From positions 3,674,024 through 3,738,023 of the forward strand of contig NC_019689.1 of the NCBI RefSeq assembly GCF_000317025.1: DNA of 64,000 bases, in the 5' to 3' direction. Origin of the DNA: Pleurocapsa sp. PCC 7327 (GTDB lineage: Bacteria > Cyanobacteriota > Cyanobacteriia > Cyanobacteriales > Microcystaceae). How positions within the stretch are numbered: the first letter of the stretch is position 1; every line of letters starts with the position of its first letter. Under the pieces are notes generated by a model that was given only the letters and a program-made list of their open reading frames with translations, did no database searches and was not told the DNA's origin. Position numbers and translations under genes: made by a program. Below, piece by piece: positions 1 to 64,000 of this stretch.

Positions 1-1
1 A

Positions 2-1030
2 AAGCGCGACAGTCTGTTTAAAGTAGTCGGCGTAATTTGTCTGGGATTGTTAAGAATCAACTCGCCGATGATACTTGCATTTACTTTGCTTATCGCCTTA
101 AGCATTCCCAGCAGCTTTCGCATTGCCAAAGTTCATGCCAAGTTGCGCCAAGAACTGCGACAAAACCCGCTCACAGATCGAGAAAATCTCCTGCCTTCCA
201 TCTTCGGACATCTAAAGCAATTGGGATATGGCAACTTGCCCCATACTCAAAAATCGGTGCTGGTAAAAGAATTAATCCAACGCCATTACGAATCGCGTGC
301 CGATTGGAGGACGAGGGTTTTTCTGAGTGCCATTTATTTAGGAAGCTTATTTGGAGGAGTCGCTGGCGCTTTTGGGGCAATCTCTCCCCATTGGATAGGT
401 TTGCTGTCTTCTTACTTTAAAAGTTCCCAACAAACGCGCGATCGCATTACTCAAGAAAGACAGCAGGAGATCGATCGCGCCACCGAAGCTTTACGTCGCA
501 ATCCTAATGATGTCGATGCTTATCTCAAACGAGCGCAGATGTATACTTGGCTGGGCAAGGATCGGGAAGCGCTAGCCGATTACGATTGCGCTGTCAGTTT
601 AAAACCCGACGACATATCATCTCGCCTGAATCGCGCTAGTTTTCGTGCTAAGTTGGAAGATAGTCAAGGCGCGATCGAGGATTACGACTACGTACTGCGC
701 CTAGAACCTCACAACATACAAACCTACTACAGTCGGGCGCAACTGCGCAATGAAATAGGAGACTATCGGAGAGCTTTTGACGACTACAATACCATTATCC
801 AATTCCATCCCAAAGATAGCTGGGCTTACGTAAAACGTGGCTATGTTCGCCAGCAGCTAGGAGATTACAAAGGTGCGCTTGTCGATGCTAACCGCGCGAT
901 CGCCCTAGAACCAGAACTGCCTGATGCCTATGCGCTGCGCAGCGAAGTCCGCCGCCGTCTGGGAGACAAAAAAGGCGCTCTTGCCGACGAGAAAAAAGCA
1001 GACGATCTCTACGAAACCTCGAAATACTAA
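2..1030 (+). CDS. Membrane-anchored TPR-repeat protein, 5' end cut by window edge
   Basis: The reading frame is open to the left edge, so the gene probably begins outside the window; the first possible internal start is a TTG at 47. Counting from that TTG, a hydrophobic segment lies at about residues 6-24 and a second at about 88-119. A charged stretch follows, then about five tandem tetratricopeptide repeats (about 145-320) with the usual alternation of Ala/Gly/Tyr and a Pro at the repeat ends. TPR arrays are protein-binding scaffolds; the partner is unknown. The N-terminal hydrophobic segment continues into the upstream codons, which supports a truncated rather than complete gene. Membrane location is inferred from the two hydrophobic segments. 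Confidence 0.8.
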   Translation, partial: KRDSLFKVVGVICLGLLRINSPMILAFTLLIALSIPSSFRIAKVHAKLRQELRQNPLTDRENLLPSIFGHLKQLGYGNLPHTQKSVLVKELIQRHYESRADWRTRVFLSAIYLGSLFGGVAGAFGAISPHWIGLLSSYFKSSQQTRDRITQERQQEIDRATEALRRNPNDVDAYLKRAQMYTWLGKDREALADYDCAVSLKPDDISSRLNRASFRAKLEDSQGAIEDYDYVLRLEPHNIQTYYSRAQLRNEIGDYRRAFDDYNTIIQFHPKDSWAYVKRGYVRQQLGDYKGALVDANRAIALEPELPDAYALRSEVRRRLGDKKGALADEKKADDLYETSKY

Positions 1031-1186
1031 CGGTTAGCAACAGAAATTTCATAAAGCTTGCATTTTAGGTTTCATGGGTTTCTCTTTTCTATTTTCTTTA
1101 CTTGGCTATAGTTTTCACAAAAACTAGCCAAAATAACATAGTAACTCAATTGTATTTTTTAACTGAATCTCTGGAGTAGGTTATTA

Positions 1187-1615
1187 CTAATTCGTTAAAA
1201 GTTTTTGTAATGTTGACTTGCCATGAATCAATGCGATCGCATAATCCAAACTTGGCCGATGTATCGCGGGGAGAGATGTTCGCCATTGCTTAAAAGGCGT
1301 TGTTTTCTTATTATAGTTACAATCCCAACACATTACTAAAAGATTGCTCGTGTCTAAAGCTTTTGTATAGTGATATGATAATGGTTCTAGATGGTCAATA
1401 GTTCCAAACTTAGTATCCTCTCCACAAACAGGACAAATATAACCCAATTTTTCTAATTGCTGCTGTTTAAACTTTTTTCCATCTTCCGAGTCTCGCCATT
1501 GCTCGAACAAAGCTCGTTGGTGTTGCGTACAGTCTCTAATAGTTGAATAAAACCGGGCTGCATTGCGAGAGAGCTTATCTGCTTTTAAACTAGCTTTTTT
1601 TGACCAAGATGTCAT
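1187..1615 (-). CDS. HNH endonuclease family protein
   Basis: The 142-residue product has a compact HNH nuclease domain in its middle: a CPVC pair, then an acidic/His core (IDHLEPLSYH), then a second pair (CWDC) followed by Asn. The four Cys would hold a structural zinc, and the His/Asp/Asn residues form the metal-dependent nuclease centre as in other HNH proteins. The N-terminal 55 residues are basic. Its ATG overlaps the stop of the upstream gene (ATGA), so the two are translationally coupled. The pair is AT-rich compared with its neighbours, which hints at acquisition. It could belong to a small restriction, homing or defence module; no partner methylase is visible. Confidence 0.75.
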   Translation of the reverse strand: MTSWSKKASLKADKLSRNAARFYSTIRDCTQHQRALFEQWRDSEDGKKFKQQQLEKLGYICPVCGEDTKFGTIDHLEPLSYHYTKALDTSNLLVMCWDCNYNKKTTPFKQWRTSLPAIHRPSLDYAIALIHGKSTLQKLLTN

Positions 1616-1977
1616 TTTCTACCTCGTTTTATTTTACTTTCTAGCTTTGTTAGCGTCATTTCTAATTCTCGATCTTTACTATAAAAATTATTAGCTAATA
1701 CGTCAGATTTGCAATTCCAAAAAATCGAGCAGCTATTCTTAGTTATTCTTTGTTTATGAAATTTTTCTAGCCCGATGACCTCGGCAGTTTTTCTAACTGA
1801 TAACAAGACTTTATCGACCATCTCAGGTTCGCACTCTAAAACTGAAAGAGCATCCTGAAAATCTTTTTTATAATTAAAATTATAACTAGATAACTCAGGG
1901 AATAAATATTTGAATTCTTGAGTTTTGCTAACCTTGGTTAACTTAAAAATCTTTTGTTTTATCTCGTCTCGTTTCAT
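1612..1977 (-). CDS. Hypothetical protein coupled to HNH nuclease
   Basis: This 121-residue, Lys-rich (especially at both ends) protein has no family I recognise. It lies immediately upstream of the HNH gene and overlaps it by four bases, so the two are almost certainly co-transcribed and probably work together. No signal peptide or membrane segment is seen. The coding sequence is AT-rich with many AAA/TTT codons, unlike the surrounding genes. A specificity, regulatory or antitoxin-like role for the nuclease is conceivable but is inference only. Confidence 0.6.
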   Translation of the reverse strand: MKRDEIKQKIFKLTKVSKTQEFKYLFPELSSYNFNYKKDFQDALSVLECEPEMVDKVLLSVRKTAEVIGLEKFHKQRITKNSCSIFWNCKSDVLANNFYSKDRELEMTLTKLESKIKRGRK

Positions 1978-2033
1978 TTTTTTCTTGGGTTCTAACTCTA
2001 GAAGATAAAGATACGCTAAACCTAAAAAGCTTT

Positions 2034-2372
2034 TTATTTTTGTTTGGTATCATATTGAACCGTTGGTTGCAGAATCTTCGTAATAAATTGGCAAATTTCA
2101 CTTCTGCTAACCATATCATCCATTAAGCCATCGGCAATGTGTTGTAGGTTTTCACCCATCGCATCTCGCCATTCATCCAATTTCTGACGCAAAAGATGGA
2201 TTTGTTGCTGCCAATAAGCTACTTCTTTCTAGGCTCTATTTAGCTGCCCGTTACGAATCATCACTTGATTAAGAATTTCTTTATTCTTGGTTCGCGCATC
2301 ATTGCGATCGCTGACCAAAATTCTCAAGAATTCTGCATACTTTTCGTTAAGTTCCGCTATTTCACGAGCAGA
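2034..2372 (-). pseudogene. Remnant of a coiled-coil-type protein interrupted by a TAG
   Basis: On the minus strand this stretch reads as a continuous protein-like frame rich in Glu, Lys, Gln and Arg (for example SAREIAELNEKYAEF and QQQIHLLRQKLDEW). It is interrupted by one in-frame TAG at 2229-2231 and ends with TAA at 2034. The upstream limit is another TAG at 2373. No ATG with a ribosome binding site precedes it. Good protein-like composition on both sides of the TAG suggests a decayed gene rather than chance; the parent family is not recognised. Confidence 0.4.
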
Positions 2373-2631
2373 CTAAATTTGCTTTGCATTATAGCTAGGA
2401 GTTAATTCAGAGGCTAACAGCAAAAGTCCACTTATAAATATTGCCTGAATGCCTCTACGATCGCACGAGAATAAACGGGTGCATATCCCTTGGAGAGGGG
2501 AAACGGAAGAGTAGGGAGAACTTCTTCCCACACTCCCCACACTCCCCATTCTCTTCATCTGTAGCCAGAAAAGAAGCAATTGATATTAGTAAGCTCGTAG
2601 AGTGCGTCAATTGTCAATACGTCTAAATACC

Positions 2632-3870
2632 TCATTGATTTTGATTCTGGTTAGCAGTCCGTTGCGTTTGTATCTGCAAGGCATCTCTGGCAGAGATCCC
2701 ATCTCCTTGGAATCCAAAATACCAGAGTGCGGCGGCAGCTTCGGCACGAGTTACATTTTTTTTCGGTTGAAAAAGGGTAGTCGAACCAAAGACGCGACCG
2801 ATGTTTGCTTGTCCGCTATTTTGGTAGTCGGCATAGAGCGATCGCAGTGCTTTAGGATCTATTTTGGTAGCATCTTGGAAACCCCAAGTCTGTTTGATTT
2901 GATCGATCGAAGCTGAGGGTAAGGCTTTGCGATGATCCAGTGCCACTTTCCAGGCAATTAGATCTTCTCGCGTCAAAGGGGAATCGGGACGAAACAGCAT
3001 AGCAGAATTATCCCCAGTCAACGTCGAAGAAATAAACCCTGCCTCTGCCAGTCCTTGAATAGCAGCAAAATCGGGATCGTTTTTCGGCACGTCTTTAAAA
3101 ACGGGTTCCGAAGTGTTAGTAGCGAGACGAAGTTGTTTGCCTGGTTGGTTGGCAAATAATTTATTATTCGCCGCAACTAGCCAACGGGCATATTCTCGGC
3201 GCGTAATAATGGTATCGGGATTAAACCGATCGCCTTGGTTTTGATTTGAGACTAAAATTCCTAAAGCGGCTAGATCTTGCACGTATCCGCGCCAAGGTTC
3301 GGCAATGCGATCGAGATCGGAAAATTCTAAGGGAGTATCCGAGGCGAGTTGAGTGGGTGTAGGGTTATCTGTTGGCGAGTTGGCAGCGTTATTATCTCGC
3401 TGGTAGGCGATCGCAAATTCTGTTGGAGAGGATGAAGCGATCGATATTTTTACTTCTAAGTCGTTCTGACGCGCTACCAAGGCATTTTCTGCATTACCTT
3501 CCTCTGTAGGGAAAGGTGTAACAATCTGCCAACCTCCAGACTGAAATTGCTGTTGATAAAAAGTTGCGATCGCATTACTGGGATCGTTAGATTGCCAGCG
3601 CGTGATGCCTTGTGCGGCAGTCAATCCGGGTTCTGCCGCCAAAAATTGTGCGGTTGGATAGCGAGGAATATCCGCAGGAAAGGCATCCGGTAATTGACCT
3701 TGCGATTGAGGTGGCTGAGTCTCTAAAGACGAAGAAGTAGGCGTAGAAGAGTTATTTTTCAGTTTCGGATCGGGCGCGAACGCGCTTTCTATACCGCTAC
3801 AGGCTGTTAATGTACCCAGCAGAAGGGCTAATAGACCGATACGAATCGTAGCGTATTTTTTAGGCAACAC
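2632..3870 (-). CDS. SLH-domain lipoprotein
   Basis: The 412-residue product begins with a lipoprotein signal peptide: basic N terminus, hydrophobic stretch and a lipobox LTAC with the lipid-accepting Cys at residue 24. After a Ser/Thr/Pro/Gln-rich linker comes a globular region (about 60-170). The C-terminal half (about 180-395) holds SLH-like repeats, such as the segment starting FSDLDRIAEPWRGYVQ and later RREYARWL, TREDLIAWK and TRAEAAAALWYFG. SLH domains tether proteins to cell-wall polymers in the envelope. The protein ends in an Asn/Gln tail. It stands alone on the minus strand. Confidence 0.8.
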   Translation of the reverse strand: MLPKKYATIRIGLLALLLGTLTACSGIESAFAPDPKLKNNSSTPTSSSLETQPPQSQGQLPDAFPADIPRYPTAQFLAAEPGLTAAQGITRWQSNDPSNAIATFYQQQFQSGGWQIVTPFPTEEGNAENALVARQNDLEVKISIASSSPTEFAIAYQRDNNAANSPTDNPTPTQLASDTPLEFSDLDRIAEPWRGYVQDLAALGILVSNQNQGDRFNPDTIITRREYARWLVAANNKLFANQPGKQLRLATNTSEPVFKDVPKNDPDFAAIQGLAEAGFISSTLTGDNSAMLFRPDSPLTREDLIAWKVALDHRKALPSASIDQIKQTWGFQDATKIDPKALRSLYADYQNSGQANIGRVFGSTTLFQPKKNVTRAEAAAALWYFGFQGDGISARDALQIQTQRTANQNQNQ

Positions 3871-4097
3871 AGTTGAACCAATCGAGGATACAGGAGGGTC
3901 GCTATAGCAATCTTAGTAGTTCGGGCATCTTGCCCGCGCAAGCGGGCCGCTCGCACTACCTTCACAAATGATTTAGGATGGCTATATCTAGTACTAGGCT
4001 AGCGCAGAGTCGTTATATTTACCTTAATAAATACTCTCTCAACTGGCTTCTACAATAGTATATGGAACCTGCCAGCTAACTAAGATTCGTCTAATCT

Positions 4098-5732
4098 GTG
4101 ACTGTATTTGACTGCGAACGCCTTCTATTTACTCCTGCTTCTCCCAACCCCGATGCCATTCCGGTGATTTTTGCCTTTCCCAATGAATATAGTGTGGGAA
4201 TTACCAGCTTAGGCTATCAGGTTGTTTGGGCAACTTTGGCAATGCGTCCCGATCTCCGCGTCAGTCGCCTTTTTACCGACGTTTGTGAAACCCTGCCGCG
4301 ATCGCCAGAACTGTTGGGCTTTTCTTTTTCCTGGGAACTGGATTATATTAATATTCTCAATCTTCTCGAATCCTTAGAAATTCCTATTCGTGCTGCCGAA
4401 CGCGACGACACCCATCCCCTTGTTTTTGGTGGCGGTCCTGTATTGACGGCTAACCCGGAACCGTTTGCAGATTTCTTCGACCTAATTTTGTTAGGAGATG
4501 GGGAAAATTTACTCGATAATTTTGTTGATGCTTATCAGGAAGTTAGAAGCGCAGATCGTCAAACTAAATTGCGCTATCTCTCGCAAGTTCCAGGTATTTA
4601 CGTTCCCAGTTTATATGAAGTTACTTATGACAGTCAAAAGGGAAAAATTCAATCGATCGCACCGATAGATTCTGAAACTCCTACCCGAATACAAAAACAA
4701 ACTTACCGAGGAAATATTCTGTCTGCTTCAACTGTCGTGACCGAAAAAGCAGCTTGGGAAAATATTTATATGGTGGAAGTGGTACGCAGTTGCCCGGAAA
4801 TGTGTCGCTTCTGTTTGGCAAGTTATCTCACCTTGCCGTTTCGGACAGCAAGTTTAGAGGGATCTTTAATTCCTGCGATCGAACGGGGATTAAAAGTTAC
4901 CGATAGAATCGGTTTATTAGGCGCATCCGTTACTCAACATCCAGAGTTTGAAAAATTATTAGATTATTTGTCTCAACCCCAATACAAAAACGTGCGACTG
5001 AGTATTGCTTCGGTACGCACCAATACCGTGACCGAAAAATTAGCTAGAACGCTAGCAGAACGCGGTACTCGTTCGATTACGATCGCAGTTGAAAGTGGTT
5101 CGGAAAAAATTAGACGAATTATTAATAAAAAACTGACCAATGAAGAGATAATCCAAGCTGCTATCAATGCTAAAGCTGGCGGTTTAGGGGCGATTAAATT
5201 TTATGGCATGGTGGGAATTCCTGGGGAAGAAGAAGCGGATGTCGAAGCAACGGTGGAAATGCTGCAAGCAGTGAAAAAAGCAGCTCCCGGTTTGCGATTG
5301 ACGCTAGGATGCAGCACTTTTGTACCGAAATCTCATACCCCATTTCAGTGGTTCGGGGTGAATCCCGACGCGCAAAAAAGATTGAAGTGGTTAGAAAAAC
5401 AACTGCGATCGCGCGGCATCAATTTTCGTCCAGAAAGCTACAATTGGTCGGTCATTCAAGCGTTAATTTCTAGGGGCGATCGTCGTCTTTTTCAAGTCTT
5501 AGAACTCACCCGACAGTACGGCGATTCTCTTGGGAGTTATAAACGTGCTTTTAAACAACTCAAAGGACGGTTACCTAATCTAGATTACTACGTTCATAGC
5601 GACTGGGCAACCGACCAAATTTTACCTTGGCACCATTTAGAGGGCCCCCTTCCTCAGTCAACATTAATTAAGCATTTGCACGAAGCGATCGGTCATTTTA
5701 ACGCCAGTCGATTAGTCGAACCTGTAGGGTAA
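4098..5732 (+). CDS. B12-binding-domain radical SAM protein
   Basis: This 544-residue protein starts with a cobalamin-binding-like Rossmann region (about 1-150, with GFSFSWELDY and VFGGGPVLTANPEP). A radical SAM core follows with the cluster motif CPEMCRFC (CxxxCxxC) near residues 231-238 and a downstream GIPGEEE strand. It belongs to the uncharacterised radical SAM proteins with an N-terminal B12 domain. It is shorter than the fused forms that carry a C-terminal DUF2344. The start is a GTG without a strong ribosome binding site. The substrate is unknown. It is far from the peptide cluster, so I do not link it to peptide modification. Confidence 0.8.
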   Translation: MTVFDCERLLFTPASPNPDAIPVIFAFPNEYSVGITSLGYQVVWATLAMRPDLRVSRLFTDVCETLPRSPELLGFSFSWELDYINILNLLESLEIPIRAAERDDTHPLVFGGGPVLTANPEPFADFFDLILLGDGENLLDNFVDAYQEVRSADRQTKLRYLSQVPGIYVPSLYEVTYDSQKGKIQSIAPIDSETPTRIQKQTYRGNILSASTVVTEKAAWENIYMVEVVRSCPEMCRFCLASYLTLPFRTASLEGSLIPAIERGLKVTDRIGLLGASVTQHPEFEKLLDYLSQPQYKNVRLSIASVRTNTVTEKLARTLAERGTRSITIAVESGSEKIRRIINKKLTNEEIIQAAINAKAGGLGAIKFYGMVGIPGEEEADVEATVEMLQAVKKAAPGLRLTLGCSTFVPKSHTPFQWFGVNPDAQKRLKWLEKQLRSRGINFRPESYNWSVIQALISRGDRRLFQVLELTRQYGDSLGSYKRAFKQLKGRLPNLDYYVHSDWATDQILPWHHLEGPLPQSTLIKHLHEAIGHFNASRLVEPVG

Positions 5733-5849
5733 GGTGCCAGAGAGACTTTTGAAATCTCGCCGGAGGGATAGTGTTTAGTCATCTGTCATCGATCGTTGGT
5801 AATGAGTACAAATGACCAATGAGCCTTTCCCTTGAAGCATCTTGCTCGT

Positions 5850-6083
5850 CTATGGCATAGTTTTCCACGCTTGAGCTACGATGTCGCTTAACCAGCGTCG
5901 TTGAACGCGATCGAGAATGGGATCGTCTTGTAATACTTCGGCTGTTAAATCATCGAGGGACTGTCCCTGAGAACGCGCCATCTTGACAAGACCCGCGATC
6001 GCCACAGCAATCATTTCTTCGTCAACGGGGCGCTGACGGAGCGCCATAATTTCTTCAGGATCAACTGGAATAGAGTAATTCAT
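5850..6083 (-). CDS. Small conserved-looking hypothetical protein
   Basis: This 77-residue, acidic, helical-looking protein has no signal peptide or membrane segment (MNYSIPVDPEEIMALRQRP to QAWKTMP). The ATG and normal codon use argue that it is real. I do not recognise a named family. It stands alone between a radical SAM gene and cruA, convergent with the former and divergent from the latter. Confidence 0.6.
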   Translation of the reverse strand: MNYSIPVDPEEIMALRQRPVDEEMIAVAIAGLVKMARSQGQSLDDLTAEVLQDDPILDRVQRRWLSDIVAQAWKTMP

Positions 6084-6241
6084 AACGGTTTCGCGATAGC
6101 ATCAGAGAATCTTACTAAAGGGGTCAAAATGTAAAGTTTTTTTAAGTGCTTTTAAGGATTTAGTATAAAAAAGTTTAGCCTACTTTCACCGTCATTAGTT
6201 CCGTATTTTCTTTTAACTATTAGATCAAGCCTTTGCTCGAT

Positions 6242-8263
6242 ATGCAAGAAATCCTCTATATAGAAGTTCCAACGGCGGATACAGTTGGCGTACGTATCTG
6301 GCTACAGCAGGAATGGAAACCAGATCTGGGGCAAATAATCAATACCCCTGATGGCATTCGCCTGCAATTTTCCCAAGAAACTTCAAAACACCCTCAAGAA
6401 ATTTCGGAAAGCGAACTCTCGATTTTTGTTTGGTCGGTTCAGCGCACGACTTATCTAAAAGTATTCCGCTGGGGATCGAAAAGAGTTCCATCGGAAAAAA
6501 GAATTTTACAGCAATTGGTTACCAACATAAGAAATCGATTTCCTCAGCAATATCCAGAACTTCCAGAGATTGATTTATCCAAACAATCTATTTTTGAGGC
6601 TTTAGACCCCTACTATCCCAAAACGGTTCATTTTTTTCAAAAAATGCCTCAAGGGGAATACGATCTCAAACGGGTTTACTGGTGGGAAAAACGTTGGCGC
6701 GAAAGCGTTCGCCATCCTCAACAACCAAAGCAGGTGGTGTTTAAGGCACAAGAAAATGTAGAGACGCGACATGGACTATCTCCCGATTACGACCTAATCT
6801 ATATCGGAGGGGCGTTAGGGGCGATTCATGCAGCAGTGATGGCGAAGTTAGGGTATCGAGTCCTGCTTGTCGAACGATTGTCTTTTGGACGGATGAATCG
6901 CGAGTGGAATATTTCGCGATCCGAGTTACAGGGTTTACTCGATTTGGGGTTATTAACCCCCGACGAATGCGAAAGCATCATCGCCAGAGAATATGTCGAT
7001 GGCTTTAATAAATTTTTTGATGGCAATTTGCCTCTACATCTCAAAGCCGAGATTTTACATACACCGACGGTGTTGAATGTAGCTCTTGCCTCCGACAGGT
7101 GGCTGAGTTTGTGCGGCGAAAAATTACGTCAAGCAGGCGGGGAAATTTGGGATGAAACTGAATTTATTCGTGCAGATATCGACTCGGAGAAAGTAACGGT
7201 TCAATTGGTACATTTGCCGACGAGAGAACCCAAACAGGCAAGCGGACGGTTACTGATCGATGCGATGGGGACGGCATCGCCGATCGCTTGGCAACTTAAT
7301 GGCAAGCGGACTTTTGAGAGTGTTTGTCCTACGGTAGGCGCTGTCTTAGAGGGCATTGAACCACAGGTATGGGATTCTAACTATGGGGACGTTCTCAACT
7401 CCCACGGCGATATTTCTCGCGGACGACAACTGATTTGGGAGTTGTTTCCAGCACAAGGAAAGGAACTGACCATTTATCTGTTTCACTACCATCAGGTGCA
7501 TCCCGACAATCCCGGCTCTTTATTAGAAATGTATGAAGATTTCTTTACAATTCTGCCGGAGTATCGACGCTGCGATTTGGAGAAGTTGACTTGGAAAAAA
7601 CCGACTTTTGGGTATATTCCCGGTCACTTTAGCGTGGGAAGCCGCGATCGCGCGGTGGCATTCGATCGCTTATTAGCCATTGGGGATGCCGCTTCGCTTC
7701 AATCTCCTTTAATTTTCACGGGTTTTGGCTCTTTGGTACGCAATCTCGATCGCCTCACGACTTTACTAGATACTGCTTTAAAACATAACTTATTAAGCGC
7801 AGAAAATCTGAATCAGATTCGCGCCTATCAAAGTAACGTTGCCGTGACTTGGCTGTTTTCTAAGGGAATGATGGTGCCGACGGGGACGACTTTACCGCCC
7901 CAACGCATCAATGCCATGCTCAACAATTTTTTTGGATTGCTTGCCGACGCACCTCCAGATGTTGCTGAAACGTTTATCAAAGATCGAACCAGTTGGTTGA
8001 TGTTTAACCAACTTGCCCTTAAAGCCGCCTGGAAAAATCCTGCTTTACTTCTATGGATCTGGGAGATGGCGGGAAGTCGAGATATGTTGCGCTGGCTGGG
8101 ATCTTACTGGGATTTTACCCTCGATGCGCTCAAAAACTGGTTATTAAGTGGATGGTTCCCCAAATGGTTGCAACACTCACAACCTTGGCTAGAAAAGAAT
8201 CATCCAGCTCTATGGCTGCGATTGTTGAATTTGAAATACAGTCTTAATCCAAAATCGATATAA
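6242..8263 (+). CDS. cruA: Lycopene cyclase CruA-type flavoprotein
   Basis: A large FAD-dependent protein of about 673 residues. The dinucleotide-binding motif (YIGGALGAIHAAVMAKLGY) lies near residue 190 and is followed by MNREWNISRSEL, a stretch I associate with the CruA/CruP lycopene cyclase family. A second nucleotide-binding region near AIGDAASLQSP resembles the FAD site of related hydroxylases. CruA cyclises the ends of lycopene to beta- or gamma-carotene in cyanobacteria lacking CrtL. The long N-terminal extension before the FAD motif favours CruA over the shorter paralogue CruP. I chose the ATG at 6242; a TTG at 6233 in the same frame is also possible. Neither has an obvious ribosome binding site. 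Confidence 0.75.
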   Translation: MQEILYIEVPTADTVGVRIWLQQEWKPDLGQIINTPDGIRLQFSQETSKHPQEISESELSIFVWSVQRTTYLKVFRWGSKRVPSEKRILQQLVTNIRNRFPQQYPELPEIDLSKQSIFEALDPYYPKTVHFFQKMPQGEYDLKRVYWWEKRWRESVRHPQQPKQVVFKAQENVETRHGLSPDYDLIYIGGALGAIHAAVMAKLGYRVLLVERLSFGRMNREWNISRSELQGLLDLGLLTPDECESIIAREYVDGFNKFFDGNLPLHLKAEILHTPTVLNVALASDRWLSLCGEKLRQAGGEIWDETEFIRADIDSEKVTVQLVHLPTREPKQASGRLLIDAMGTASPIAWQLNGKRTFESVCPTVGAVLEGIEPQVWDSNYGDVLNSHGDISRGRQLIWELFPAQGKELTIYLFHYHQVHPDNPGSLLEMYEDFFTILPEYRRCDLEKLTWKKPTFGYIPGHFSVGSRDRAVAFDRLLAIGDAASLQSPLIFTGFGSLVRNLDRLTTLLDTALKHNLLSAENLNQIRAYQSNVAVTWLFSKGMMVPTGTTLPPQRINAMLNNFFGLLADAPPDVAETFIKDRTSWLMFNQLALKAAWKNPALLLWIWEMAGSRDMLRWLGSYWDFTLDALKNWLLSGWFPKWLQHSQPWLEKNHPALWLRLLNLKYSLNPKSI

Positions 8264-8668
8264 ATATGTGCGATACCTTAGTTGTTCTATCAGAGGATAT
8301 CTGAAAAGTCTATCTTGTTATTCTCAGTGCAGGAGAAGGTAACGAAGAATATCTGTTTGGAGTTGGTATGCTAATACCATTTTGGATGAAAGGATTTTGC
8401 GCTGCTCGAACAAAGTTCTGCGCGGCGGTTTTGGATTTTGGATTGAGAAGTAAGGGCGGGCCGATCTAAAAACGCGAGAGATTTCCCTACAGTTACTGTC
8501 AAAAACTCGCCCCACCCAGAGCGGCTGACTAATTGATAATTCGCAATTAATAATTCGCCATTCGCCATTAAAATCTAAAAACATTGAATTTCTAGCTAGA
8601 ATCCATCTCTATTTCCCAATTGCGAATTGATAATTGCCAATTGCGAATTGCAATTTATATTAATTAAA
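8264..8668. repeat. Intergenic region with dispersed short repeats, no gene seen
   Basis: There is no credible coding frame here. The stretch near 8297-8355 resembles the MITE-like element at 40078-40207 (both have GAGGAT-TCTGAAAAG followed by an ACGAAGAAT block) but lacks the matching right end. Between 8435 and 8660 come a TTTTGGATTTTGGATTG unit and many copies of ATTGCGAATT / AATTGCGAATT, units also found near 31000, 34240, 37980 and 56520. Confidence 0.6.
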
Positions 8669-8938
8669 TTATCTTTCCTCTGATAGAAAAGCTTGGGCGA
8701 TTTCTTCCCAATCCACTTCATCAAAAGCTTCTTGCAAAATCTCAGTGTATAAAGAATTGTGACCAGAAAGCGGATTATTAAAATCCGTCACTAACGCTTC
8801 AATTTCTTTTGCAAGCGCTTCGATCTTATTTCTCGCATCGGCAGCTAGCACCTGAAGTTGGTTGTGAGTATTTTCTTCTTTAGTCAACCAGAGGTGGACA
8901 AGCCAAGTAGAGTAGTTTTTAAATCCTTTATAGGTCAT
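8669..8938 (-). CDS. DUF7249-like small protein
   Basis: This 89-residue protein begins with MTYKGFKNYSTWLVHLWLT, which matches the pattern of a small family seen in bacteria and phages (a Tyr-Gly-x-x-Asn-Tyr-x-Thr-Trp start followed by WL). The rest is acidic and helical (ends FDEVDWEEIAQAFLSEER). Its function is not known. A ribosome binding site (AAGGAGGAC) precedes the ATG. The family's link with phages suggests a mobile origin, but no phage gene is nearby. Confidence 0.65.
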   Translation of the reverse strand: MTYKGFKNYSTWLVHLWLTKEENTHNQLQVLAADARNKIEALAKEIEALVTDFNNPLSGHNSLYTEILQEAFDEVDWEEIAQAFLSEER

Positions 8939-9366
8939 GGTCTTAGTCCTCCTTATTTGTGACTTCTATTTTAATTATCTCAAAAATCAGTGAATTTAAG
9001 ATGTCTCGATTATTTATCTATCTAAATAAGTCGGTCTATAATGACTGGGCTGCTTAATTTATTGTCATCAAATTCTAAATTCTTTAGATATCTATCTAAG
9101 TCAACTTTTCTGTTTTTCAAGAGCAAATACAGATTTTTTTGCAATAGTATCCAGTTAAAAAAATGAATGATGGGATTTAGAGGTTTACTAGACAACCTTC
9201 TATTGAATCAAATATGAAGAAAAATAATTAGGGATTGCTTTTCTTGATAACTAATTCTAATTTTTTTCCTTGTTTCTCCGTCTCCTGCGTCCTGAATTTG
9301 GGTATTTCTCCTCAAAGGGATTACAATAAAAATAACAAAACTTAACAAAAGCTAGAGGTAACGGCT
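8939..9366. other. AT-rich divergent intergenic region
   Basis: About 430 bases lie between two divergently oriented genes. They presumably hold the promoters of both. No gene, clear palindrome or terminator was recognised; the sequence is AT-rich with several runs of T. Confidence 0.5.
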
Positions 9367-10077
9367 ATGGAAAGCCTATGCTACACTTTTATCGTCCGGC
9401 GACTAGCAACCTTTCTGGCAATTGCAACGCTGACTTTATGCTTGCTTGCAGCGTCCACGGGAGTTCTTCTAGCATTTTACTATTCCCCTTCTGCGGGCAA
9501 AGCCTTTTCATCGATCGAGCGCATCGCTACCGAAATTCCCAACGGTTGGCTGATTCGCAGCTTACACGACATTGCAGGTAACGGACTGATTGTTGTCGCG
9601 CTAGTGCAAATTGTCGTGATGTTTTTAGGACGGCAATTTCGCTTCGGTTGGCTGACTGCCTGGATTTCAGGAATCGCGTTAACTCTGAGCGCGATCGCAC
9701 TGAGCTGGACGGCAATGAATCTCGAATGGACTCAAACGGGGTATTGGCGTTTGACCCTCGAACTTGGCATTATTGAAAGTATTCCGCTAATCGGTCAAAC
9801 CCTGCGAGAGTTTCTGACGGGTGGCGAAGCAATTGGGACGGTTACGCTTCAACACTTGTTTGCTCTGCACAGCTACGTACTCTCAAGCTTAGCAGTCCTT
9901 CTCTCGATAATTCATTTAGTCGGACTGCTTTTCCAAGAACGCCAAGAAAAACAGCTGCAAGCTTTATCTTTAGAAACCGAAACCCAAAAAGACTCAAGAC
10001 AGTCTAGCTCGGATCTAACTTCCCCATCCTCGGAAGTCTTAGATCTTGCACCAGCTTTTCATCCCACCAAGAAATAA
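9367..10077 (+). CDS. Divergent cytochrome b6-like membrane protein with one heme ligand replaced
   Basis: This 236-residue protein has four hydrophobic helices arranged like the N-terminal half of cytochrome b / b6. In helix B the first heme ligand His67 is present, but the partner 14 residues later is Gln81 instead of His. In helix D the pair His168 and His183 has the canonical spacing of 15. By analogy with b6, one heme (His67/His168) could bind normally, while the second (Gln81/His183) has lost a ligand. No cytochrome f, Rieske or subunit IV gene is adjacent. The C-terminal 35 residues are a hydrophilic Ser/Glu/Thr-rich tail. It may be a membrane electron carrier outside the b6f complex. 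Confidence 0.7.
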   Translation: MESLCYTFIVRRLATFLAIATLTLCLLAASTGVLLAFYYSPSAGKAFSSIERIATEIPNGWLIRSLHDIAGNGLIVVALVQIVVMFLGRQFRFGWLTAWISGIALTLSAIALSWTAMNLEWTQTGYWRLTLELGIIESIPLIGQTLREFLTGGEAIGTVTLQHLFALHSYVLSSLAVLLSIIHLVGLLFQERQEKQLQALSLETETQKDSRQSSSDLTSPSSEVLDLAPAFHPTKK

Positions 10078-10099
10078 ATCTCTTGGCTTATAGCTAAAG

Positions 10100-11260
10100 T
10101 CAGATAAATCTGACCAGAAATAATGGGATACAAGCCCCATCTTTCCAGACGGCTTTATTTCTGTTATCCTAGTTGCCATAGAAGTTTTCCACGTCAATAA
10201 TAGTTTTAGAGTTTAAGGCAAAGGGGAAAACAACTCAATATGCGGCTATAGATGAGGCGATAAGAACTGCTCAATTTGTTCGCAACAAATGTATCCGTTT
10301 TTGGATGGATAACCGAGGTGTAGGACAAAAAGAAAAGAACTATATTGCTACAACACTACATTAAGAGCTGAATACTCCTTTGTTAAAGACTTAAACTCTC
10401 ATGCTTGTCAGGTAGGAGTAGAAAGAGCCTATAGCGCTATAGCTAGATTCTACGACAACTGCAAAAAAGGTATTCCCGGCAAGAAAGGTTATCCACAGTT
10501 CAAGAAAAATAGCCGTTCAGTGGAGTATAAAACTTCTGGTTGGAAGTTATCAAAAACGAGAAAGCAAATCACTGTTACAGACAAGAAAGGGATTGGCGAA
10601 CTCAAACTAAAAGGGACGTGGGATTTAAATTTTTACCAACCAGGACAGATAAAACGGGTCAGGTTAGTACGTCGTATAGACGGTCACTATGCCCAATTCT
10701 CAGTCAGTGTAGACAACAAAGTAGAAACACAACCAACGGGTAAAACCATTGGTTTAAAAATAAGTAGGCAACGTGAAGAACGCGCCAAGCGAGTGGCGCG
10801 TTGCGTAATCCAATCTAACGATTTGGTCGCCTATGAAGATCTGAGGATTAAGAACTTAGTTAAAAATCATTGTCTTGCCAAATCTATTAATGATGCTGGT
10901 TGGGATCAATTCAGGAAATGGTTAGAGTATTTTGGTCTGAAGTTTGGCAGGATAACTGTTGCGGTTAATCCTGCTTACACATCTCAAGAATGTTCTCACT
11001 GTGGGGCAGTAGTCAAAAAATCTCTGTCAACAAGAACCCATGTTTGTAAATGTGGATTTGTAATGGATAGAGATTGGAATGCTGCAATTAATAATATTCT
11101 GAAATTAGCCTTGAGTACGGTAGGGCATACCGGAACTTGGATCTTAGATCCGAACGCTTCAGGAGATTCGACCTCTACTCATGCTGGAGAAATCTTGTCT
11201 GAGCAAGTTGGGTCACAGAATGAAGAATCTTCGCCCTTATAGGGCGGAGATTGTCAAAGT
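10100..11260 (+). mobile_element. Decayed IS200/IS605-type element (tnpB only)
   Basis: The left end carries a TCAGAT-AA-ATCTGA palindrome (10100-10113) and an imperfect hairpin AAGCC...GGCTT. The right end carries CGCCC-TTATA-GGGCG followed by GGAGATTGTCAA, the kind of subterminal hairpin seen at IS605-family ends. Between them lies only a broken tnpB and no tnpA, so the element cannot move by itself. The exact ends are uncertain. The right end abuts the stop of the opposing DHH gene. Confidence 0.65.
10201..11242 (+). pseudogene. tnpB: tnpB pseudogene (RNA-guided nuclease family), frameshifted and internally deleted
   Basis: The N-terminal part (IVLEFKAKGKTTQYAAIDEA... to about 10340) and the next part (YSFVKDLNSHACQVGVERAYSAI...) lie in different frames, so there is a frameshift near 10335-10370. 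From 10520 the frame is open to 11242. That part retains AYEDLRIKNL (second catalytic acid), the zinc finger CSHC...CKC and MDRDWNAA (third acid). After GKTIGL the sequence jumps straight to RQREERAKRVAR, so the first RuvC Asp and the following segment are deleted. The product should therefore be catalytically dead. The family normally cuts DNA guided by an RNA from the element's right end. Confidence 0.8.
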
Positions 11261-12501
11261 TAAGTATGAATCACTTTATCGTCGGGGTTGACCAAGCGCA
11301 AGAATTTTTGCTTGATTTGATTGTCAAAGACTTCCCATTTAAGCTTGGTGTATTCGGCATTGTCATTGCTGCCGCTCAAGAAGCCGATGGGGATTTCAAA
11401 TCCTCCCGCCATGTTGCGTCCGCCGCCATAATAGCGCCCTTGGCTGTCTCTACCGAGGGCTTGTTTGAGGAATTCGTCCGGATCGAGCGTCAGTTTGGTA
11501 GTTCTCAGGGAACCGATGATGACTTCTATGTCGTTGTCTTCGTCGTGAACGATTCCGTAGACGACGGCAGTGTGGACGTTTTCTTCGGTGGCGAGAAAAT
11601 CAGCCGCCTGGGGAATGGCATCGCGATCGTCATAGCGCAAATAGCCCACCCCAGCGATAGAAAAGTTATTTTTGAGCTTGCGATTTTTCAGCGCTCGCTC
11701 GATCGCGTCCATCACGTGTCGCGATCGCGCTGATTGTAGAACGGCACTAAGCAACTGACAGTCGTAAAATCGACTTAGATAGGCTGCTGCTAGTAAATCT
11801 TCTTCCTGCGCTTGTAGCAAACCATTGGTATCGGAGCGCACGCCGTGCATCAAAGCGGTGGCGCATTTAACGTGGGCTTTGTTGTTACTGTTAAAGGTTA
11901 ACAGTCCCGCCTGGATGTATTGGGTCAAAATCGTAGCCGTAGCTCGGATTTGCGGGCGCACGTCGATAAATTCCGCCTCTATTTCTCCTTGCTGGGTGTG
12001 GTGATCGATGACGACAACAAAGGGGATTTTTGCCTGTTTTACTAAGGGGATAAGTTGGCTAGTCGTTCCTTGACTGTCTACCAAAACGCATCCTTGATAA
12101 ACGGATAAGTCCCGATCTTTGAGAGTCTGTACGCCCCAGCGTTTTGCAGGTAACTCCGTTAATTTTACCAAGGCAATATTCTCTTGATGGGAAAGGGTTC
12201 CTGCATAAACAATGTCGCATTGGATGTCGTACTGCTGGGCGATCAGTTGATACGCCCAAGCACTAGAGAGGGCATCTGGATCGGGAAAATCTTGGATGAC
12301 GACGATCTGATATTCGCCTCGATGCCTTTCTAGCGTCTGCTTCAGTTTTTCTACGATCGGTCTGATAGATGCAGCATGGCTTTCTCGCTCGAAGGTCAAA
12401 GCAGCCGTTTCTTCGTGCCGATCGACAACTGCTGCATCTGCTTTGACTTCTGGATCGGTGGAATTGTTGCGATCGAGAGGAGTAAGTAAATTTGAAGTCA
12501 T
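11260..12501 (-). CDS. DHH-family phosphoesterase (NrnA/RecJ-like)
   Basis: The 413-residue protein has the DHH superfamily motifs DFPDPDALSSAW (near residue 70) and VIDHHTQ (near residue 165). A C-terminal DHHA1-type substrate-binding domain has GGGRNMAGGFEIP near its end. Members hydrolyse nano-RNAs, pAp or cyclic dinucleotide products using two metal ions bound by the Asp/His motifs. The exact substrate cannot be told from sequence alone. The N terminus (about 50 residues) is polar and variable. Its stop lies at the right end of the decayed transposon, so that element inserted just behind this gene or slightly trimmed it. Confidence 0.8.
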   Translation of the reverse strand: MTSNLLTPLDRNNSTDPEVKADAAVVDRHEETAALTFERESHAASIRPIVEKLKQTLERHRGEYQIVVIQDFPDPDALSSAWAYQLIAQQYDIQCDIVYAGTLSHQENIALVKLTELPAKRWGVQTLKDRDLSVYQGCVLVDSQGTTSQLIPLVKQAKIPFVVVIDHHTQQGEIEAEFIDVRPQIRATATILTQYIQAGLLTFNSNNKAHVKCATALMHGVRSDTNGLLQAQEEDLLAAAYLSRFYDCQLLSAVLQSARSRHVMDAIERALKNRKLKNNFSIAGVGYLRYDDRDAIPQAADFLATEENVHTAVVYGIVHDEDNDIEVIIGSLRTTKLTLDPDEFLKQALGRDSQGRYYGGGRNMAGGFEIPIGFLSGSNDNAEYTKLKWEVFDNQIKQKFLRLVNPDDKVIHT

Positions 12502-13080
12502 TTGAAAAGAATTTTAAAAAAGACTCAGCCGTTTTCCTGTAATAATTGAAGAATTATATAACCTGCTCCTAGTCTAAAACTAACTCACCTGTCGAGTGAT
12601 GGATTTCATCGATTTATTTTTCTTAAGCGATAAGATTAAAGACAGCTCAAACTACTTACGATATAATTTATACAAAAATTTCCGTAGAGAGGAAGTCGGG
12701 TTAACCGACACGACAACCGAACGCGATCTATAGCGCAGCACTCGCACGAATTCAACATCGTTCGACATCTGAGGCGATTGTTTTTATCATAGCCTAAACT
12801 CAATAGTTTGTCATTGTGTTGAGGATTGGAGATTGGTAATATCAATTCGCCAGGATTGGCAATTCACAACACAATTGTCAATGATTTTCCCTTGGCAATT
12901 ATTAAAATATAGTCAGGACATGAACCTGTCATGTAAAATTCACAATATTGTCACAGAAAGTTCATATCCCTCATCTACAGTAAGAAATGTCAGCTCAAGC
13001 GCTCCAGCCGTTTTCCTCAAACGACACTCCTCACACTGCTGAGCTGACTTCCTTCTCCTAGCGATCCGAAGCTATAGGGT
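12502..13080. other. Long intergenic region upstream of htrA
   Basis: About 580 bases between divergent genes, with no convincing gene. Near the htrA side is a 9-bp stem GTCAGCTCA / TGAGCTGAC (about 12989-13047) enclosing the unit ACTCCTCACAC (about 13026). A TACAGT hexamer some 10 bases upstream could be a -10. TGTCA-containing words at about 12927 and 12952 weakly resemble the boxes of the peptide promoters but do not fit their spacing. Confidence 0.4.
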
Positions 13081-14361
13081 ATGCGAGACGATCCAAACAC
13101 TATGAAACGAGCTTCTTTTGATTCGGAACTTCCCCATCAATCTTCTTTTTCTGGCTCTCGCTTCTCTCCCGCGAAGAGAATGGCAACCTACCTATCGCTG
13201 CTGCTGTTGGGAGCAGGAATGGGAGTAGGAGGAGTATATATTGCTGGCAGTCCGCCAATGTTGACGCGCACGCCGGGGACTTCAGCTTTAGCTCAAAATA
13301 ATGAGAACTCTCAAGAAAATTCTACCCCCGCGATCGCCGCTCCCACTAACTTTGTGAGTGAGGTAGTCAATCGAGTCGGTCCGGCGGTGGTTAGAATTGA
13401 TGCCTCGCGCACGGTACGAACACAAGTGCCAGAGATGTTTGACGACCCGTTTTTCCGTCGCTTCTTTGGGGATGCAATTCCTTCTTCTCCAGAGCGGCAG
13501 ATTCAGAGAGGCGTAGGTTCCGGCTTTATTGTTAGCGCCAACGGTCAGATTTTGACGAATGCCCACGTAGTCGATGGCGCGGATCGAGTTACCGTAACCC
13601 TCAAAGACGGTCGCACTCTAACGGGTAAAGTCTTGGGGACAGACGATCTGACGGATGTAGCGGTTGTCAAAGTAGAAGCAGAGAATTTGCCGACCGTGAA
13701 GTTGGGCGACTCAAACGCACTCCAAGTCGGAGAGTGGGCGATCGCGATCGGAAATCCTTTAGGATTAGATAACACCGTCACCACGGGGATTATTAGCGGT
13801 ACGGGTCGCAATAGTTCCCAAATCGGCGTCGGCGATAAGCGAGTCAATTTCATTCAAACCGATGCGGCGATCAATCCCGGTAACTCTGGGGGTCCTCTAC
13901 TGAATGCCAAGGGAGAAGTCGTGGGCATCAATACCGCAATTATTCGCGGTGCTCAAGGTCTCGGTTTTGCCATTCCCATCGATCGAGCGATGCAGATTGC
14001 CGAGCAATTGATTGCTAAAGGAAAGGTCGAGCATGCGTATCTGGGCATTCAAATGGCAGAGATTACCCCAGAACTCAAGCAAACGTTACAAGAAAACGAG
14101 GGGTTGACCATCAATGCCGACCAAGGAGTATTGATTGTCAGAGTCGTTCGCAATTCTCCAGCTGCTCGCGCGGGATTGAGGGCAGGCGATGTCATCCAAA
14201 CAATTAACGGTCAATCTGTTAGCACGCCCAGTCAAGTTCAAGATACTGTCGAGAAAACAGCAGTAGGTAATGAGTTATCCATAGCAGTAGAACGCGATGG
14301 GAGAACGGTAAATTTGAATGCTAGAGTGGGAGTATTCCCAACTCGACAAGCTCAAGGTTAG
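13081..14361 (+). CDS. HtrA/Deg-family serine protease
   Basis: The 426-residue protein has an N-terminal membrane anchor (about 38-58), a trypsin-like domain and one C-terminal PDZ domain (about 315-415). The catalytic triad is visible: His in LTNAHVVDG (about 161), Asp in DDLTDVAVVKV (about 193) and Ser in NPGNSGGPL (about 267). Cyanobacteria usually have several paralogues (HtrA, HhoA, HhoB) acting in protein quality control in the periplasm or thylakoid lumen; I cannot say which one this is. The first ATG is at 13081, with a second possible ATG at 13102. A long, structured leader precedes it. Confidence 0.9.
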   Translation: MRDDPNTMKRASFDSELPHQSSFSGSRFSPAKRMATYLSLLLLGAGMGVGGVYIAGSPPMLTRTPGTSALAQNNENSQENSTPAIAAPTNFVSEVVNRVGPAVVRIDASRTVRTQVPEMFDDPFFRRFFGDAIPSSPERQIQRGVGSGFIVSANGQILTNAHVVDGADRVTVTLKDGRTLTGKVLGTDDLTDVAVVKVEAENLPTVKLGDSNALQVGEWAIAIGNPLGLDNTVTTGIISGTGRNSSQIGVGDKRVNFIQTDAAINPGNSGGPLLNAKGEVVGINTAIIRGAQGLGFAIPIDRAMQIAEQLIAKGKVEHAYLGIQMAEITPELKQTLQENEGLTINADQGVLIVRVVRNSPAARAGLRAGDVIQTINGQSVSTPSQVQDTVEKTAVGNELSIAVERDGRTVNLNARVGVFPTRQAQG

Positions 14362-14459
14362 TAGTTGGAAAAAGGAAGCAGAGACGAAATTCCGATCTCC
14401 TCTAGGGACAAGGTATTGTCTTGTCCCTACGCCTAACTTCCAACCCTTAATTTCTCTCT

Positions 14460-15290
14460 ATGCGACAAGTTCTCAGCGGATTTGGCTTTCTTGCGGGAGC
14501 CTCTTATCCTTTTCGCGCCTTGGCAGTTTTTCGACGCACGCCTCGTCTGTGGGGTTATTTAATCGTTCCAATTTTGCTGAATTTTTTTCTAGGCATTATT
14601 TTATATGCAGGCTCTCTATATTTAGGTTGGCAGGTAGTCCAGGATCTCATCACTGGTCTCTCCAACTGGGTCGATTCATTAATTGCTAATCTTCCCGCTT
14701 GGTTGGGGATTTTGGAATATCTTATTGTTGGGTTGGGTTTTTTACTGCATCTGCTGTTGATTATCGTGTTATTCATCGTCACGGGCTTCTTGTTGACTCA
14801 AGTGGGAGTGACGCTAGGCGCGCCATGGTATGGAAAACTCTCAGAAGAGTTAGAGAAAATTCGCACGGGTAAGCTACAAGCGGTAGAAGTCGGAATTTTT
14901 CGGGATATTTGCCGAGCAATCCTGTTTGAATTTAAAAAACTGGTACTCTTTGCCTGTGTAGGAATCCCTTTATTTGTGCTAAATTTTCTGCCGGGAGTAG
15001 GTACGGTAATCTCTACAGTTGGTGGGATAATCCTGACGGGAACGATTGTTTGTCTCGATTTTTTAGATGGTCCGCTAGAACGCCGACGCTTGAGCTTTCG
15101 AGACAAGTTGAGTGTCGTTTTTGGCAGTTTGCCTGCCAGTGCCGGCTTTGGTTTGGTCTGTTTGGGATTGATTAGTATTCCCTTAGTCAATCTGGTGACG
15201 ATTCCGCTGTGCGTTGCTTCGGGAACATTGTTTTTTTGCGATCGCATTTTGCCCAAGCGTTTTCGGTCTGTTGATAATGCTAAGGGCTAA
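14460..15290 (+). CDS. EI24-domain membrane protein
   Basis: This 276-residue protein begins GASYPFRALAVFRRTPRLWGYLIVPILLN, typical of the EI24/CysZ-like family. It has about four to five hydrophobic segments (near 30-55, 78-115, 158-205 and 230-260). CysZ relatives transport sulfate, but cyanobacterial EI24 proteins are uncharacterised and no cysteine genes are nearby. It lies 11 bases before the next gene and is probably co-transcribed with it. Confidence 0.75.
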   Translation: MRQVLSGFGFLAGASYPFRALAVFRRTPRLWGYLIVPILLNFFLGIILYAGSLYLGWQVVQDLITGLSNWVDSLIANLPAWLGILEYLIVGLGFLLHLLLIIVLFIVTGFLLTQVGVTLGAPWYGKLSEELEKIRTGKLQAVEVGIFRDICRAILFEFKKLVLFACVGIPLFVLNFLPGVGTVISTVGGIILTGTIVCLDFLDGPLERRRLSFRDKLSVVFGSLPASAGFGLVCLGLISIPLVNLVTIPLCVASGTLFFCDRILPKRFRSVDNAKG

Positions 15291-15301
15291 TTAGCTAATT
15301 T

Positions 15302-16072
15302 ATGTTAAGTCAAACGATCTCGATTCCCGATACCCCAAATGTCAGTTTGGTAGCCTTTTATGGCACTAAACCAACTGCCTTAAAATTATTCATTGAATCC
15401 TTACAAACACGCATTTCAGAAGCGCTGGATAATAGTTTTGAATGTTATCTCCTCGAACAAGTACACGCCACAATTATTGGATGTGAAGGATTGAAAACAG
15501 AAAAAGGCATCCTAAGCAAGTGGTTTTTAGAGCATCGGGGTGAAGAAAGATATATTAAGTTAGCTGATTTTATCAATTATGTTCGTCAGAGCGATCGCTT
15601 GCCCATTCATGTAAAGATCGGTGGCTACGCTCCAAAGATCGACTATGGTTTTTTAAGTCAAAATAAGCATCCCTTTGAACGTTCTTTTCAATTTCTAGGA
15701 AATATTGCCGTATCGATCGGATGGTCGTTGAGAGAAAGAAAAATTTCTCGCGATCTCGATCGCTTTCGTCTAGAATGCCAAAATTTTAACTTACTCCATA
15801 AATATCATAAGCACCCCAATTCAGTAGATAATGATTGCTATATGCGGATTGGCGTTATCAAAGGCAAAGTTAACGATCGAGAAATCAAAAAGATCGAACG
15901 AGAAATTCAGAATAGTTTGAGAAATATATCGCCCATTCATTTATCTATAGGTTTCGATAACCTCAAATTTGTAAGGTATCAAGATCTAGCACTTTCACTT
16001 GATAAAACTCAAATAATTTCTCTTAAAAATGCCACTGAAGATAAAGTCGAAAAATTTTATCCATCGAGATAA
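15302..16072 (+). CDS. Probable 2H phosphoesterase (LigT-like fold)
   Basis: This 256-residue soluble protein contains two HxT/S motifs about 158 residues apart: VHATIIG with His55 and IHLSIGF with His213. Each is flanked by hydrophobic strands, the hallmark of the 2H phosphoesterase superfamily (2'-5' RNA ligase-like, cyclic phosphodiesterase, AKAP-like). In those enzymes the two His act as acid and base on 2',3'-cyclic phosphates or 2'-5' bonds. The sequence is otherwise unfamiliar. It follows the EI24 gene after 11 bases. The assignment rests on motif pattern only. Confidence 0.55.
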   Translation: MLSQTISIPDTPNVSLVAFYGTKPTALKLFIESLQTRISEALDNSFECYLLEQVHATIIGCEGLKTEKGILSKWFLEHRGEERYIKLADFINYVRQSDRLPIHVKIGGYAPKIDYGFLSQNKHPFERSFQFLGNIAVSIGWSLRERKISRDLDRFRLECQNFNLLHKYHKHPNSVDNDCYMRIGVIKGKVNDREIKKIEREIQNSLRNISPIHLSIGFDNLKFVRYQDLALSLDKTQIISLKNATEDKVEKFYPSR

Positions 16073-16107
16073 TAAAAAGCGTAAACGATCGAGGAAAGAT
16101 TATTGGA

Positions 16108-16965
16108 TTAATAGTGCAATGGCACAGTTACTAAAGGAAGAAAAACAAAAAATATCCAACTCCAATACCACCAATTATAAGTCAGATAAAAACTATCTTC
16201 GCTAAGAATAAGATCGATTCGTTCTTTTAAACGGCTATGAGAAGTTGGATCGCTTAGAGCAGCACAAAAACTAGCTGATATATCTATGAATGAAGATTGA
16301 CTAACTTGTTGGGCAACTAACAGCAGCGATTCTGCTAACAGTAAAGAATCTACTTGTTGAATTGCTTGCCGATCTGCTCTTAATTCTCTTAATAATAAAA
16401 GTTCTTGCCAGAGAGATTCTGTATTCGGCAACCAAAAAGTCAGCGATCGCAACCAACCTAACCAGAAAAACCAAAAAGTATCTCGATTATTATAATGAGC
16501 TTGTTCGTGAGCTAATACAGCTATGATATGTTCGCGATCGAGGATATTTAAAAGTCCCTTACTAATAACTAATTCAGGATTTAAAAAACCGATTTGGGCA
16601 CTGTAAGGAAAATTTGTCTCTAAAATTCTGGCGATTTTTCCTTCTACTATTTGCTGGGGATAGGCACAAATTTTTTGCCGAGATCGCCACGCTTGATACG
16701 ATAACTTAACACCTAAAATGCCTGCAAAAGTAACAAACCCTATAGCCAGCATATAGCTCAACCAGCTTGCTCTCCAGCCTAGCATTGTGCCTTTATATCC
16801 CATGCACGATACTGCTACAGCCGTCATTAGCAATAGTAAGGGAGGAAAAAGAAATAAAAATAGCGATCGCTGCCAGGATTTTCTCCAATTTCCTAACAGC
16901 TTTAACGACATTAATCTAATACTAAAAGCCAAGCCCAAGGCTAACAAAATCATCAATGCATGCAT
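16108..16965 (-). CDS. M56/BlaR1-type membrane metallopeptidase
   Basis: This 285-residue protein has three or more membrane segments in the first 95 residues, a zinc-binding HEQAH motif (His153, Glu154, His157) and a downstream ELRADRQAI helix that could supply the third ligand. A last hydrophobic segment sits near the C terminus. M56 proteases of the BlaR1/MecR1 type cleave a cognate BlaI repressor. The BlaI-like gene lies directly upstream with a one-base TAATG overlap, which makes that pairing likely. No penicillin-binding sensor domain is present, so the signal is unknown. Confidence 0.8.
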   Translation of the reverse strand: MHALMILLALGLAFSIRLMSLKLLGNWRKSWQRSLFLFLFPPLLLLMTAVAVSCMGYKGTMLGWRASWLSYMLAIGFVTFAGILGVKLSYQAWRSRQKICAYPQQIVEGKIARILETNFPYSAQIGFLNPELVISKGLLNILDREHIIAVLAHEQAHYNNRDTFWFFWLGWLRSLTFWLPNTESLWQELLLLRELRADRQAIQQVDSLLLAESLLLVAQQVSQSSFIDISASFCAALSDPTSHSRLKERIDLILSEDSFYLTYNWWYWSWIFFVFLPLVTVPLHY

Positions 16966-17387
16966 TATTTTTGTTCCTCTCTTTGGCGACGAATTTTTTC
17001 TAGACGGGACGCAATCGCTTCTAGTTGTTCGAGACTGGCTGTATCCAGGCTATCCGCAAAAGAAGCTACGATATCGGGATTGCTAACGGCTAAAAATTGA
17101 TGCAACTGTTCGTAAGATTTAATTGCCCGCGCTTCTTCGCGAGATACCAAAGGTTCCCAATAAAAAACCCGCCCTTTTTTATAACAAGACAACCATCCTT
17201 TGTTAGTTAAACGATTGAGAACGGTAGTGACTGAAGTATAAGCTAATTCTCGGTCTGGATCCGATAAAATTCGCTCGTGAACTTCTTTGACAGTCGCGCA
17301 ACCCAGTTCCCAAACAATGTTTAAAATTTCTGTTTCTAAAGGTCCCAGAGACAGTTGTCTGGGGCGATAATCAGGTAACGGAGACAT
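16965..17387 (-). CDS. BlaI/MecI/CopY-family transcriptional repressor
   Basis: This 140-residue protein has an N-terminal winged helix (about 10-80). The segments LGPLETEILNIVWELG, VKEVHERI and TSVTTVLNRLTNKGWL are typical of the BlaI family; the C-terminal helices dimerise. Its stop codon overlaps the start of the M56 protease gene by one base, so repressor and protease form a two-gene unit. Such repressors are removed by the partner protease and usually control their own operon. The promoter region at 17388-17546 lies between it and a divergent gene. Confidence 0.85.
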   Translation of the reverse strand: MSPLPDYRPRQLSLGPLETEILNIVWELGCATVKEVHERILSDPDRELAYTSVTTVLNRLTNKGWLSCYKKGRVFYWEPLVSREEARAIKSYEQLHQFLAVSNPDIVASFADSLDTASLEQLEAIASRLEKIRRQREEQK

Positions 17388-17546
17388 ATTTCTTGTTTTC
17401 GTTTGCTGTTTAATGATGCCTGTTAAAGGCGATAAATTGTATCATCGATCGCTCAATCGATTCCGTTAATCGATCGTTAAGCCAATTTAATTTTAGAGGG
17501 TTAACGTTCCTGATAGAATAGCTTCGTCCCTTTTCACTACACTAAC

Positions 17547-17855
17547 ATGTCTGCTGAAACCCAAGCATCGTCACAAAATACAACTGGCGCTGATGCGGTA
17601 GATGCTGCTATCGCCAAAGGAATCGATCTCGATGGCACTCCCATTCCGGCTGAAAAACTGGAACTCTACAACAAAATCATGGCACTAGAAGCCAACAGAC
17701 AGCGTAGCGGCGTTAGCAATACGATGCGATCGCGAATCGTTAGAATTGGTTCCAAGCATATTGCTAAAGATGAATTAAATCAAATGTTAACTGATGCTGG
17801 TTTTGCCCCTCTAAAAGAGAAAGAAATCGCCTTTTTTATGGCGGCAAATAAATGA
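17547..17855 (+). CDS. Conserved cyanobacterial small protein (DUF4090-like)
   Basis: This 102-residue soluble protein is acidic at the N terminus and has a basic middle (NTMRSRIVRIGSKHIAKDELNQML), ending KEKEIAFFMAANK. I tentatively connect it with the cyanobacterial DUF4090 family; the function is unknown. No signal peptide or membrane segment is seen. It is followed after about 80 bases by a transporter gene on the same strand and is divergent from the blaI-like gene. Confidence 0.65.
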   Translation: MSAETQASSQNTTGADAVDAAIAKGIDLDGTPIPAEKLELYNKIMALEANRQRSGVSNTMRSRIVRIGSKHIAKDELNQMLTDAGFAPLKEKEIAFFMAANK

Positions 17856-17938
17856 CAAGATTGATAGGAATCGACCCTAGCGAGTTCGGCATTTAGGATC
17901 TTAGAAATGTGCTACTCAAGCTTTGCGCTCGCAATACC

Positions 17939-19171
17939 ATGTCCGAACGTCAGTTCTTTCAATTACCCCGCCTAAATTTTAAAATCTGGATTCTGGCAGC
18001 AGGTCGATCGATCTCTCAAATTGGCACGGGTTTTACACTATTTTATGCGCCAATTTTTTTCGTCAATCAAGTTGGTTTATCTGCCACGACTGTCGGAATT
18101 GCTTTAGGCAGTGGCTCTCTTTCTGGGATAGTCGGACGTTTTTTAGGGGGATCGTTTTCGGATTCTCAGTGGTGGGGACGCAGAAAGACTTTATTGCTTT
18201 CTGCCGCTATTTCTGCGATCGCAGATGTCGTTTTGGCACTTACCTATAATTTTCCTACCCTAGTCATTGGCAATTTATTGATGGGGTTGGGAATCGGTTT
18301 ATATTGGCCCGCTACGGAAGCCGCTGTTGCCGATTTAACCACCATCGAACAGCGAAATGAAGCGTTTGCCATTACTCGCTTAGCCGATAGTATTGGTTTG
18401 GGATTGGGGGTAGTTTTGGGCGGCGCCTCGATCGCTTTTTCAGGTAATTATCGTACTTTGTTTATTATCGATGGCATTTCTTTTCTTGTTTTTTTTGCCA
18501 TTGTTTATGTTGCCATTTCTGAAACTTACCAATTTCACAAACGCCAACGCGATCCGAGTCGAGGATGGTTAGTTGCATTAAGCGATCGCCGTTTAATAAT
18601 TTACTCTATTGTTAACGTTATTTTTACTACTTATGTTTCTCAAATACAAAGCACGATGCCGCTCTATTTCAAAAATTTTGTTTCGGGAAGAGGATTTTCT
18701 CCCACAATAATTAGTCTTATTTTTAGTTGGCATATCGTTTTTAGCGCCCTCTGTCAGTTACCCGTCGCGAGATTTCTTAACCGCTTTAGTCGCATCGAGG
18801 CTTTAATCTTTTCTCTTCTGTTCTGGGGAGTCGGATTTATCTTAGTTTGGCTGACAGGAATTTCCACAACTTATGCTTTGGTCTGGGCTATTTTAGCGCT
18901 AGGAGTTTTGGCAGTGGCTACGGTAGCCTATACGCCTTCTGCGTCTGCTCTCGTTGTCGATTTATCGCCTCCGTCTCTGAGAGGAATTTATTTATCCATT
19001 AATTCTCAATGTTGGGCAATTGGTTATTTAATTGGTCCGCCACTGGGAGGATGGGCACTCGATCGCTCTCTCAGTTTTGCCCATAGTTTTTGGTTGGCTT
19101 CTGCTGCTAGTATTAGTTTAGGAATTTTGATTTTACGATATCTCGATCGAATTTTAAAAAGCGATCGCTAA
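17939..19171 (+). CDS. Major facilitator superfamily transporter
   Basis: This protein of about 410 residues has 12 predicted hydrophobic helices and an MFS-type loop 2-3 region (GRFLGGSFSDSQWWGRRKTLLL). It most resembles drug or sugar efflux permeases; the substrate cannot be inferred. I prefer the ATG at 17939 (MSERQFFQLPRL), because the alternative GTG at 17909 would add ten residues with no better ribosome site. The gene is followed by an AT-rich spacer of about 230 bases. Confidence 0.8.
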   Translation: MSERQFFQLPRLNFKIWILAAGRSISQIGTGFTLFYAPIFFVNQVGLSATTVGIALGSGSLSGIVGRFLGGSFSDSQWWGRRKTLLLSAAISAIADVVLALTYNFPTLVIGNLLMGLGIGLYWPATEAAVADLTTIEQRNEAFAITRLADSIGLGLGVVLGGASIAFSGNYRTLFIIDGISFLVFFAIVYVAISETYQFHKRQRDPSRGWLVALSDRRLIIYSIVNVIFTTYVSQIQSTMPLYFKNFVSGRGFSPTIISLIFSWHIVFSALCQLPVARFLNRFSRIEALIFSLLFWGVGFILVWLTGISTTYALVWAILALGVLAVATVAYTPSASALVVDLSPPSLRGIYLSINSQCWAIGYLIGPPLGGWALDRSLSFAHSFWLASAASISLGILILRYLDRILKSDR

Positions 19172-19400
19172 TTTTCTCAATTTTTTTCAACGTTTATATA
19201 ATTTGCGCCCAATTTTTTGTAGCATTTTGCTTTACTTTTTTGACTTTCTGCCTTATATTTTAAATAATAGGTATCTTTGCGTTTTAATTTTAATGCAAAT
19301 TTTTCCATTTTAAAAAATATCCTTTAAAAAAATTATCCCAAAAGTTGCTGGCAATTACAAGAAAATTTTCACGAATAATTACTAATTAATAATTAAGATT

Positions 19401-20051
19401 TTACTGTCGCCGTTCTTGTAACTTGCGATAAACCTCTCTAAGATCGACCTGGTGATAAGCCAAAGCGACTAGAGCATGATAAAACAGATCGGCAACTTCA
19501 GAAGCGATCGCGGCTTTATCGTCGTCCTTACATGCCATCACGACTTCTGACGCTTCTTCGCCAATTTTTTTGAGAATTTTATTATCTCCACCTGCAAATA
19601 ACTGACAGGTATAAGATTTTTCAGTTGGATTATCCCTGCGATCGCAAATAACTTTAAACACTTCAGATAACGTATCGGCTGGCGGAGCATCTTTCATTCC
19701 ATCTACTCGATGAAAACAACTCCTTTCGCCTGTATGACAAGCGATATCGCCGATTTGTTCGATGGTGAGTAATAGAGCATCGCTATCGCAGTCATAGCGA
19801 ATGGAGCGTACCTTTTGAATGTGTCCAGAAGTTGCCCCTTTGTGCCATAGTTCTTGTCGCGAACGACTCCAATACCATGCCTCGCCGGTTTCTAGGGTTT
19901 TTTGGAGAGAGTCTCGATTCATCCATGCCATCATTAAAACCGTCCCATCGAGATAATCTTGAGCGATCGCGGGAACTAATCCTCGCTCGTTGTAGCGAAT
20001 TTCATCAATGGGGATGGCTTGGGTTAGCGAAGTTGGTTGAGTCGAAGACAT
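19401..20051 (-). CDS. hisIE: Bifunctional histidine biosynthesis protein HisIE
   Basis: This 216-residue fusion has an N-terminal phosphoribosyl-AMP cyclohydrolase domain (about 12-110, with metal-site motifs CDSDALLL and CHTGERSCF). The C-terminal phosphoribosyl-ATP pyrophosphatase domain (about 120-210) has [12 protein letters not shown] and [13 protein letters not shown]. Together they catalyse the second and third steps of histidine biosynthesis in the cytoplasm. The length matches the fused enzyme. It is a single gene here. Confidence 0.92.
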
Positions 20052-20544
20052 AGTGTTGGTAAGCTCTCAACAAAGCTGTAGTGCTTTCCAAATTGTACTT
20101 TATAAAGACTCTTATCTTTGATATAGAGAGTGTCAATGAATGGCATGATAGTTTATGATACCCATTCAGAAGCTTTGCTGTTGAGATTATTGGCTTGGCA
20201 AACCGATCGCGCTGACATTGCTGCAGAAGACAATCTCTCTGTCAAAATAGCGTTTTATCCGTGCAGTCGGTTGGGAGTTACCGATATAAATCAACGCGCT
20301 TTTAGCCTGGGAAAATGCCTTGGCAATTATCTCTCACATTTTGTCCGAACGATCCGATTCAAAAACTAAAGGGAAAGAGTTCTGCTCTCAACTCTGGATC
20401 TGACGGTGCGATCGCTGCTCGCGAGAGACTAAATTCGATGGTGCAAGCGTTTGAGAAGATGCCTCTAAAGTCGAGACAGCAAAGTTTGGAAGGGTACTGA
20501 GTTAAGTACGTACCATGAATGAACTAAATTCTTTCGGGAGAACA
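20052..20544. other. Intergenic region before psbV with no recognised gene
   Basis: About 490 bases contain two short overlapping plus-strand frames (from about 20130 and about 20315) with unremarkable composition. They could be halves of a frameshifted small gene, but neither resembles a family I know. The psbV promoter is expected here; no confident hexamers are called. Confidence 0.4.
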
Positions 20545-21030
20545 ATGGTAAAACGATTCATTTGGGTTGTTATAGCAACCGTATTTTTTGTGTTTCAATT
20601 CCACGTTAGCGGTGCATCGGCTTTGGAATTCGATGAAGCCACGCGCACTATCACCTTAAACGAAGCCGGTGAAACCGTCACCCTGAGTTCTAAAGAAGTG
20701 ACCGAAGGTCAGCGTCTATTTAACTCAACTTGTACGAAATGCCACCTCCAAGGCAAGACCAAGACCAATAACAACGTGAGTTTGGGTTTAGATGATTTGG
20801 CTGGTGCAGAACCTCCTCGCGATAATCTTTTAGCTTTGGTCGATTACCTCAAACATCCCACCAGCTACGATGGAGAAACCGATTTGTCTGAGGAGCATCC
20901 CAACGTCAGCAGACCCGATCTTTATCCAGAACTGAAAAATTTCACTGAAGATGACATTTATAACATTGCTGGCTATATGTTAGTCGCGCCGAAGTTAGAT
21001 CCGAGATGGGGAGGAACGATTTATTTCTAA
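20545..21030 (+). CDS. psbV: Photosystem II cytochrome c-550
   Basis: PsbV is an extrinsic lumenal subunit that stabilises the oxygen-evolving cluster. The product has a signal peptide ending at GASA before the mature start LEFDEATRT. The heme-binding motif is CTKCH, the distal axial His lies in LKHPTSYDG, and the C terminus is the conserved DPRWGGTIYF. The length is about 161 residues, as expected. The ATG at 20545 gives a normal signal peptide; an upstream ATG at 20515 would add ten residues and is less likely. A strong stem-loop terminator follows. Confidence 0.95.
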   Translation: MVKRFIWVVIATVFFVFQFHVSGASALEFDEATRTITLNEAGETVTLSSKEVTEGQRLFNSTCTKCHLQGKTKTNNNVSLGLDDLAGAEPPRDNLLALVDYLKHPTSYDGETDLSEEHPNVSRPDLYPELKNFTEDDIYNIAGYMLVAPKLDPRWGGTIYF

Positions 21031-21075
21031 CTCTGAAAAGTTGACGATTTCGGCGTTACAACGTTGACTCAAAAA

Positions 21076-21107
21076 TTCCCCCTAGTTTTTCGCTGGGGGG
21101 ATTTTAT
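21076..21107 (+). terminator. Intrinsic terminator after psbV
   Basis: A TCCCCC / GGGGGGA stem (21077-21082 with 21095-21101) is followed directly by ATTTTATT, 45 bases after the psbV stop. The layout fits a rho-independent terminator and implies that psbV is transcribed alone. Confidence 0.7.
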
Positions 21108-21136
21108 TATAATTTTCTAAAAATCTATAACTGTTA

Positions 21137-22042
21137 ATGACCAATAACCAAATTTTAGGGGGCGATCGCGCGAGGAGCCTTTGGTGGGAGGCTTGGCGGC
21201 GGTTTCGTCGAGATGGGATGGCTATCTTAGGAACGGTCGTTCTGTTGAGTATTATCGTTGCGATCGCCATTGGACCGCTGATTTATACCACTCCTATCGA
21301 TCGCATCGATTTCGGGCAAGCGGCCGCGCCTCCGAGTTGGCAACATCCCTTTGGCACCAACGATCTCGGTCAGGATTTACTAGCTAGGATATTGTTTGGC
21401 GGGCGCGTTTCTCTGGCCGTTGCCCTCGCAGCCATGTTAGTGACCACCTTCTTGGGAACGTTTATCGGCGCGATCGCGGGGTTCTATGGGGGAATTGTCG
21501 ATAGCCTATTGATGCGCCTGACAGATTTATTTTTATCGCTGCCTCAGTTACCTTTATTGCTGTTGGTGGTGTATTTATTCCGAGACGCGATTCGGGCGGT
21601 CGCCGGACCTGAAGTCGGAATTTTTCTGCTGGTTGTTGTGGTCATTGGCGGACTCAATTGGATGCCCGTGGCGCGATTGGTGCGAGCCAATTTCCTGAAA
21701 CTGCGGGAGATGGAATTCGTCATGGCAGCTACTGCCATAGGCGCGCGTCCGAGTCGATTAATCTGGGTGCATCTCTTTCCCAACGTCCTTAGCGTCATTA
21801 TCGTTGCCGCTACCCTAGCGGTTGGCAATGCCATCATTACCGAATCGACTCTCAGCTTTCTGGGATTGGGATTTCCGCCTGATGTCCCTACTTGGGGCAG
21901 AATGTTGTACGACGCTCAAAATTATCTGACCTCGGCTCCTCACATGGCACTGTTTCCCGGTTTGGCAATCTTTTTGACCGTGCTGAGCATCAACTATATC
22001 GGCGACGGTTTGCGGGATGCCCTAGATCCAAAAACGCGATAA
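21137..22042 (+). CDS. ABC transporter permease, DppC/OppC type
   Basis: This 301-residue integral membrane protein has an N-terminal anchor (about 33-53), a motif typical of OppC proteins (HPFGTNDLGQDLLARILFGGRVSL) and the permease loop (EFVMAATAIGARPSRLIWVHLFPN) that contacts the ATPase. The family imports oligopeptides, dipeptides or nickel through the plasma membrane with DppB, ATPases and a binding protein. None of these partners is adjacent, which is common in cyanobacteria, where the subunits are scattered. Confidence 0.88.
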   Translation: MTNNQILGGDRARSLWWEAWRRFRRDGMAILGTVVLLSIIVAIAIGPLIYTTPIDRIDFGQAAAPPSWQHPFGTNDLGQDLLARILFGGRVSLAVALAAMLVTTFLGTFIGAIAGFYGGIVDSLLMRLTDLFLSLPQLPLLLLVVYLFRDAIRAVAGPEVGIFLLVVVVIGGLNWMPVARLVRANFLKLREMEFVMAATAIGARPSRLIWVHLFPNVLSVIIVAATLAVGNAIITESTLSFLGLGFPPDVPTWGRMLYDAQNYLTSAPHMALFPGLAIFLTVLSINYIGDGLRDALDPKTR

Positions 22043-22128
22043 TCTTTGATAACTTATTCGATATTTTTTGGGTTATTCTAGGGAATCCTGAGAATATATA
22101 AATTAAATAAACGCGACTTTGCCTATTT

Positions 22129-23280
22129 ATGAGCGCTACCCCAGTAATCGTTCCTTTTGTCGATCTTTCCTGGCAACACGAACCGCTACAAACCGACATA
22201 GAACAAGCGATTAAAAGCGTCATCGAGCGAGGAGATTTTATCCTGGGTCATGCCTTGAGCGAGTTTGAAACGGCTTTTGCTCGCGCTTGCGGAGTCGAAC
22301 ATGGCATCGGGCTAGCATCGGGCACCGACGCGATCGCCCTTGGCTTGCAAGCTTGCGGCATCGGCGCGGGCGACGAAGTTCTCGTTCCTGCCAATACATT
22401 TATTGCCACGATTCTGGGAGTTATCCAAGCGGGAGCAACCCCCATTTTAGTCGATTGCGACCCCGATACCGCCCTCATCGATTTAAATTTGGCTGCTAAG
22501 GCAATTACTGCCAAAACCAAAGCGATTATCCCCGTTCATTTATACGGGCAGATGGTTTCTCCAGGGCAGTTATTAGATTTTGCTAGCGCCTATAACCTAC
22601 TGATTTTTGAAGATGCTGCCCAAGCGCATTTGGCACAACGGGAAGGCTACACGGCTGGCTCGGTGGGAATCGCAGCCGCCTTTAGCTTTTATCCGAGTAA
22701 AAATCTCGGCGCGTTTGGCAATGGCGGCATGTTAGTTACTCGCGACGAAGCGATCGCCAAAAAAGTCCGAACCCTGCGCAACTACGGCGCGCCCAGCAAA
22801 TACTATCATGTCGAACTGGGCAAAAACAGCCGTCTCGATACGATCCAAGCCGCTATTCTCCAGGTTAAACTGCCCTATCTATCCAAGTGGAATCGCTTGC
22901 GCTATCAAGCTGCCCAAGAGTACGATCGTCGCTTGCAACCCCTACAGTCGTTTGGAATCTCTGCGATCGCTAATCAAAGCGGCACGGGACACGTTTATCA
23001 CCTCTACGTCATTCAAATTAGCGAAGCTTGCCCTTTAAACCGCAATGAAATTCAGAACCAACTGGCAGCTAGCGGCATCCAAACGGGCATTCACTACCCC
23101 CTTCCCTGCCATCTCCAACCCGCCTGCCGTCATCTCGGCTATCAAATCGGCGACTTTCCCAGCAGCGAACGACTGTGCGATCGCATTTTATCCTTGCCAA
23201 TGTATCCGGGGTTAAGCCGCGAGCCGATCGAATTTCTCAGCGAGCAGTTGTCATCTCTCGCTAGAGTGGTTTCAATTTAA
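22129..23280 (+). CDS. DegT/DnrJ/EryC1/StrS-family aminotransferase
   Basis: This 383-residue PLP enzyme carries the family motifs: GLASGTDAIALGL (phosphate binding), FEDAAQAHLA (Asp/Gln contacts with PLP) and SFYPSKNLGAFGNGG with the catalytic Lys. These enzymes aminate keto sugars for polysaccharide, LPS or glycan synthesis. It precedes the cyanoexosortase genes on the same strand by 44 bases, which fits a role in surface polysaccharide linked to exosortase systems. The sugar is unknown. Confidence 0.88.
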   Translation: MSATPVIVPFVDLSWQHEPLQTDIEQAIKSVIERGDFILGHALSEFETAFARACGVEHGIGLASGTDAIALGLQACGIGAGDEVLVPANTFIATILGVIQAGATPILVDCDPDTALIDLNLAAKAITAKTKAIIPVHLYGQMVSPGQLLDFASAYNLLIFEDAAQAHLAQREGYTAGSVGIAAAFSFYPSKNLGAFGNGGMLVTRDEAIAKKVRTLRNYGAPSKYYHVELGKNSRLDTIQAAILQVKLPYLSKWNRLRYQAAQEYDRRLQPLQSFGISAIANQSGTGHVYHLYVIQISEACPLNRNEIQNQLAASGIQTGIHYPLPCHLQPACRHLGYQIGDFPSSERLCDRILSLPMYPGLSREPIEFLSEQLSSLARVVSI

Positions 23281-23323
23281 AAAGGTTGTTAAATCTAAAC
23301 GCGATCCGACTAGGAGCGTAACG

Positions 23324-24232
23324 ATGCTCGCCAAACAAAAATTTCCGCTTGTCAGAGAACAAAACCTCTTTACCATCCTTGTTATCGTTTTACTGGGCGT
23401 TCTTTACGCTCCAATCCTTCTCCACTGGTACGATGGCTGGTTAAACAAAAGTATCAGCACCGAACACGAATACTTTAGCCACGGGCTAATCGGTTTTCCC
23501 TATGCCGCCTATATTTGTTGGATGCAGCGTAAAAAGTGGCTGCGCTTAGAAAATCGCTCTCATCCCATCGGCGGATTTTTATTGCTATTAGCAGCGGTTT
23601 TTTACTTAACTGGCTCTGCCGAATTTGTCAATTTGTCCTTTCCCATTATTTTAACGGGGGTCTGTCTCTGGCTCAAAGGACTGCCTGGTTTGAGGCTGCA
23701 AAAATTTTCTTTGCTTTTAGTTTTACTAGCTACTCCCAATTCAGTTCCTTACCTAATTACGCCCTATACGTTACCCTTGCAAATGTTTATTGCGGGAGCC
23801 GCAGGTTTTCTTCTGATGCAATTGGGATTTAACGTTACGGTGGATGGAATTTATCTAGCTGTCGATGGAAAACTCGTAGAAGTCGCTCCCTATTGTGCTG
23901 GCTTAAAAATGTTGTTTACCAGCCTCTATGTTGCTTTGCTGCTTTTACATTGGACGGGAAATTTAAGTAATAGAAAAAAAACAAATTTGTTATTAATAGG
24001 AGCTGTCGTCATTAGTATCGTTGCTAATATTATTCGCAATACGTTACTAAGCTTTTTTCACGGTAGAGGATACGACCAACTCTTTAAATGGCTCCACGAT
24101 GGAATGGGCGGCGATCTGTATTCGACCGCTATGTTAGGTGCCATTGTCTTACTTCTAAATTTTTTAGGGAGGTTCGATCCAGTCATCGAGTCAGAAAAGT
24201 CGGAATCACTTTCTAAAACTCAAGAGTCATAA
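23324..24232 (+). CDS. Cyanoexosortase (B-type) transpeptidase
   Basis: This 302-residue protein has about eight hydrophobic helices and the exosortase catalytic triad: Cys in VAPYCAGLKML (about 191), Arg in NIIRNTLLSF (about 238) and His in KWLHDGMGGD (about 257). Exosortases cleave PEP-CTERM sorting signals at the outer face of the inner membrane. The next gene matches the partner normally found with cyanoexosortase B, which supports that subtype. No PEP-CTERM substrate was recognised in the window. Confidence 0.85.
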   Translation: MLAKQKFPLVREQNLFTILVIVLLGVLYAPILLHWYDGWLNKSISTEHEYFSHGLIGFPYAAYICWMQRKKWLRLENRSHPIGGFLLLLAAVFYLTGSAEFVNLSFPIILTGVCLWLKGLPGLRLQKFSLLLVLLATPNSVPYLITPYTLPLQMFIAGAAGFLLMQLGFNVTVDGIYLAVDGKLVEVAPYCAGLKMLFTSLYVALLLLHWTGNLSNRKKTNLLLIGAVVISIVANIIRNTLLSFFHGRGYDQLFKWLHDGMGGDLYSTAMLGAIVLLLNFLGRFDPVIESEKSESLSKTQES

Positions 24233-24258
24233 TTTCTAAACATCGAGGGAGCGATAAT

Positions 24259-24942
24259 TTGATGGCTGCGATAAACCTAATTAAAATCAAAAAATCACTT
24301 TCAATTACTCGGATGGCCCTAGTCTTGCTGCTGATTGCGATCGCCGCTATTGGAACCATTCCCGGCTACTTGGGGGGTCAGTGGTCATGGGTAGATTTGC
24401 CAAAAGTGACCCAGATCGAGCGGCTCAAAAATCTGCGCGACAATGGTTTAACGCTTCCCGGCTGGAAAACCATCGAACAACAACAAGTTTTGATTGGAGG
24501 AAATCAATGGTCGTATCAAAAGCTCGAACGAGAGGGAAAAAATTCCGTCGAACTCTGGCTGATGCCCCAAGATTATTACAAAAACCATCCACAAGTTGAA
24601 TGGACGGATCTTAACGGTTTCGAGCGCTGGCAGACAGATTCCCACAAAACCCTAAATCTAACCGATCGCGTCAGCGCTAGCTTTTTTAGAGCCTGGAATC
24701 GAAAAACCTATGCGGTAGTTCAGTGGTATGCTTGGGCTGGCGGCGGGAATGTTTCTTCGCTGCAATGGTTTTTAGCCGACCAATGGGCGCAGTTACATCG
24801 CCGCCGAGCTGCCTGGGTTGCCGCAAGTCTAAAAATTCAAATCGATCCGCTCTCAAGTGTAGAATCGACGGAAGCTTTCGCTCAATCCCTGGCTCAAACG
24901 GTTCGGACAACTTTAGAAAAAGAGATTTTTCACCCATCGTAA
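24259..24942 (+). CDS. Cyanoexosortase B system-associated protein
   Basis: This 227-residue protein has one N-terminal membrane helix (about 17-38) and an extracytoplasmic domain rich in Trp (WSYQKLEREGKNSVELWLMPQDYY and DLNGFERWQTDSHK). It follows the exosortase by 26 bases and matches the accessory protein that accompanies cyanoexosortase B, similar in layout to EpsI partners of other exosortases. It probably assists sorting or the linked polysaccharide export. Confidence 0.78.
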   Translation: MMAAINLIKIKKSLSITRMALVLLLIAIAAIGTIPGYLGGQWSWVDLPKVTQIERLKNLRDNGLTLPGWKTIEQQQVLIGGNQWSYQKLEREGKNSVELWLMPQDYYKNHPQVEWTDLNGFERWQTDSHKTLNLTDRVSASFFRAWNRKTYAVVQWYAWAGGGNVSSLQWFLADQWAQLHRRRAAWVAASLKIQIDPLSSVESTEAFAQSLAQTVRTTLEKEIFHPS

Positions 24943-25059
24943 AGGCTAGCGATCGGGGTCTACAAGCAGTTAAAGTAGGAAAATTGCTTTTTAACCAATG
25001 AGGGGTAGATCCACAAGACGAACGCGAGACGAGAAAATCTCGTCTCGCGTTCAAAAGAT

Positions 25060-26067
25060 TTAAATACCCACTTGCTGTAAGTACTGGCGAGGATTGTAAC
25101 TGCGAAGGTGGCGGAGTTTTTCGTAGTATTCCCGTTCGGTGGCGCTAAGATTTTTAGGCGTATCGATCGCGATCTTCACCAATAAATCGCTCCGTCTGTC
25201 TTTGGGATGAATCCATCCTTTGCCCCGCAGCCGGAGAGATTGACCGGAACGAATGCCAGGGGGCACTTTCACTGTTACCATGCCATCGGGAGTCGGAACC
25301 TCAATGGAGGCTCCTAAAACGGCTTCATCTGGTGCAATCGGCACCTCGCAAACCAAGTTATCTCCCTCAAACTGGAAAAAAGGGTGGGGTTCTAACTCCA
25401 CAGTCAAGTACAGGTCGCCCCGTTGTTGCGTGTAGGGACTTACCGAACCCTTGCCGCGCACTCTTATACGACTGCCTGGTTTGGCGCCGGGGGGAATGCG
25501 GACATCAACAACCTCATTGCCCAGATTAAGGCGTTTTTGAACGCCGCGAAATGCTTCGGAAAAGGTGAGGCGAATGCTAGCTTCTCGATCTGCAGCAGGC
25601 GTTTGAGTACCAAAACCGCCAAAGTCGCCATATCCCCCAAAATCGGTATATCCACCCGGTCTGCTACCGGTTGAGGTTCGGTAAGTGTAGGTTCGACTTT
25701 GAGTCCCGCCGGGACTAGAAACGCGACCGAGTAATTCGTTAATAAAATCTTCAAAATTGGCGAACTGGCTGAAGTCAAAGCCGCCAAAATCAACGCCAGC
25801 GCCACCGGGAGACCACCCTCCAGCCTGTTCCGCTTGTTTCCAGTACCGACCGAATTGGTCGTATTTTTGGCGCTTATTGGGGTCTGACAAGACTTCATAA
25901 GCTTCGCTGATTTCTTTGAAGCGTTCCTCGGCTTTTTTATCGCCGGGATTGCGATCGGGATGATACTTTACAGCTAGCCTGCGGAAGGCTTTTTTAATTT
26001 CTTCGGTGCTAGCATTTTTGCTGACCCCTAGAGTGGCATAATAGTCTTTGAAGTCAGTCGAAGCCAT
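25060..26067 (-). CDS. DnaJ-type co-chaperone (J domain plus C-terminal substrate domain, no zinc finger)
   Basis: The J domain spans about residues 1-70 ([20 protein letters not shown]) with the HPD motif that stimulates DnaK. A Gly/Phe-rich linker and a DnaJ C-terminal peptide-binding domain follow. The Cys-rich zinc domain of true DnaJ is absent, so this is a CbpA-like or type II J protein. I chose the ATG at 26067 because the ribosome binding site GAGGAG precedes it correctly. A TTG start seven codons upstream would place that site inside the gene. Confidence 0.9.
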
Positions 26068-26088
26068 TAATAAATATCTCCTCTTCAA

Positions 26089-26486
26089 TTACTGGTGGTT
26101 CGCGTTTGTTGGCGAGGATTTAACAGTTAATGAGTTAAGAATAATAACTTTTTCTGAGAGTTCCTCTTCATCTAGGTTAACAGAATGATTAACTGAAGTC
26201 AGTTCGGTTCTTACTCTCTACAGCAAGGGCAATTTCCGTACCAGTTGTACGGACAGGTTGAATTATCAAAATTTCTAATCTGGTCTCCCAAGTCGCACTT
26301 GGCGGCGATCTCTTCCGGCAAGCCTGCCTTGGCTTTCAGTTTCCGACGTTCCCGACCGTTGCGTTCGGACTCATTCCTCCAAGATCGCACAAAAATGAAT
26401 AAAAAATCAAGCAAAAATGAAAAAAAGATGAGACTTTTTTGCGAGAAATTCAGTTAAAATCTTTAGAGGCGCGAATTAGTTACTAA
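26089..26486. other. Intergenic region upstream of mntP with one doubtful Cys-rich frame
   Basis: About 400 bases. A minus-strand frame (26211-26414, up to 67 codons) ends in a Cys/Trp/Tyr-rich tail (NSTCPYNWYGNCPCCRE) and reads like a small protein, but no clear ribosome binding site was found. A manganese riboswitch might be expected before mntP; I could not recognise one. Confidence 0.35.
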
Positions 26487-27047
26487 ATGGAATCTTTATC
26501 AACAGTATTAATGGCAGTAGGATTATCAGCAGATGCATTTGCTGTTGCTATGAGTAGTGGGTTGCTGATTAAGCATATCAAAATTAATAAAGCGCTAAAG
26601 ATTGCTTTATTTTTCGGGGGATTTCAATCTCTTATGCCGCTGCTTGGATGGATGGCAGGGCTAACTTTTAGAGAGATTTTGTCTTCATTCGACCATTGGA
26701 TTGCTTTTGGCTTGTTGGGAATTATAGGAGGGAAAATGATCTATGAATCCCTGACAAGCGATGATGATGAAAGAAGATTTAATCCTTTAGATACCTACAC
26801 GCTGACCGTTCTTGCTATAGCGACCAGTCTCGACGCTCTTGCAGCAGGACTGGGATTAGCGGTAATTAAAACTTCAATTGTTTTAGCAGTAACTACTATT
26901 GGGGCTATTACTTTTAGCTTGTGTTTTTTGGGCGTATTCATCGGTCATAGATTCGGAAACTTATTCAGTAAAAAAATTGAAATTATTGGTGGATCGATTT
27001 TAATTTTTATTGGGAGTAAAATTTTGTTCGAGCATTTAACGATTTAG
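26487..27047 (+). CDS. mntP: Manganese efflux pump MntP
   Basis: This 186-residue protein has six predicted membrane helices in two internally similar halves. The family's Asp-containing helices appear at GLSADAFAVAMSSGL (residues about 13-27) and ATSLDALAAGLGLAV (about 111-125). MntP exports Mn2+ to prevent toxicity. The length and pattern fit well. It is a single gene. Confidence 0.88.
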   Translation: MESLSTVLMAVGLSADAFAVAMSSGLLIKHIKINKALKIALFFGGFQSLMPLLGWMAGLTFREILSSFDHWIAFGLLGIIGGKMIYESLTSDDDERRFNPLDTYTLTVLAIATSLDALAAGLGLAVIKTSIVLAVTTIGAITFSLCFLGVFIGHRFGNLFSKKIEIIGGSILIFIGSKILFEHLTI

Positions 27048-27323
27048 GAAATAGAAAATAACATAATATAGAGATTCATAAGATTTTAGCGATCGACTCT
27101 GGCAAGGTAAGAAATTATTTGCTCGCGATCGCCGTTCTCAAACCAACCAATTGCTGTTGGAGTCCATTCTCTACGATTGATGGTCGATTTCTGGATCTCG
27201 ACTTAAGATAAACCTTTTGGGAAAAAAGTTGGTAACATCTAAAATGCCCAGTCGCCATTTGCCTTTCCTTAATTTCTGGTTGGCAAAGGTGTCTTTAAAA
27301 GAGAAAATGAGATTACAGTTTCT

Positions 27324-28049
27324 ATGTCAGTCTGTCTTGTGGATAAGGTTCGTACTGTTTCAGACGCAAAGCGTGATTTCTATACTCATCACACCCGCCC
27401 GATCAACTCGATCTATCGCCGCTTCGTAGAAGAGTTGATAGTAGAGATGCATTTGCTCTCCGTCAATACGGACTTTCGTTACGATGCTATTTATGCCTTG
27501 GGAGTCGTCACCGCTTTCGAGCGTTTCATGCAAGGATATCAACCCGAACAAGATAAATCATCGATTTTTGCAGCACTGTGCCAAGCAACTGGCGGCAATT
27601 GGGAACAGTACCGTCAAGAAGCCGGAGAAATCTTAGCCCAAGCCAAACAGATGTCGGTGCAGGAATTAATCGCTAAAATTAATTCCTCTACGCCTACGGG
27701 TGGCGAAAACAGATTGGTAGAAACTTTACAGGCAATAGCTAATCGGTCGAACTACAAGTATAGCCGTCTGTTTGCCATCGGTCTGTATACGCTTTTAGCA
27801 GAAGCCGACCCAGACATACTCAGAGACCCAGAAAAACGCGATCGCACCCTTAAGGAAGTGACCGAAGCCTTACATCTCTCGCCAGAAAAGCTACAAAAAG
27901 ATTTAGATCTCTATCGCTCGAACTTAGATAAAATGGATCAGCTTCTCAAGGTTCTTGAAGAAGCTTTGGAAGCCGAGCGCAAAAAGCGCCAACAGCAAAA
28001 ACCAGAGCAAGGAACCGCTCAAATCAATAACGACGAGAAAAATCCGTAA
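27324..28049 (+). CDS. thf1: Thylakoid formation protein Thf1/Psb29
   Basis: This 241-residue, mostly helical protein contains the characteristic start region KVRTVSDAKRDFYTHHTRPINSIYRRFVEELIVE cut here into RTVSDAKRDFY and RPINSIYRRFVEELLVE-like pieces. A charged coiled-coil C terminus follows. Psb29/Thf1 co-purifies with photosystem II, interacts with FtsH proteases and supports thylakoid biogenesis and PSII repair. The ATG at 27324 is used; a GTG at 27339 would give a start closer to that of homologues. Confidence 0.9.
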   Translation: MSVCLVDKVRTVSDAKRDFYTHHTRPINSIYRRFVEELIVEMHLLSVNTDFRYDAIYALGVVTAFERFMQGYQPEQDKSSIFAALCQATGGNWEQYRQEAGEILAQAKQMSVQELIAKINSSTPTGGENRLVETLQAIANRSNYKYSRLFAIGLYTLLAEADPDILRDPEKRDRTLKEVTEALHLSPEKLQKDLDLYRSNLDKMDQLLKVLEEALEAERKKRQQQKPEQGTAQINNDEKNP

Positions 28050-28074
28050 AGAAATGTCGCAATAACGAAGACTC

Positions 28075-28365
28075 ATGACAACCAAACCGAGATCGGGAAT
28101 CAACATCGAACGCCAACCCACTCAAGCACGCTTGAATGAATTGGGAGTGTTTGACTGGTCGATTTGGACAAAAGAAGTATCGGAGTTTTCCTGGACGTAT
28201 GATGTAGAAGAAACCTGCTATTTTCTCGAAGGCGATGTCGTCGTCACTCCCGATGGCGGCGAACCCGTGGAAATGGGAAAAGGAGATTTAGTGACTTTTC
28301 CGGCAGGAATGTCCTGCACTTGGAAAATTCGCCGCGACGTTAAAAAACATTATTCCTTTGGCTGA
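28075..28365 (+). CDS. Cupin-domain protein (EutQ/DUF861-like)
   Basis: This 96-residue single-domain cupin contains FSWTYDVEETCYFLEGDVVVTPDGG and MGKGDLVTFPAGMSCTWKI, the two cupin motifs of the small DUF861 group. Such proteins bind small molecules or act as simple epimerase-like folds; the role is unknown. It follows psb29 after 25 bases on the same strand and may be co-transcribed with it. Confidence 0.8.
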   Translation: MTTKPRSGINIERQPTQARLNELGVFDWSIWTKEVSEFSWTYDVEETCYFLEGDVVVTPDGGEPVEMGKGDLVTFPAGMSCTWKIRRDVKKHYSFG

Positions 28366-28486
28366 AGGATCGGTCGAGAAGAGTCTAAATTGCAGGGTTA
28401 AATTGGGAAATTTTCGTTCGATTGTTCGGATTAGTCCCCTAAATCTAGTTAAAATGAAAGTACAGGCTGTCGTGGAGGACAGAATT

Positions 28487-28705
28487 GTGACAATTTCTTT
28501 CTATTTAGATAAAATCTTTTCCGAACTCGAACAACTCGATCGCGTCGATACAGTTACAGGTGCCATCTATCGCCAACAAGCGCAAGAGATTTTAGCCGAT
28601 CCTTCTATTGCCTTGAAAGTTAAAATTGCGATCGCCGATTTGCTCAGCCAAGCCAACCGACGACTTGCCATAGCATCGGCTGGAAACAACGAAGAAAGCT
28701 ATTGA
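28487..28705 (+). CDS. Small hypothetical cyanobacterial protein
   Basis: This protein of about 72 residues (MTISFYLDKIFSELEQLDRVDTVTG onward, shown in part) is helical and soluble. I chose the GTG at 28487 because GGAGG lies eight bases upstream. An in-frame ATG at 28454 would put that site inside the gene. The family is not recognised. An 11-bp perfect stem-loop follows its stop by nine bases. Confidence 0.55.
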   Translation: MTISFYLDKIFSELEQLDRVDTVTGAIYRQQAQEILADPSIALKVKIAIADLLSQANRRLAIASAGNNEESY

Positions 28706-29072
28706 CATTTCGTCGCTACACTGCTTTGCAGTGTAGCGGCGGATTGGCAAGAGCGAGGAGAAATCCTACTTAGGATATTAGCTCTCCTGCTTTCAATCAC
28801 ACGCAGAGAGAACATTCGGTTAGAGGTAAGGTGGAGAGGCTTCGTCCCAGGTTAAAGGGAAAAGATATGTAGCAGTTTTCCCTTTTCCCAAGCGAAGCCT
28901 TTTCCCCTTATTACTTACCCGAAATAAAAGCAAAAAGCCTATCGTACATTACAGTAAGGGACTTACCCTAATATTAAAGTTAAAATCGTAAAGTTATCGG
29001 TCATTGACACGAGAGCGCGAAAGGTTACACTGATAGCAAATAACTAAGAACTAATAACAAATAACTGAATTC
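28706..29072. other. Intergenic region with a perfect stem-loop, upstream of glmS
   Basis: At 28714-28738 an 11-bp perfect hairpin (CGCTACACTGC-TTT-GCAGTGTAGCG) follows the preceding gene; it lacks a T tract but may end or stabilise transcripts. The remainder holds A+G-rich sequence and the presumed glmS promoter. No gene was seen and no glmS ribozyme was recognised. Confidence 0.5.
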
Positions 29073-30974
29073 ATGTGCGGCATTGTTGGTTATATTGGTA
29101 CTCAAACAGCAATAGATATTTTATTAGAGGGATTAGAAAGACTAGAATATCGAGGCTATGATTCTGCTGGAGTGGCTACGGTTTTAGAAGGAAAACTCCG
29201 CTGCGTTCGCGCCAAGGGCAAACTCTACAACCTGCGAGAAAAATTAGCCAGAGAAGACAATGCCGCCCGCATCGGCATCGGACATACCCGTTGGGCAACC
29301 CACGGCAAACCAGAAGAATACAATGCCCATCCCCACATGGATACAGACGGAAGAGTTGCCGTCGTTCAAAACGGGATTGTAGAAAACCATCAGGAGTTGC
29401 GCGAAGAACTTAAAAGTCAAAATCGCCAGTTCCTCTCGGAAACTGATACGGAAGTCATTCCTCATTTAATTGCCGATTTATTACCCGAAAAGACAGAAGA
29501 AGATTTAAGCCATCCCAGCCCTTTCTTAAAAGCCGTCCAACAAGCCGTCAATAGGTTAGAAGGGGCATTTGCGATCGCAGTTTTATGTGCGGACTACCCC
29601 GACGAACTGATCGTCGCCCGCCAACAAGCCCCCCTTATCGTAGGATTCGGTCAGGGGGAATTTTTCTGCGCTTCCGATGCCACCGCCTTAGTGTCCCATA
29701 CCCGCGCCGTACTGCCTCTAGACAATGGAGAGATCGCCCGCCTCACGCCGCTGGGTGTAGAAGTCTACGACTTTACAGGCAAGCGCCTCAAAAAAATGCC
29801 CCATATCCTCGACTGGACTTCTACTACGGTAGAAAAACAGGGCTTCCGTCACTTCATGCTCAAAGAAATCCACGAGCAACCGGGGGTAGTGCGCACTTGT
29901 CTGGAAACCTATCTCAATCCCGATTGGCACGCACAAGATAACCCAACCTATAGCCCAATTAATTTGGGCATCCCGCCAGAACTTTACGACGATCTCGAAC
30001 ACATCCAGATCCTCGCCTGCGGGACGAGTTGGCACGCCAGTCTGGTCGGCAAATACCTCATCGAACAGTTAGCGGGCATTCCTACGATGGTGCAATACGC
30101 CTCGGAATTTCGCTACGCACCGAGTCCAATTACTGCCAATACCCTTACCATCGGCGTTACTCAGTCGGGAGAAACGGCGGACACCCTAGCTGCTCTAGAA
30201 GCAGAAAAACAGCGTCGAGCTGGACTCAAACCTAAATATGCTCCTCAGCTGTTGGGAATTACCAATCGCCCAGAAAGTACGCTTGCCCGCATGGTCGATC
30301 GCATTGTGAACACCCAAGCGGGAATCGAAATCGGCGTAGCGGCAACAAAAAGCTTCATGGCACAGTTGATGGGATTCTATTTTCTCGCTCTCGATCTCGC
30401 CTATCGCCGTCAGAGTTTGCCTATAGAAAAGTTGGCGTCGATTGTAGAAGGGTTGCGCCAACTGCCCGGACAGATCGAGTTAGTGTTAGAAAAACAAGAA
30501 CCCCTCATCGAAGAACTCGCTCACGAATTTGCCGAGACGCAAGATTTTATCTTTATCGGACGGGGCATTAACTTCCCAATCGCCTTAGAAGGGGCACTCA
30601 AACTCAAAGAAATCAGCTATATCCATGCAGAAGGCTATCCAGCTGGAGAAATGAAACACGGTCCCATCGCGCTATTGGATTCAAAGGTGCCAGTGGTTGC
30701 GATCGCGGTTCCCGGTAGCGTCTATGAAAAAGTCCTCTCCAACGCCCAGGAGGCAAAAGCCCGCGATGCCCGTCTGATAGGAGTGACGGCAATGACCGAC
30801 CGACAAGCCGAATCGATCTTTAACGATTTATTAGCCGTCCCAGCCGTAGATGAATTATTGTCTCCCGTTTTGACAGTGATTCCCTTGCAGTTATTGGCTT
30901 ATCACATTGCGGCGCGACGCGGTTTGGATGTAGATCAGCCAAGAAATCTGGCAAAGTCGGTGACGGTGGAATAG
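29073..30974 (+). CDS. glmS: Glutamine-fructose-6-phosphate aminotransferase
   Basis: The 633-residue enzyme makes glucosamine-6-phosphate for peptidoglycan and LPS. The N-terminal glutaminase has the nucleophile Cys2 (MCGIVGYIG) and GHTRWATHG. Two C-terminal SIS isomerase domains follow (ILACGTSWHASLVGKY and FIFIGRGINFPIALEGALKLKE), and the protein ends with the conserved PRNLAKSVTVE. The length is slightly above the usual 600-610. It is transcribed alone. Confidence 0.96.
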   Translation: MCGIVGYIGTQTAIDILLEGLERLEYRGYDSAGVATVLEGKLRCVRAKGKLYNLREKLAREDNAARIGIGHTRWATHGKPEEYNAHPHMDTDGRVAVVQNGIVENHQELREELKSQNRQFLSETDTEVIPHLIADLLPEKTEEDLSHPSPFLKAVQQAVNRLEGAFAIAVLCADYPDELIVARQQAPLIVGFGQGEFFCASDATALVSHTRAVLPLDNGEIARLTPLGVEVYDFTGKRLKKMPHILDWTSTTVEKQGFRHFMLKEIHEQPGVVRTCLETYLNPDWHAQDNPTYSPINLGIPPELYDDLEHIQILACGTSWHASLVGKYLIEQLAGIPTMVQYASEFRYAPSPITANTLTIGVTQSGETADTLAALEAEKQRRAGLKPKYAPQLLGITNRPESTLARMVDRIVNTQAGIEIGVAATKSFMAQLMGFYFLALDLAYRRQSLPIEKLASIVEGLRQLPGQIELVLEKQEPLIEELAHEFAETQDFIFIGRGINFPIALEGALKLKEISYIHAEGYPAGEMKHGPIALLDSKVPVVAIAVPGSVYEKVLSNAQEAKARDARLIGVTAMTDRQAESIFNDLLAVPAVDELLSPVLTVIPLQLLAYHIAARRGLDVDQPRNLAKSVTVE

Positions 30975-31296
30975 GGGTCAACCCAATTCACAATTCATAA
31001 TTGGCAATTCGCAATTCTAGGAGTCGCAGACAAGCTAGGCGTAAGCGATCGCAAAAGGTTTTTACTACCAGCCGCAGCGAGCGGAAACTAGAAAAATGTA
31101 TGCCATAGTATACAAATCGAGAGATTAATATACCATTTTGGATTTTGGATTGAGAAAGACTCATCTCATCAAGGTTTTAAAAACCCATCTGTAGCCAAGA
31201 TTTTTCAAATTGGTATACAAATCGATCGCAGCTTTGAGGGATAAGAAGTCGTTGAAGCTCATCGCCATGCAGAAGAGAAAAAAGACAAAAGGGGCT
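30975..31296. other. Convergent intergenic region with repeats
   Basis: About 320 bases between the glmS stop and the stop of the export ABC gene. It contains AATTC-rich repeat units (about 30989-31018), a TTTTGGATTTTGGATTG unit near 31137, and a GGTTTTAAAAACC palindrome near 31174. No gene was recognised. It forms the left border of the peptide-export block. Confidence 0.5.
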
Positions 31297-34218
31297 TCAA
31301 AGCGTCTGCCTAGCCATAAGCTGAGCAAACAGACCTTCTCGCTTGGATAGTTGCTCAAAACTGCCCTGCTGCACCACTCGACCGTTTTGAAACACGTAGA
31401 TACGATTGGCATTGCGAATCGTACTGAGTCGGTGAGCAATAACGATTCGCGTCACTTGTAGTCGGTCGAGGCTTTCGCTGACAATCGCCTGCGTTTTATT
31501 ATCCAGGGCGCTAGTCGCCTCATCAAAGAGTAAAATCCGAGGTTTGAGAACCAAGGCGCGAGCAATTAACAATCGCTGCCGTTGTCCGCCAGAGAGGTTA
31601 GTCCCGCCTTCGCTGACGACGGTATGCATTCCCATGGGCATGGATTCGACATCCTCGGCAAAGCCTGCCATCCGGGCTGCTTCCCAAGCTTCCTCCATTG
31701 TGACCCTAGCGCCGCTAGCAATATTCTCAAAAATAGACGCAGACATCAATCGGCTATTTTGCAGCACGACGCCCAACTGTCGGCGCACCGCATGAACCTC
31801 TAGTCCAGCCAAATCCTGCCCGTCATAGTAAATGCTGCCAGATTCGGGGACATCAAACCCCAGTAGCAATCGGAACAAAGTTGATTTGCCACTCCCAGAA
31901 GTTCCCACTAGGGCGATAAACTCTCCAGGCTCAGCCCGAACGCTTACATCATCGAGCGTCAGGGGTCCATCATCACGGTAGCGGAAAACGATATGGTCTA
32001 CAACCACTCTGCCCGAAAGCTTGCCGGGATCGGCTTTAGCGGAATCTACTTCTGGTTCGGCTTGCAAAATTGGCTGCGATCGCTTCCACAAAGGTACGAT
32101 TTGTAAAACATCCACCACCGTACTGCTCAAGCTGGTTGCACCGCCAATAAAGGTGCCAAAAGCAGCGTTGAAGGCAAGGAAAGTACCAGTGGTCAGTCCT
32201 TGACCTCCGTCTTGGCGCAGCATGTTAGTCGCAAACCAAAAGAGAGCGCACGATGTTATGGTAGGCAATACCTTATTAATGACCGTTAGGATGTCTTCAA
32301 TGCCTTGGGTACTCAGCAGGAGTTTGACTTGTTGGCTATACTGTTTGCCCCAGTAGCCGAAGGCGCGTGCTTCAGCGCCAGCGACTCTCAGCTTGGCAAC
32401 ACCATTAATGAGCTGCACCATGACGCCAAAGATTTCTCCTTGCAACTCCAGTAGCGGGCGAACTTTACGAAGCGTAAGCATACCAGAGACAATCGTGACG
32501 GCAATATTGGCCATGGCTGCAACGATCGCGATCGCGGCGAGTACGCCATTGTAATAGATCAACAGTCCCAAGTTCAGCAGTGCAAACAAGCTGGTGAAAA
32601 TAGTTTTGAGAACCGTGCCGCTCAGGAGTTGACGGATCTGACTGATGGCTTGTACTCTACTATCTAAGTCGCCGATTGAGTACTGGCGAAAGAAAGATGC
32701 CTTTAACTTCAAAAGCCTATCCCAGACTGCCGCCTGGGTGGTTGAGTCGGCAAAAGTTTCCAGCCGCAGCAGAGCAAGTCCCTGAGCTAACTGAAAGATC
32801 GTTGCGCCAAAGGCAGTAGCAGAAAGACCCAAAGCAATTTGCAGCAATAAGCCGCGATTGGCATCCGGGATAGCGTTGTCGATGAGGATAGCGGTAGCTT
32901 GGGGGGTCAACATTCCTAGCAGCGTTGCCGCAATGCCAGTTAGCAGAACGACTGCCAGTTCCTTCAAACGACCTCGCAGCGCAAATTGGAGCAGTTCCCA
33001 GGTTTTTAGGGCTTTCTCAGGTAAAGGTCGATAAAATATGTAGGCAGAAGGGGCTAGCCGATCGGCGCTGCGAGCATTGACGGGACTGCGTTTGCGCGTC
33101 TTGGGATCGAAAATCTCGTACTTGCCGTCAGAGATTGGTAATAGCGCCACTGGGCGCGTGTCTTCGACGGTATAGGCAAGAATGGGACCAGAATCTTTTT
33201 TCCACCAGCCATCCGTTAGCTGGATCTGACGCATGCGAATTCGCGAGGCTCGCGCGATCGCTTCTAGGGGATCGGGAACCCGTTTGAGGTCTTCTGACTT
33301 GGCTGGCGGACGAATGGTAATCCCTAAAGACCGCCCGACTGCCCCAGCAGCGCTCAGTAAAAGGTCTTCTGGCTGGCTATCGGTTCTCGTCGGAGCGGGT
33401 TCGCTTCCCTTGGGTTGCAGCACGGATGACAGTGCAGCCAAGGTTTCATGCATTACTTGACGATTGAGGCGCTCTCTCTCTTCAAACCTAACTAATTCTT
33501 GATGCATCTCCTGCTGCTCTAGCAAGTCGATGTAGCGCAGGAAATAGATTTGCAATTGGGCGATACTGTTGATTAGTACATTGACATTTTGGATCTCCGA
33601 AGTGTGAAGGCTCTCAAGCTCAACTCTATCTTCTGCCTGCAACCACATCTGAGAACCTAATGGCAACATGCCAGAGGCAGGCTCCAAAGGCAGTTCTTCC
33701 AATCCCATCCAAAATGCGCGTCCTTGCTGGATTCGCGTCCAGGATACCCCGTTAGAATCAGGCTGGAATATTTCCCCGCCCGCTAAAGAAAAGAATTGGA
33801 GTCCTTCATGGGGTATGCTAAAGCTTGGAGCGGGCAGATCTGCCAGTCCGGAACCCAGTCGCTCGATCCAGCGCTCTACTAGCGCCACGGCTTTACCATT
33901 AGCCTTGACCATAAACTCCCCAAAGTCTTCTCTAGAGAGTTTAAGGAGTTCTGTCTCCTCAAGCGATACTGCTAGGATTTGGCGCTGTTCGCCTTGAGAC
34001 GATGGAGGAGTGGGGAACATTGCCTCCTTAGCGCCGACCTTAAATAAATAGCGACGCTTTCCGTCAGGCATGCTGTTTTTGAGAGCGATCGCAAATAGCG
34101 CTAAACTACCGGATTGTACTATCCAAACTGTATTCGGGTCATCTAACAATAAGGGTTCGTTGCCTTTGAATCGATGCCGCTCTATCTGCAAGCTCTTAGT
34201 TTTAGTTTGAATAAGCAT
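31297..34218 (-). CDS. NHLP-type peptide export ABC transporter, second subunit
   Basis: The 973-residue protein has a long N-terminal cytoplasmic region with a cyclic-nucleotide-binding-like start. A degenerate C39-like region around residues 330-400 (ARASRIRMRQIQLTDGWW) lacks the catalytic Cys. Then come five or six membrane helices (about 425-710) and an ABC ATPase with Walker A GTSGSGKST, signature LSGGQRQRL and Walker B ILLFDEATSALD. It matches the larger partner of the paired ABC transporters that export NHLP-leader peptides. It is the last gene of the export operon, 96 bases after the C39 transporter. Confidence 0.85.
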   Translation of the reverse strand: MLIQTKTKSLQIERHRFKGNEPLLLDDPNTVWIVQSGSLALFAIALKNSMPDGKRRYLFKVGAKEAMFPTPPSSQGEQRQILAVSLEETELLKLSREDFGEFMVKANGKAVALVERWIERLGSGLADLPAPSFSIPHEGLQFFSLAGGEIFQPDSNGVSWTRIQQGRAFWMGLEELPLEPASGMLPLGSQMWLQAEDRVELESLHTSEIQNVNVLINSIAQLQIYFLRYIDLLEQQEMHQELVRFEERERLNRQVMHETLAALSSVLQPKGSEPAPTRTDSQPEDLLLSAAGAVGRSLGITIRPPAKSEDLKRVPDPLEAIARASRIRMRQIQLTDGWWKKDSGPILAYTVEDTRPVALLPISDGKYEIFDPKTRKRSPVNARSADRLAPSAYIFYRPLPEKALKTWELLQFALRGRLKELAVVLLTGIAATLLGMLTPQATAILIDNAIPDANRGLLLQIALGLSATAFGATIFQLAQGLALLRLETFADSTTQAAVWDRLLKLKASFFRQYSIGDLDSRVQAISQIRQLLSGTVLKTIFTSLFALLNLGLLIYYNGVLAAIAIVAAMANIAVTIVSGMLTLRKVRPLLELQGEIFGVMVQLINGVAKLRVAGAEARAFGYWGKQYSQQVKLLLSTQGIEDILTVINKVLPTITSCALFWFATNMLRQDGGQGLTTGTFLAFNAAFGTFIGGATSLSSTVVDVLQIVPLWKRSQPILQAEPEVDSAKADPGKLSGRVVVDHIVFRYRDDGPLTLDDVSVRAEPGEFIALVGTSGSGKSTLFRLLLGFDVPESGSIYYDGQDLAGLEVHAVRRQLGVVLQNSRLMSASIFENIASGARVTMEEAWEAARMAGFAEDVESMPMGMHTVVSEGGTNLSGGQRQRLLIARALVLKPRILLFDEATSALDNKTQAIVSESLDRLQVTRIVIAHRLSTIRNANRIYVFQNGRVVQQGSFEQLSKREGLFAQLMARQTL

Positions 34219-34314
34219 TTTTTATACCTCTTATTCGATTTTGGATTGGTCGTACGGGCAGGTCGATCTAAATACGATAGAGATTTATTGACAACTCTCC
34301 CTCTACTTCCGACT

Positions 34315-36528
34315 TCACGAAATCGCGCCCCCCTCGCTGCGGATCAATTGTAAGTATGGTCCTTCAACCTGCTGTAATTGTTCGTGGTTTCCTCGTTGCA
34401 CGACTTTGCCCCGTTCGAGGACGATAATTTCATCGCAATCGCGGATAGTACTCAGGCGATGTGCCACGATAATGCAAGTACATCCTCGCTGGCGGAGATT
34501 TTGGTCGATGATTTTTTCCGTCTCGGTATCGAGAGCGCTAGTCGCTTCGTCCATGACCAAGATGGAAGGATTATTGACTAAGGCGCGGGCAATTTCTAGG
34601 CGCTGTCGCTGACCGCCGCTTAAATTGGTAGCGCCTTCTAAGAGGTCGCCATTATAACCGCCCGGTAGAGAGAGAATAACATCGTGGATAGCCGCATCTC
34701 GGCACGCCTGAATTAGATATTTTTCGGGCACCGTCGTATCCCAAAGCGTTAGGTTATCTCTTACCGTGCCAGCAAATAGCAAAATATCCTGCTCGACCAT
34801 GGCAATAGAATTAACGAGAACTTGACGGGGAATTTGCCGTCTGGGTTGACCGTCAAAACGAACTTCTCCTTCCCAAGGTTCGTACAGCCCGCACACCAGT
34901 TTAGCGACGGTTGACTTGCCAGAACCGCTTCCGCCCACTAAGGCAACGCGCTGTCCGGGTTTGACCGAGAAACTAAAGTTTTCAATCAAGGGAGAAGCAA
35001 CTCGGTTGTAACCAAAGGTAACGTTGCGCAATTCAACGTACCCTTGCAAGCGCACCGAAGGATGAATTGTTGGCGCGAGCATCGCCTCACTTTTCTCCTC
35101 CTTCAGTTGCGGATCGATGGGGTTTCGCAAGACATCATCGAGTCGATTCACGTTGCCCTCCATTTCTTGGAGGCTACTGCCGAGGTTGACGAGATTATTC
35201 ACGGGTGCGAGAAAAGCTTGCATCATGCCCTGAAAGGCGATTAGCATCCCAATAGTAAGATGCCCGTCCATTACCCGAAGACCGCCCACCACTAAAACCA
35301 ACATGGACGTAATACTTGAGAGAAACGTAGGCAAAACGCCGAGGGTTTGATTGGTAACACCCATCTCCTGCCGAGCATTAATCGCCTTGGCATAGTAGCC
35401 CGCCCAGCGGGAAAAGAAATCTGACTCCAACCCAGATGCCTTCAAGGTTTCCATCGTCTGAAGACCAGAAATCGATACGCCGCTAACTTTTCCCTGTTCC
35501 TGTACCAATCGCATATTGGCATCCACGCGCCACCGAGATACCAACTGCAAAGCGGCGAGATTTATGGCAACGAAAGCTATCCCAATCGAAGTCAACACCG
35601 CGTCATATTGCAACATGATCGCGGCATAGAATATGACCATGACGGCGGAAATAGCGGTAGTAGCCAAATTCCCGGAAAGGATATTCGCCAAGCTATCGTT
35701 AAGGCGGACGCGACTACTAATTTCTCCGGCAAACCGTTGCGCATAAAAACCGACGGGCAGGCGTAGGATGTGCCACAAGAATCGGCTCGACATTCCTACC
35801 GAGAGCTTGATCTTCATCCGCCGCAGGAATCGCAATTGTAGCATGGTCAACAGCCCGCTAATTCCGGCTGTGAGGAGCATCCCCAACAGCAGCGGACGCA
35901 ACCATTCATCGCGGTTTTGAACGAGAATGTTGTCTACAAATACCTGAGAAAACACTGGAATTGCCAGTCCGGGAATCACCAGCAGAAATCCTGCTAAGAT
36001 GCAGTAGGCGAGTACTCCGATCGAGCCTTGTAACCGTTCCCATAGACTCCAGATGATGCTGGGTTTCCTGCCGCCTCTTTTGAACTCCGGTCCTGGTTCT
36101 AGAACTAGGACAACCCCGGTGTAAGCTTCGTCGAATTCCTGTATGGAGACGCTGCGCGGTCCGCTGGCAGGATCGTTGAGGTAGACTCGTTCCTTGCTAA
36201 ATCCCTCGACAACCAAAAAATGGTTGAAGTTCCAAAATACGATGTAAGGACAGTCCAGTTTGCGCAGCTCGTTTAAATCTTTGATCTTCAGCCCTTTGCC
36301 CTTGAGTCCGAAACCTCTGGCAGCGCTGAGGACGTTGGAGGCTTTACTGCCGTCACGGGATACGCCGCAGTCCTGACGAAGTTGCGCTAGCGGCACGATG
36401 CGACCGTAGTAACCGAGAATAATCCCCAGGGCAGCAGCGCCACATTCGACCGCTTCCATTTGTAACAACGTGGGGGTACGCCGCCGGATACCTTTACGCT
36501 TGAGTAGTTTTTGCAGTTGCCACAACAT
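34315..36528 (-). CDS. C39 peptidase-ABC transporter of the NHLP export system
   Basis: This protein of about 737 residues starts with an active-looking C39 peptidase (QMEAVECGAAALG with the catalytic Cys, and NHFLVVEGF with the catalytic His). Membrane helices (about 170-440) and an ATPase (Walker A GGSGSGKST, signature LSGGQRQRL, Walker B ILVMDEATSALD) follow. Such proteins cut the leader after Gly-Gly while exporting the peptide, which matches the double-Gly leaders encoded nearby. I chose the ATG at 36528; a TTG at 36549 would overlap the adaptor gene. It lies almost directly after that gene. Confidence 0.9.
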   Translation of the reverse strand: MLWQLQKLLKRKGIRRRTPTLLQMEAVECGAAALGIILGYYGRIVPLAQLRQDCGVSRDGSKASNVLSAARGFGLKGKGLKIKDLNELRKLDCPYIVFWNFNHFLVVEGFSKERVYLNDPASGPRSVSIQEFDEAYTGVVLVLEPGPEFKRGGRKPSIIWSLWERLQGSIGVLAYCILAGFLLVIPGLAIPVFSQVFVDNILVQNRDEWLRPLLLGMLLTAGISGLLTMLQLRFLRRMKIKLSVGMSSRFLWHILRLPVGFYAQRFAGEISSRVRLNDSLANILSGNLATTAISAVMVIFYAAIMLQYDAVLTSIGIAFVAINLAALQLVSRWRVDANMRLVQEQGKVSGVSISGLQTMETLKASGLESDFFSRWAGYYAKAINARQEMGVTNQTLGVLPTFLSSITSMLVLVVGGLRVMDGHLTIGMLIAFQGMMQAFLAPVNNLVNLGSSLQEMEGNVNRLDDVLRNPIDPQLKEEKSEAMLAPTIHPSVRLQGYVELRNVTFGYNRVASPLIENFSFSVKPGQRVALVGGSGSGKSTVAKLVCGLYEPWEGEVRFDGQPRRQIPRQVLVNSIAMVEQDILLFAGTVRDNLTLWDTTVPEKYLIQACRDAAIHDVILSLPGGYNGDLLEGATNLSGGQRQRLEIARALVNNPSILVMDEATSALDTETEKIIDQNLRQRGCTCIIVAHRLSTIRDCDEIIVLERGKVVQRGNHEQLQQVEGPYLQLIRSEGGAIS

Positions 36529-36530
36529 AA

Positions 36531-37967
36531 TTAATCTATGCCACTCCAAGATCTGAGGATGGGTAAGACAAAGGTGATGGGCGCGCGTTCTTCAACGGTG
36601 ACTCGCACTGCGGTTGTGGTTCCGGGAGAAATTTTCACCTGCGGACCCTTGGAAGAAGACCACTGATAGCCGCTAAAGGTCGATTTGTCTGGTTGGAGTT
36701 CTGCGAATACTTGGATTTGAGGACCTTGAGACATCAGACTCTGCACGAGGTCTGGATTTCCTACCAAACTCAAAGCACCATCTTTAGTGACGGGGAAGGC
36801 TGAGACATTGGTAACAGTACCCACAATGCCGCCATATCGTTCTCGCTGCACTGTGGTGGGCGTAATTTGCATTTTCATGCCTTTTTGGATTTTTTTGCCT
36901 TCGCTCACTGGCAAAAATGCGACACTAACTAGCTTGGCGGATGAAGCTTCTGCTGCGATAGAACCAAGTCGGGTTCCTTCGCTGAGAACTTGTCCGGGAG
37001 CCACTGCTAGTTCTAATATGCGTCCGCTGTATTTACTGGTAATTTGGCTACCCTTGGCTTGCAATTCCAATTGGCCGATAATCCGCTTTGTTTCGAGGAT
37101 CTGATTTTGTCGGTTAATTGAAGCTTGAAAATCTTGTTCGGCGAGAGTTTTTTCTTGAGTATCCAAATCTTTCAATTGCGCTTGAAGGCTGACAATCTGG
37201 TTGAGGTTTTGACGATAGTTAGTTTCTGCCTCAACTTGTCTGACATCGAGTGCCTTCAACTGACTTTTAATATCGGCGATCCTCGCGAGACTATCTAGGT
37301 AAGTCTGTTGTGCTTCTAGTACGGTATCCTGTGAAATAGCCCCTTCATTCTGCAACCATTTGCGCCTCTCCAGTCTTTCCTTGAGAGTCGGAGCCAATGC
37401 CAGCGAGTCCTGCAAGCGTTGCCTTAGTTCTTGTCGCTGTTGTTCGAGCGCGAGCAGTCCTTTATCTCTGAGAATAGGACTCAGCTCCTGAGTGACTCGG
37501 AGATTTTGCCAAATCCCTTGACGCTGCTGGGCGATCGCAACTTTTGCCAGTTGAGTTCGTTGGTATTGCAGCAGTTTAGCGTCCCGATCCTGAGCTTGTA
37601 GTTCCACTAGCTTGTCACGCTGCTGCTGTAATTGCTTCTTGATGTCTGATTTGTCAATCGTTGCCAGCACCTGTCCTTTTTTCACATAGTCGCCAACTTG
37701 TACGTTGACGGTCTGCAACTGCCCCGAACTAGATGACTGGAAAGAGACAACTTTGCTAGGGTAGACCAATACGCCTTGACCGGAAACCGCGATCGGAACT
37801 CGACCCATAATACTCCAGCTTAGCCCTGCTGCTACTAAGGTGCCGAGAGCGGTCAAAGGCAGCCAGTGCTTGGGACTGACGACTTGCACGAGGCGATCTA
37901 GCCGTTCGGGAGAAGCAGAACGCTCTAGAGCTTTTTGGCGAAACAGATTGCTTTTTTCGGTAACCAT
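36531..37967 (-). CDS. HlyD-family adaptor of the NHLP export system
   Basis: This protein of about 478 residues has a single membrane anchor (about 45-65 from ATG), a lipoyl-like half-motif (GQVLATIDKSDIKKQLQQ), a long coiled-coil hairpin (about 100-300) and a second lipoyl half with a beta-barrel. It would connect the inner-membrane exporter to an outer-membrane channel, which is not in the window. I chose the ATG at 37967. The TTG at 37985 lies inside a dispersed ATTGCGAATT repeat and is unlikely. It ends two bases before the start of the C39 transporter. Confidence 0.88.
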   Translation of the reverse strand: MVTEKSNLFRQKALERSASPERLDRLVQVVSPKHWLPLTALGTLVAAGLSWSIMGRVPIAVSGQGVLVYPSKVVSFQSSSSGQLQTVNVQVGDYVKKGQVLATIDKSDIKKQLQQQRDKLVELQAQDRDAKLLQYQRTQLAKVAIAQQRQGIWQNLRVTQELSPILRDKGLLALEQQRQELRQRLQDSLALAPTLKERLERRKWLQNEGAISQDTVLEAQQTYLDSLARIADIKSQLKALDVRQVEAETNYRQNLNQIVSLQAQLKDLDTQEKTLAEQDFQASINRQNQILETKRIIGQLELQAKGSQITSKYSGRILELAVAPGQVLSEGTRLGSIAAEASSAKLVSVAFLPVSEGKKIQKGMKMQITPTTVQRERYGGIVGTVTNVSAFPVTKDGALSLVGNPDLVQSLMSQGPQIQVFAELQPDKSTFSGYQWSSSKGPQVKISPGTTTAVRVTVEERAPITFVLPILRSWSGID

Positions 37968-38005
37968 AAGATTGCGAATTGTCAATTGTTAATTGCGAAT
38001 TGGTA

Positions 38006-39103
38006 TTACCTGCCTTGAATCTTTTTGAGCATCCAGTTAAATCTGGTGCCAGCCAATGCTACTTGAGCTAAGAAATCGGAATTTATTTCGTTCTCATAGT
38101 TGCAGTCTTCATCTAGAGACTGACCCTTGCTGTAGCTGAGCCTGCCATAGCCGAGGCGACTGATTATTCCCTGCTGTTTGTCGGCAAGTAAAATTGCCAG
38201 CACTCGATAAAACCGGGCAGCAAAACCTTCATCGTGTAACAGTTTTGCCGCTAACCGCCACCGAGGAATTGACAATACCAGCGAATCTTCGATCGCTGCG
38301 ACAGCGACTCCGGGAGGACTAGCCTCTACAAAAGACGTTTCTCCTACTAAGTCGCCTTTAGATAATCTGGCGAACTCCCGTCCCGAAATTTCGCTGCCTT
38401 CCAAGTTTGAAAAAGCCCGCATCAAGGGATTGCCATCATTCTCGGAGACGGAAAGGGTCAATTTTCCATCCAGTAGAATATACAGCGCTTCAATCGGTCT
38501 TCCTCCACGGACGAGAACTGTACCCGCAGGAACTCTAATCGCACTTCCAGCAGAAATCATCCAATCGATGTCGCTATCGTGCAGTTCCGCAAATACAAAG
38601 AGGATTTCTCGCAACTGAGGCTGACCGAGAACAATAGTACTATGACCGATCTCGGAAACCATTTTTGCCTGTCTGTCTGCAAGTTGAATTGCGATCGCTC
38701 GGTAAAGATGAGCGGCAAAACTGAGATCTTCTTGCAGTTTTTGGGTCAGTTGCTGCTGTGGCACTGACAAGATCAGCGACTTTTCGATCGCTTTGACGGT
38801 GGTAGCAGATAGGGAAGCCTCTAAAAAGGGCATTTCTCCCAGCATCTCTCCGCTTGATAATCTAGCGATCTCGCGCCCTGACATTTCGCCACCTTCTAAG
38901 GCAGCAAAAGCACGACCTAAGGGATTGTTGTTAGCTTGAGAGACGGAAACTGTTAATGCTCCATCTAATAAAATGTATAGTGCCTCGACAGGTTGTCCTT
39001 GACGGAGGATTGCCGTACCAGGAGGAATTTCTTCCTGGGTTCCCGTCGTCAGCAACCAGTCAATATCGCTATTACTAAGTTCTTTGAGTAGAACGTCTGT
39101 CAT
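38006..39103 (-). CDS. Duplicated cyclic-nucleotide-binding-domain protein of the export operon
   Basis: The 365-residue protein contains two Crp-like cyclic-nucleotide-binding folds (about 10-150 and 175-320) that are clear duplicates: each has GxAxLxxG, the strand VEALYILLDGALTVSV or IEALYILLDGKLTLSV, then GREIARLSSGEMLGE / GREFARLSKGDLVGE. No DNA-binding helix-turn-helix follows, so it is not a classical Crp regulator. It may tie export to a nucleotide or other small molecule. It sits between the Mo-nitrogenase-like gene and the adaptor in the same orientation. Similar proteins accompany NHLP exporters in cyanobacteria, as far as I recall. Confidence 0.8.
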   Translation of the reverse strand: MTDVLLKELSNSDIDWLLTTGTQEEIPPGTAILRQGQPVEALYILLDGALTVSVSQANNNPLGRAFAALEGGEMSGREIARLSSGEMLGEMPFLEASLSATTVKAIEKSLILSVPQQQLTQKLQEDLSFAAHLYRAIAIQLADRQAKMVSEIGHSTIVLGQPQLREILFVFAELHDSDIDWMISAGSAIRVPAGTVLVRGGRPIEALYILLDGKLTLSVSENDGNPLMRAFSNLEGSEISGREFARLSKGDLVGETSFVEASPPGVAVAAIEDSLVLSIPRWRLAAKLLHDEGFAARFYRVLAILLADKQQGIISRLGYGRLSYSKGQSLDEDCNYENEINSDFLAQVALAGTRFNWMLKKIQGR

Positions 39104-39196
39104 AATATAACTCCCTTGTAGATGAGAAAATCGGGAAGTATTTTTCGAGGGACTCTTGGCTGGTGAGACTGTTTCGGTGAAAGCGACGCACTTTAA

Positions 39197-39484
39197 TTAG
39201 CAGTAAATCGTTATGTCCTCGTTGCATATATCTGCAAGATAAGACAGAGACTTGAAACGAAGACCGACGATTTGCTCGTAAAGAGGATTTAGTTTGCACA
39301 ACGGTGGAATGTAAAGGATTGTGCGATTAAACATTGAGATCTTCCGCTCAAAAGGACACTGCGCTGGGACGAGCTTGCAGATAAACTTAGCAACTTGAGG
39401 ATCGCGAATATCTATGTCTTCAAGCCACTGGCGCAGCGGACGCACTAGAGCGCTATCCAAAACAGTTTTAGCTATGCTTATCAT
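39197..39484 (-). CDS. Mo-dependent nitrogenase C-terminus-like protein
   Basis: This 95-residue protein matches a small domain known as the Mo-dependent nitrogenase C-terminal family: PLRQWLEDIDIRDPQ, FICKLVPAQCPFER, IPPLCKLNPLYEQIVGLRF and a final CNEDITIYC. Five conserved Cys are visible. Despite the family name it has no demonstrated role in nitrogen fixation, and no nif gene is nearby. Its position, 41 bases after a precursor gene and 93 before the nucleotide-binding protein, places it inside the peptide-export operon. Confidence 0.8.
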   Translation of the reverse strand: MISIAKTVLDSALVRPLRQWLEDIDIRDPQVAKFICKLVPAQCPFERKISMFNRTILYIPPLCKLNPLYEQIVGLRFKSLSYLADICNEDITIYC

Positions 39485-39525
39485 GGTTAACTCGCCTCCA
39501 TACAGTTAAACGCTCGTGCTAATGA

Positions 39526-39762
39526 CTATTTCGATTCCCACTTGGTATGCTGATACTCGCTACGATCGCCTTTTGGTAATTGCATCGATCCATAATCATC
39601 GAATGATGGCATCGGTAACATCGGCGGCATTGACGGCATCGGCGGCATTGAATCCGCTTTCCAGGGATCGGGGTAATAATGCTCTCCCTCATAACCTCCT
39701 GCGATCGATTCCAACTCTTCCTTTTTAAGTTCGATATCCTTGAATTTGTGTTCTTCAGACAT
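39526..39762 (-). CDS. Double-glycine leader peptide precursor, Pro/Met-rich core
   Basis: The 78-residue product has an acidic leader ending LKKEELESIAGG, then a core YEGEHYYPDPWKAD continuing into a Met-Pro-rich stretch (MPPMPSMPPMLPMP) and a hydrophilic end. The start ATG at 39762 has a good ribosome binding site (AGGAG seven bases upstream). It is the first gene of the export operon, so the C39 transporter probably cleaves after Gly-Gly. No modification enzyme is nearby. The Met/Pro repeat is unlike the other precursors of the window. Confidence 0.75.
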   Translation of the reverse strand: MSEEHKFKDIELKKEELESIAGGYEGEHYYPDPWKADSMPPMPSMPPMLPMPSFDDYGSMQLPKGDRSEYQHTKWESK

Positions 39763-39830
39763 TGTTAGTCTCCTGTTAGATTTGTTGTTTGCACTAAAAG
39801 TCAAGCTTTTGTATTTTTGTTGATAGTCTT

Positions 39831-39896
39831 ATCGTAGAGATTCAACTAAAAATAAACATCCGATCGATGTCACGAACTTACCCCTGACAAATGTCA
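39831..39896 (-). promoter_or_regulatory. Peptide-regulon promoter A: paired TGACA-N2-TGTCA boxes
   Basis: Two boxes, 39885-39896 (TGACAAATGTCA on plus) and 39861-39872 (CGATCGATGTCA, weaker), start 24 bases apart. The -10-like hexamer TACGAT on minus (39836-39831) begins 36 bases after the proximal box's first base. The same layout occurs at four other promoters. It would drive the Pro/Met precursor and the whole export operon. Confidence 0.6.
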
Positions 39897-40077
39897 TGGT
39901 TTTTATTGATAGCGAGATAGGTAATTTTCTCTGACTTTCGTTGAGTGCGATCGCGAAAGTTATACCGAGTTACAATCAAAGAGATAGGATAGTGCGAGCG
40001 TCTCGCTGGCGGCTCATGATGTCTGTACCACACTACAGCAAAATTACATTTACGAACAAACTTGGTATCATTCTCAG

Positions 40078-40207
40078 AGGATGTCTGAAAAGAATGTTTT
40101 GTCATTCTGAGTGAAGCGGAGCGGAACGAAGAATCTAGCTTATAAAGATACCAGCACTAGCTAATCGCTTCACCCTTGCGTAACATTTTTGACTTCTCAG
40201 ACATCCT
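40078..40207. repeat. MITE-like element with 11-bp terminal inverted repeats
   Basis: AGGATGTCTGA at 40078-40088 and TCAGACATCCT at 40197-40207 are perfect inverted repeats. The interior has no coding capacity. A diverged left half of the same sequence lies near 8297-8355. No clear target-site duplication was identified. Confidence 0.55.
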
Positions 40208-40465
40208 ATCAATTTTTTAGCACTAATTACTTTTGCTCGTTGAGCTGGCGAACTGCTCGAATTGTTACCTGTTTTTGTTCCAGATTAGAAACAGAAAAAG
40301 TATAATTTTTTGTGGCTAATATTTTATAAAAAATTTACTTAAACTTAAAAAAGATATTTACCTATCTGAAAGATTGTGAGTTGAAACATTGGTGCGATCG
40401 CTCGCCGAATTGGGTAAAAAAAACTGTGTTTTGAAAAAGAAAACGACAAAAAATCCAATTTATTC

Positions 40466-40552
40466 TAACCAAGAAATGAATTTCCTGGCTCAAAATTTAA
40501 GTCCGTCTTATAGGACTTAAGGTATTAGACAGAGAATTTATTCTCTGGCTTT
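40466..40552 (-). repeat. 87-base palindrome-rich module, copy 1 (inverted)
   Basis: This is the reverse complement of the module at about 42119-42205. Each copy contains three palindromes in a row: an AAGAAATGAATTTC type, TTAAGTCC...GGACTTAA, and AGAGAATTTATTCTCT. The two copies point in opposite directions and bracket a segment carrying two precursor genes and a small membrane protein. Confidence 0.7.
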
Positions 40553-40790
40553 CTATTCCTAGATTAATTCTAAGAGTTTTTAGGGAGTGCGAAAGATCCT
40601 TCGCTATCACTCAGGATGCTTAGCATCTCGATCGCTTTTAAGGAATTCGCGAGCAAGATGCTCGCACTACTCACTATAGATAATTCTTCTATCTTTCATT
40701 GACTGCTTAAGTCTTATTGGATTATTCAATATTTATATAACTGTCCAGTGAGATCGCAATCCCTTTTCTAAGAACAACCGCTTTTTCAGT

Positions 40791-41036
40791 CTATTTAGAA
40801 GAATTAATTTGCCACATTTTTTCTAAAATTTCTCTCTGATGATGTAAAGTATTAGGATAGCGTTGGACGCGAAATTTTTGAGACAAAAAAAATCCTAAAA
40901 CTAGGCAAAGCGGCACTAGGAGGAAACTTGTTACTCCTAAGAAAAATTGAGGTTTACTTTGACAGATTTGATTTGAATAATTCTGCTGGGTAGCGATATA
41001 TTCTGGATGCTTGAAAGAAGTGAAGTTGAGCGGCAT
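40791..41036 (-). CDS. Small single-helix membrane protein, possible immunity protein
   Basis: This 81-residue protein has one strong hydrophobic helix (about 32-54: FLGVTSFLLVPLCLVLGFFL) between hydrophilic ends. GAGGAAATT precedes the ATG. It lies about 100 bases downstream of a precursor gene on the same strand, so it is probably in that operon. Small membrane proteins next to bacteriocin precursors often give self-immunity; here that is only an inference from position. No family was recognised. Confidence 0.55.
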   Translation of the reverse strand: MPLNFTSFKHPEYIATQQNYSNQICQSKPQFFLGVTSFLLVPLCLVLGFFLSQKFRVQRYPNTLHHQREILEKMWQINSSK

Positions 41037-41134
41037 AATTTCCTCGTTGCGATCGAAACTTTTAACTAAAAACTCTTAAGAAAACAGTCGAGCCGAGCTG
41101 CTCAACTGCTACACCAAGCTGCAATTTTATCGAC

Positions 41135-41422
41135 TTAACGTTTTTTGTTTAAGTCTAAACCTCCAATTTTAGGGATGTCATCTGCCGATCCAAGTCCCAA
41201 GCCAATAAATTGGAAAGCACCAGTGATTATGTGCAAAGACTTGAAAACAAATGATGATGAACTACCTTCAGGAGTCACAGTGGTTTGCCGAGCGATCGAC
41301 GTGGCACTTTCCTCATAAAAAGAGCTAGAAAAAAATATATCTGCACCACCTGCTACAGCATCTAATTCTTCCTCGGATAATTCTTCAGCTTCACCACCCA
41401 TGGGAGCGATTTCGTCTGACAT
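41135..41422 (-). CDS. Double-glycine leader peptide precursor, long hydrophobic core
   Basis: The 95-residue product has leader MSDEIAPMGGEAEELSEEELDAVAGG and a core that is Ser/Thr-rich at first (ADIFFSSSFYEES) and hydrophobic later (HIITGAFQFIGLGLGSADD), ending in basic NKKR. The ATG at 41422 follows AAGGAGGAAATT, an excellent ribosome site; an upstream ATG at 41461 is unlikely. It is the second gene of the operon read from promoter B. Confidence 0.7.
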   Translation of the reverse strand: MSDEIAPMGGEAEELSEEELDAVAGGADIFFSSSFYEESATSIARQTTVTPEGSSSSFVFKSLHIITGAFQFIGLGLGSADDIPKIGGLDLNKKR

Positions 41423-41458
41423 AATTTCCTCCTTAATTTGTAGGATTTCAAGTTTGGT

Positions 41459-41506
41459 CAAGCAGAGGTTAATCCCTCTTAGATTTCAGAAGAAAACCTC
41501 TGCTTG
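41459..41506. repeat. Intergenic hairpin H5 between precursors
   Basis: A perfect 12-bp stem CAAGCAGAGGTT / AACCTCTGCTTG with a loop of about 24 bases lies between the two precursor genes of promoter B. It belongs to a family of at least five hairpins bordering the precursors (see 41841, 42377, 42759, 43145). Confidence 0.7.
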
Positions 41507-41530
41507 AGGTTGAGGTTAGATGGGTATTAT

Positions 41531-41797
41531 CTAGCCAGCGCCGTTGATGAACTCAGTAATCTGATCGGCATCGGTTTTCACCGCATCAGCAACGACTAGA
41601 GATTGAGCTTCACTGCCATTGCGATTGGAAGAGACCTTCTGAGCAGCGACTAGCTGATTTTGAGCGAAGTCGGTAGAACCTTTCTGGAACAGTGCTTGAG
41701 GTCTTCCTCCGAGAATGAATACACCGCCTGCGACAGCATCCAATTCTTGCTCAGACATCTCTACAGAGGCATTGATTTTGTTGGTTGGTTCTGTCAT
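41531..41797 (-). CDS. CTB-like double-glycine precursor, copy 1
   Basis: The 88-residue product has leader MTEPTNKINASVEMSEQELDAVAGG and a core with ALFQKGSTDFAQNQLVAAQKVSS and ending DQITEFINGAG. It is clearly homologous to the two 89-residue copies at 42451 and 42838 but more diverged. It resembles the cyanobacterial CTB-family bacteriocins. AGGAG stands six bases before the ATG. First gene after promoter B, ahead of the longer precursor. Confidence 0.78.
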   Translation of the reverse strand: MTEPTNKINASVEMSEQELDAVAGGVFILGGRPQALFQKGSTDFAQNQLVAAQKVSSNRNGSEAQSLVVADAVKTDADQITEFINGAG

Positions 41798-41840
41798 GAT
41801 TTACTCCTAAATTGGTTAAGTAATGTGTTTTAGTTTGAGC

Positions 41841-41891
41841 AAGCAGAGGTTTCTCTCCTGCAAGATTGATTGGTTTGGGGAACTTCTGCTT
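41841..41891. repeat. Intergenic hairpin H4 in the leader of precursor copy 1
   Basis: An 11-bp stem AAGCAGAGGTT / AACTTCTGCTT, with one G-T wobble, lies between promoter B and the precursor start. It is in the 5' untranslated region and belongs to the same family as the other precursor hairpins. Confidence 0.65.
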
Positions 41892-41913
41892 CGTTCCTTT
41901 TGGAACTATATTC

Positions 41914-41979
41914 ATCGTAGAAATTCAATCAAGAATCAACATCTGATAAATGTCACGAGCTTACCCCTGACAAATGTCA
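41914..41979 (-). promoter_or_regulatory. Peptide-regulon promoter B
   Basis: Boxes TGACAAATGTCA (41968-41979) and TGATAAATGTCA (41944-41955) start 24 bases apart. TACGAT on minus (41919-41914) begins 36 bases after the proximal box. The sequence between and around the boxes also matches promoters A and C (TACCCC in the spacer; TTGAAT...TACGAT near the -10). Confidence 0.65.
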
Positions 41980-42118
41980 CGGCTCCTATTGATAACAAAA
42001 TAAGTATTTCCTCCGATCCGGAATCCGAGCGATCGCTTTGCAATGGAATCTGTTTTTTATAGTTCGGAATAGCAAACTCATTTGCTATAAATGATTGATA
42101 GAACTTTTAAAAACCGAG

Positions 42119-42205
42119 AAAGCCAGAAAATAAATTCTCTGTCTAATACCTTAAGTCCTATAAGACGGACTTAAATTTTGAGCCAAGAAATGAATTTCTT
42201 GGTTA
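42119..42205 (+). repeat. 87-base palindrome-rich module, copy 2
   Basis: This copy is in the opposite orientation to the one at 40466-40552 and nearly identical along its length. It contains CCAAGAAAT-GA-ATTTCTTGG and TTAAGTCC-N8-GGACTTAA hairpins. Confidence 0.7.
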
Positions 42206-42376
42206 ACTGCAATCAGAACGAAATAACCCTGTCTTAGATGAATGAAACACGAATAGGGATTGAGCTAGGCTCACTCCCTACAGATTGCCGTATTCTACTC
42301 ATCTGAGAATTGTTGTAAGATCGATGCAAGCGATGCAAGCATTGATGCTTGCCTGGTTAAGTATTTTCAGTCTGGA

Positions 42377-42425
42377 CAAGCAGAGGTCGATCGCTCACAA
42401 TATTGATGAGCAAGACCTCTGCTTG
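42377..42425. repeat. Hairpin H3 downstream of precursor copy 2
   Basis: A perfect 12-bp stem CAAGCAGAGGTC / GACCTCTGCTTG lies 26 bases after the stop of the 42451-42720 gene. No T tract follows, so it may be a processing or stability element rather than a classical terminator. Confidence 0.7.
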
Positions 42426-42450
42426 GGGCGTCAGGTTAGAGCGGTATTAT

Positions 42451-42720
42451 TTAGCCAGCGCCGTTGATGAACTTGGCGATCTGGTCGGCATCGGTTTTAA
42501 CCGCATCAGCAGCGACCAGAGAGATGGTGTCGCTACCATCGCGATTGGAAGAGACTTTCTGAGCAGCTTGTAGCTGGTTTTGAGCGAAGTCAGTAGACCC
42601 ATCTTGAAACAGAGCTTGAGGTCCATTTCCGCCTAAAACGACGGTACCGCCTGCAACAGCATCTAATTCTTGTTCGGAAAGTTCCATCGAGGCATTGATT
42701 TTGTTACTTGGTTCTGTCAT
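42451..42720 (-). CDS. CTB-like double-glycine precursor, copy 2
   Basis: The 89-residue precursor has leader MTEPSNKINASMELSEQELDAVAGG and a core with GGNGPQALFQDGSTDFAQ. It is almost identical to the gene at 42838, differing mainly in the last residues (IAKFINGAG here, ITKFINGVS there). The offset between the two is 387 bases, including the hairpin spacer. AGGAG precedes the ATG. Probably co-transcribed with copy 3 from promoter C. Confidence 0.8.
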   Translation of the reverse strand: MTEPSNKINASMELSEQELDAVAGGTVVLGGNGPQALFQDGSTDFAQNQLQAAQKVSSNRDGSDTISLVAADAVKTDADQIAKFINGAG

Positions 42721-42758
42721 GATTTACTCCTAAGTTTGTAAAGTATTTTCAGTCTGGA

Positions 42759-42812
42759 CAAGCAGAGGTCGATCGCTCACAATATTGATACTGAGGGGAC
42801 AACCTCTGCTTG
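42759..42812. repeat. Hairpin H2 between precursor copies 2 and 3
   Basis: An 11-bp stem CAAGCAGAGGT / ACCTCTGCTTG lies in the spacer between the tandem copies. It is very similar to H3, indicating that the repeated unit was copied together with its spacer. Confidence 0.7.
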
Positions 42813-42837
42813 GAGCGTCAGGTTAGAGCGGTATTAT

Positions 42838-43107
42838 TTAGCTAACGCCGTTGATGAACTTGGTAATCTGGTCGGCATCGGTTTTAACCGCATCAGCAGC
42901 GACCAGAGAGATGGTGTCGCTACCGTCGCGATTGGAAGAGACTTTCTGAGCAGCTTGTAGCTGGTTTTGAGCGAAGTCAGTAGACCCATCTTGAAACAGA
43001 GCTTGAGGTCCATTTCCGCCTAAAACGACGGTACCGCCTGCAACAGCATCTAATTCTTGTTCGGAAAGTTCCATCGAGGCATTGATTTTGTTACTTGGTT
43101 CTGTCAT
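42838..43107 (-). CDS. CTB-like double-glycine precursor, copy 3
   Basis: This 89-residue precursor has the same leader and core as copy 2. It is the first gene after promoter C. The core is rich in Gln/Asn/Ser/Asp and lacks Cys, so no lanthionine or disulfide is expected. The near-identical tandem pair indicates a recent duplication or continuing gene conversion. Similar cores are known in cyanobacteria as CTB bacteriocins, without a demonstrated activity that I can cite. Confidence 0.8.
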   Translation of the reverse strand: MTEPSNKINASMELSEQELDAVAGGTVVLGGNGPQALFQDGSTDFAQNQLQAAQKVSSNRDGSDTISLVAADAVKTDADQITKFINGVS

Positions 43108-43144
43108 GATTTACTCCTAAGTTTGTAAAGTTTTTGGTTTGCTC

Positions 43145-43195
43145 AAGCAGAAGTTTCTCGAATACAAAATTGATTTGTTTTGGGAACTTCTGCTT
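43145..43195. repeat. Hairpin H1 in the 5' leader of precursor copy 3
   Basis: A perfect 11-bp stem AAGCAGAAGTT / AACTTCTGCTT with a loop of about 29 bases lies between promoter C and the precursor start. Confidence 0.7.
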
Positions 43196-43218
43196 CGTTT
43201 CTTTTTGAAACTATATTC

Positions 43219-43284
43219 ATAGTAAAAATTCAACCAAGGACGAACATCTGATAAATGTCATGAGCCTACCCCTGATAAATGTCA
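43219..43284 (-). promoter_or_regulatory. Peptide-regulon promoter C
   Basis: Boxes TGATAAATGTCA at 43273-43284 and 43249-43260 start 24 bases apart. TACTAT on minus (43224-43219) begins 36 bases after the proximal box. The region also lies upstream of the divergent binding-protein gene at 43367. Confidence 0.65.
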
Positions 43285-43366
43285 TGGTTGCTAACGATCG
43301 CCAGATAGATAATTTTCTGTGACTTGCGTCAAGTGCGATCGCGTCATTTTAAAAGTCTATTAACTT

Positions 43367-44278
43367 ATGTTCTTTCAATCTCTTGCCAACGTTATTGACG
43401 ATCTCGCTTATCAGCAGTCGATCTCCCGTCGTCTTTTTCTTGTGCAAATGCTATTGTTAACTGCTTGTGGAGCCAAAACAACGCAGACTCAAATAGAGGA
43501 ATTAGTCATTGGCGTTATTAGCTACGAGCAGGGAAAACAAATACTCAATCGCTTCGATCGCTTCAATCGCTATTTAGGCGAAAAAATGAGAGCGCGGATC
43601 GAGATAGAACCCGCTTTCAATGAAACTTTAGCTCTCGATCGCATCGAGGCAAGGGATTGGTCGTTAGTTTTTGCTCCTCCAGGCGTAGCTGCAAGCGCGA
43701 TCGCTTATCACCAATACACTCCTCTTTTCCCGCTACAAGACGATAGGAATTTACGCTCTATTTTCGTCGTTCGCCAAGATAACCCCGTCCGAGACTTGAA
43801 AGCGCTCAATGGCCAAACCATCGTCTTAGGCAAACAGGGTTCGGCAACGGGATATTATTTCCCTCTCTACAACCTTTATGGCTTGACGCTGGCTGAAATT
43901 ATGTTTGCTCCCACGCCCAAAACAGTTCTTGAATGGGTGGCTCAAGGGAAAGCGACTGCTGGGGCAATTTCCGAGCAGGAATTCAATCTTTACAGTTCGC
44001 AGTTGGATTCTGTCCAATTGCGCGTGCTGTTTACCGATCCTCGCAATGTTCCGTCTGGTTCGGTTTTGATTGCACCTACAATAGAACGCAACCGCGAAGG
44101 CTACATCCGCCAAGTTATGAGCGATGCTCCCACTGCTTTAGCTCAAGAAGTGGGATATTTAGCCGATCGCTCGCTACCGGATTACCAATATATGATTTCT
44201 GTAGTCAAGCGGGTAAGAGCGATCGCTACTCACGTTCGCGAAAAGCCCGCTCGTTTAATAGCAAGCGAACCATCTTGA
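43367..44278 (+). CDS. PhnD-like periplasmic binding lipoprotein
   Basis: This 303-residue protein has a twin-Arg-free signal with lipobox-like LLTACGAK near residue 31. It is followed by a phosphonate-type binding fold: VIGVISYEQGKQ, WSLVFAPPGVAA, GQTIVLGKQGSATGYYFP and GAISEQEFNLY. Proteins of this group serve ABC importers or act as ligand sensors for membrane kinases. No phosphonate permease or ATPase is adjacent, so a sensory partner for the nearby histidine kinases is plausible. It is the only plus-strand gene of the block. Confidence 0.75.
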   Translation: MFFQSLANVIDDLAYQQSISRRLFLVQMLLLTACGAKTTQTQIEELVIGVISYEQGKQILNRFDRFNRYLGEKMRARIEIEPAFNETLALDRIEARDWSLVFAPPGVAASAIAYHQYTPLFPLQDDRNLRSIFVVRQDNPVRDLKALNGQTIVLGKQGSATGYYFPLYNLYGLTLAEIMFAPTPKTVLEWVAQGKATAGAISEQEFNLYSSQLDSVQLRVLFTDPRNVPSGSVLIAPTIERNREGYIRQVMSDAPTALAQEVGYLADRSLPDYQYMISVVKRVRAIATHVREKPARLIASEPS

Positions 44279-44281
44279 CAT

Positions 44282-45052
44282 TTAACCGACAACATGTTTT
44301 GCAATCGCCTTGATTTCTCGTGACCAGAAATGGTCTGGATAGCGCAAGCAGAAGATGTCGCTGCTCCCCAGATGAAACATCTCTTCGCAAACGGGCAGGA
44401 TGCCAGCGACTTTTGTATTGTAGGTCTTCTGCATTTCTTGCCGCAAAGCTCCAAAATCCAAAGCTGGCAATGCTTTATTGACCACCAGCAGCATTTTGGG
44501 AACCTCTAACTTGCGGGCAACATCTACAGCCACAGCAGTTCCTTGATAGTCCTGGCGATCCGGACGCAGGATGACGACTAAAACATTAGAAATGATAATT
44601 GACAGCAGAGTTTCTTCGTTAATCCCAGGGTGAGTGTCAATTAATAAATAGTCTAGCTTCAAACGGCACATCAGGTCTTGCAAGCCATCATTAAGCCGAC
44701 GAGCGTCGTATCCTTCGCGCAAAATTCGAGAAATTTCGCCAGTTTTGATGCTAGAAGGAATCAAATAAATACTGCCCTTTCTGCCAAAAAGCGGTTGCTT
44801 GACTTTCAGATTGGGGGTAACGTCATAAGCAGCTTGCTCGACAGCACAACGCCCCCATAAATAATCATTGAGAGTATAATTAATTTTTTCTTCTTCGAGA
44901 CCGAAAAGGACGTGGATTCCAGGCGATTGGATGTCGGTATCAACAATGCCAACCCGCCGCCCAGATCCAGCGATGATAGTTGCAATGTTGGCGGTGACAT
45001 TTGATTTGCCAGTTCCACCACGGAACGAATGGACGGACACGACTTTAGACAT
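44282..45052 (-). CDS. ParA/MinD-family ATPase
   Basis: The 256-residue protein has a deviant Walker A FRGGTGKSN (Arg11, Lys16), Walker A' DTDIQSPG (Asp38) and a switch region LLIDTHPGIN. In ParA proteins the ATPase positions cargo or forms dynamic gradients. No parB or centromere site is seen. It lies 88 bases after the DUF3365 protein gene and may localise the export or sensing machinery. The family usually has Lys in the first position of the KGGxGK motif; here it is Arg. Confidence 0.8.
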   Translation of the reverse strand: MSKVVSVHSFRGGTGKSNVTANIATIIAGSGRRVGIVDTDIQSPGIHVLFGLEEEKINYTLNDYLWGRCAVEQAAYDVTPNLKVKQPLFGRKGSIYLIPSSIKTGEISRILREGYDARRLNDGLQDLMCRLKLDYLLIDTHPGINEETLLSIIISNVLVVILRPDRQDYQGTAVAVDVARKLEVPKMLLVVNKALPALDFGALRQEMQKTYNTKVAGILPVCEEMFHLGSSDIFCLRYPDHFWSREIKAIAKHVVG

Positions 45053-45140
45053 AGTGCATTTCCATAATAATTAGTAATTTGCAATCTTTAGTTGTAGTTG
45101 TCAGTTATCGATCGTGCTACTAACCACGAACCACTAACCA

Positions 45141-46211
45141 TTACTCCTTTTCATCAGAGTCTTTCCATTTACCTCTAATATCTTTTGCCTCTTGCTGTAA
45201 CCTTTGGAAGTAGGTATTGTCTGCGATCTCGTTTACCTGATGCCTTATTTTGGTTTGGTCGATCTCGATGCGAAGTGCCTGCACCTGTTGTCTTAGGCGT
45301 TGCTCGCGATCGCGGACTTCATGAGCCATTCGTTGGAAGACTCGTCCCAACTGTCCTAGCTCGTCCGAGCGCTTGGCGATCGCCGTTAACTTTTTAAGCT
45401 CGATCTCTCGCTCCCCTTCGGCATCTGCTGTATCGTTACCAAGCTGTTGAGCTAGCCGAGCCATTGGTTTGATAGGCTGGATTACATTCTTCTTGAGCAA
45501 AAAATTAATAAGCAAAATGACTGCGGTAAAAATCGCAATAAAAATTGCGATGACTAAAGAAAAAGTAAGACGAGTATTTTCAAAAACTTGACTAGCTGGA
45601 ACATAAATAATTTGGCTACCAATAATTTCATCAAGCTTCCACCCAAAACCATTTTCTGTTCCGTAGGTTTCTAATTGGCTCTTGGGAGCAACCTCTGGAG
45701 TGCTATGGCAGCGAAGACAGCTTTGTTGTTTGATGGCAAAAGGGCGAGCGCTATAATAAAGTCTCTCTGCCAATAAATTTCGATAACCCGATAGAGTTTG
45801 TAACTCTGGGTTAGCGCGAAATTGCTCGATAATACTAATTTCAAATTCGTCAGCTTTATCGCGCAAATTTGTCGGGTTAAGTGTGGCATCTTTGTAAAAG
45901 TAATTTTTATCTTCTTTGTTGTTGCGAAATTTTTCAAAGATCTCTCTAGCAGCAAAGCTTGGTATTGCTTCAGGAATGAATTCTGGTTGAGTTTCCAGGC
46001 TAGGCGTTAAAAGGGGATTAATATGGGTATTGGTATAATCCCTAATCGAGTTCACCATTTCCATGAGAACCTGTGCCCTATAATCTATTTCATCTTTAGC
46101 TCTGTGTTCGAGAGCCTCTGACAACGCTATTCCACTGACTGAGATCCCGCCTAAGAGAACCAGCAATAGAAATAAAGTAAATTTAGTGGCAAGCTTGAGA
46201 TTCTTAAACAT
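45141..46211 (-). CDS. DUF3365 (Tll0287-like) c-heme sensor with HAMP domain
   Basis: This 356-residue protein has an N-terminal membrane helix (about 8-30). A periplasmic DUF3365/Tll0287-like domain follows with a CLRCH heme motif near residue 165, then a second helix (about 213-238), a HAMP linker and a coiled-coil tail. It has no kinase or cyclase output. It resembles the sensor half of the larger kinase at 46968. It could pass redox or ligand information to a partner kinase. It probably shares a transcript with the His/Asp precursor 178 bases upstream. Confidence 0.78.
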   Translation of the reverse strand: MFKNLKLATKFTLFLLLVLLGGISVSGIALSEALEHRAKDEIDYRAQVLMEMVNSIRDYTNTHINPLLTPSLETQPEFIPEAIPSFAAREIFEKFRNNKEDKNYFYKDATLNPTNLRDKADEFEISIIEQFRANPELQTLSGYRNLLAERLYYSARPFAIKQQSCLRCHSTPEVAPKSQLETYGTENGFGWKLDEIIGSQIIYVPASQVFENTRLTFSLVIAIFIAIFTAVILLINFLLKKNVIQPIKPMARLAQQLGNDTADAEGEREIELKKLTAIAKRSDELGQLGRVFQRMAHEVRDREQRLRQQVQALRIEIDQTKIRHQVNEIADNTYFQRLQQEAKDIRGKWKDSDEKE

Positions 46212-46311
46212 AGATTTTTCGGTTTCTATAAGCTCAATTCAAACCTCTCAAAGCAGACTTGCATCAAAACTTGGCACTGCGCTCAATGTTCGAGCATCTT
46301 TCAGGGAATAA

Positions 46312-46339
46312 CAAGCGCAGTAGAGATCTCCTGCGCTTG
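46312..46339. repeat. Hairpin H6 after the His/Asp-rich precursor
   Basis: A 9-bp stem CAAGCGCAG / CTGCGCTTG with a 10-base loop lies 51 bases after the precursor stop. It starts with the same CAAGC word as the other precursor hairpins and occupies the same kind of position. Confidence 0.55.
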
Positions 46340-46389
46340 CTGCGATCGCTATTTGGTTACCTAACTATAAGAGTTACCACCAGCTAGGA

Positions 46390-46623
46390 TTACCAGCGAC
46401 AACCAGGGTACCACCAACTAGGTTTACGGGGTTTGCAATAAGGTTTACGGGGTTTGGGGTAGCAACCTCCGCCTTTATAGTCATCGTCGCCATGATAGTC
46501 GTCGCCATAATAGTCATCGTCATGGCGATGGTCTTCTTCGTAGTTGTGACATCCGCCTCCTCCTGCAACAGAATCTAATTCCTCAAGATTTAACTCTGAC
46601 ATCGCTTTAGTGTTCTCAATCAT
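46390..46623 (-). CDS. Double-glycine precursor with His/Asp/Tyr and Cys/Pro-rich core
   Basis: The 77-residue product has leader MIENTKAMSELNLEELDSVAGG. The first half of the core is acidic and His/Tyr-rich (CHNYEEDHRHDDDYYGDDYH); the second half is basic and Pro/Trp-rich with two KPRKP units. Four Cys are present. AAGGAG precedes the ATG at 46623. Such a charge-split core could bind metal or be cross-linked; neither is shown. It is followed by the DUF3365 sensor and ParA genes and has its own promoter D. Confidence 0.75.
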   Translation of the reverse strand: MIENTKAMSELNLEELDSVAGGGGCHNYEEDHRHDDDYYGDDYHGDDDYKGGGCYPKPRKPYCKPRKPSWWYPGCRW

Positions 46624-46967
46624 AAAAAGTTCTCCTTGGTTTGATTGTTTGTTTCTCTAAGTTATCCGCAGAGAATTTCTATCGACATCGAATAAATGTC
46701 ATGTTCGGATCGTTACATTTGTCATGGCTGGGAGCGAGATCTTTTTCTGATGCTTGCTACTGTTTCAATTTCTATGCTGGAGGAAGCATCAACGCCTAGA
46801 ACTTTAGTTCTAGGCTCAAAGCTCAACTCGATTAAAATCGACTGAAATTTCTATCGGGTCTTCTAAAGAAAACTTTTTCGATCGGACAGGAATTAATTAC
46901 AAGAGCGTTTGTTGAGAATAGTGCAAAATCTGAAACAAGACGGTCTTTAGCCTCTTAAACAGAGAAT
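46624..46967. other. Intergenic region with promoter D and hairpins
   Basis: About 340 bases containing promoter D (46661-46724), a perfect GCCTAGAACT-TT-AGTTCTAGGC hairpin (about 46794-46815) and, at the right edge, an AGAGAATTTATTCTCT palindrome shared with the 87-base modules. No gene was seen. Confidence 0.55.
46661..46724 (-). promoter_or_regulatory. Peptide-regulon promoter D
   Basis: Boxes TTACATTTGTCA (46713-46724) and GAATAAATGTCA (46690-46701) start 23 bases apart. GATAAC on minus (46666-46661) begins 35 bases after the proximal box. This layout and its sequence match promoter E more closely than A-C. Confidence 0.6.
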
Positions 46968-49436
46968 TTATTCTCTAGCTACTTGTTGGGTTAAGGCGAT
47001 GATTTCTTCAAAACAGAAGTTATTAACTAAATAGGTTAGGGTATTGGCTAAATAATCGTTGGGCTGAGGAAGTTGTTCGACGAGCATGAGAATCTGCTTG
47101 GCATTAACTTTGAGGGCAGCTTGATGCAATTGTTTCACCCACTGTTGCGGCATCGCAGCGAGAGCCTCTCTCAGCTCGTCTGGTTGAAGCCGCGACAGTT
47201 GGGACAAATCTGGCAAGTTCTCTACCACCCCGCTACGCCATTGGGGAAAACTATAGAGGTAGCGCACTCCCAAGTGCTCGGCTATCTTTTCAAAGATGAC
47301 CTCGACTCGAAAAGGTTTGCGTACAAAGTCGTCACAGCCTGCCGACAGAGCCGCGATGCGGTCTTCTTCAAACGCGCTTCCGGTTAAGGCAATAATGATG
47401 GGGGCTTTCTCGCCTGCGGCTTTAATCTGTTTGGTCGCTTCCAACCCGTCCATTTCTGGCATTCGTAAATCCATCCAGATTAAGTGAGGCGACCAGTTTT
47501 GCCAGAGCGCGATCGCTTCTCGCCCATTAATTGCCTCCCGCACCTCAAAGCCGACTGGGATAAGCAACCCCACCAGTAACTGACGATTTTCTGGCTTATC
47601 TTCTACAACCAGAATGCGATAAGAAGGCTGTCCGGCTTCTAAACCTATAACCTGCCGTGTGGATTCTTCTTGATAGCTTCGTAACTCGTCCGCTTGAACT
47701 GGGCTGGTTTGGATGTCAAACTGAAAAATCGTACCTTCTCCCAAGCGACTCTCGACGGTAAGGTCTCCACCCATTAGGCGCACGTATTCTCGGCTAATAG
47801 GTAAGCCGAGTCCAGTTCCTTGCTGAGAGTTCCGACCAGCCTCAGCTTGGACAAAAGGTTCAAAGAGACTCTCAAGTTCTTCAGCGGCAATACCAGAACC
47901 AGTATCCTCTACTTCAAAATGAATTGTCATCAGTCCTTCGTCTTTCGTACCAATGACCAATGACCGATGACCGATGACTGATGACGCTCTTAGCCTCACG
48001 CTTCCAGCTTGCGTAAACTTCATCGCATTGCCTAATAGGTTTAGGAGAACCTGGCGCAGCTTGCTTTCATCAGTACGGATATAACGGGGCAGGTTGGGGG
48101 ACAAGTCAAAGCTAAGCTCTAGTCCCTTGGATTCGGCTTTTAACCGAAACATTTGTTGCAGCCAGTTTAGTAAACCATAGAGGTCGAAATTGTTTTCATT
48201 GAGCGCAACCTTGCCTGCCTCAATTTTGGCGATTTCTAGCACATCATTAATCAATCCCAGTAAATGTTCGCCACTACGGTCGATGGTGTCCAAGTATTCC
48301 TGCTGTTTTGGAGTGAGCAAGCTATTGCGAGCCATCAATTGGGTAAAGCCGAGGATGACGTTGAGAGGGGTGCGCAATTCGTGGCTCATGTTGGAGAGAA
48401 ATCGACTTTTAGCCTTGTTTGCCTCTTCTGCTCTAGCTCTGGCTTGTTCCGCTTCTTCCATAATTTTAGCCAGTTGGGCGGTACGCCGTTTTACCATCCG
48501 AGTCAGGTTTAGCTCGCGGGCAGCAACTTCGCGTGCCATGTGCTGGAAAGCACGGGTAAGCTGTCCTGGTTCGTCAGATCGTCGAGCCAGTTGGGCAATG
48601 CTAGGAGTGTCAAATACTCCCAATTGTTCGGTCGTCATGTTTCCGGTGCTGACTTTATGGGCAGTTGCCGTCAGTTGGTTGATGGGATGAATGACTGTGC
48701 GCTTGAGCAACCAGTTGAGCAGCAGCACTACCACCGCAAAGATGACGCAAAAAACGCCCATCGCTAAGGTTAAATATTGGCGACCGCGAGCCGACACCTC
48801 ATTGGCTGGGACGTAAATCGTTTGAGCTGCAACCACTTCATTGAGCTTCCAGCCAAACCCCCCTTGGGTCCCATAGGTAGCGATCATGTTCTTGGGGGCT
48901 GCTGAAACACTGCCGTGACATTTCAGACAACTTGCCTGCGCGATCTTTAACGGACGGGCGATGAAAAACAGGGTTCCTTCTGACTTGGCTGCGTATGCCT
49001 TGGCTCGATAGCCAGAGAGCTGGGTGAGTTTGGGTTGCATGCGAAATCGTTCTACTAGCTTGCTTTCAAACTCATCTGCCCGATCGCGTAAATTGGTAGG
49101 ATTGAGCGCGGCTTCTTTATAGAAGAAGCTTTTGTATTCGGGGCGATCGCGAAATTGCTCGAAGACTTCCCGCGCGGCAAAGGCGGGTACGGTTTCGGGA
49201 ATAAACTCCGGCTCGGTTGCTAGCCGATTTTCTAGGAGCGGTTCGATATTATTGCTCGTATAGTTCCTGACAGAGTTCATCGCCTGCATCAGGATTTCTG
49301 CTTTGGTGGTGATGTCCTTCTCAACTTCGTGCTGGATTGCCTTCGATAGGGTAACGCCGCTCAATAGGATGCCACCCAGAAAAACTAGCGTTAGTAATAG
49401 GGTAAATTTAGTGCCAAGCTTTAGTTTTCCAAGCAT
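46968..49436 (-). CDS. Hybrid histidine kinase with DUF3365 c-heme sensor
   Basis: The 822-residue protein has a membrane helix, a periplasmic DUF3365 domain with CLKCH near residue 170, a second helix (about 226-250) and HAMP. The HisKA domain has SHELRTP with the phospho-His near 352, followed by HATPase (ESKLRQVLLNLLGNAMKF, DTGSGIA, GTGLGLPIS). A receiver domain has the Asp in IWMDLRMPEMDG near 655, and an HPt-like C-terminal region follows. A short stretch of the ATPase domain is encoded by a dispersed tandem repeat (about 47924-47992). The heme sensor suggests redox or gas sensing. Confidence 0.88.
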   Translation of the reverse strand: MLGKLKLGTKFTLLLTLVFLGGILLSGVTLSKAIQHEVEKDITTKAEILMQAMNSVRNYTSNNIEPLLENRLATEPEFIPETVPAFAAREVFEQFRDRPEYKSFFYKEAALNPTNLRDRADEFESKLVERFRMQPKLTQLSGYRAKAYAAKSEGTLFFIARPLKIAQASCLKCHGSVSAAPKNMIATYGTQGGFGWKLNEVVAAQTIYVPANEVSARGRQYLTLAMGVFCVIFAVVVLLLNWLLKRTVIHPINQLTATAHKVSTGNMTTEQLGVFDTPSIAQLARRSDEPGQLTRAFQHMAREVAARELNLTRMVKRRTAQLAKIMEEAEQARARAEEANKAKSRFLSNMSHELRTPLNVILGFTQLMARNSLLTPKQQEYLDTIDRSGEHLLGLINDVLEIAKIEAGKVALNENNFDLYGLLNWLQQMFRLKAESKGLELSFDLSPNLPRYIRTDESKLRQVLLNLLGNAMKFTQAGSVRLRASSVIGHRSLVIGTKDEGLMTIHFEVEDTGSGIAAEELESLFEPFVQAEAGRNSQQGTGLGLPISREYVRLMGGDLTVESRLGEGTIFQFDIQTSPVQADELRSYQEESTRQVIGLEAGQPSYRILVVEDKPENRQLLVGLLIPVGFEVREAINGREAIALWQNWSPHLIWMDLRMPEMDGLEATKQIKAAGEKAPIIIALTGSAFEEDRIAALSAGCDDFVRKPFRVEVIFEKIAEHLGVRYLYSFPQWRSGVVENLPDLSQLSRLQPDELREALAAMPQQWVKQLHQAALKVNAKQILMLVEQLPQPNDYLANTLTYLVNNFCFEEIIALTQQVARE

Positions 49437-49606
49437 AAAAACCTCCCAGGAAAACCACGTACTTCAGTCGTGGGAGGAAATTGAAATGTTTTGTCTGCCA
49501 TTTAATTTTATTTATGTTTGATTTCTCTTCGCCATGCAGAAAAAATAGCCCGTTATATTTTTTGGCGCGATCGCACTTTCGATCCTAATTTGAAAAAAAA
49601 CTTTTC

Positions 49607-52600
49607 TTACTGTTGTCGAGTTAAAGCGATAATTTCTTCAAAACAGAAGTTATTAACCAGATGGGTTAAAGCATTGGCCAAAGGTGCATTTAGCTCGGCA
49701 ATTTGCTCGATCGCTTTGAGAATTTGTTTGGCATTCACTCTAATAGCAGCTTGATGCAATTGTTCTACCCACTGTTGCGGCATCGCAGCGAGAGCCTTTT
49801 TCATCTCTTCTGATTGAAGCCGTGAGGGTTGCGACAAATCTGGCGATTTCTCGGCACCGATGTTAGACAATTGTGGCGAACCATAGAGGTAGCGCACTCC
49901 CAAGTGTTCTGCCATCTTGTTAAAGATGACCTCGGTTTGAAATGGCTTGCGTACAAAGTCGTTAAAACCTATCGATAGAGCCGCGAAGCGATCTTCTTCA
50001 AACGCGCTTGCAGTTAAAGCAATAATGATGGGGACTTTCTCGCCTGCGGCTTTAATCTGTTTAGTTGCCTCGTAGCCGTCCATTTCTGGCATTCGTAAAT
50101 CCATCCAGATTAAGTGGGGCGACCAGTTTTGCCAGAGCGCGATCGCTTCTCGCCCGTTAGCTGCCTCCCGCACCTCAAAGCCCACTGGGGCAAGCAATTC
50201 AGCCAGTAGCTGACGATTTTCCGGCTTGTCTTCTGCAATCAGGATGCGGTAAGAAGGCTGTCCGGCTTCCAAACCTATGACCTGCTGACTAGGTTCTTGA
50301 CTGCTCTGTAACTCGTCCGCTTGAACTGGGCTGGTTTGGATGCCAAACTGAAAAATCGTGCCTTCTCCTAAACGACTCTCAACGGTAAGATCTCCTCCCA
50401 TCAGGCGGACAAATCTTTGGCTAATAGGTAAGCCGAGTCCAGTTCCTTCTTGGGATCTGCGACCGACTTGAGTTTGGACAAAGGGTTCAAATAAGCTTTC
50501 GAGTTCTTCAGCAGCAATACCGGGACCGGTATCTTCTACTTCAAAGTGAATTGTCAAAAGTCCTTTGTCCTTTGTCCTTTGTTCTTCATCTTTCGTACCA
50601 ATGACCGATGACCGATGACCGATGACCGATGACGCTCCTAGCCTCACGCTTCCGGCTTGTGTAAACTTAATCGCATTGCCTAACAAGTTGACTAATACCT
50701 GGCGCAGCTTGCTTTCATCGGTGCGGATATATTGAGGTAAATCGCTTGCTATTTCAAAGATAAGTTGCAAACCTTTAGATTCAGCTTTTAGGCGTAACAT
50801 TTGTTGTAGCCAGTCTAGCAAGCTATAGAAATCGAAATCATTTTCATTGAGCGTAGTTCTGCCTGCCTCAATCTTAGAGATGGCCAGCACATCGTCGATT
50901 AATGCCAGTAGGTGTTCGCCACTGCGGTCGATCGTGTCTAGGTATCTCTGTTGCTTGCGATCGAGGGAGCCACTGCGAGCTAGCAATTGGGTAAAGCCCA
51001 GGATGGCGTTGAGGGGGGTGCGCAGTTCGTGACTCATGTTGGAGAGAAATTGACTTTTAGCGCGGTTGGCAACTTCAGCAGCTTCTACTGCCTTTTGCAG
51101 AGCTGCTTCTGCTCGTTTGCGATCGCTAATGTCAGAAATCACTCCTTCCAGGCAACCCTCTTCCCGGTTCAACCGGGCTGAAAATAGCCCCCAAAACTCA
51201 GAGCCATCATGCCTGCGAAAGCGTGCCTCAAAGTTATGAACTTCCCCATCAGTTAGGACTATTTCTAGTGCCCTCAATCGCTCGCTGGGATCGATGTAGT
51301 AGTCAATCGATCGCTTGCTCCCGATCTCATCGGCTACTGAGTTATGCCCCATCATGGTCAGGTAGCGTTGGTTGGCATCGAGAATCAGCCCATCCTCAAG
51401 GCGAGACCGAAAGATTCCAACCTGGGAATTCTCGAAGATATTCCGAAACTTGGCTTCGCTTCGCTGTAGGGCTTCCTCGGCTTTTTGGCGATCGCGGATT
51501 TCCTGCCGAAGCCACTCATTTTTCTCGCTCAGCTCCACTGTTCGTTGCTCGACTCGAACTTCTAATTCCTCATTGGTTCTGGCCAGTGCGGCAAAGGATT
51601 CCCGCAATTGCTGCGCCATTTGGTTGAAGGAGCGAGCGAGCACTTTGAGTTCCTTGGTGCCGCTTGCAGCAACGGTTTGGTTTAAGTCGCCACTGGCGAT
51701 CGCAACCGACGCTCTCTCCAACTGGAGAATCGGCTGCGCGAGCCAGCGAGAGGTGAAAAAACCCAACACGGTAGCCAGTCCAAAGGCTCCCAAGCACAGG
51801 AAGATGGTCGTGCGCGTGTTGGCATCGATTCGATCCATGAAGTCGGCTTCTGGGACGGCTATTACAATCAGCCAATCCAACCCCAAATTGTTTTTCATCG
51901 GCACGACTTGTAAAAATTGCCGCTCGCCGTCAATCTCAAAATCGAGTTGCTGTTTATTATTAATTCGAGTCAATCCGCCAAAGTGTTTCAGCAAATATTG
52001 AGTTGTGAGTCGAGTCAGAACATCGCTACTTTCAGTTGCCTTAATCCGTTTCGGAACCTGGTTTACTTGAGGAACCGTCGGATTTTCGATGATATACGGC
52101 TGTTGGATTCCCGAACTTCCCACCAGCAATCCCGTGCGACGTTCGAGGATAAACGTCTCGCCCGATCGTCCAATTTTCAAGCTGCGCAGGAATTGGCTAA
52201 TCCCTAATAACGAGCAATCAACGGCTGCCACGCCCAAAAGTTTGCCGCGTTCGTCGTAGATTGGCAAACTAGCATTCAATACGTATTTGGGCGTGGCAAA
52301 AAGTCTATAAATCTCGCCCCAGTTCGCCCTGCCTGCCTCGACTGCATGTTGATACCAAGGACGGGTACGGGGATCGTAACTGGGCTTGGATCTTAAAAGT
52401 TTGATGCGATTTCTATTTTTATCTACCGCATAAATTCGGATTTCCCCGCTTGTAGACTTGCCCGAAATTTTTACTTGCAAGGCATTATTCTCTAACCTTT
52501 CGACTGCAACATGTTCTCCCTCTAGCTCTGAGGCGAGATAAACTGCCGTCACCGATTCAAAGGCATGAAGCTGATACCAAAGATGTCGCTCTAAGTGCGA

Positions 52601-52885
52601 TAAATCTTGCAAATTCAATTCGCCGAGATGAATGGCATCTGCATTGAGTTGATTAATCTTATGGGGGGTTGCTAGATAGGTTTCAAGGTACTGCTGGATG
52701 CGAGCCGTAAGTTCGCTCCGAAGTTGGCTGGCGACCTCATTAACTGCCCTCTCCCCGTTTTGGAGCGATAGCCATCCCGTCAGCCCCACTGCTAAGGAGA
52801 TTTCCAGGATAAATGGCACCACGAAGATGAAACGCAGGGGCACGCTTTGAGTCAGTTGAGAAATCCGATGGGTTAGAGGACGCAT
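49607..52885 (-). CDS. Hybrid histidine kinase with Cache and PAS domains
   Basis: The 1092-residue protein is a paralogue of the kinase downstream. It has a first helix (about 18-40), a periplasmic dCache-type sensor (about 45-330), a second helix (about 352-375), HAMP, a coiled coil and PAS (FRNIFENSQVGIFRSRL, near 478). HisKA with SHELRTP (His near 618), HATPase and a receiver (Asp near 925) follow, then an HPt-like tail. From HisKA onward the two kinases are highly similar, while the sensors differ. The same dispersed repeat is inserted in the ATPase domain, longer here (about 50553-50634). Confidence 0.88.
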   Translation of the reverse strand: MRPLTHRISQLTQSVPLRFIFVVPFILEISLAVGLTGWLSLQNGERAVNEVASQLRSELTARIQQYLETYLATPHKINQLNADAIHLGELNLQDLSHLERHLWYQLHAFESVTAVYLASELEGEHVAVERLENNALQVKISGKSTSGEIRIYAVDKNRNRIKLLRSKPSYDPRTRPWYQHAVEAGRANWGEIYRLFATPKYVLNASLPIYDERGKLLGVAAVDCSLLGISQFLRSLKIGRSGETFILERRTGLLVGSSGIQQPYIIENPTVPQVNQVPKRIKATESSDVLTRLTTQYLLKHFGGLTRINNKQQLDFEIDGERQFLQVVPMKNNLGLDWLIVIAVPEADFMDRIDANTRTTIFLCLGAFGLATVLGFFTSRWLAQPILQLERASVAIASGDLNQTVAASGTKELKVLARSFNQMAQQLRESFAALARTNEELEVRVEQRTVELSEKNEWLRQEIRDRQKAEEALQRSEAKFRNIFENSQVGIFRSRLEDGLILDANQRYLTMMGHNSVADEIGSKRSIDYYIDPSERLRALEIVLTDGEVHNFEARFRRHDGSEFWGLFSARLNREEGCLEGVISDISDRKRAEAALQKAVEAAEVANRAKSQFLSNMSHELRTPLNAILGFTQLLARSGSLDRKQQRYLDTIDRSGEHLLALIDDVLAISKIEAGRTTLNENDFDFYSLLDWLQQMLRLKAESKGLQLIFEIASDLPQYIRTDESKLRQVLVNLLGNAIKFTQAGSVRLGASSVIGHRSSVIGTKDEEQRTKDKGLLTIHFEVEDTGPGIAAEELESLFEPFVQTQVGRRSQEGTGLGLPISQRFVRLMGGDLTVESRLGEGTIFQFGIQTSPVQADELQSSQEPSQQVIGLEAGQPSYRILIAEDKPENRQLLAELLAPVGFEVREAANGREAIALWQNWSPHLIWMDLRMPEMDGYEATKQIKAAGEKVPIIIALTASAFEEDRFAALSIGFNDFVRKPFQTEVIFNKMAEHLGVRYLYGSPQLSNIGAEKSPDLSQPSRLQSEEMKKALAAMPQQWVEQLHQAAIRVNAKQILKAIEQIAELNAPLANALTHLVNNFCFEEIIALTRQQ

Positions 52886-53108
52886 TCACTAAATACCTAA
52901 GTTGAATGGCATTGAGATAAGGCAGGAACGTATACCTAAAGCCTTGAAGAAAAAACTCCAAGTCCTCTAAAACAATTCGCTATTCGCATTACTCATACAG
53001 TTTAGTTGCTTTTTAAGAGAGCGATCGCGTCAATTAGGTTTTGTCAAATAACAATGATTTCTGGAACTCAGCAGCTAGGTTGGGACAGCAAACAAAAGAA
53101 ATCACAGT

Positions 53109-53387
53109 TTAATTTTGACAATAAAAATCTTGCAGGGCTTTAAAAGCTGCCCTTCTAGGAGGATATCCTTCTTGACGATAGCCCAGAATCAATTTGTATA
53201 ATCTCTCGTTTGCTCCCCAGAAACAGAAATCTCCTACCTCTTTGCGAATTGCTTCTAAAATCTCTACACACTCTTCAAAATCCAAACCAGTGCTTTTCTG
53301 CATCTGATAAGCTTTGGAGGAAATTTGTTTTACCCGATCGAAATAAACAACCATTAGATCTTCGGATTTTATATTTATATTTGTCAT
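53109..53387 (-). CDS. Small hypothetical protein next to the kinases
   Basis: This 92-residue, soluble, helical protein (ends RRAAFKALQDFYCQN) has two Tyr/Arg-rich helices. No family was recognised. It lies on the same strand as the kinases but 220 bases upstream, and its promoter region faces promoter E. Composition and a start at an ATG with normal codon use support a real gene. A role in the peptide regulon is possible from position only. Confidence 0.5.
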   Translation of the reverse strand: MTNINIKSEDLMVVYFDRVKQISSKAYQMQKSTGLDFEECVEILEAIRKEVGDFCFWGANERLYKLILGYRQEGYPPRRAAFKALQDFYCQN

Positions 53388-53853
53388 AATTAACGCGCCC
53401 CCGATGCATATCGATTCCCAGACTAATAATTCGTCGCTTGACCAATATCAAGATAGCTTCTCCACAATTTAAGCTTGAAACTAATTGAATCTAGTCTCAT
53501 TATTAAAATTTAAGAACAGACCAATCTCTAAAAAATGTCTCGAATTCTATCTCAGCAAAATAGATAACTTTGCGATCGCTTTCGTTGACTGACTAGAGGA
53601 TGTTGGCAAACTACAAGTTATTACTCCAAATTACCTTTTGCCTTTTTTGGAAGGATATTAGTTCTTGTCAAATTTCTTAATAAATCGATTTTCCCTTTAG
53701 CAACAGCTTTGTTCGATCGCGCGATCGCTATTTATCAACCCTGTCATGACAAGTGTAACGGTCTAGACATGACATTTATTCGATGCGAGCAAGACTTCCT
53801 TTTCGATAACTTAAGGCTATCGAACCCAAAGGGATGCGCTCGGAGGTCAAGCA
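53388..53853. other. Divergent intergenic region with promoter E
   Basis: About 470 bases between two small divergent genes. Apart from promoter E (53747-53810), the region contains GCGATCGC palindromes and no other recognised feature. Confidence 0.5.
53747..53810 (+). promoter_or_regulatory. Peptide-regulon promoter E upstream of an orphan small ORF
   Basis: Boxes TGACAAGTGTAA (53747-53758) and TGACATTTATTC (53770-53781) start 23 bases apart. GATAAC (53805-53810) begins 35 bases after the proximal box's first base. The sequence around the boxes and the following GATAACTTA match promoter D almost word for word, in opposite orientation. Confidence 0.6.
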
Positions 53854-54072
53854 ATGAAAGGTTATTGGAGAAATCTACTACTTAAAACCGCCGGCTGGCT
53901 GATTGCTGAAACCATCCTAAACCTGGTGGGATTGGATAACTTAGCGGATTACAGCGAATTTATCTTGGCTCGACACTCATCAGCCGAGGCAGCAGAAGCC
54001 TATAACGTAGCGATCGCCTTAGCTCTCCCCAATGAGTCGCATCTATTTTCTATTCTGCCATCTCATGAGTAA
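53854..54072 (+). CDS. Orphan 72-residue protein under a peptide-regulon-type promoter
   Basis: The product begins MKGYWRNLLLKTAGWLIAET and looks amphipathic in its first 40 residues; the second half is Ala/Glu-rich. GGAGG lies eight bases before the ATG. It has no Gly-Gly leader, so it is not a normal precursor of the set. The shared promoter suggests that it is expressed together with the secreted peptides, perhaps as an effector, immunity or accessory protein. No family was recognised. Confidence 0.55.
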   Translation: MKGYWRNLLLKTAGWLIAETILNLVGLDNLADYSEFILARHSSAEAAEAYNVAIALALPNESHLFSILPSHE

Positions 54073-54190
54073 TTTAATAGTAATGAGCGAAGCTTTTCTA
54101 GTGCTGTGTCAAGTTGATGAGGATGGATAGTTGTTTCGAGTGAAAGATATTCCTTTTCACTTTCCCCCTTAATTGAAAATTGACAAACTA

Positions 54191-54772
54191 CTAGGGAGTT
54201 TCGAGAAACTTAATCGTAACGCGATCGCCTACCTTGAGACCCAATTCTTTCGCGCGTCCGCCTGCTAATTCGATAACGCGATCGATTTGTACCGAAGGAC
54301 CATAGGATTGGCAGGGTTCACTGGTACAGGGAGGAACGTTGGCGAAAATGGCTTTAATTTCGCCATTGCTCAAAAAAATCATATCCAGAGGAATAATCGT
54401 ATTTTTCATCCAAAAACGAGTGTATCGCGGCGCTTCAAAGGCAAACAACATGCCTCGGTTTTTGGGCAGCGAAGATCGATACATCAGTCCCATTTCCTGC
54501 TGTTCGGGAGTTCTTGCTACTTCTAATTCGAACGTCTCGCCTCCCATCTGAGCTATAGCGCCAATCGGCAATACTTGAGGGCGATTTTCAAAAGACGGCT
54601 GTTGGACGATTGACCGGAAATCGGCGCTAGAGGCGACTGGCGTTGGAGTCAAACTCCCTAACAGTAAAACTCCTAACAGGATTGTCAGACTGATACGAGT
54701 CTTATCCCATTTTGGATTTTGAATGCTAGATTGTCGATTGTGAAAAACTTTTCTGATAAAGGTTTCAGCCAT
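54191..54772 (-). CDS. DUF192 secreted protein
   Basis: This protein of about 193 residues contains the DUF192 domain (about 75-190): EQQEMGLMYRSSLPKNRGMLF, TRFWMKNTIIPLDMIFL and a final KVGDRVTI. The N-terminal hydrophobic segment (about 25-48) looks like a signal peptide or anchor. The first 20 residues are encoded by a TTTTGGATTTTGAATG-type dispersed repeat, so the real N terminus might be different. Function of the family is not established. Confidence 0.8.
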   Translation of the reverse strand: MAETFIRKVFHNRQSSIQNPKWDKTRISLTILLGVLLLGSLTPTPVASSADFRSIVQQPSFENRPQVLPIGAIAQMGGETFELEVARTPEQQEMGLMYRSSLPKNRGMLFAFEAPRYTRFWMKNTIIPLDMIFLSNGEIKAIFANVPPCTSEPCQSYGPSVQIDRVIELAGGRAKELGLKVGDRVTIKFLETP

Positions 54773-54856
54773 TCATCGGTTACAAAATTTTTTAGATTGG
54801 GAGCGAACATCGTTTTTTTTCTAGGAGGGGCGGGCAATGCCTACCTGCAAGTGCGA

Positions 54857-55249
54857 TTAGTAGTGTCGCCAATAGCGACTGCGATAGTAATAAATTTGTC
54901 GATCCCCGTAGCTGTCGAGATAGATGTATCGATAGTATCTAGAACGATAGGACTGGCGATCGCAATTGTACCCATCGTTTCCAGTCGAATAGATAACGAT
55001 CTTTTCTCGATAGGTAGGGCGTATGGGAGTGCCATGATAGACGACTCCCCCATGTAAGCGATTCCCTGGTTGATAGACGACCCCTCCAGGTTGAGGGTTC
55101 CCTCGGCGAATGGCAATGCCCCTACCTTCTACATAGGCTCCTCGATCGGCTCCTCCTATCTGGATCGCGATGTTTTGCGCTCTCGGTTCGCTCTGCAATC
55201 CGAACCACGCCAATCCCGCACAGATAATAGCGCCTATGGTTTTGTTCAT
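54857..55249 (-). CDS. Secreted Tyr/Arg-rich hypothetical protein
   Basis: The 130-residue product has an N-terminal signal peptide (about 1-24: MNKTIGAIICAGLAWFGLQS). The mature part is rich in Gly, Arg and Tyr (YRSRYYRYIYLDSYGDRQIYYY), typical of low-complexity surface or matrix proteins. No family was recognised. It stands alone. Confidence 0.6.
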   Translation of the reverse strand: MNKTIGAIICAGLAWFGLQSEPRAQNIAIQIGGADRGAYVEGRGIAIRRGNPQPGGVVYQPGNRLHGGVVYHGTPIRPTYREKIVIYSTGNDGYNCDRQSYRSRYYRYIYLDSYGDRQIYYYRSRYWRHY

Positions 55250-55386
55250 TGCCTTTAATTCCAGCTCTAAATTGATTCTATCCGTTTGAGCCTAATTTCC
55301 GAGCTTTTCTGCTTTTAATCAGTTTAAAATTTATTTAATTTTAACTTAAGAAAATATTAAAGCCAGGAGCGAGCGAGGATTGGACT

Positions 55387-56130
55387 TTGAGCATTTTGTG
55401 GCTGACTCTATCGAGTTTTGCTGGTTGGTTTCTGAGTAGTTTAACGGGAGGCGGTACTCCCTTACTGTTAGTCCCGGCGATCGCGTTTTTTCTCGGAGCA
55501 GCAGCAGTTGCGCCAGTCCTCACAATTAGCATGTTACTGGGGCATCCTCAGCGAATCGTTCTCTACTGGAGGGATATAGACTGGCGGCTGATGTGGTGGT
55601 ACTTACCGGGTGCGATCGTTGGGGCTATTTTAGGAGCTTTTGTCTATACGCAAATTCAGCTTGACTGGTTGCCGATCTTATTGGCAGTATTCCTGATTGT
55701 TGCCGCTATTAGTAGTAGTTTGGACAAAAAACTCGATTTTTTTGCCGTTCGTGCCTGGTATTTTCTCCCTGCTGGCTTGATTTTTGCGTTTTTGTCGGGA
55801 CTGATTGGCAGCACTGGACCGCTATTGAATCCTTTATATCTCAATTATGGACTGCTTAAAGAACAAACGATCGCCACGAAATCGGCGCATCTATTTGTCG
55901 TGCATTTAGTCAAAGTTCTCACCTATGCGATTTGCGGCGCCTTAACTCTAAAATATTTGAAGTTTGGTTGTTTGCTTGGAATTGCCTCTCTACCTGGCAA
56001 TTGGCTCGGTCAAATCGTTTTGAGAAAACTGACTCAACAACAGTTCCAACAGTTTGCCGTTGCCTTTATTGCCTTGAGCGGTATACTGCTCCTGGGAAAC
56101 GAGATCGTTGCTGCGATCGCGAAGTTTTAA
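55387..56130 (+). CDS. TauE/SafE-family membrane permease
   Basis: This 247-residue protein has about eight hydrophobic helices, the family's first loop (LTGGGTPLLLVPAIAFFLGAA), the internal repeat region and GLIGSTGPLLNPLY in the middle. TauE/SafE permeases move sulfonates, sulfite or other anions; the substrate is unknown. The start is a TTG at 55387 preceded by AGGAG at some distance; alternative starts are in-frame nearby. A GGGAACC-GTCC-GGTTCCC stem-loop follows the stop. Confidence 0.78.
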   Translation: MSILWLTLSSFAGWFLSSLTGGGTPLLLVPAIAFFLGAAAVAPVLTISMLLGHPQRIVLYWRDIDWRLMWWYLPGAIVGAILGAFVYTQIQLDWLPILLAVFLIVAAISSSLDKKLDFFAVRAWYFLPAGLIFAFLSGLIGSTGPLLNPLYLNYGLLKEQTIATKSAHLFVVHLVKVLTYAICGALTLKYLKFGCLLGIASLPGNWLGQIVLRKLTQQQFQQFAVAFIALSGILLLGNEIVAAIAKF

Positions 56131-56135
56131 CGCTA

Positions 56136-56153
56136 GGGAACCGTCCGGTTCCC
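56136..56153. terminator. Stem-loop after the TauE/SafE gene
   Basis: A 7-bp stem GGGAACC / GGTTCCC with a GTCC loop lies five bases after the stop codon, between that gene and psbI. It is followed by AAAATAG rather than a T run, so it would act as an intrinsic terminator only weakly. Confidence 0.4.
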
Positions 56154-56229
56154 AAAATAGGATAAAGTAAGTCAAGAGCAACCGAAGCGCTCGTCAAATC
56201 CGGCTTTCATATTATAAGGAGAACAAAAG

Positions 56230-56346
56230 ATGCTCACTCTCAAAATTGCTGTTTATATTGTTGTTGCCTTCTTTGTGGCGCTATTCGTTTTTGGATTTCT
56301 CTCAAGCGATCCAACTCGCAACCCAGGACGTAAGGATTTCGAGTAA
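56230..56346 (+). CDS. psbI: Photosystem II reaction centre protein I
   Basis: This 38-codon gene encodes [19 protein letters not shown] followed by [19 protein letters not shown], which is PsbI: one transmembrane helix plus the conserved [11 protein letters not shown] tail. The protein lies at the edge of the photosystem II reaction centre and supports assembly. AAGGAG precedes the ATG by eight bases. The length equals that of the family. It is easily missed because of its size. Confidence 0.93.
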
Positions 56347-56575
56347 CAAATCCGAGTATGGTAACGTAGGTTGAGGAGAACGATTGGGCGAGACAAAACT
56401 CGTCTCGCTCTTGTCGTTCGGTCAAGCTGAAGTTCGCTCGCAACTCGATCTAATATCATTTCTAAAAAAGAACGCTACAGATGCTCAAGGAAAAAGCTTT
56501 ACACCCAGATCTGCTGACTAATTGCGAACTGATAATTGCCAATTGCGAATTAGTATAAGCCTAATTGTTGCCGAA

Positions 56576-59056
56576 ATGCTGCCAGCTCTTCCACCCGATA
56601 ATCCTCCTGCTTTCATTCAATCGATAGCTCCCGAAAAAGTTAGCGACTCCCAACGCGATCGCAACGGGGATCGCAGCAATTCCGTCGATTCGACAGGAGA
56701 AGAATGGAAGGTCGAGCGAGGCAAAACGATTCCAATTTATTCCCAACGCGACTCGACTTCGGTACTCTTCCCTTCACTCCTTTCTCTCAAACCCAGTCAA
56801 TCGCTTTTGCAACCAACGCAAACCACCCCAGCGGTGGTTGAATTTTCTGATGTTCCCTCCCAAGAAGTCGCCTCACCTGCATCGATCGAGAAAAGCGCGG
56901 CATCTTTAGGAAAGTCTATCTCTGTCGGTTGTGGAACTTTCAATCGCGATCGCACCCTGTGGAATTCGACTTTTACCGAATCTTCCCAAGCTAGAGTAAT
57001 CAAAGGATTAGAGCAAATCAGCCTCTCAGATGAGGTGCAAATGGCAAAAGTTCTGGTGACGAGGCAGCGGGGGGGAGCAGTTCGAGAATTTCAACTGACG
57101 GCGCAAGAGCCTGCACCCGGATCGGCATCTCCGCCTCAAGACGGCAAAACTCCCGCCCAACCAGAGTCTACCAGCGTCGTCGAAGTCATTGCCGATCGCC
57201 AAGAATACGACTCGCAGCGAGAAATTATTACGGCAACCGGAAACGTAGAAATTCGATTTCCCAACGGCGTTTTGGTTGCCGATCGCGTGCAAGTTAATTT
57301 ACCCGATCGCCTAGCCGTGGCAGAGGGAGAAGTCGTTCTTACCAGAGGTCAACAGATCCTGCGAGGGCAGCGGTTTGAATACTATTTCGTACAAGATAGC
57401 GGGGTCATTCTCCAGGCTAACGGCGAAATTTATCAGCCGACCACGAGCAAAGATTTTTCTCCCACCTTACCGACAGATGTTGGCACTGAAGCCGTCGTCC
57501 CCAACCAACCCTTAAGCGATCGTCTTGCCCTCAATCAACCCCTCCAGCGCGTCACGACAGCAGAAGGCTATCGTTTTTCGATTGGCGGCGGCGCTGAGCG
57601 AGTAGGACAACAGGGAGGTGCAGCTACGGGCGCTGCTGGCGGCAGAATTAATCGAATTCGCTTTCAAGCCGATCGCGTTGATTTCGATGCCGAAAGATGG
57701 ACGGCAACTAACGTGCGCGTCACTAACGACCCTTTCTCGCCGCCAGAATTAGAATTGCGAGCGCAAAGCGCGACCTACAGAAATATCGCTCCCCTAATCG
57801 ATGAAGTGGCATTTACCGACTCTCGTGTCGTTTTCGACCAATCTTTGTCAGTTCCAACCTTTCAAGATCGCTTGATTATCGATCGCCGTCCCCGCCAACC
57901 CGGTCTTTTCTCGATTAGCTACGATGGCAGGGACAGAGGCGGGCTTTTTATCGAGCGGGGTTTTAAAATCATCGATTCTCAAGACGTTAGTTTTGAGATC
58001 AGACCTCAGTATTTGCTACAAAGAGCTTTCTTTCCCGATACCTTTGACACCGACGAAGACGTAAGCCCCCTAAGTCCGTCGGCTCTTGGATTAGTCAGCG
58101 ATCTCGAAATCGGTTTGGGGCCGAGAACCAGTCTGAAAGCGGTTGGCTCTTTCTCCAGTCTCGATTTTGATAACATAGACGACAACCTGCGCGCTCGAAT
58201 AGAACTCCGGCAAAAGATAGGCGATCTTAACAATCCCTACGACTTGCGCTTCGGCTACAACTATCGCGAGCGGATTTTTAACGGCTCTCTCGGTTTTCGG
58301 ACGGTAAACAATAGTATTGGTGCTACTCTCGTATCTCCGACTATTCCTCTCGGAGATACGGGGATTAACTTAAGTTACCAGGCATCAATTCAACACATCG
58401 AGGCTAGCACCGATCGCCCGGAACTCCTCGAACCCGATCGCGAAGATAACCTCGTCGATTTAACGCGATATCAGGGTGCAGCCTCTCTCAGTCGGGGCTT
58501 TATGCTCTGGCAAGGAGAAGCACTGCCGCCTACTCCAGAAGCAGGACTGCGTTATACTCCCACGCCCGTGCAGCCATATCTACAACTCACGGTTGGAGCA
58601 ACTGGAGTTGCCAGTTATTACAGTAACGGCGATTCCCAACCGTCGCTAACGGGTAGTATCGGACTTTTAGGACAATTAGGTCATTTTTCTCGTCCTTTTC
58701 TAGACTACACCGGCTTTAACATTACCTACAATCAAGGGATTCGCGGGGATGCGTCTCCGTTTCTGTTCGATCGCTTTGCCGATACGCAAACGTTGTCTTG
58801 GGGAATCACCCAACAAGTCTATGGTCCTTTGCGCGTGGGGATTCAAAGTTCGTTGAGTTTAAGCGAGAGCGAGGAAATTAGCACTGACTACTTTATCGAG
58901 TACAGTCGCCGTACCTACAATATCCTTTTGCGCTACAATCCAGTCTTGGAAATTGGTTCGATTAGCCTGCGTATCAACGATTTTAACTGGAGTGGCAATC
59001 CGGGTCCGTTGAACGGAACCGACATTCGTCCGGTAATTAGAGGCGTAACTCGGTGA
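56576..59056 (+). CDS. DUF3769 LptD/OstA-like outer-membrane protein
   Basis: This protein of about 826 residues starts with a variable Ser/Pro-rich region, followed by an OstA/LptA-like beta segment (about 200-300: ADRQEYDSQREIITATGNVEI, VNLPDRLAVAEGEVVLTRG). A long C-terminal beta-barrel-type region follows, with alternating strands. DUF3769 proteins are cyanobacterial and resemble the LPS-transport protein LptD. I prefer the ATG at 56576; the region upstream is an ATTGCGAATT repeat. No LPS genes are adjacent. Confidence 0.8.
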   Translation: MLPALPPDNPPAFIQSIAPEKVSDSQRDRNGDRSNSVDSTGEEWKVERGKTIPIYSQRDSTSVLFPSLLSLKPSQSLLQPTQTTPAVVEFSDVPSQEVASPASIEKSAASLGKSISVGCGTFNRDRTLWNSTFTESSQARVIKGLEQISLSDEVQMAKVLVTRQRGGAVREFQLTAQEPAPGSASPPQDGKTPAQPESTSVVEVIADRQEYDSQREIITATGNVEIRFPNGVLVADRVQVNLPDRLAVAEGEVVLTRGQQILRGQRFEYYFVQDSGVILQANGEIYQPTTSKDFSPTLPTDVGTEAVVPNQPLSDRLALNQPLQRVTTAEGYRFSIGGGAERVGQQGGAATGAAGGRINRIRFQADRVDFDAERWTATNVRVTNDPFSPPELELRAQSATYRNIAPLIDEVAFTDSRVVFDQSLSVPTFQDRLIIDRRPRQPGLFSISYDGRDRGGLFIERGFKIIDSQDVSFEIRPQYLLQRAFFPDTFDTDEDVSPLSPSALGLVSDLEIGLGPRTSLKAVGSFSSLDFDNIDDNLRARIELRQKIGDLNNPYDLRFGYNYRERIFNGSLGFRTVNNSIGATLVSPTIPLGDTGINLSYQASIQHIEASTDRPELLEPDREDNLVDLTRYQGAASLSRGFMLWQGEALPPTPEAGLRYTPTPVQPYLQLTVGATGVASYYSNGDSQPSLTGSIGLLGQLGHFSRPFLDYTGFNITYNQGIRGDASPFLFDRFADTQTLSWGITQQVYGPLRVGIQSSLSLSESEEISTDYFIEYSRRTYNILLRYNPVLEIGSISLRINDFNWSGNPGPLNGTDIRPVIRGVTR

Positions 59057-59829
59057 GAATTTAGCAATTCTTATCATTTAGCTGGTTTTTTCTGGCGATC
59101 GCACCGATAATACCAATTTTCATTAGTCGCGATCGACATTCTTCACCCCTCTCCCAAATAGGGAGAGGGGTTGGGGTGAGGGTAATCAACTATCTCTGTC
59201 ATTACTTTTGAAAAATGGTATAAAAAGTTGAGTCGTCATAGAATTAGCTCTTAGAGATTAAAACAGTTAGAAAATTTTTGTTCTGAGATCGGATGTGTTT
59301 GCCTTGATTTGAATCTACCCGTTACTTGATCTTTTATGAAGCAATAGTTTATACTGTTTGATCGTGACCAAATAGCTGCTTTACATTTAGCCACAACTAA
59401 GTCTAGTACTGAAAGTGGAAGATGGGGTCTTGGAAGCCAAGACGTTAACATAAAGTCGCACAACAACCAAGCTAAATATTTATTATATTTAGAGGTTACT
59501 TACTATATCCTCCGATTCTAGGTCACGCTGGCATCCACTATAACAGCCGAACGCGCTTGGATGTTGTCGGAAACCGCTTGGAGATACTGGGAGAAAAGCC
59601 TCCTAAGTCTCGAAGAAAGGTTAAGACCCCTAAAATTTAGCCAGATTTTCGTTGGAGATGTTTCCCAGACTCATCTGGTTAAAAAATGGAGTCAAGTTAT
59701 ATTCGGTCGCTCAGAAAAAAGGTAAATTCTTGCCCTGCTAAGCAGACAAGCGGGACAAACCCATTTCTCAGCGTGCGATCGTACTGTCTATTCTAAAAAA
59801 CTGTCGTCTAGCAAGTAGGGGGAAAATCC
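59057..59829. other. Long leader region of the S10-type ribosomal operon
   Basis: About 770 bases without a gene. A 10-bp perfect stem CCCCTCTCCC / GGGAGAGGGG (59146-59170) is a common dispersed cyanobacterial repeat. The segment from about 59510 to 59770 is less AT-rich and may be the transcribed leader of rplC; no conserved leader structure was identified by eye. Confidence 0.5.
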
Positions 59830-60468
59830 GTGGCTCTCGGTATCCTCGGTACCAAACTCGGTATGACCCAAATTTTTGACCAAGAAACTGGAATCGCCAT
59901 TCCAGTGACAGTAGTTCAAGCGGGTCCTTGTCCGATAACGCAAATCAAAACACCCGAAACTGATGGCTACAATTCTATTCAAGTTGGCTATCAGGAAGTT
60001 AAAGAAAAAGCGCTCAGCAAACCTGAAATTGGTCATTTGAGCAAATCGGGTGCGTCGCCTTTGCGTCACTTAAAAGAATATCGCCTCGATGAACCCTCTC
60101 AATACCAATTAGGGAGTGCTATCAAAGTAGATATCTTCAGCGTTGGCGATTTGGTCGATGTCGCCGGCAAAACCATCGGTCGCGGTTTCGCGGGCTATCA
60201 AAAACGCCATAACTTCAAGCGGGGATCGATGACTCACGGTTCTAAGAACCACCGCCTTCCAGGTTCGACAGGCGCAGGAACTACCCCCGGTCGCGTTTTC
60301 CCAGGAAAAAGAATGGCTGGACGTTATGGCAACACTCAAGTAACTATTCGCCGACTCCAAGTCGTGCGCGTCGATGCAGAGCGTAACTTGCTTTTGATCA
60401 AAGGAGCAGTTCCTGGCAAGCCAGGTTCTCTGTTGAGTATTACGCCTGCTAAGAAAGTTGGTAAATAG
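59830..60468 (+). CDS. rplC: 50S ribosomal protein L3
   Basis: The 212-residue protein starts with the conserved [12 protein letters not shown] and contains [18 protein letters not shown] and the modified-region [16 protein letters not shown]. It binds 23S rRNA early in 50S assembly. It is the first gene of the operon in this window. The start is a GTG at 59830 (MALGILGTK). Confidence 0.97.
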
Positions 60469-60550
60469 TCATCGGTCATTGGTCATTAGTCACTAGGAAA
60501 AAGCCAATGACAAATGACAAATGACAAAGCGCAGACAAAGGATAAATAAA

Positions 60551-61183
60551 ATGGTTGAATGCGTCGTTAAAAACTGGCAAGGGGAAGAGGTCGGAAAAGC
60601 ACCTCTGGAAATGCGAGTAGCAAAAGAAGAAAATGCCCCTTATATCGTTCATCGTGCCTTGGTGCGACATCTAGCCAACGCTCGTCAGGGAACTGCTTCT
60701 ACCAAAACTAGAGCAGAAGTCAGAGGCGGCGGACGCAAACCTTGGCGACAAAAAGGAACGGGTCGCGCCCGCGCTGGTTCTATTCGTTCTCCTCTGTGGC
60801 GAGGTGGCGGTGTCATCTTTGGACCAAAACCCAGAGACTACAGCCTGAAGATGAACCGCAAAGAGCGCAGATTGGCTTTGAGAACGGCATTCTTAAGTCG
60901 TGTAGAAGATACCATTGTCGTCGAAAACTTTGCCGACCAATTGCAACAGCCCAAAACGAAAGAGCTAGCTTCGGCTCTGACTCGTTGGGGAGTAGCTAGC
61001 GAAAACAAAGTGTTGCTGATTATGTCGGAAGTACCAGAAAACGTCTATCTCTCGGCACGGAACATGAGCAACGTGAAGTTAATTAAAGCTGATAGCTTGA
61101 ATATCTATGATGTGTTGTCAGCCGACACGATCGTAACGACCTCCGATGCCCTTGCCAAAATCCAGGAGGTATACAGTGACTGA
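60551..61183 (+). CDS. rplD: 50S ribosomal protein L4
   Basis: This 210-residue protein contains the L4 extended loop [24 protein letters not shown] (shown in part) and [21 protein letters not shown] chose the ATG at 60551 ([10 protein letters not shown]) because the upstream in-frame codons lie in a short tandem repeat. L4 lines the peptide exit tunnel. The gene overlaps the next by eight bases. Confidence 0.97.
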
Positions 61184-61478
61184 ATTCAATCCCAGAGATC
61201 TTGCCGACTTAGTGCTCAGACCTATTGTCACTGAAAAGGCTACTATGCTCATGGAGCAAAACAAATATGTGTTTGACGTGGCGGTCAAGGCGACCAAGCC
61301 GGAAATCAAAGCAGCGATCGAAAATTTATTCGATGTCAAAGTCGTCAAAGTCAATACGATTCGCCCGCCCCGCAAAAAGCGCAGAGTAGGCAGATTTATC
61401 GGATATAAACCTCAATATAAGCGAGCGGTTGTGACTCTAGGCGAAGGAGACTCCATCACCTTATTCCCCGAAGTCTAA
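61176..61478 (+). CDS. rplW: 50S ribosomal protein L23
   Basis: The 100-residue protein starts [22 protein letters not shown] and has [21 protein letters not shown] typical of L23. It stands at the tunnel exit and is the docking site for trigger factor and SRP. I chose the GTG at 61176 because GGAGG lies seven bases upstream; it overlaps the L4 stop by eight bases. Confidence 0.96.
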
Positions 61479-61583
61479 CATCAGCGACCCTCCGCGAAGG
61501 CACTGGCTCACCAATTAACAGCGATTGATGACCAGCGACCAAATAACCAAGCACTGATAACTGATTAACTGATAACTGAAATT

Positions 61584-62417
61584 ATGGGCATTCGTTTTTA
61601 TCGACCATTAACTCCGGGCACCAGGCAGGCAACTGTTTCGGATTTCTCGGAGATTACTAAAACTGAGCCGGAAAAATCTCTAGTTACCTACAAACACAGT
61701 GCCAAAGGGCGCAACAATCGCGGTGTCATTACCAGTCGCCATAGAGGCGGCGGGCACAAGCGCCTTTATCGCATCGTTGACTTTCGTCGCGACAAACGCA
61801 GCGTACCTGCGAAAGTAGCGGCAATAGAATACGATCCCAATCGCAATGCCCGCATTGCGCTTCTATTTTATCAAGACGGAGAAAAGCGTTACATCCTCGC
61901 GCCAGGGGGATTGACAGTCGGAATGACCGTCATCGCAGGCGAAAATGCTCCTTTTGAAGTTGGTAACGCTCTACCGCTAGGACGCATCCCTTTGGGAACG
62001 GAAGTTCATAATATTGAACTCGTTCCCGGTAAGGGGGGTCAAATGGTTCGCGCGGCCGGAGGTTCTGCCCAGGTTGTCGCCAAAGAAGGCGATTACGTAA
62101 CGCTCAGATTGCCTTCCAAAGAAGTCCGCATGGTGAGGAAGGAGTGTTATGCCACCATCGGCAAGGTAGGGAATGCGGATGCGAGAAACTTGCAGCTAGG
62201 AAAGGCGGGTCGATCGCGCCACAGAGGGCGCAGACCCCACGTTAGAGGAAGCGTCATGAATCCCGTCGATCACCCACATGGTGGTGGAGAGGGTCGCGCT
62301 CCCATCGGAAGAAGCGGACCCGTTACACCTTGGGGCAAGCCAGCTTTAGGGGTGAAAACCCGCAATCGAAAGAAACAAAGCAGTTCGCTGATCGTTCGCC
62401 GTCGCAATCAAGGCTAG
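61584..62417 (+). CDS. rplB: 50S ribosomal protein L2
   Basis: The 277-residue protein begins [20 protein letters not shown] and contains the active-region motif [18 protein letters not shown] near the C terminus. L2 is needed for subunit joining and peptidyl transfer. The spacer before it holds short repeats (CTGATAACTGATTAACTGATAACTG). Confidence 0.97.
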
Positions 62418-62451
62418 ACATAATCCAAAACCTACAATCCAAAATCGAACT

Positions 62452-62733
62452 ATGGCTCGTTCTCTCAAAAAAGGTCCTTTTGTTGCCGACAGTCTCCTAT
62501 CCAAAATAGAAAAGCTCAACGATAGAAATGAGAAGCAGGTGATTAAAACCTGGTCGAGAGCTTCTACTATCATGCCCGAAATGGTTGGCCATACTATTGC
62601 CGTTCACAATGGCAAACAACATGTTCCCATCTATATCACCGAGCAAATGGTAGGACATAAACTCGGCGAATTTGCTCCGACGCGAACCTTTAGAGGTCAC
62701 GCTAAGAGCGATAAAAAAGCTGGTCGAAGATAA
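62452..62733 (+). CDS. rpsS: 30S ribosomal protein S19
   Basis: The 93-residue protein has the S19 signature [27 protein letters not shown] (shown in part). It forms a complex with S13 at the head of the 30S subunit. It follows rplB by 34 bases. Confidence 0.97.
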
Positions 62734-62772
62734 ATGATAACTGATTACTGATAACTTAACTAATTACTAAAA

Positions 62773-63129
62773 ATGGCAGTAGATACAACAAACGAAGTAA
62801 GAGCGATCGCTCGCTTTGTGCGAATGTCTCCTTATAAAGTCCGACGAGTTCTCGATCAAATTCGCGGTCGCAGTTATAGGGAAGCACTGATCGTCTTGGA
62901 ATTTATGCCATATAAAGCTTGCGAACCCGTGCTCAAAGCGCTGCGATCGGCGGTTGCCAACGCCGAACACAACAATGGACTCGATCCGGCTAGCTTAGTC
63001 GTGAGCAAAGCTTATGCGGATGGCGGTCCGAGTTTAAGGCGCTATCGACCCAGAGCACAAGGGCGAGCCTATCAAATTCGCAAACCTACTTGTCACATTA
63101 CCGTCGCCGTTGCCCCAAACAGCGACTAA
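62773..63129 (+). CDS. rplV: 50S ribosomal protein L22
   Basis: The 118-residue protein starts with [21 protein letters not shown] and ends with [22 protein letters not shown], typical of L22, whose loop reaches the exit tunnel. Position between rpsS and rpsC is canonical. Confidence 0.97.
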
Positions 63130-63182
63130 TCTAAAGGCGCGACAGGTCGCGTTTCTATCCCCGATCGCTAATAACTGAAACA

Positions 63183-63905
63183 ATGGGACAAAAGATACAT
63201 CCAATTGGTTTTCGCCTCGGCATAACCAAAGAGCATAAGTCTCGCTGGTATGCCGATACCAAACGCTATCCAGAACTTCTCCAAGAAGATCGTCGAATTC
63301 GGCAATATGTCGATAAAAATCTCAGTAACGCCGGAATAGCCGATATTCGCATCGAGCGCAAAGCCGATCAAATCGACCTGGCAATTCACACCGCTAGACC
63401 CGGCGTTGTGGTCGGTCGAGGCGGAACGGGAATTGAAGCCTTGCGCGTCGGTCTGCAAGAAGAATTAGGCGGCACTCGACAAATCCGCATCAATGTCATT
63501 GAAGTCCCTAGAGTCGATGCGGACGCTACCCTGATCGCCGAATACATTGCCCAACAATTAGAGCGAAGAGTCTCCTTCCGCCGCGTCGTGCGCCAAGCCA
63601 TTCAACGAGCGCAGCGGGCAGAGGTTAAAGGCATTAAAGTTCAGGTGAGCGGTCGTCTCAACGGAGCAGAAATTGCTCGTACCGAATGGATTCGGGAAGG
63701 TAGAGTGCCTTTGCACACCCTTCGGGCTGACATTGATTATTCCTATCGCACCGCTCAAACCATTTATGGCATTCTCGGCATAAAAGTGTGGGTTTTTAAA
63801 GGAGAAATCATCCCCGGACAGGAAGAACCCGCGACTCCCCCTCCTGCCCAAGCACCTCGTCGGCAACGTCGCCGCCAGCAATTTGAAGATCGATCGAACG
63901 AATAG
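63183..63905 (+). CDS. rpsC: 30S ribosomal protein S3
   Basis: The 240-residue protein begins [32 protein letters not shown] domain contains [15 protein letters not shown], and the C-terminal domain contains [27 protein letters not shown] (both shown in part). It binds mRNA at the 30S entry. The C-terminal tail is Pro/Arg-rich and variable. Confidence 0.97.
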
Positions 63906-63957
63906 TCATCGGTCATTAAAAAACAAATGACAAAGAACAAGTAACAAAAGACAAACC

Positions 63958-64000
63958 ATGCTTAGTCCCAGAAGAACAAAATTCCGCAAGCAACAGCGCG
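63958..64000 (+). CDS. rplP: 50S ribosomal protein L16, 5' end only
   Basis: The window ends 14 codons into a gene beginning MLSPRRTKFRKQQR, which is the conserved start of L16 and the expected next gene. The rest lies outside the window. Confidence 0.9.
   Translation, partial: MLSPRRTKFRKQQR

Follow-up and report, generated by a model that had tools for sequence, protein, structure and literature searches.

The five paired-box promoters (A–E) in the window, by which we mean the whole 64,000-nucleotide stretch of Pleurocapsa sp. PCC 7327 DNA analysed here, are probably tandem sites of one NarL/FixJ-type response regulator (RR) that would read DNA in the manner of Bacillus DesR. Motif and RR co-occur in dozens of cyanobacteria, which suggests, at the level of sequence, an undescribed signalling system that turns on bacteriocin-like peptides and other exported products.

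Each of the five box pairs lies where a preliminary description of the window had placed it (Table 1). That description called both boxes near-palindromic. The distal one is indeed a clean palindrome of inverted heptamers (7-2-7), CATGACA-NN-TGTMATG, whereas the proximal box, RTGACATTTATNNGATG, departs from this arrangement in its right half. Among 69 aligned rows, 20 of them found by requiring GATG and the remainder with a profile made from those 20, the G of the proximal box is kept in 66/69 and the ATG in 69/69. The conserved −10 hexamer is TAnnnT (TACGAT in A and B, TACTAT in C, TAACTT in D and E). Its T, A and final T occur in all 20 of the first sites, which were found with a pattern that made no demand on the −10 letters, and an A stands at +1 in 18/20. 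The spacings proposed earlier, 24 bases from box to box and 36 to the −10, hold in A–C together with the −10 placement; D and E have 23/37 rather than the 23/35 given, as their hexamer lies two bases further on. Counted from the conserved −10 and the conserved A, the distal box is centred near −66.5 and the proximal box near −43.5. The latter agrees with the earlier estimate of about −42, an activator-like position just upstream of the −35 region, and a good −35 is absent from the paired-box promoters, as had been stated. Over all sites, after removal of two repeated ones (69 to 67), the box-to-box spacing is 23 in 51/63 and the distance from box to −10 is 36 or 37 in 64/66. The sum of the two is 60 in all five window promoters; across all sites it is 60 in 35, 59 in 20 and another value in 7, and because it differs in this way we dropped a fixed distal-to-−10 distance as a rule. 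The window gave no match to a known RNA element in Rfam at gathering scores.

The pattern TGACANNTNTN{11,13}RTGACA matches five times in the window against a mean of 0.007 in 150 first-order Markov simulations of it, none of which reached five matches. The whole-genome search (4.99 Mb) suggested at the same time returned eight matches, namely A–E, two real-looking promoters outside the window (F and G) and a likely chance match at C1:2524536 without the rest of the motif, and the reversed control pattern gave none in the same 4.99 Mb. When GATG is required after the proximal box, exactly A–G remain. A profile search of the genome adds site H (E 4.6e-9) and site I (E 3.6e-5, proximal half only). 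A, B and C are alike outside the boxes too, so they may stem from copying of a single promoter and need not count as three separate cases; what D, E, F and G share is mainly the motif.

Table 1. Promoters, genes and related sites. Positions are those of the window, except for sites F and G and the candidate RR, which lie outside it.
Feature	Position	Strand	Description
Promoter A	39824..39898	-	distal TGACATTTGTCA 39896-39885; proximal TGACATCGATCGGATG from 39872; -10 TACGAT 39836-39831; predicted +1 A 39824
Promoter B	41907..41981	-	distal 41979-41968; proximal TGACATTTATCAGATG from 41955; -10 TACGAT 41919-41914; predicted +1 A 41907
Promoter C	43212..43286	-	distal 43284-43273; proximal TGACATTTATCAGATG from 43260; -10 TACTAT 43224-43219; predicted +1 A 43212
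Promoter D	46652..46726	-	distal TGACAAATGTAA from 46724; proximal TGACATTTATTCGATG from 46701; -10 TAACTT 46664-46659; predicted +1 A 46652
Promoter E	53745..53819	+	distal TGACAAGTGTAA from 53747; proximal TGACATTTATTCGATG from 53770; -10 TAACTT 53807-53812; predicted +1 A 53819
Gene behind A	39526..39762	-	78-aa peptide, double-glycine-like leader ELESIAGG; family matches sub-threshold only
Mo-nitrogenase C-terminus-like protein (PF06967)	39197..39484	-	between A peptide and exporter genes
Exporter genes, possibly read from A	31297..39103	-	four genes
TIGR03896 cNMP protein	38006-39103	-	exporter gene set
NHLM HlyD	36531-37985	-	exporter gene set
C39-peptidase ABC exporter TIGR03796	34315-36549	-	exporter gene set
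Second ABC protein	31297-34218	-	exporter gene set
First gene behind B	41531..41797	-	CTB family bacteriocin (NF038167)
Second gene behind B	41135..41422	-	CTB family bacteriocin
First gene behind C	42838..43107	-	CTB family bacteriocin
Second gene behind C	42451..42720	-	CTB family bacteriocin, near copy of first gene behind C
Gene behind D	46390..46623	-	77-aa peptide, double-glycine-like leader ELDSVAGG, His/Asp/Tyr/Cys-rich core; sub-threshold NF038167 match
Tll0287-like + HAMP protein, 356 aa, without kinase domain	45141..46211	-	CLRCH at residue 165; behind D peptide
Hybrid histidine kinase, 822 aa	46968..49436	-	Tll0287-HAMP-HisKA-HATPase-REC; CLKCH at residue 170; between promoters D and E
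Second hybrid histidine kinase	49607..52885	-	dCache, HAMP, PAS, HisKA, HATPase, REC
Gene behind E	53854..54072	+	72-aa protein
Site F	C1:1108759		real-looking promoter; genome pattern search
Site G	C1:3340476		real-looking promoter, GH3-type gene behind; genome pattern search
Candidate RR, 228 aa	G000:C1:3383909-3384592		directly behind receiver-HisKA_3-HATPase kinase

The genome has four matches to NF038167 over cut-off, all of them among the genes that follow B and C; the A and D peptides stay below this cut-off. Gene order suggests that transcription from A possibly reads through into the exporter genes; a promoter and terminator scan of 31000-47500, in which terminators were no commoner than in shuffles, is not decisive on this point. 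A relative of the E-gene protein (48% over 62 aa) is likewise found behind the motif in genome G325. Elsewhere the motif precedes DUF4278, RTX-repeat, terpene synthase and Nif11-leader genes, and the shared regulon proposed earlier does include peptide genes but has wider targets than peptides alone. No lipid desaturase was noticed among the downstream genes read, most of them judged by eye and several sites being without a clear gene. DUF4278 is the family of gifB according to PMC11288750, and CTB genes of Nodularia are reported to be induced under phosphate limitation (PMC9846622).

The boxes had initially been assigned to a Crp/Fnr-family, PrfA-like activator in a class II layout. The box does resemble the PrfA box quoted for it, its position is near −42, and the cluster contains cNMP-domain proteins, which were the candidates examined. 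However, in the protein at 38006-39103 two cNMP domains were found but no domain for DNA binding, the cNMP match of the ABC protein at 31297-34218 is below cut-off, and the motif tracks an Arg-type NarL-family RR (described below) instead, its distal box being equal to a motif reported for DesR. With the cNMP proteins of the cluster examined, a Crp/Fnr- or PrfA-type regulator is unsupported and we regard it as very improbable.

The candidate RR consists of a receiver and a GerE (LuxR-type) domain (PF00072, 3.7e-27; PF00196, 2.5e-21) and is the sole protein with a DNA-binding domain among the module proteins run through Pfam. It lies ∼ 289 kb from the window with no motif adjoining, which counts against its assignment to the boxes. 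RRs of the motif-linked clade have Arg in the recognition helix where relatives have Lys, and we refer to them as Arg-type and Lys-type respectively. Among 243 genomes of the order, an RR match of at least 70% identity occurs in only eight, which are eight of the nine with the exact motif; the next identity below this cut is 69% (G118, Lys-type). Five more order genomes show weak motif matches (E 3e-4 to 0.01) and no RR at 70%. For the class (388 genomes), a match to our R1 profile at E ≤ 1e-4 was taken as the motif. It is present in 25/26 genomes with an RR at E ≤ 1.2e-90, a cut picked after the list was seen, vs 9/362 of the remainder (Fisher 9e-31), and at the search's own limit of 1e-85 in 27/39 vs 7/349 (6e-26), both values treating genomes as independent and ignoring relatedness. 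Leaving out three genomes that helped to build R1 gives 22/23. Three of the nine motif genomes outside the RR cut (G315, G385 and G413) carry an Arg-type RR. The order and class sets partly overlap, and filters were stricter for searches that covered > 40 genomes.

The Arg-type RRs group in a single clade with support 100/99 (37 rows, 34 genomes; nine repeated rows had been removed before the tree). Arg-type RR and promoter are paired in 34/36 genomes where such an RR was seen. In 18 of these 36 the distance from the end of the RR match to the start of the motif, on the same strand, is −4 to 151 nt; the remaining 18 were judged by match coordinates. Within the 350 nt downstream of the gene, 18/35 Arg-type vs 0/60 Lys-type RRs have a box-like pattern, counted after removal of 12 repeated RR rows and with some short contigs that may hold < 350 nt. 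A simple tally of 5-mers that recur 22–24 bases apart brought out no shared motif downstream of the Lys-type RRs. G484 has the RR with motif sites that are weak and partial only, and L168 has an Arg-type RR outside the clade at a locus without the motif. L135 to L139 add no extra evidence because they duplicate listed genomes (G077, G026, G518, G428 and G504 respectively).

Linkage and co-occurrence are correlations, and the Arg-type RR could be a mere neighbour of boxes that serve another, unlinked factor. Seven genomes with a motif match at E ≤ 1e-4 yielded no Arg-type RR: in G174 and G229 every RR match at 1e-40 or better is Lys-type (8/8 and 3/3), and in G565, G282, G365, G390 and G447 the RR search extended down to 1e-85 only. 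On the other hand, motif and RR clade go together across several families, and in the 17 other genomes searched from the family of this genome both the exact motif and an RR match at 1e-75 are lacking. The recognition-helix Arg is moreover common to DesR, whose reported motif is the same. We consider an unlinked factor unlikely and favour the Arg-type RR as the protein that would occupy the boxes.

DesK of Bacillus subtilis is a HisKA_3-type membrane thermosensor, and DesR, which controls a lipid desaturase gene, binds upstream sites in tandem. The motif given for DesR in PMC11034029, ATGACA-N2-TGTCAT, equals the distal box (consensus of the 69 aligned rows); the sections of PMC3996569 and PMC7726353 available to us contained no DesR box sequence. 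DesR is also of NarL/FixJ type and has the same Arg at the recognition-helix place (GTVRNYIS). Unlike in the DesK architecture, the partner kinase here bears an N-terminal receiver and is accompanied by a linked hybrid kinase, and over the whole protein the candidate RR matches VraR better than DesR. Its best solved relative by sequence is of the VraR/LiaR type (5hev, E 5e-45), in which, unlike in the Arg-type RR, the recognition helix has Lys (TVKTHVS); the candidate motif of pneumococcal VraR, TMMRYCTRARGWYKGA, also differs (PMC11034029). The motif predicted there for pneumococcal RR11 (TCS11), ATGACATTTGTCAT-N7-AGTGACA, is the same palindrome with a second TGACA 22 bp later by our count. 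RR11 is streptococcal, no specific target was found for it beyond its own operon, and its kinase and targets differ from those here.

NarL 7-2-7 sites consist of inverted heptamers two bases apart, as in the distal box here, but of different sequence (an engineered NarL site is quoted as TACCCCTAAAGGGGTA in PMC4549865). According to the same paper, NarL activates napF and yeaR from such sites, which occupy −40 to −49 and −38 to −47, a distance similar to that of the proximal box. This argues against a scheme in which the RR represses or acts through one box only, the second being a relic. The asymmetry of the proximal box and site I, where a palindromic box lies 80 bp upstream of the proximal one, would suit that scheme. 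However, the distance from the boxes to the −10 hardly varies and they overlap neither the −10 nor the start. Repression or one-box action seems to us very improbable. The departure of the proximal site from a clean 7-2-7 palindrome, with its unexplained GATG, does count against the RR as such.

A hybrid kinase is found near the RR/kinase pair in 10/12 loci compared. The partner kinase of the RR, of receiver-HisKA_3-HATPase architecture, has no further Pfam domain family. In Chroococcus FPU101 the hybrid kinase beside the RR matches window positions 46980-49436 end to end (58%, E 2e-293), and the window kinase is its best match in this genome. Both this kinase and the 356-aa protein combine PF11845 with CXXCH (CLKCH and CLRCH), as do sCache_heme (DUF3365/Tll0287) sensors; a preprint (PMC12889525) reports NO binding for a domain from a signalling protein. 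CXXCH occurs in 4/14 hybrid kinases compared, and since the others carry different sensors the regulatory input is not fixed.

These data favour a model in which one phosphorylated RR dimer would occupy the distal palindrome and another the weaker proximal site, and in which both would hold RNA polymerase at promoters with a TAnnnT −10 and no proper −35. We infer RR binding and activation from the computed motif, its register and rarity, and its association with the RR clade. From the kinase linkage, hybrid kinases, here the putative heme-c Cache kinase, probably pass phosphate or a signal into the RR/kinase pair, although the order of transfer and the signal are conjectural. The output would be exported or specialised products: here CTB bacteriocins and other leader peptides, elsewhere RTX-repeat proteins, a Nif11 leader peptide, DUF4278 proteins and others. 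A bolder version, which we put forward tentatively and hold to be rather doubtful, is a phosphorelay in which a periplasmic sensor kinase with heme c, responsive to NO or redox, would act through the Arg-type, DesR-like RR, so that bacteriocin-like peptides, their exporter and further secreted products are released together as a single chemical answer to nitrosative stress or to neighbours.

Among at most the first 8 to 15 entries of each search of the open-licence literature we found no report of such a regulon, and a search with the box strings gave two papers, both on subjects other than cyanobacteria. For a group of bacteriocin-like peptides of cyanobacteria, the analysis puts forward a regulator, a DNA code and predicted start sites. 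It would connect a putative heme-c sensor kinase with a defined group of output genes, and it relates the presence or absence of one promoter motif to whether the recognition helix has Arg or Lys.

All five paired boxes of the preliminary description (promoters A to E) were confirmed at the positions it gives in the window (G000:C1:3674024-3738023), which contains a peptide-export cluster of the Pleurocapsa sp. PCC 7327 genome (cyanobacterial; a single contig of 4,986,817 bases). The two-box pattern matches five times there, against a mean of 0.007 in 150 first-order Markov versions of the window, a simulation that never reached five. The genome-wide search that had been proposed as a check returned eight matches and none in the reversed control: A to E, two further sites (F and G) and one without the remaining motif. 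Extending the pattern by GATG leaves exactly seven sites in the genome, to which a profile search adds site H and, weakly, site I. All four NF038167 matches in the genome are located behind B and C, and the tandem CTB genes together with the similar promoters A, B and C probably reflect recent duplication.

Features in the window, in the rest of the Pleurocapsa genome (G000, contig C1) and at one locus of a compared genome
Feature	Coordinates	Content or gene behind
Exporter genes	window 31297-39103	NHLM family matches TIGR03796, TIGR03794, TIGR03896
Mo-nitrogenase C-terminus-like gene (PF06967)	window 39197-39484	flanked by leader peptide gene and exporter genes
Promoters A and D		double-glycine-leader peptides
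Promoters B and C		four CTB family bacteriocins
Tandem CTB bacteriocin genes	window 42451-43107	nearly identical pair, downstream of promoter C
Hybrid kinase	window 46980-49436 (extent of match)	
Promoter E		72-aa protein
Site F		45-aa ORF
Site G		GH3-domain ORF
Site I	L125:7126-7253; C1 near 2709201	proximal box and -10 normal; palindromic box CATGACAAAAATCATGG 80 bp upstream, usually 23 or 24
Response regulator	C1:3383909-3384583 (extent of match)	
Wide-spaced site	L250:1501-1594	36 bp between boxes, 13 above usual; Nif11 leader peptide gene downstream

A search of 243 genomes from the order located the exact extended pattern, which made no demand on the -10 or the start, at 20 sites in nine genomes, with one match in total in the reversed control. 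TAnnnT was present in 20/20 of these sites and A at the +1 place in 18/20. A sequence-only profile (R1) was built from them, and the 69 rows it retrieved give a consensus of CATGACA-NN-TGTMATG, then RTGACATTTATNNGATG after a gap of about 9 bases, TAnnnT after about 20 more, and A after another six. The rows were selected by R1 itself, so that their conservation (T-12 68/68, A-11 67/68, T-7 66/67, +1 A 54/56) is biased towards the profile. Of the 63 distinct sites that could be measured, 51 have a box spacing of 23; the -10 follows the proximal box at a distance of 36 or 37 in 64/66. Counted from the conserved A, the predicted box centres lie near -43.5 and -66.5 at sites of the 23/37 type. The original observation stands with one correction: the -10 hexamers proposed for A to C agree with this register, whereas at D and E the conserved hexamer is two bases further on.

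Two of the first sites lie directly behind a two-gene system of a receiver-HisKA_3 kinase and a NarL-family response regulator (RR). The best match of this RR in the Pleurocapsa genome (73% identity) follows a kinase built in the same way. Among the 243 order genomes, RR matches of at least 70% identity occur in eight, which are eight of the nine motif genomes; in the ninth, G174, the closest RR has 64%, and each of the eight matches to the RR down to 1e-40 carries Lys at the distinguishing place of the recognition helix. Across the class, 34/388 genomes have an R1 match at E<=1e-4, only three of which contributed to building R1. An RR match at E 1.2e-90 or lower is present in 26 genomes, and 25 of them have the motif (the exception, G484, has no R1 match at E<=1e-4), compared with 9 of the remaining 362; this cut was picked after the list was seen, and the cut at 1e-85, where the search itself ended, gives 27/39 and 7/349. 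Three of the nine motif genomes beyond the cut (G315, G385, G413) carry an RR with Arg at that place; the other six are G229, G565, G282, G365, G390 and G447.

The recognition helix of motif-linked RRs reads G-T-V-R-N-H, or a close variant of it, with Arg where other RRs have Lys. In a tree, 37 Arg-type rows (34 distinct genomes) form one clade with support of 100/99; one more, L168, falls outside. Arg-type RRs were seen in 36 genomes, the 34 in the tree plus G385 and G413, and 34 of these 36 have an R1 match at E<=1e-4. G484 has weak partial sites, and in G497 a match 62 nt behind the RR falls short of this threshold at genome scale. Well-conserved sites at L120 and L121 (G174) and L130 (G229), in whose genomes only Lys-type regulators were seen, are perhaps relics; no convincing gene was seen behind them. 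At L248 (G282) a site shares a short contig with a distant (38%) Lys-type regulator.

The position of the motif points to the same regulator type. Its start lies -4 to 151 nt from the end of the RR match, on the same strand, in 18/36 Arg-type genomes; in the other 18, Pleurocapsa included, it is elsewhere or was not found near the RR. When the 350 nt downstream of each RR gene were searched for a box-like pattern, defined as TGACANNTNT or a pair of TGACA spaced by 22-24, it was present in 18/35 Arg-type and 0/60 Lys-type cases. At loci from named records, R1 finds the motif in 5/6 with an RR of at least 69% identity, two of the five coming from genomes used for R1, and at E<0.01 in 0/32 with an RR of 62% or less. 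The sixth locus, L137, is without the motif; its genome (G518) has it on other contigs. At L116 and L117 (genomes G148 and G197) the RR stands on one side of the motif and a HetZ-related protein 2 gene on the other, followed by psaA/psaB-type genes; L116 is the one of the two for which families were run.

The closest solved chains of the RR include VraR, DesR, DevR and NarL, and DesR aligns to it with GTVRNYIS in the recognition helix. A pneumococcal study (PMC11034029) gives ATGACA-N2-TGTCAT as the DesR motif and ATGACATTTGTCAT-N7-AGTGACA as a candidate for pneumococcal RR11; taken together, these correspond to the distal box and the beginning of the proximal box here. NarL 7-2-7 sites are placed at -40 to -49 in napF and -38 to -47 in yeaR in PMC4549865. 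The boxes had been read as sites of a Crp/Fnr-type activator; on sequence evidence a DesR-like NarL-family response regulator, predicted to bind and activate, should take its place.

Of 12 loci compared, 10 have a hybrid kinase near the RR/kinase pair, and in eight it is divergent. Pleurocapsa has none beside its pair, and one compared contig is too short to tell. The hybrid kinase of Chroococcus sp. FPU101, of which a single locus was scanned for the motif, has nine matches at 1e-60 or better in the Pleurocapsa genome. One is end to end, the window kinase (58%, E 2e-293), about 289 kb from the RR; the second, core only, is the adjacent window kinase. This end-to-end match makes the window kinase the likely kinase of the RR system and a candidate for phosphotransfer. 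It shares with the 356-aa protein behind D a Tll0287-like domain with CXXCH. A 2026 preprint (PMC12889525) describes such domains as Cache sensors with c-heme and reports NO-sensor properties for those fused to signalling modules. Since CXXCH occurs in only 4/14 hybrid kinases compared, and three loci have a di-haem peroxidase family gene next to the kinase (Pfam run on one), NO or redox as the input signal is a guess. At L051/L133 (G015), the pair and hybrid kinase adjoin kaiC-, kaiB- and kaiA-like genes (by eye).

The preliminary description regarded the promoters as a peptide regulon. Peptides do stand behind A to D, but the scope is wider. Elsewhere the motif is followed by genes for DUF4278 and RTX-repeat proteins, a Nif11 leader peptide, a terpene synthase, HetZ-related protein 2 and a relative of the E protein (examples assigned by Pfam or NCBIfam, the rest by eye); behind several other sites a convincing gene was looked for and none found. 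DUF4278-like genes recur at L243, L252, L267, L279, L291, L299 and L305 (assigned by Pfam at L291 and by eye at the others); this family includes gifB, the glutamine synthetase inactivating factor gene, according to PMC11288750. The regulon is best described as one of exported and specialised products rather than peptides alone, with predicted activation.
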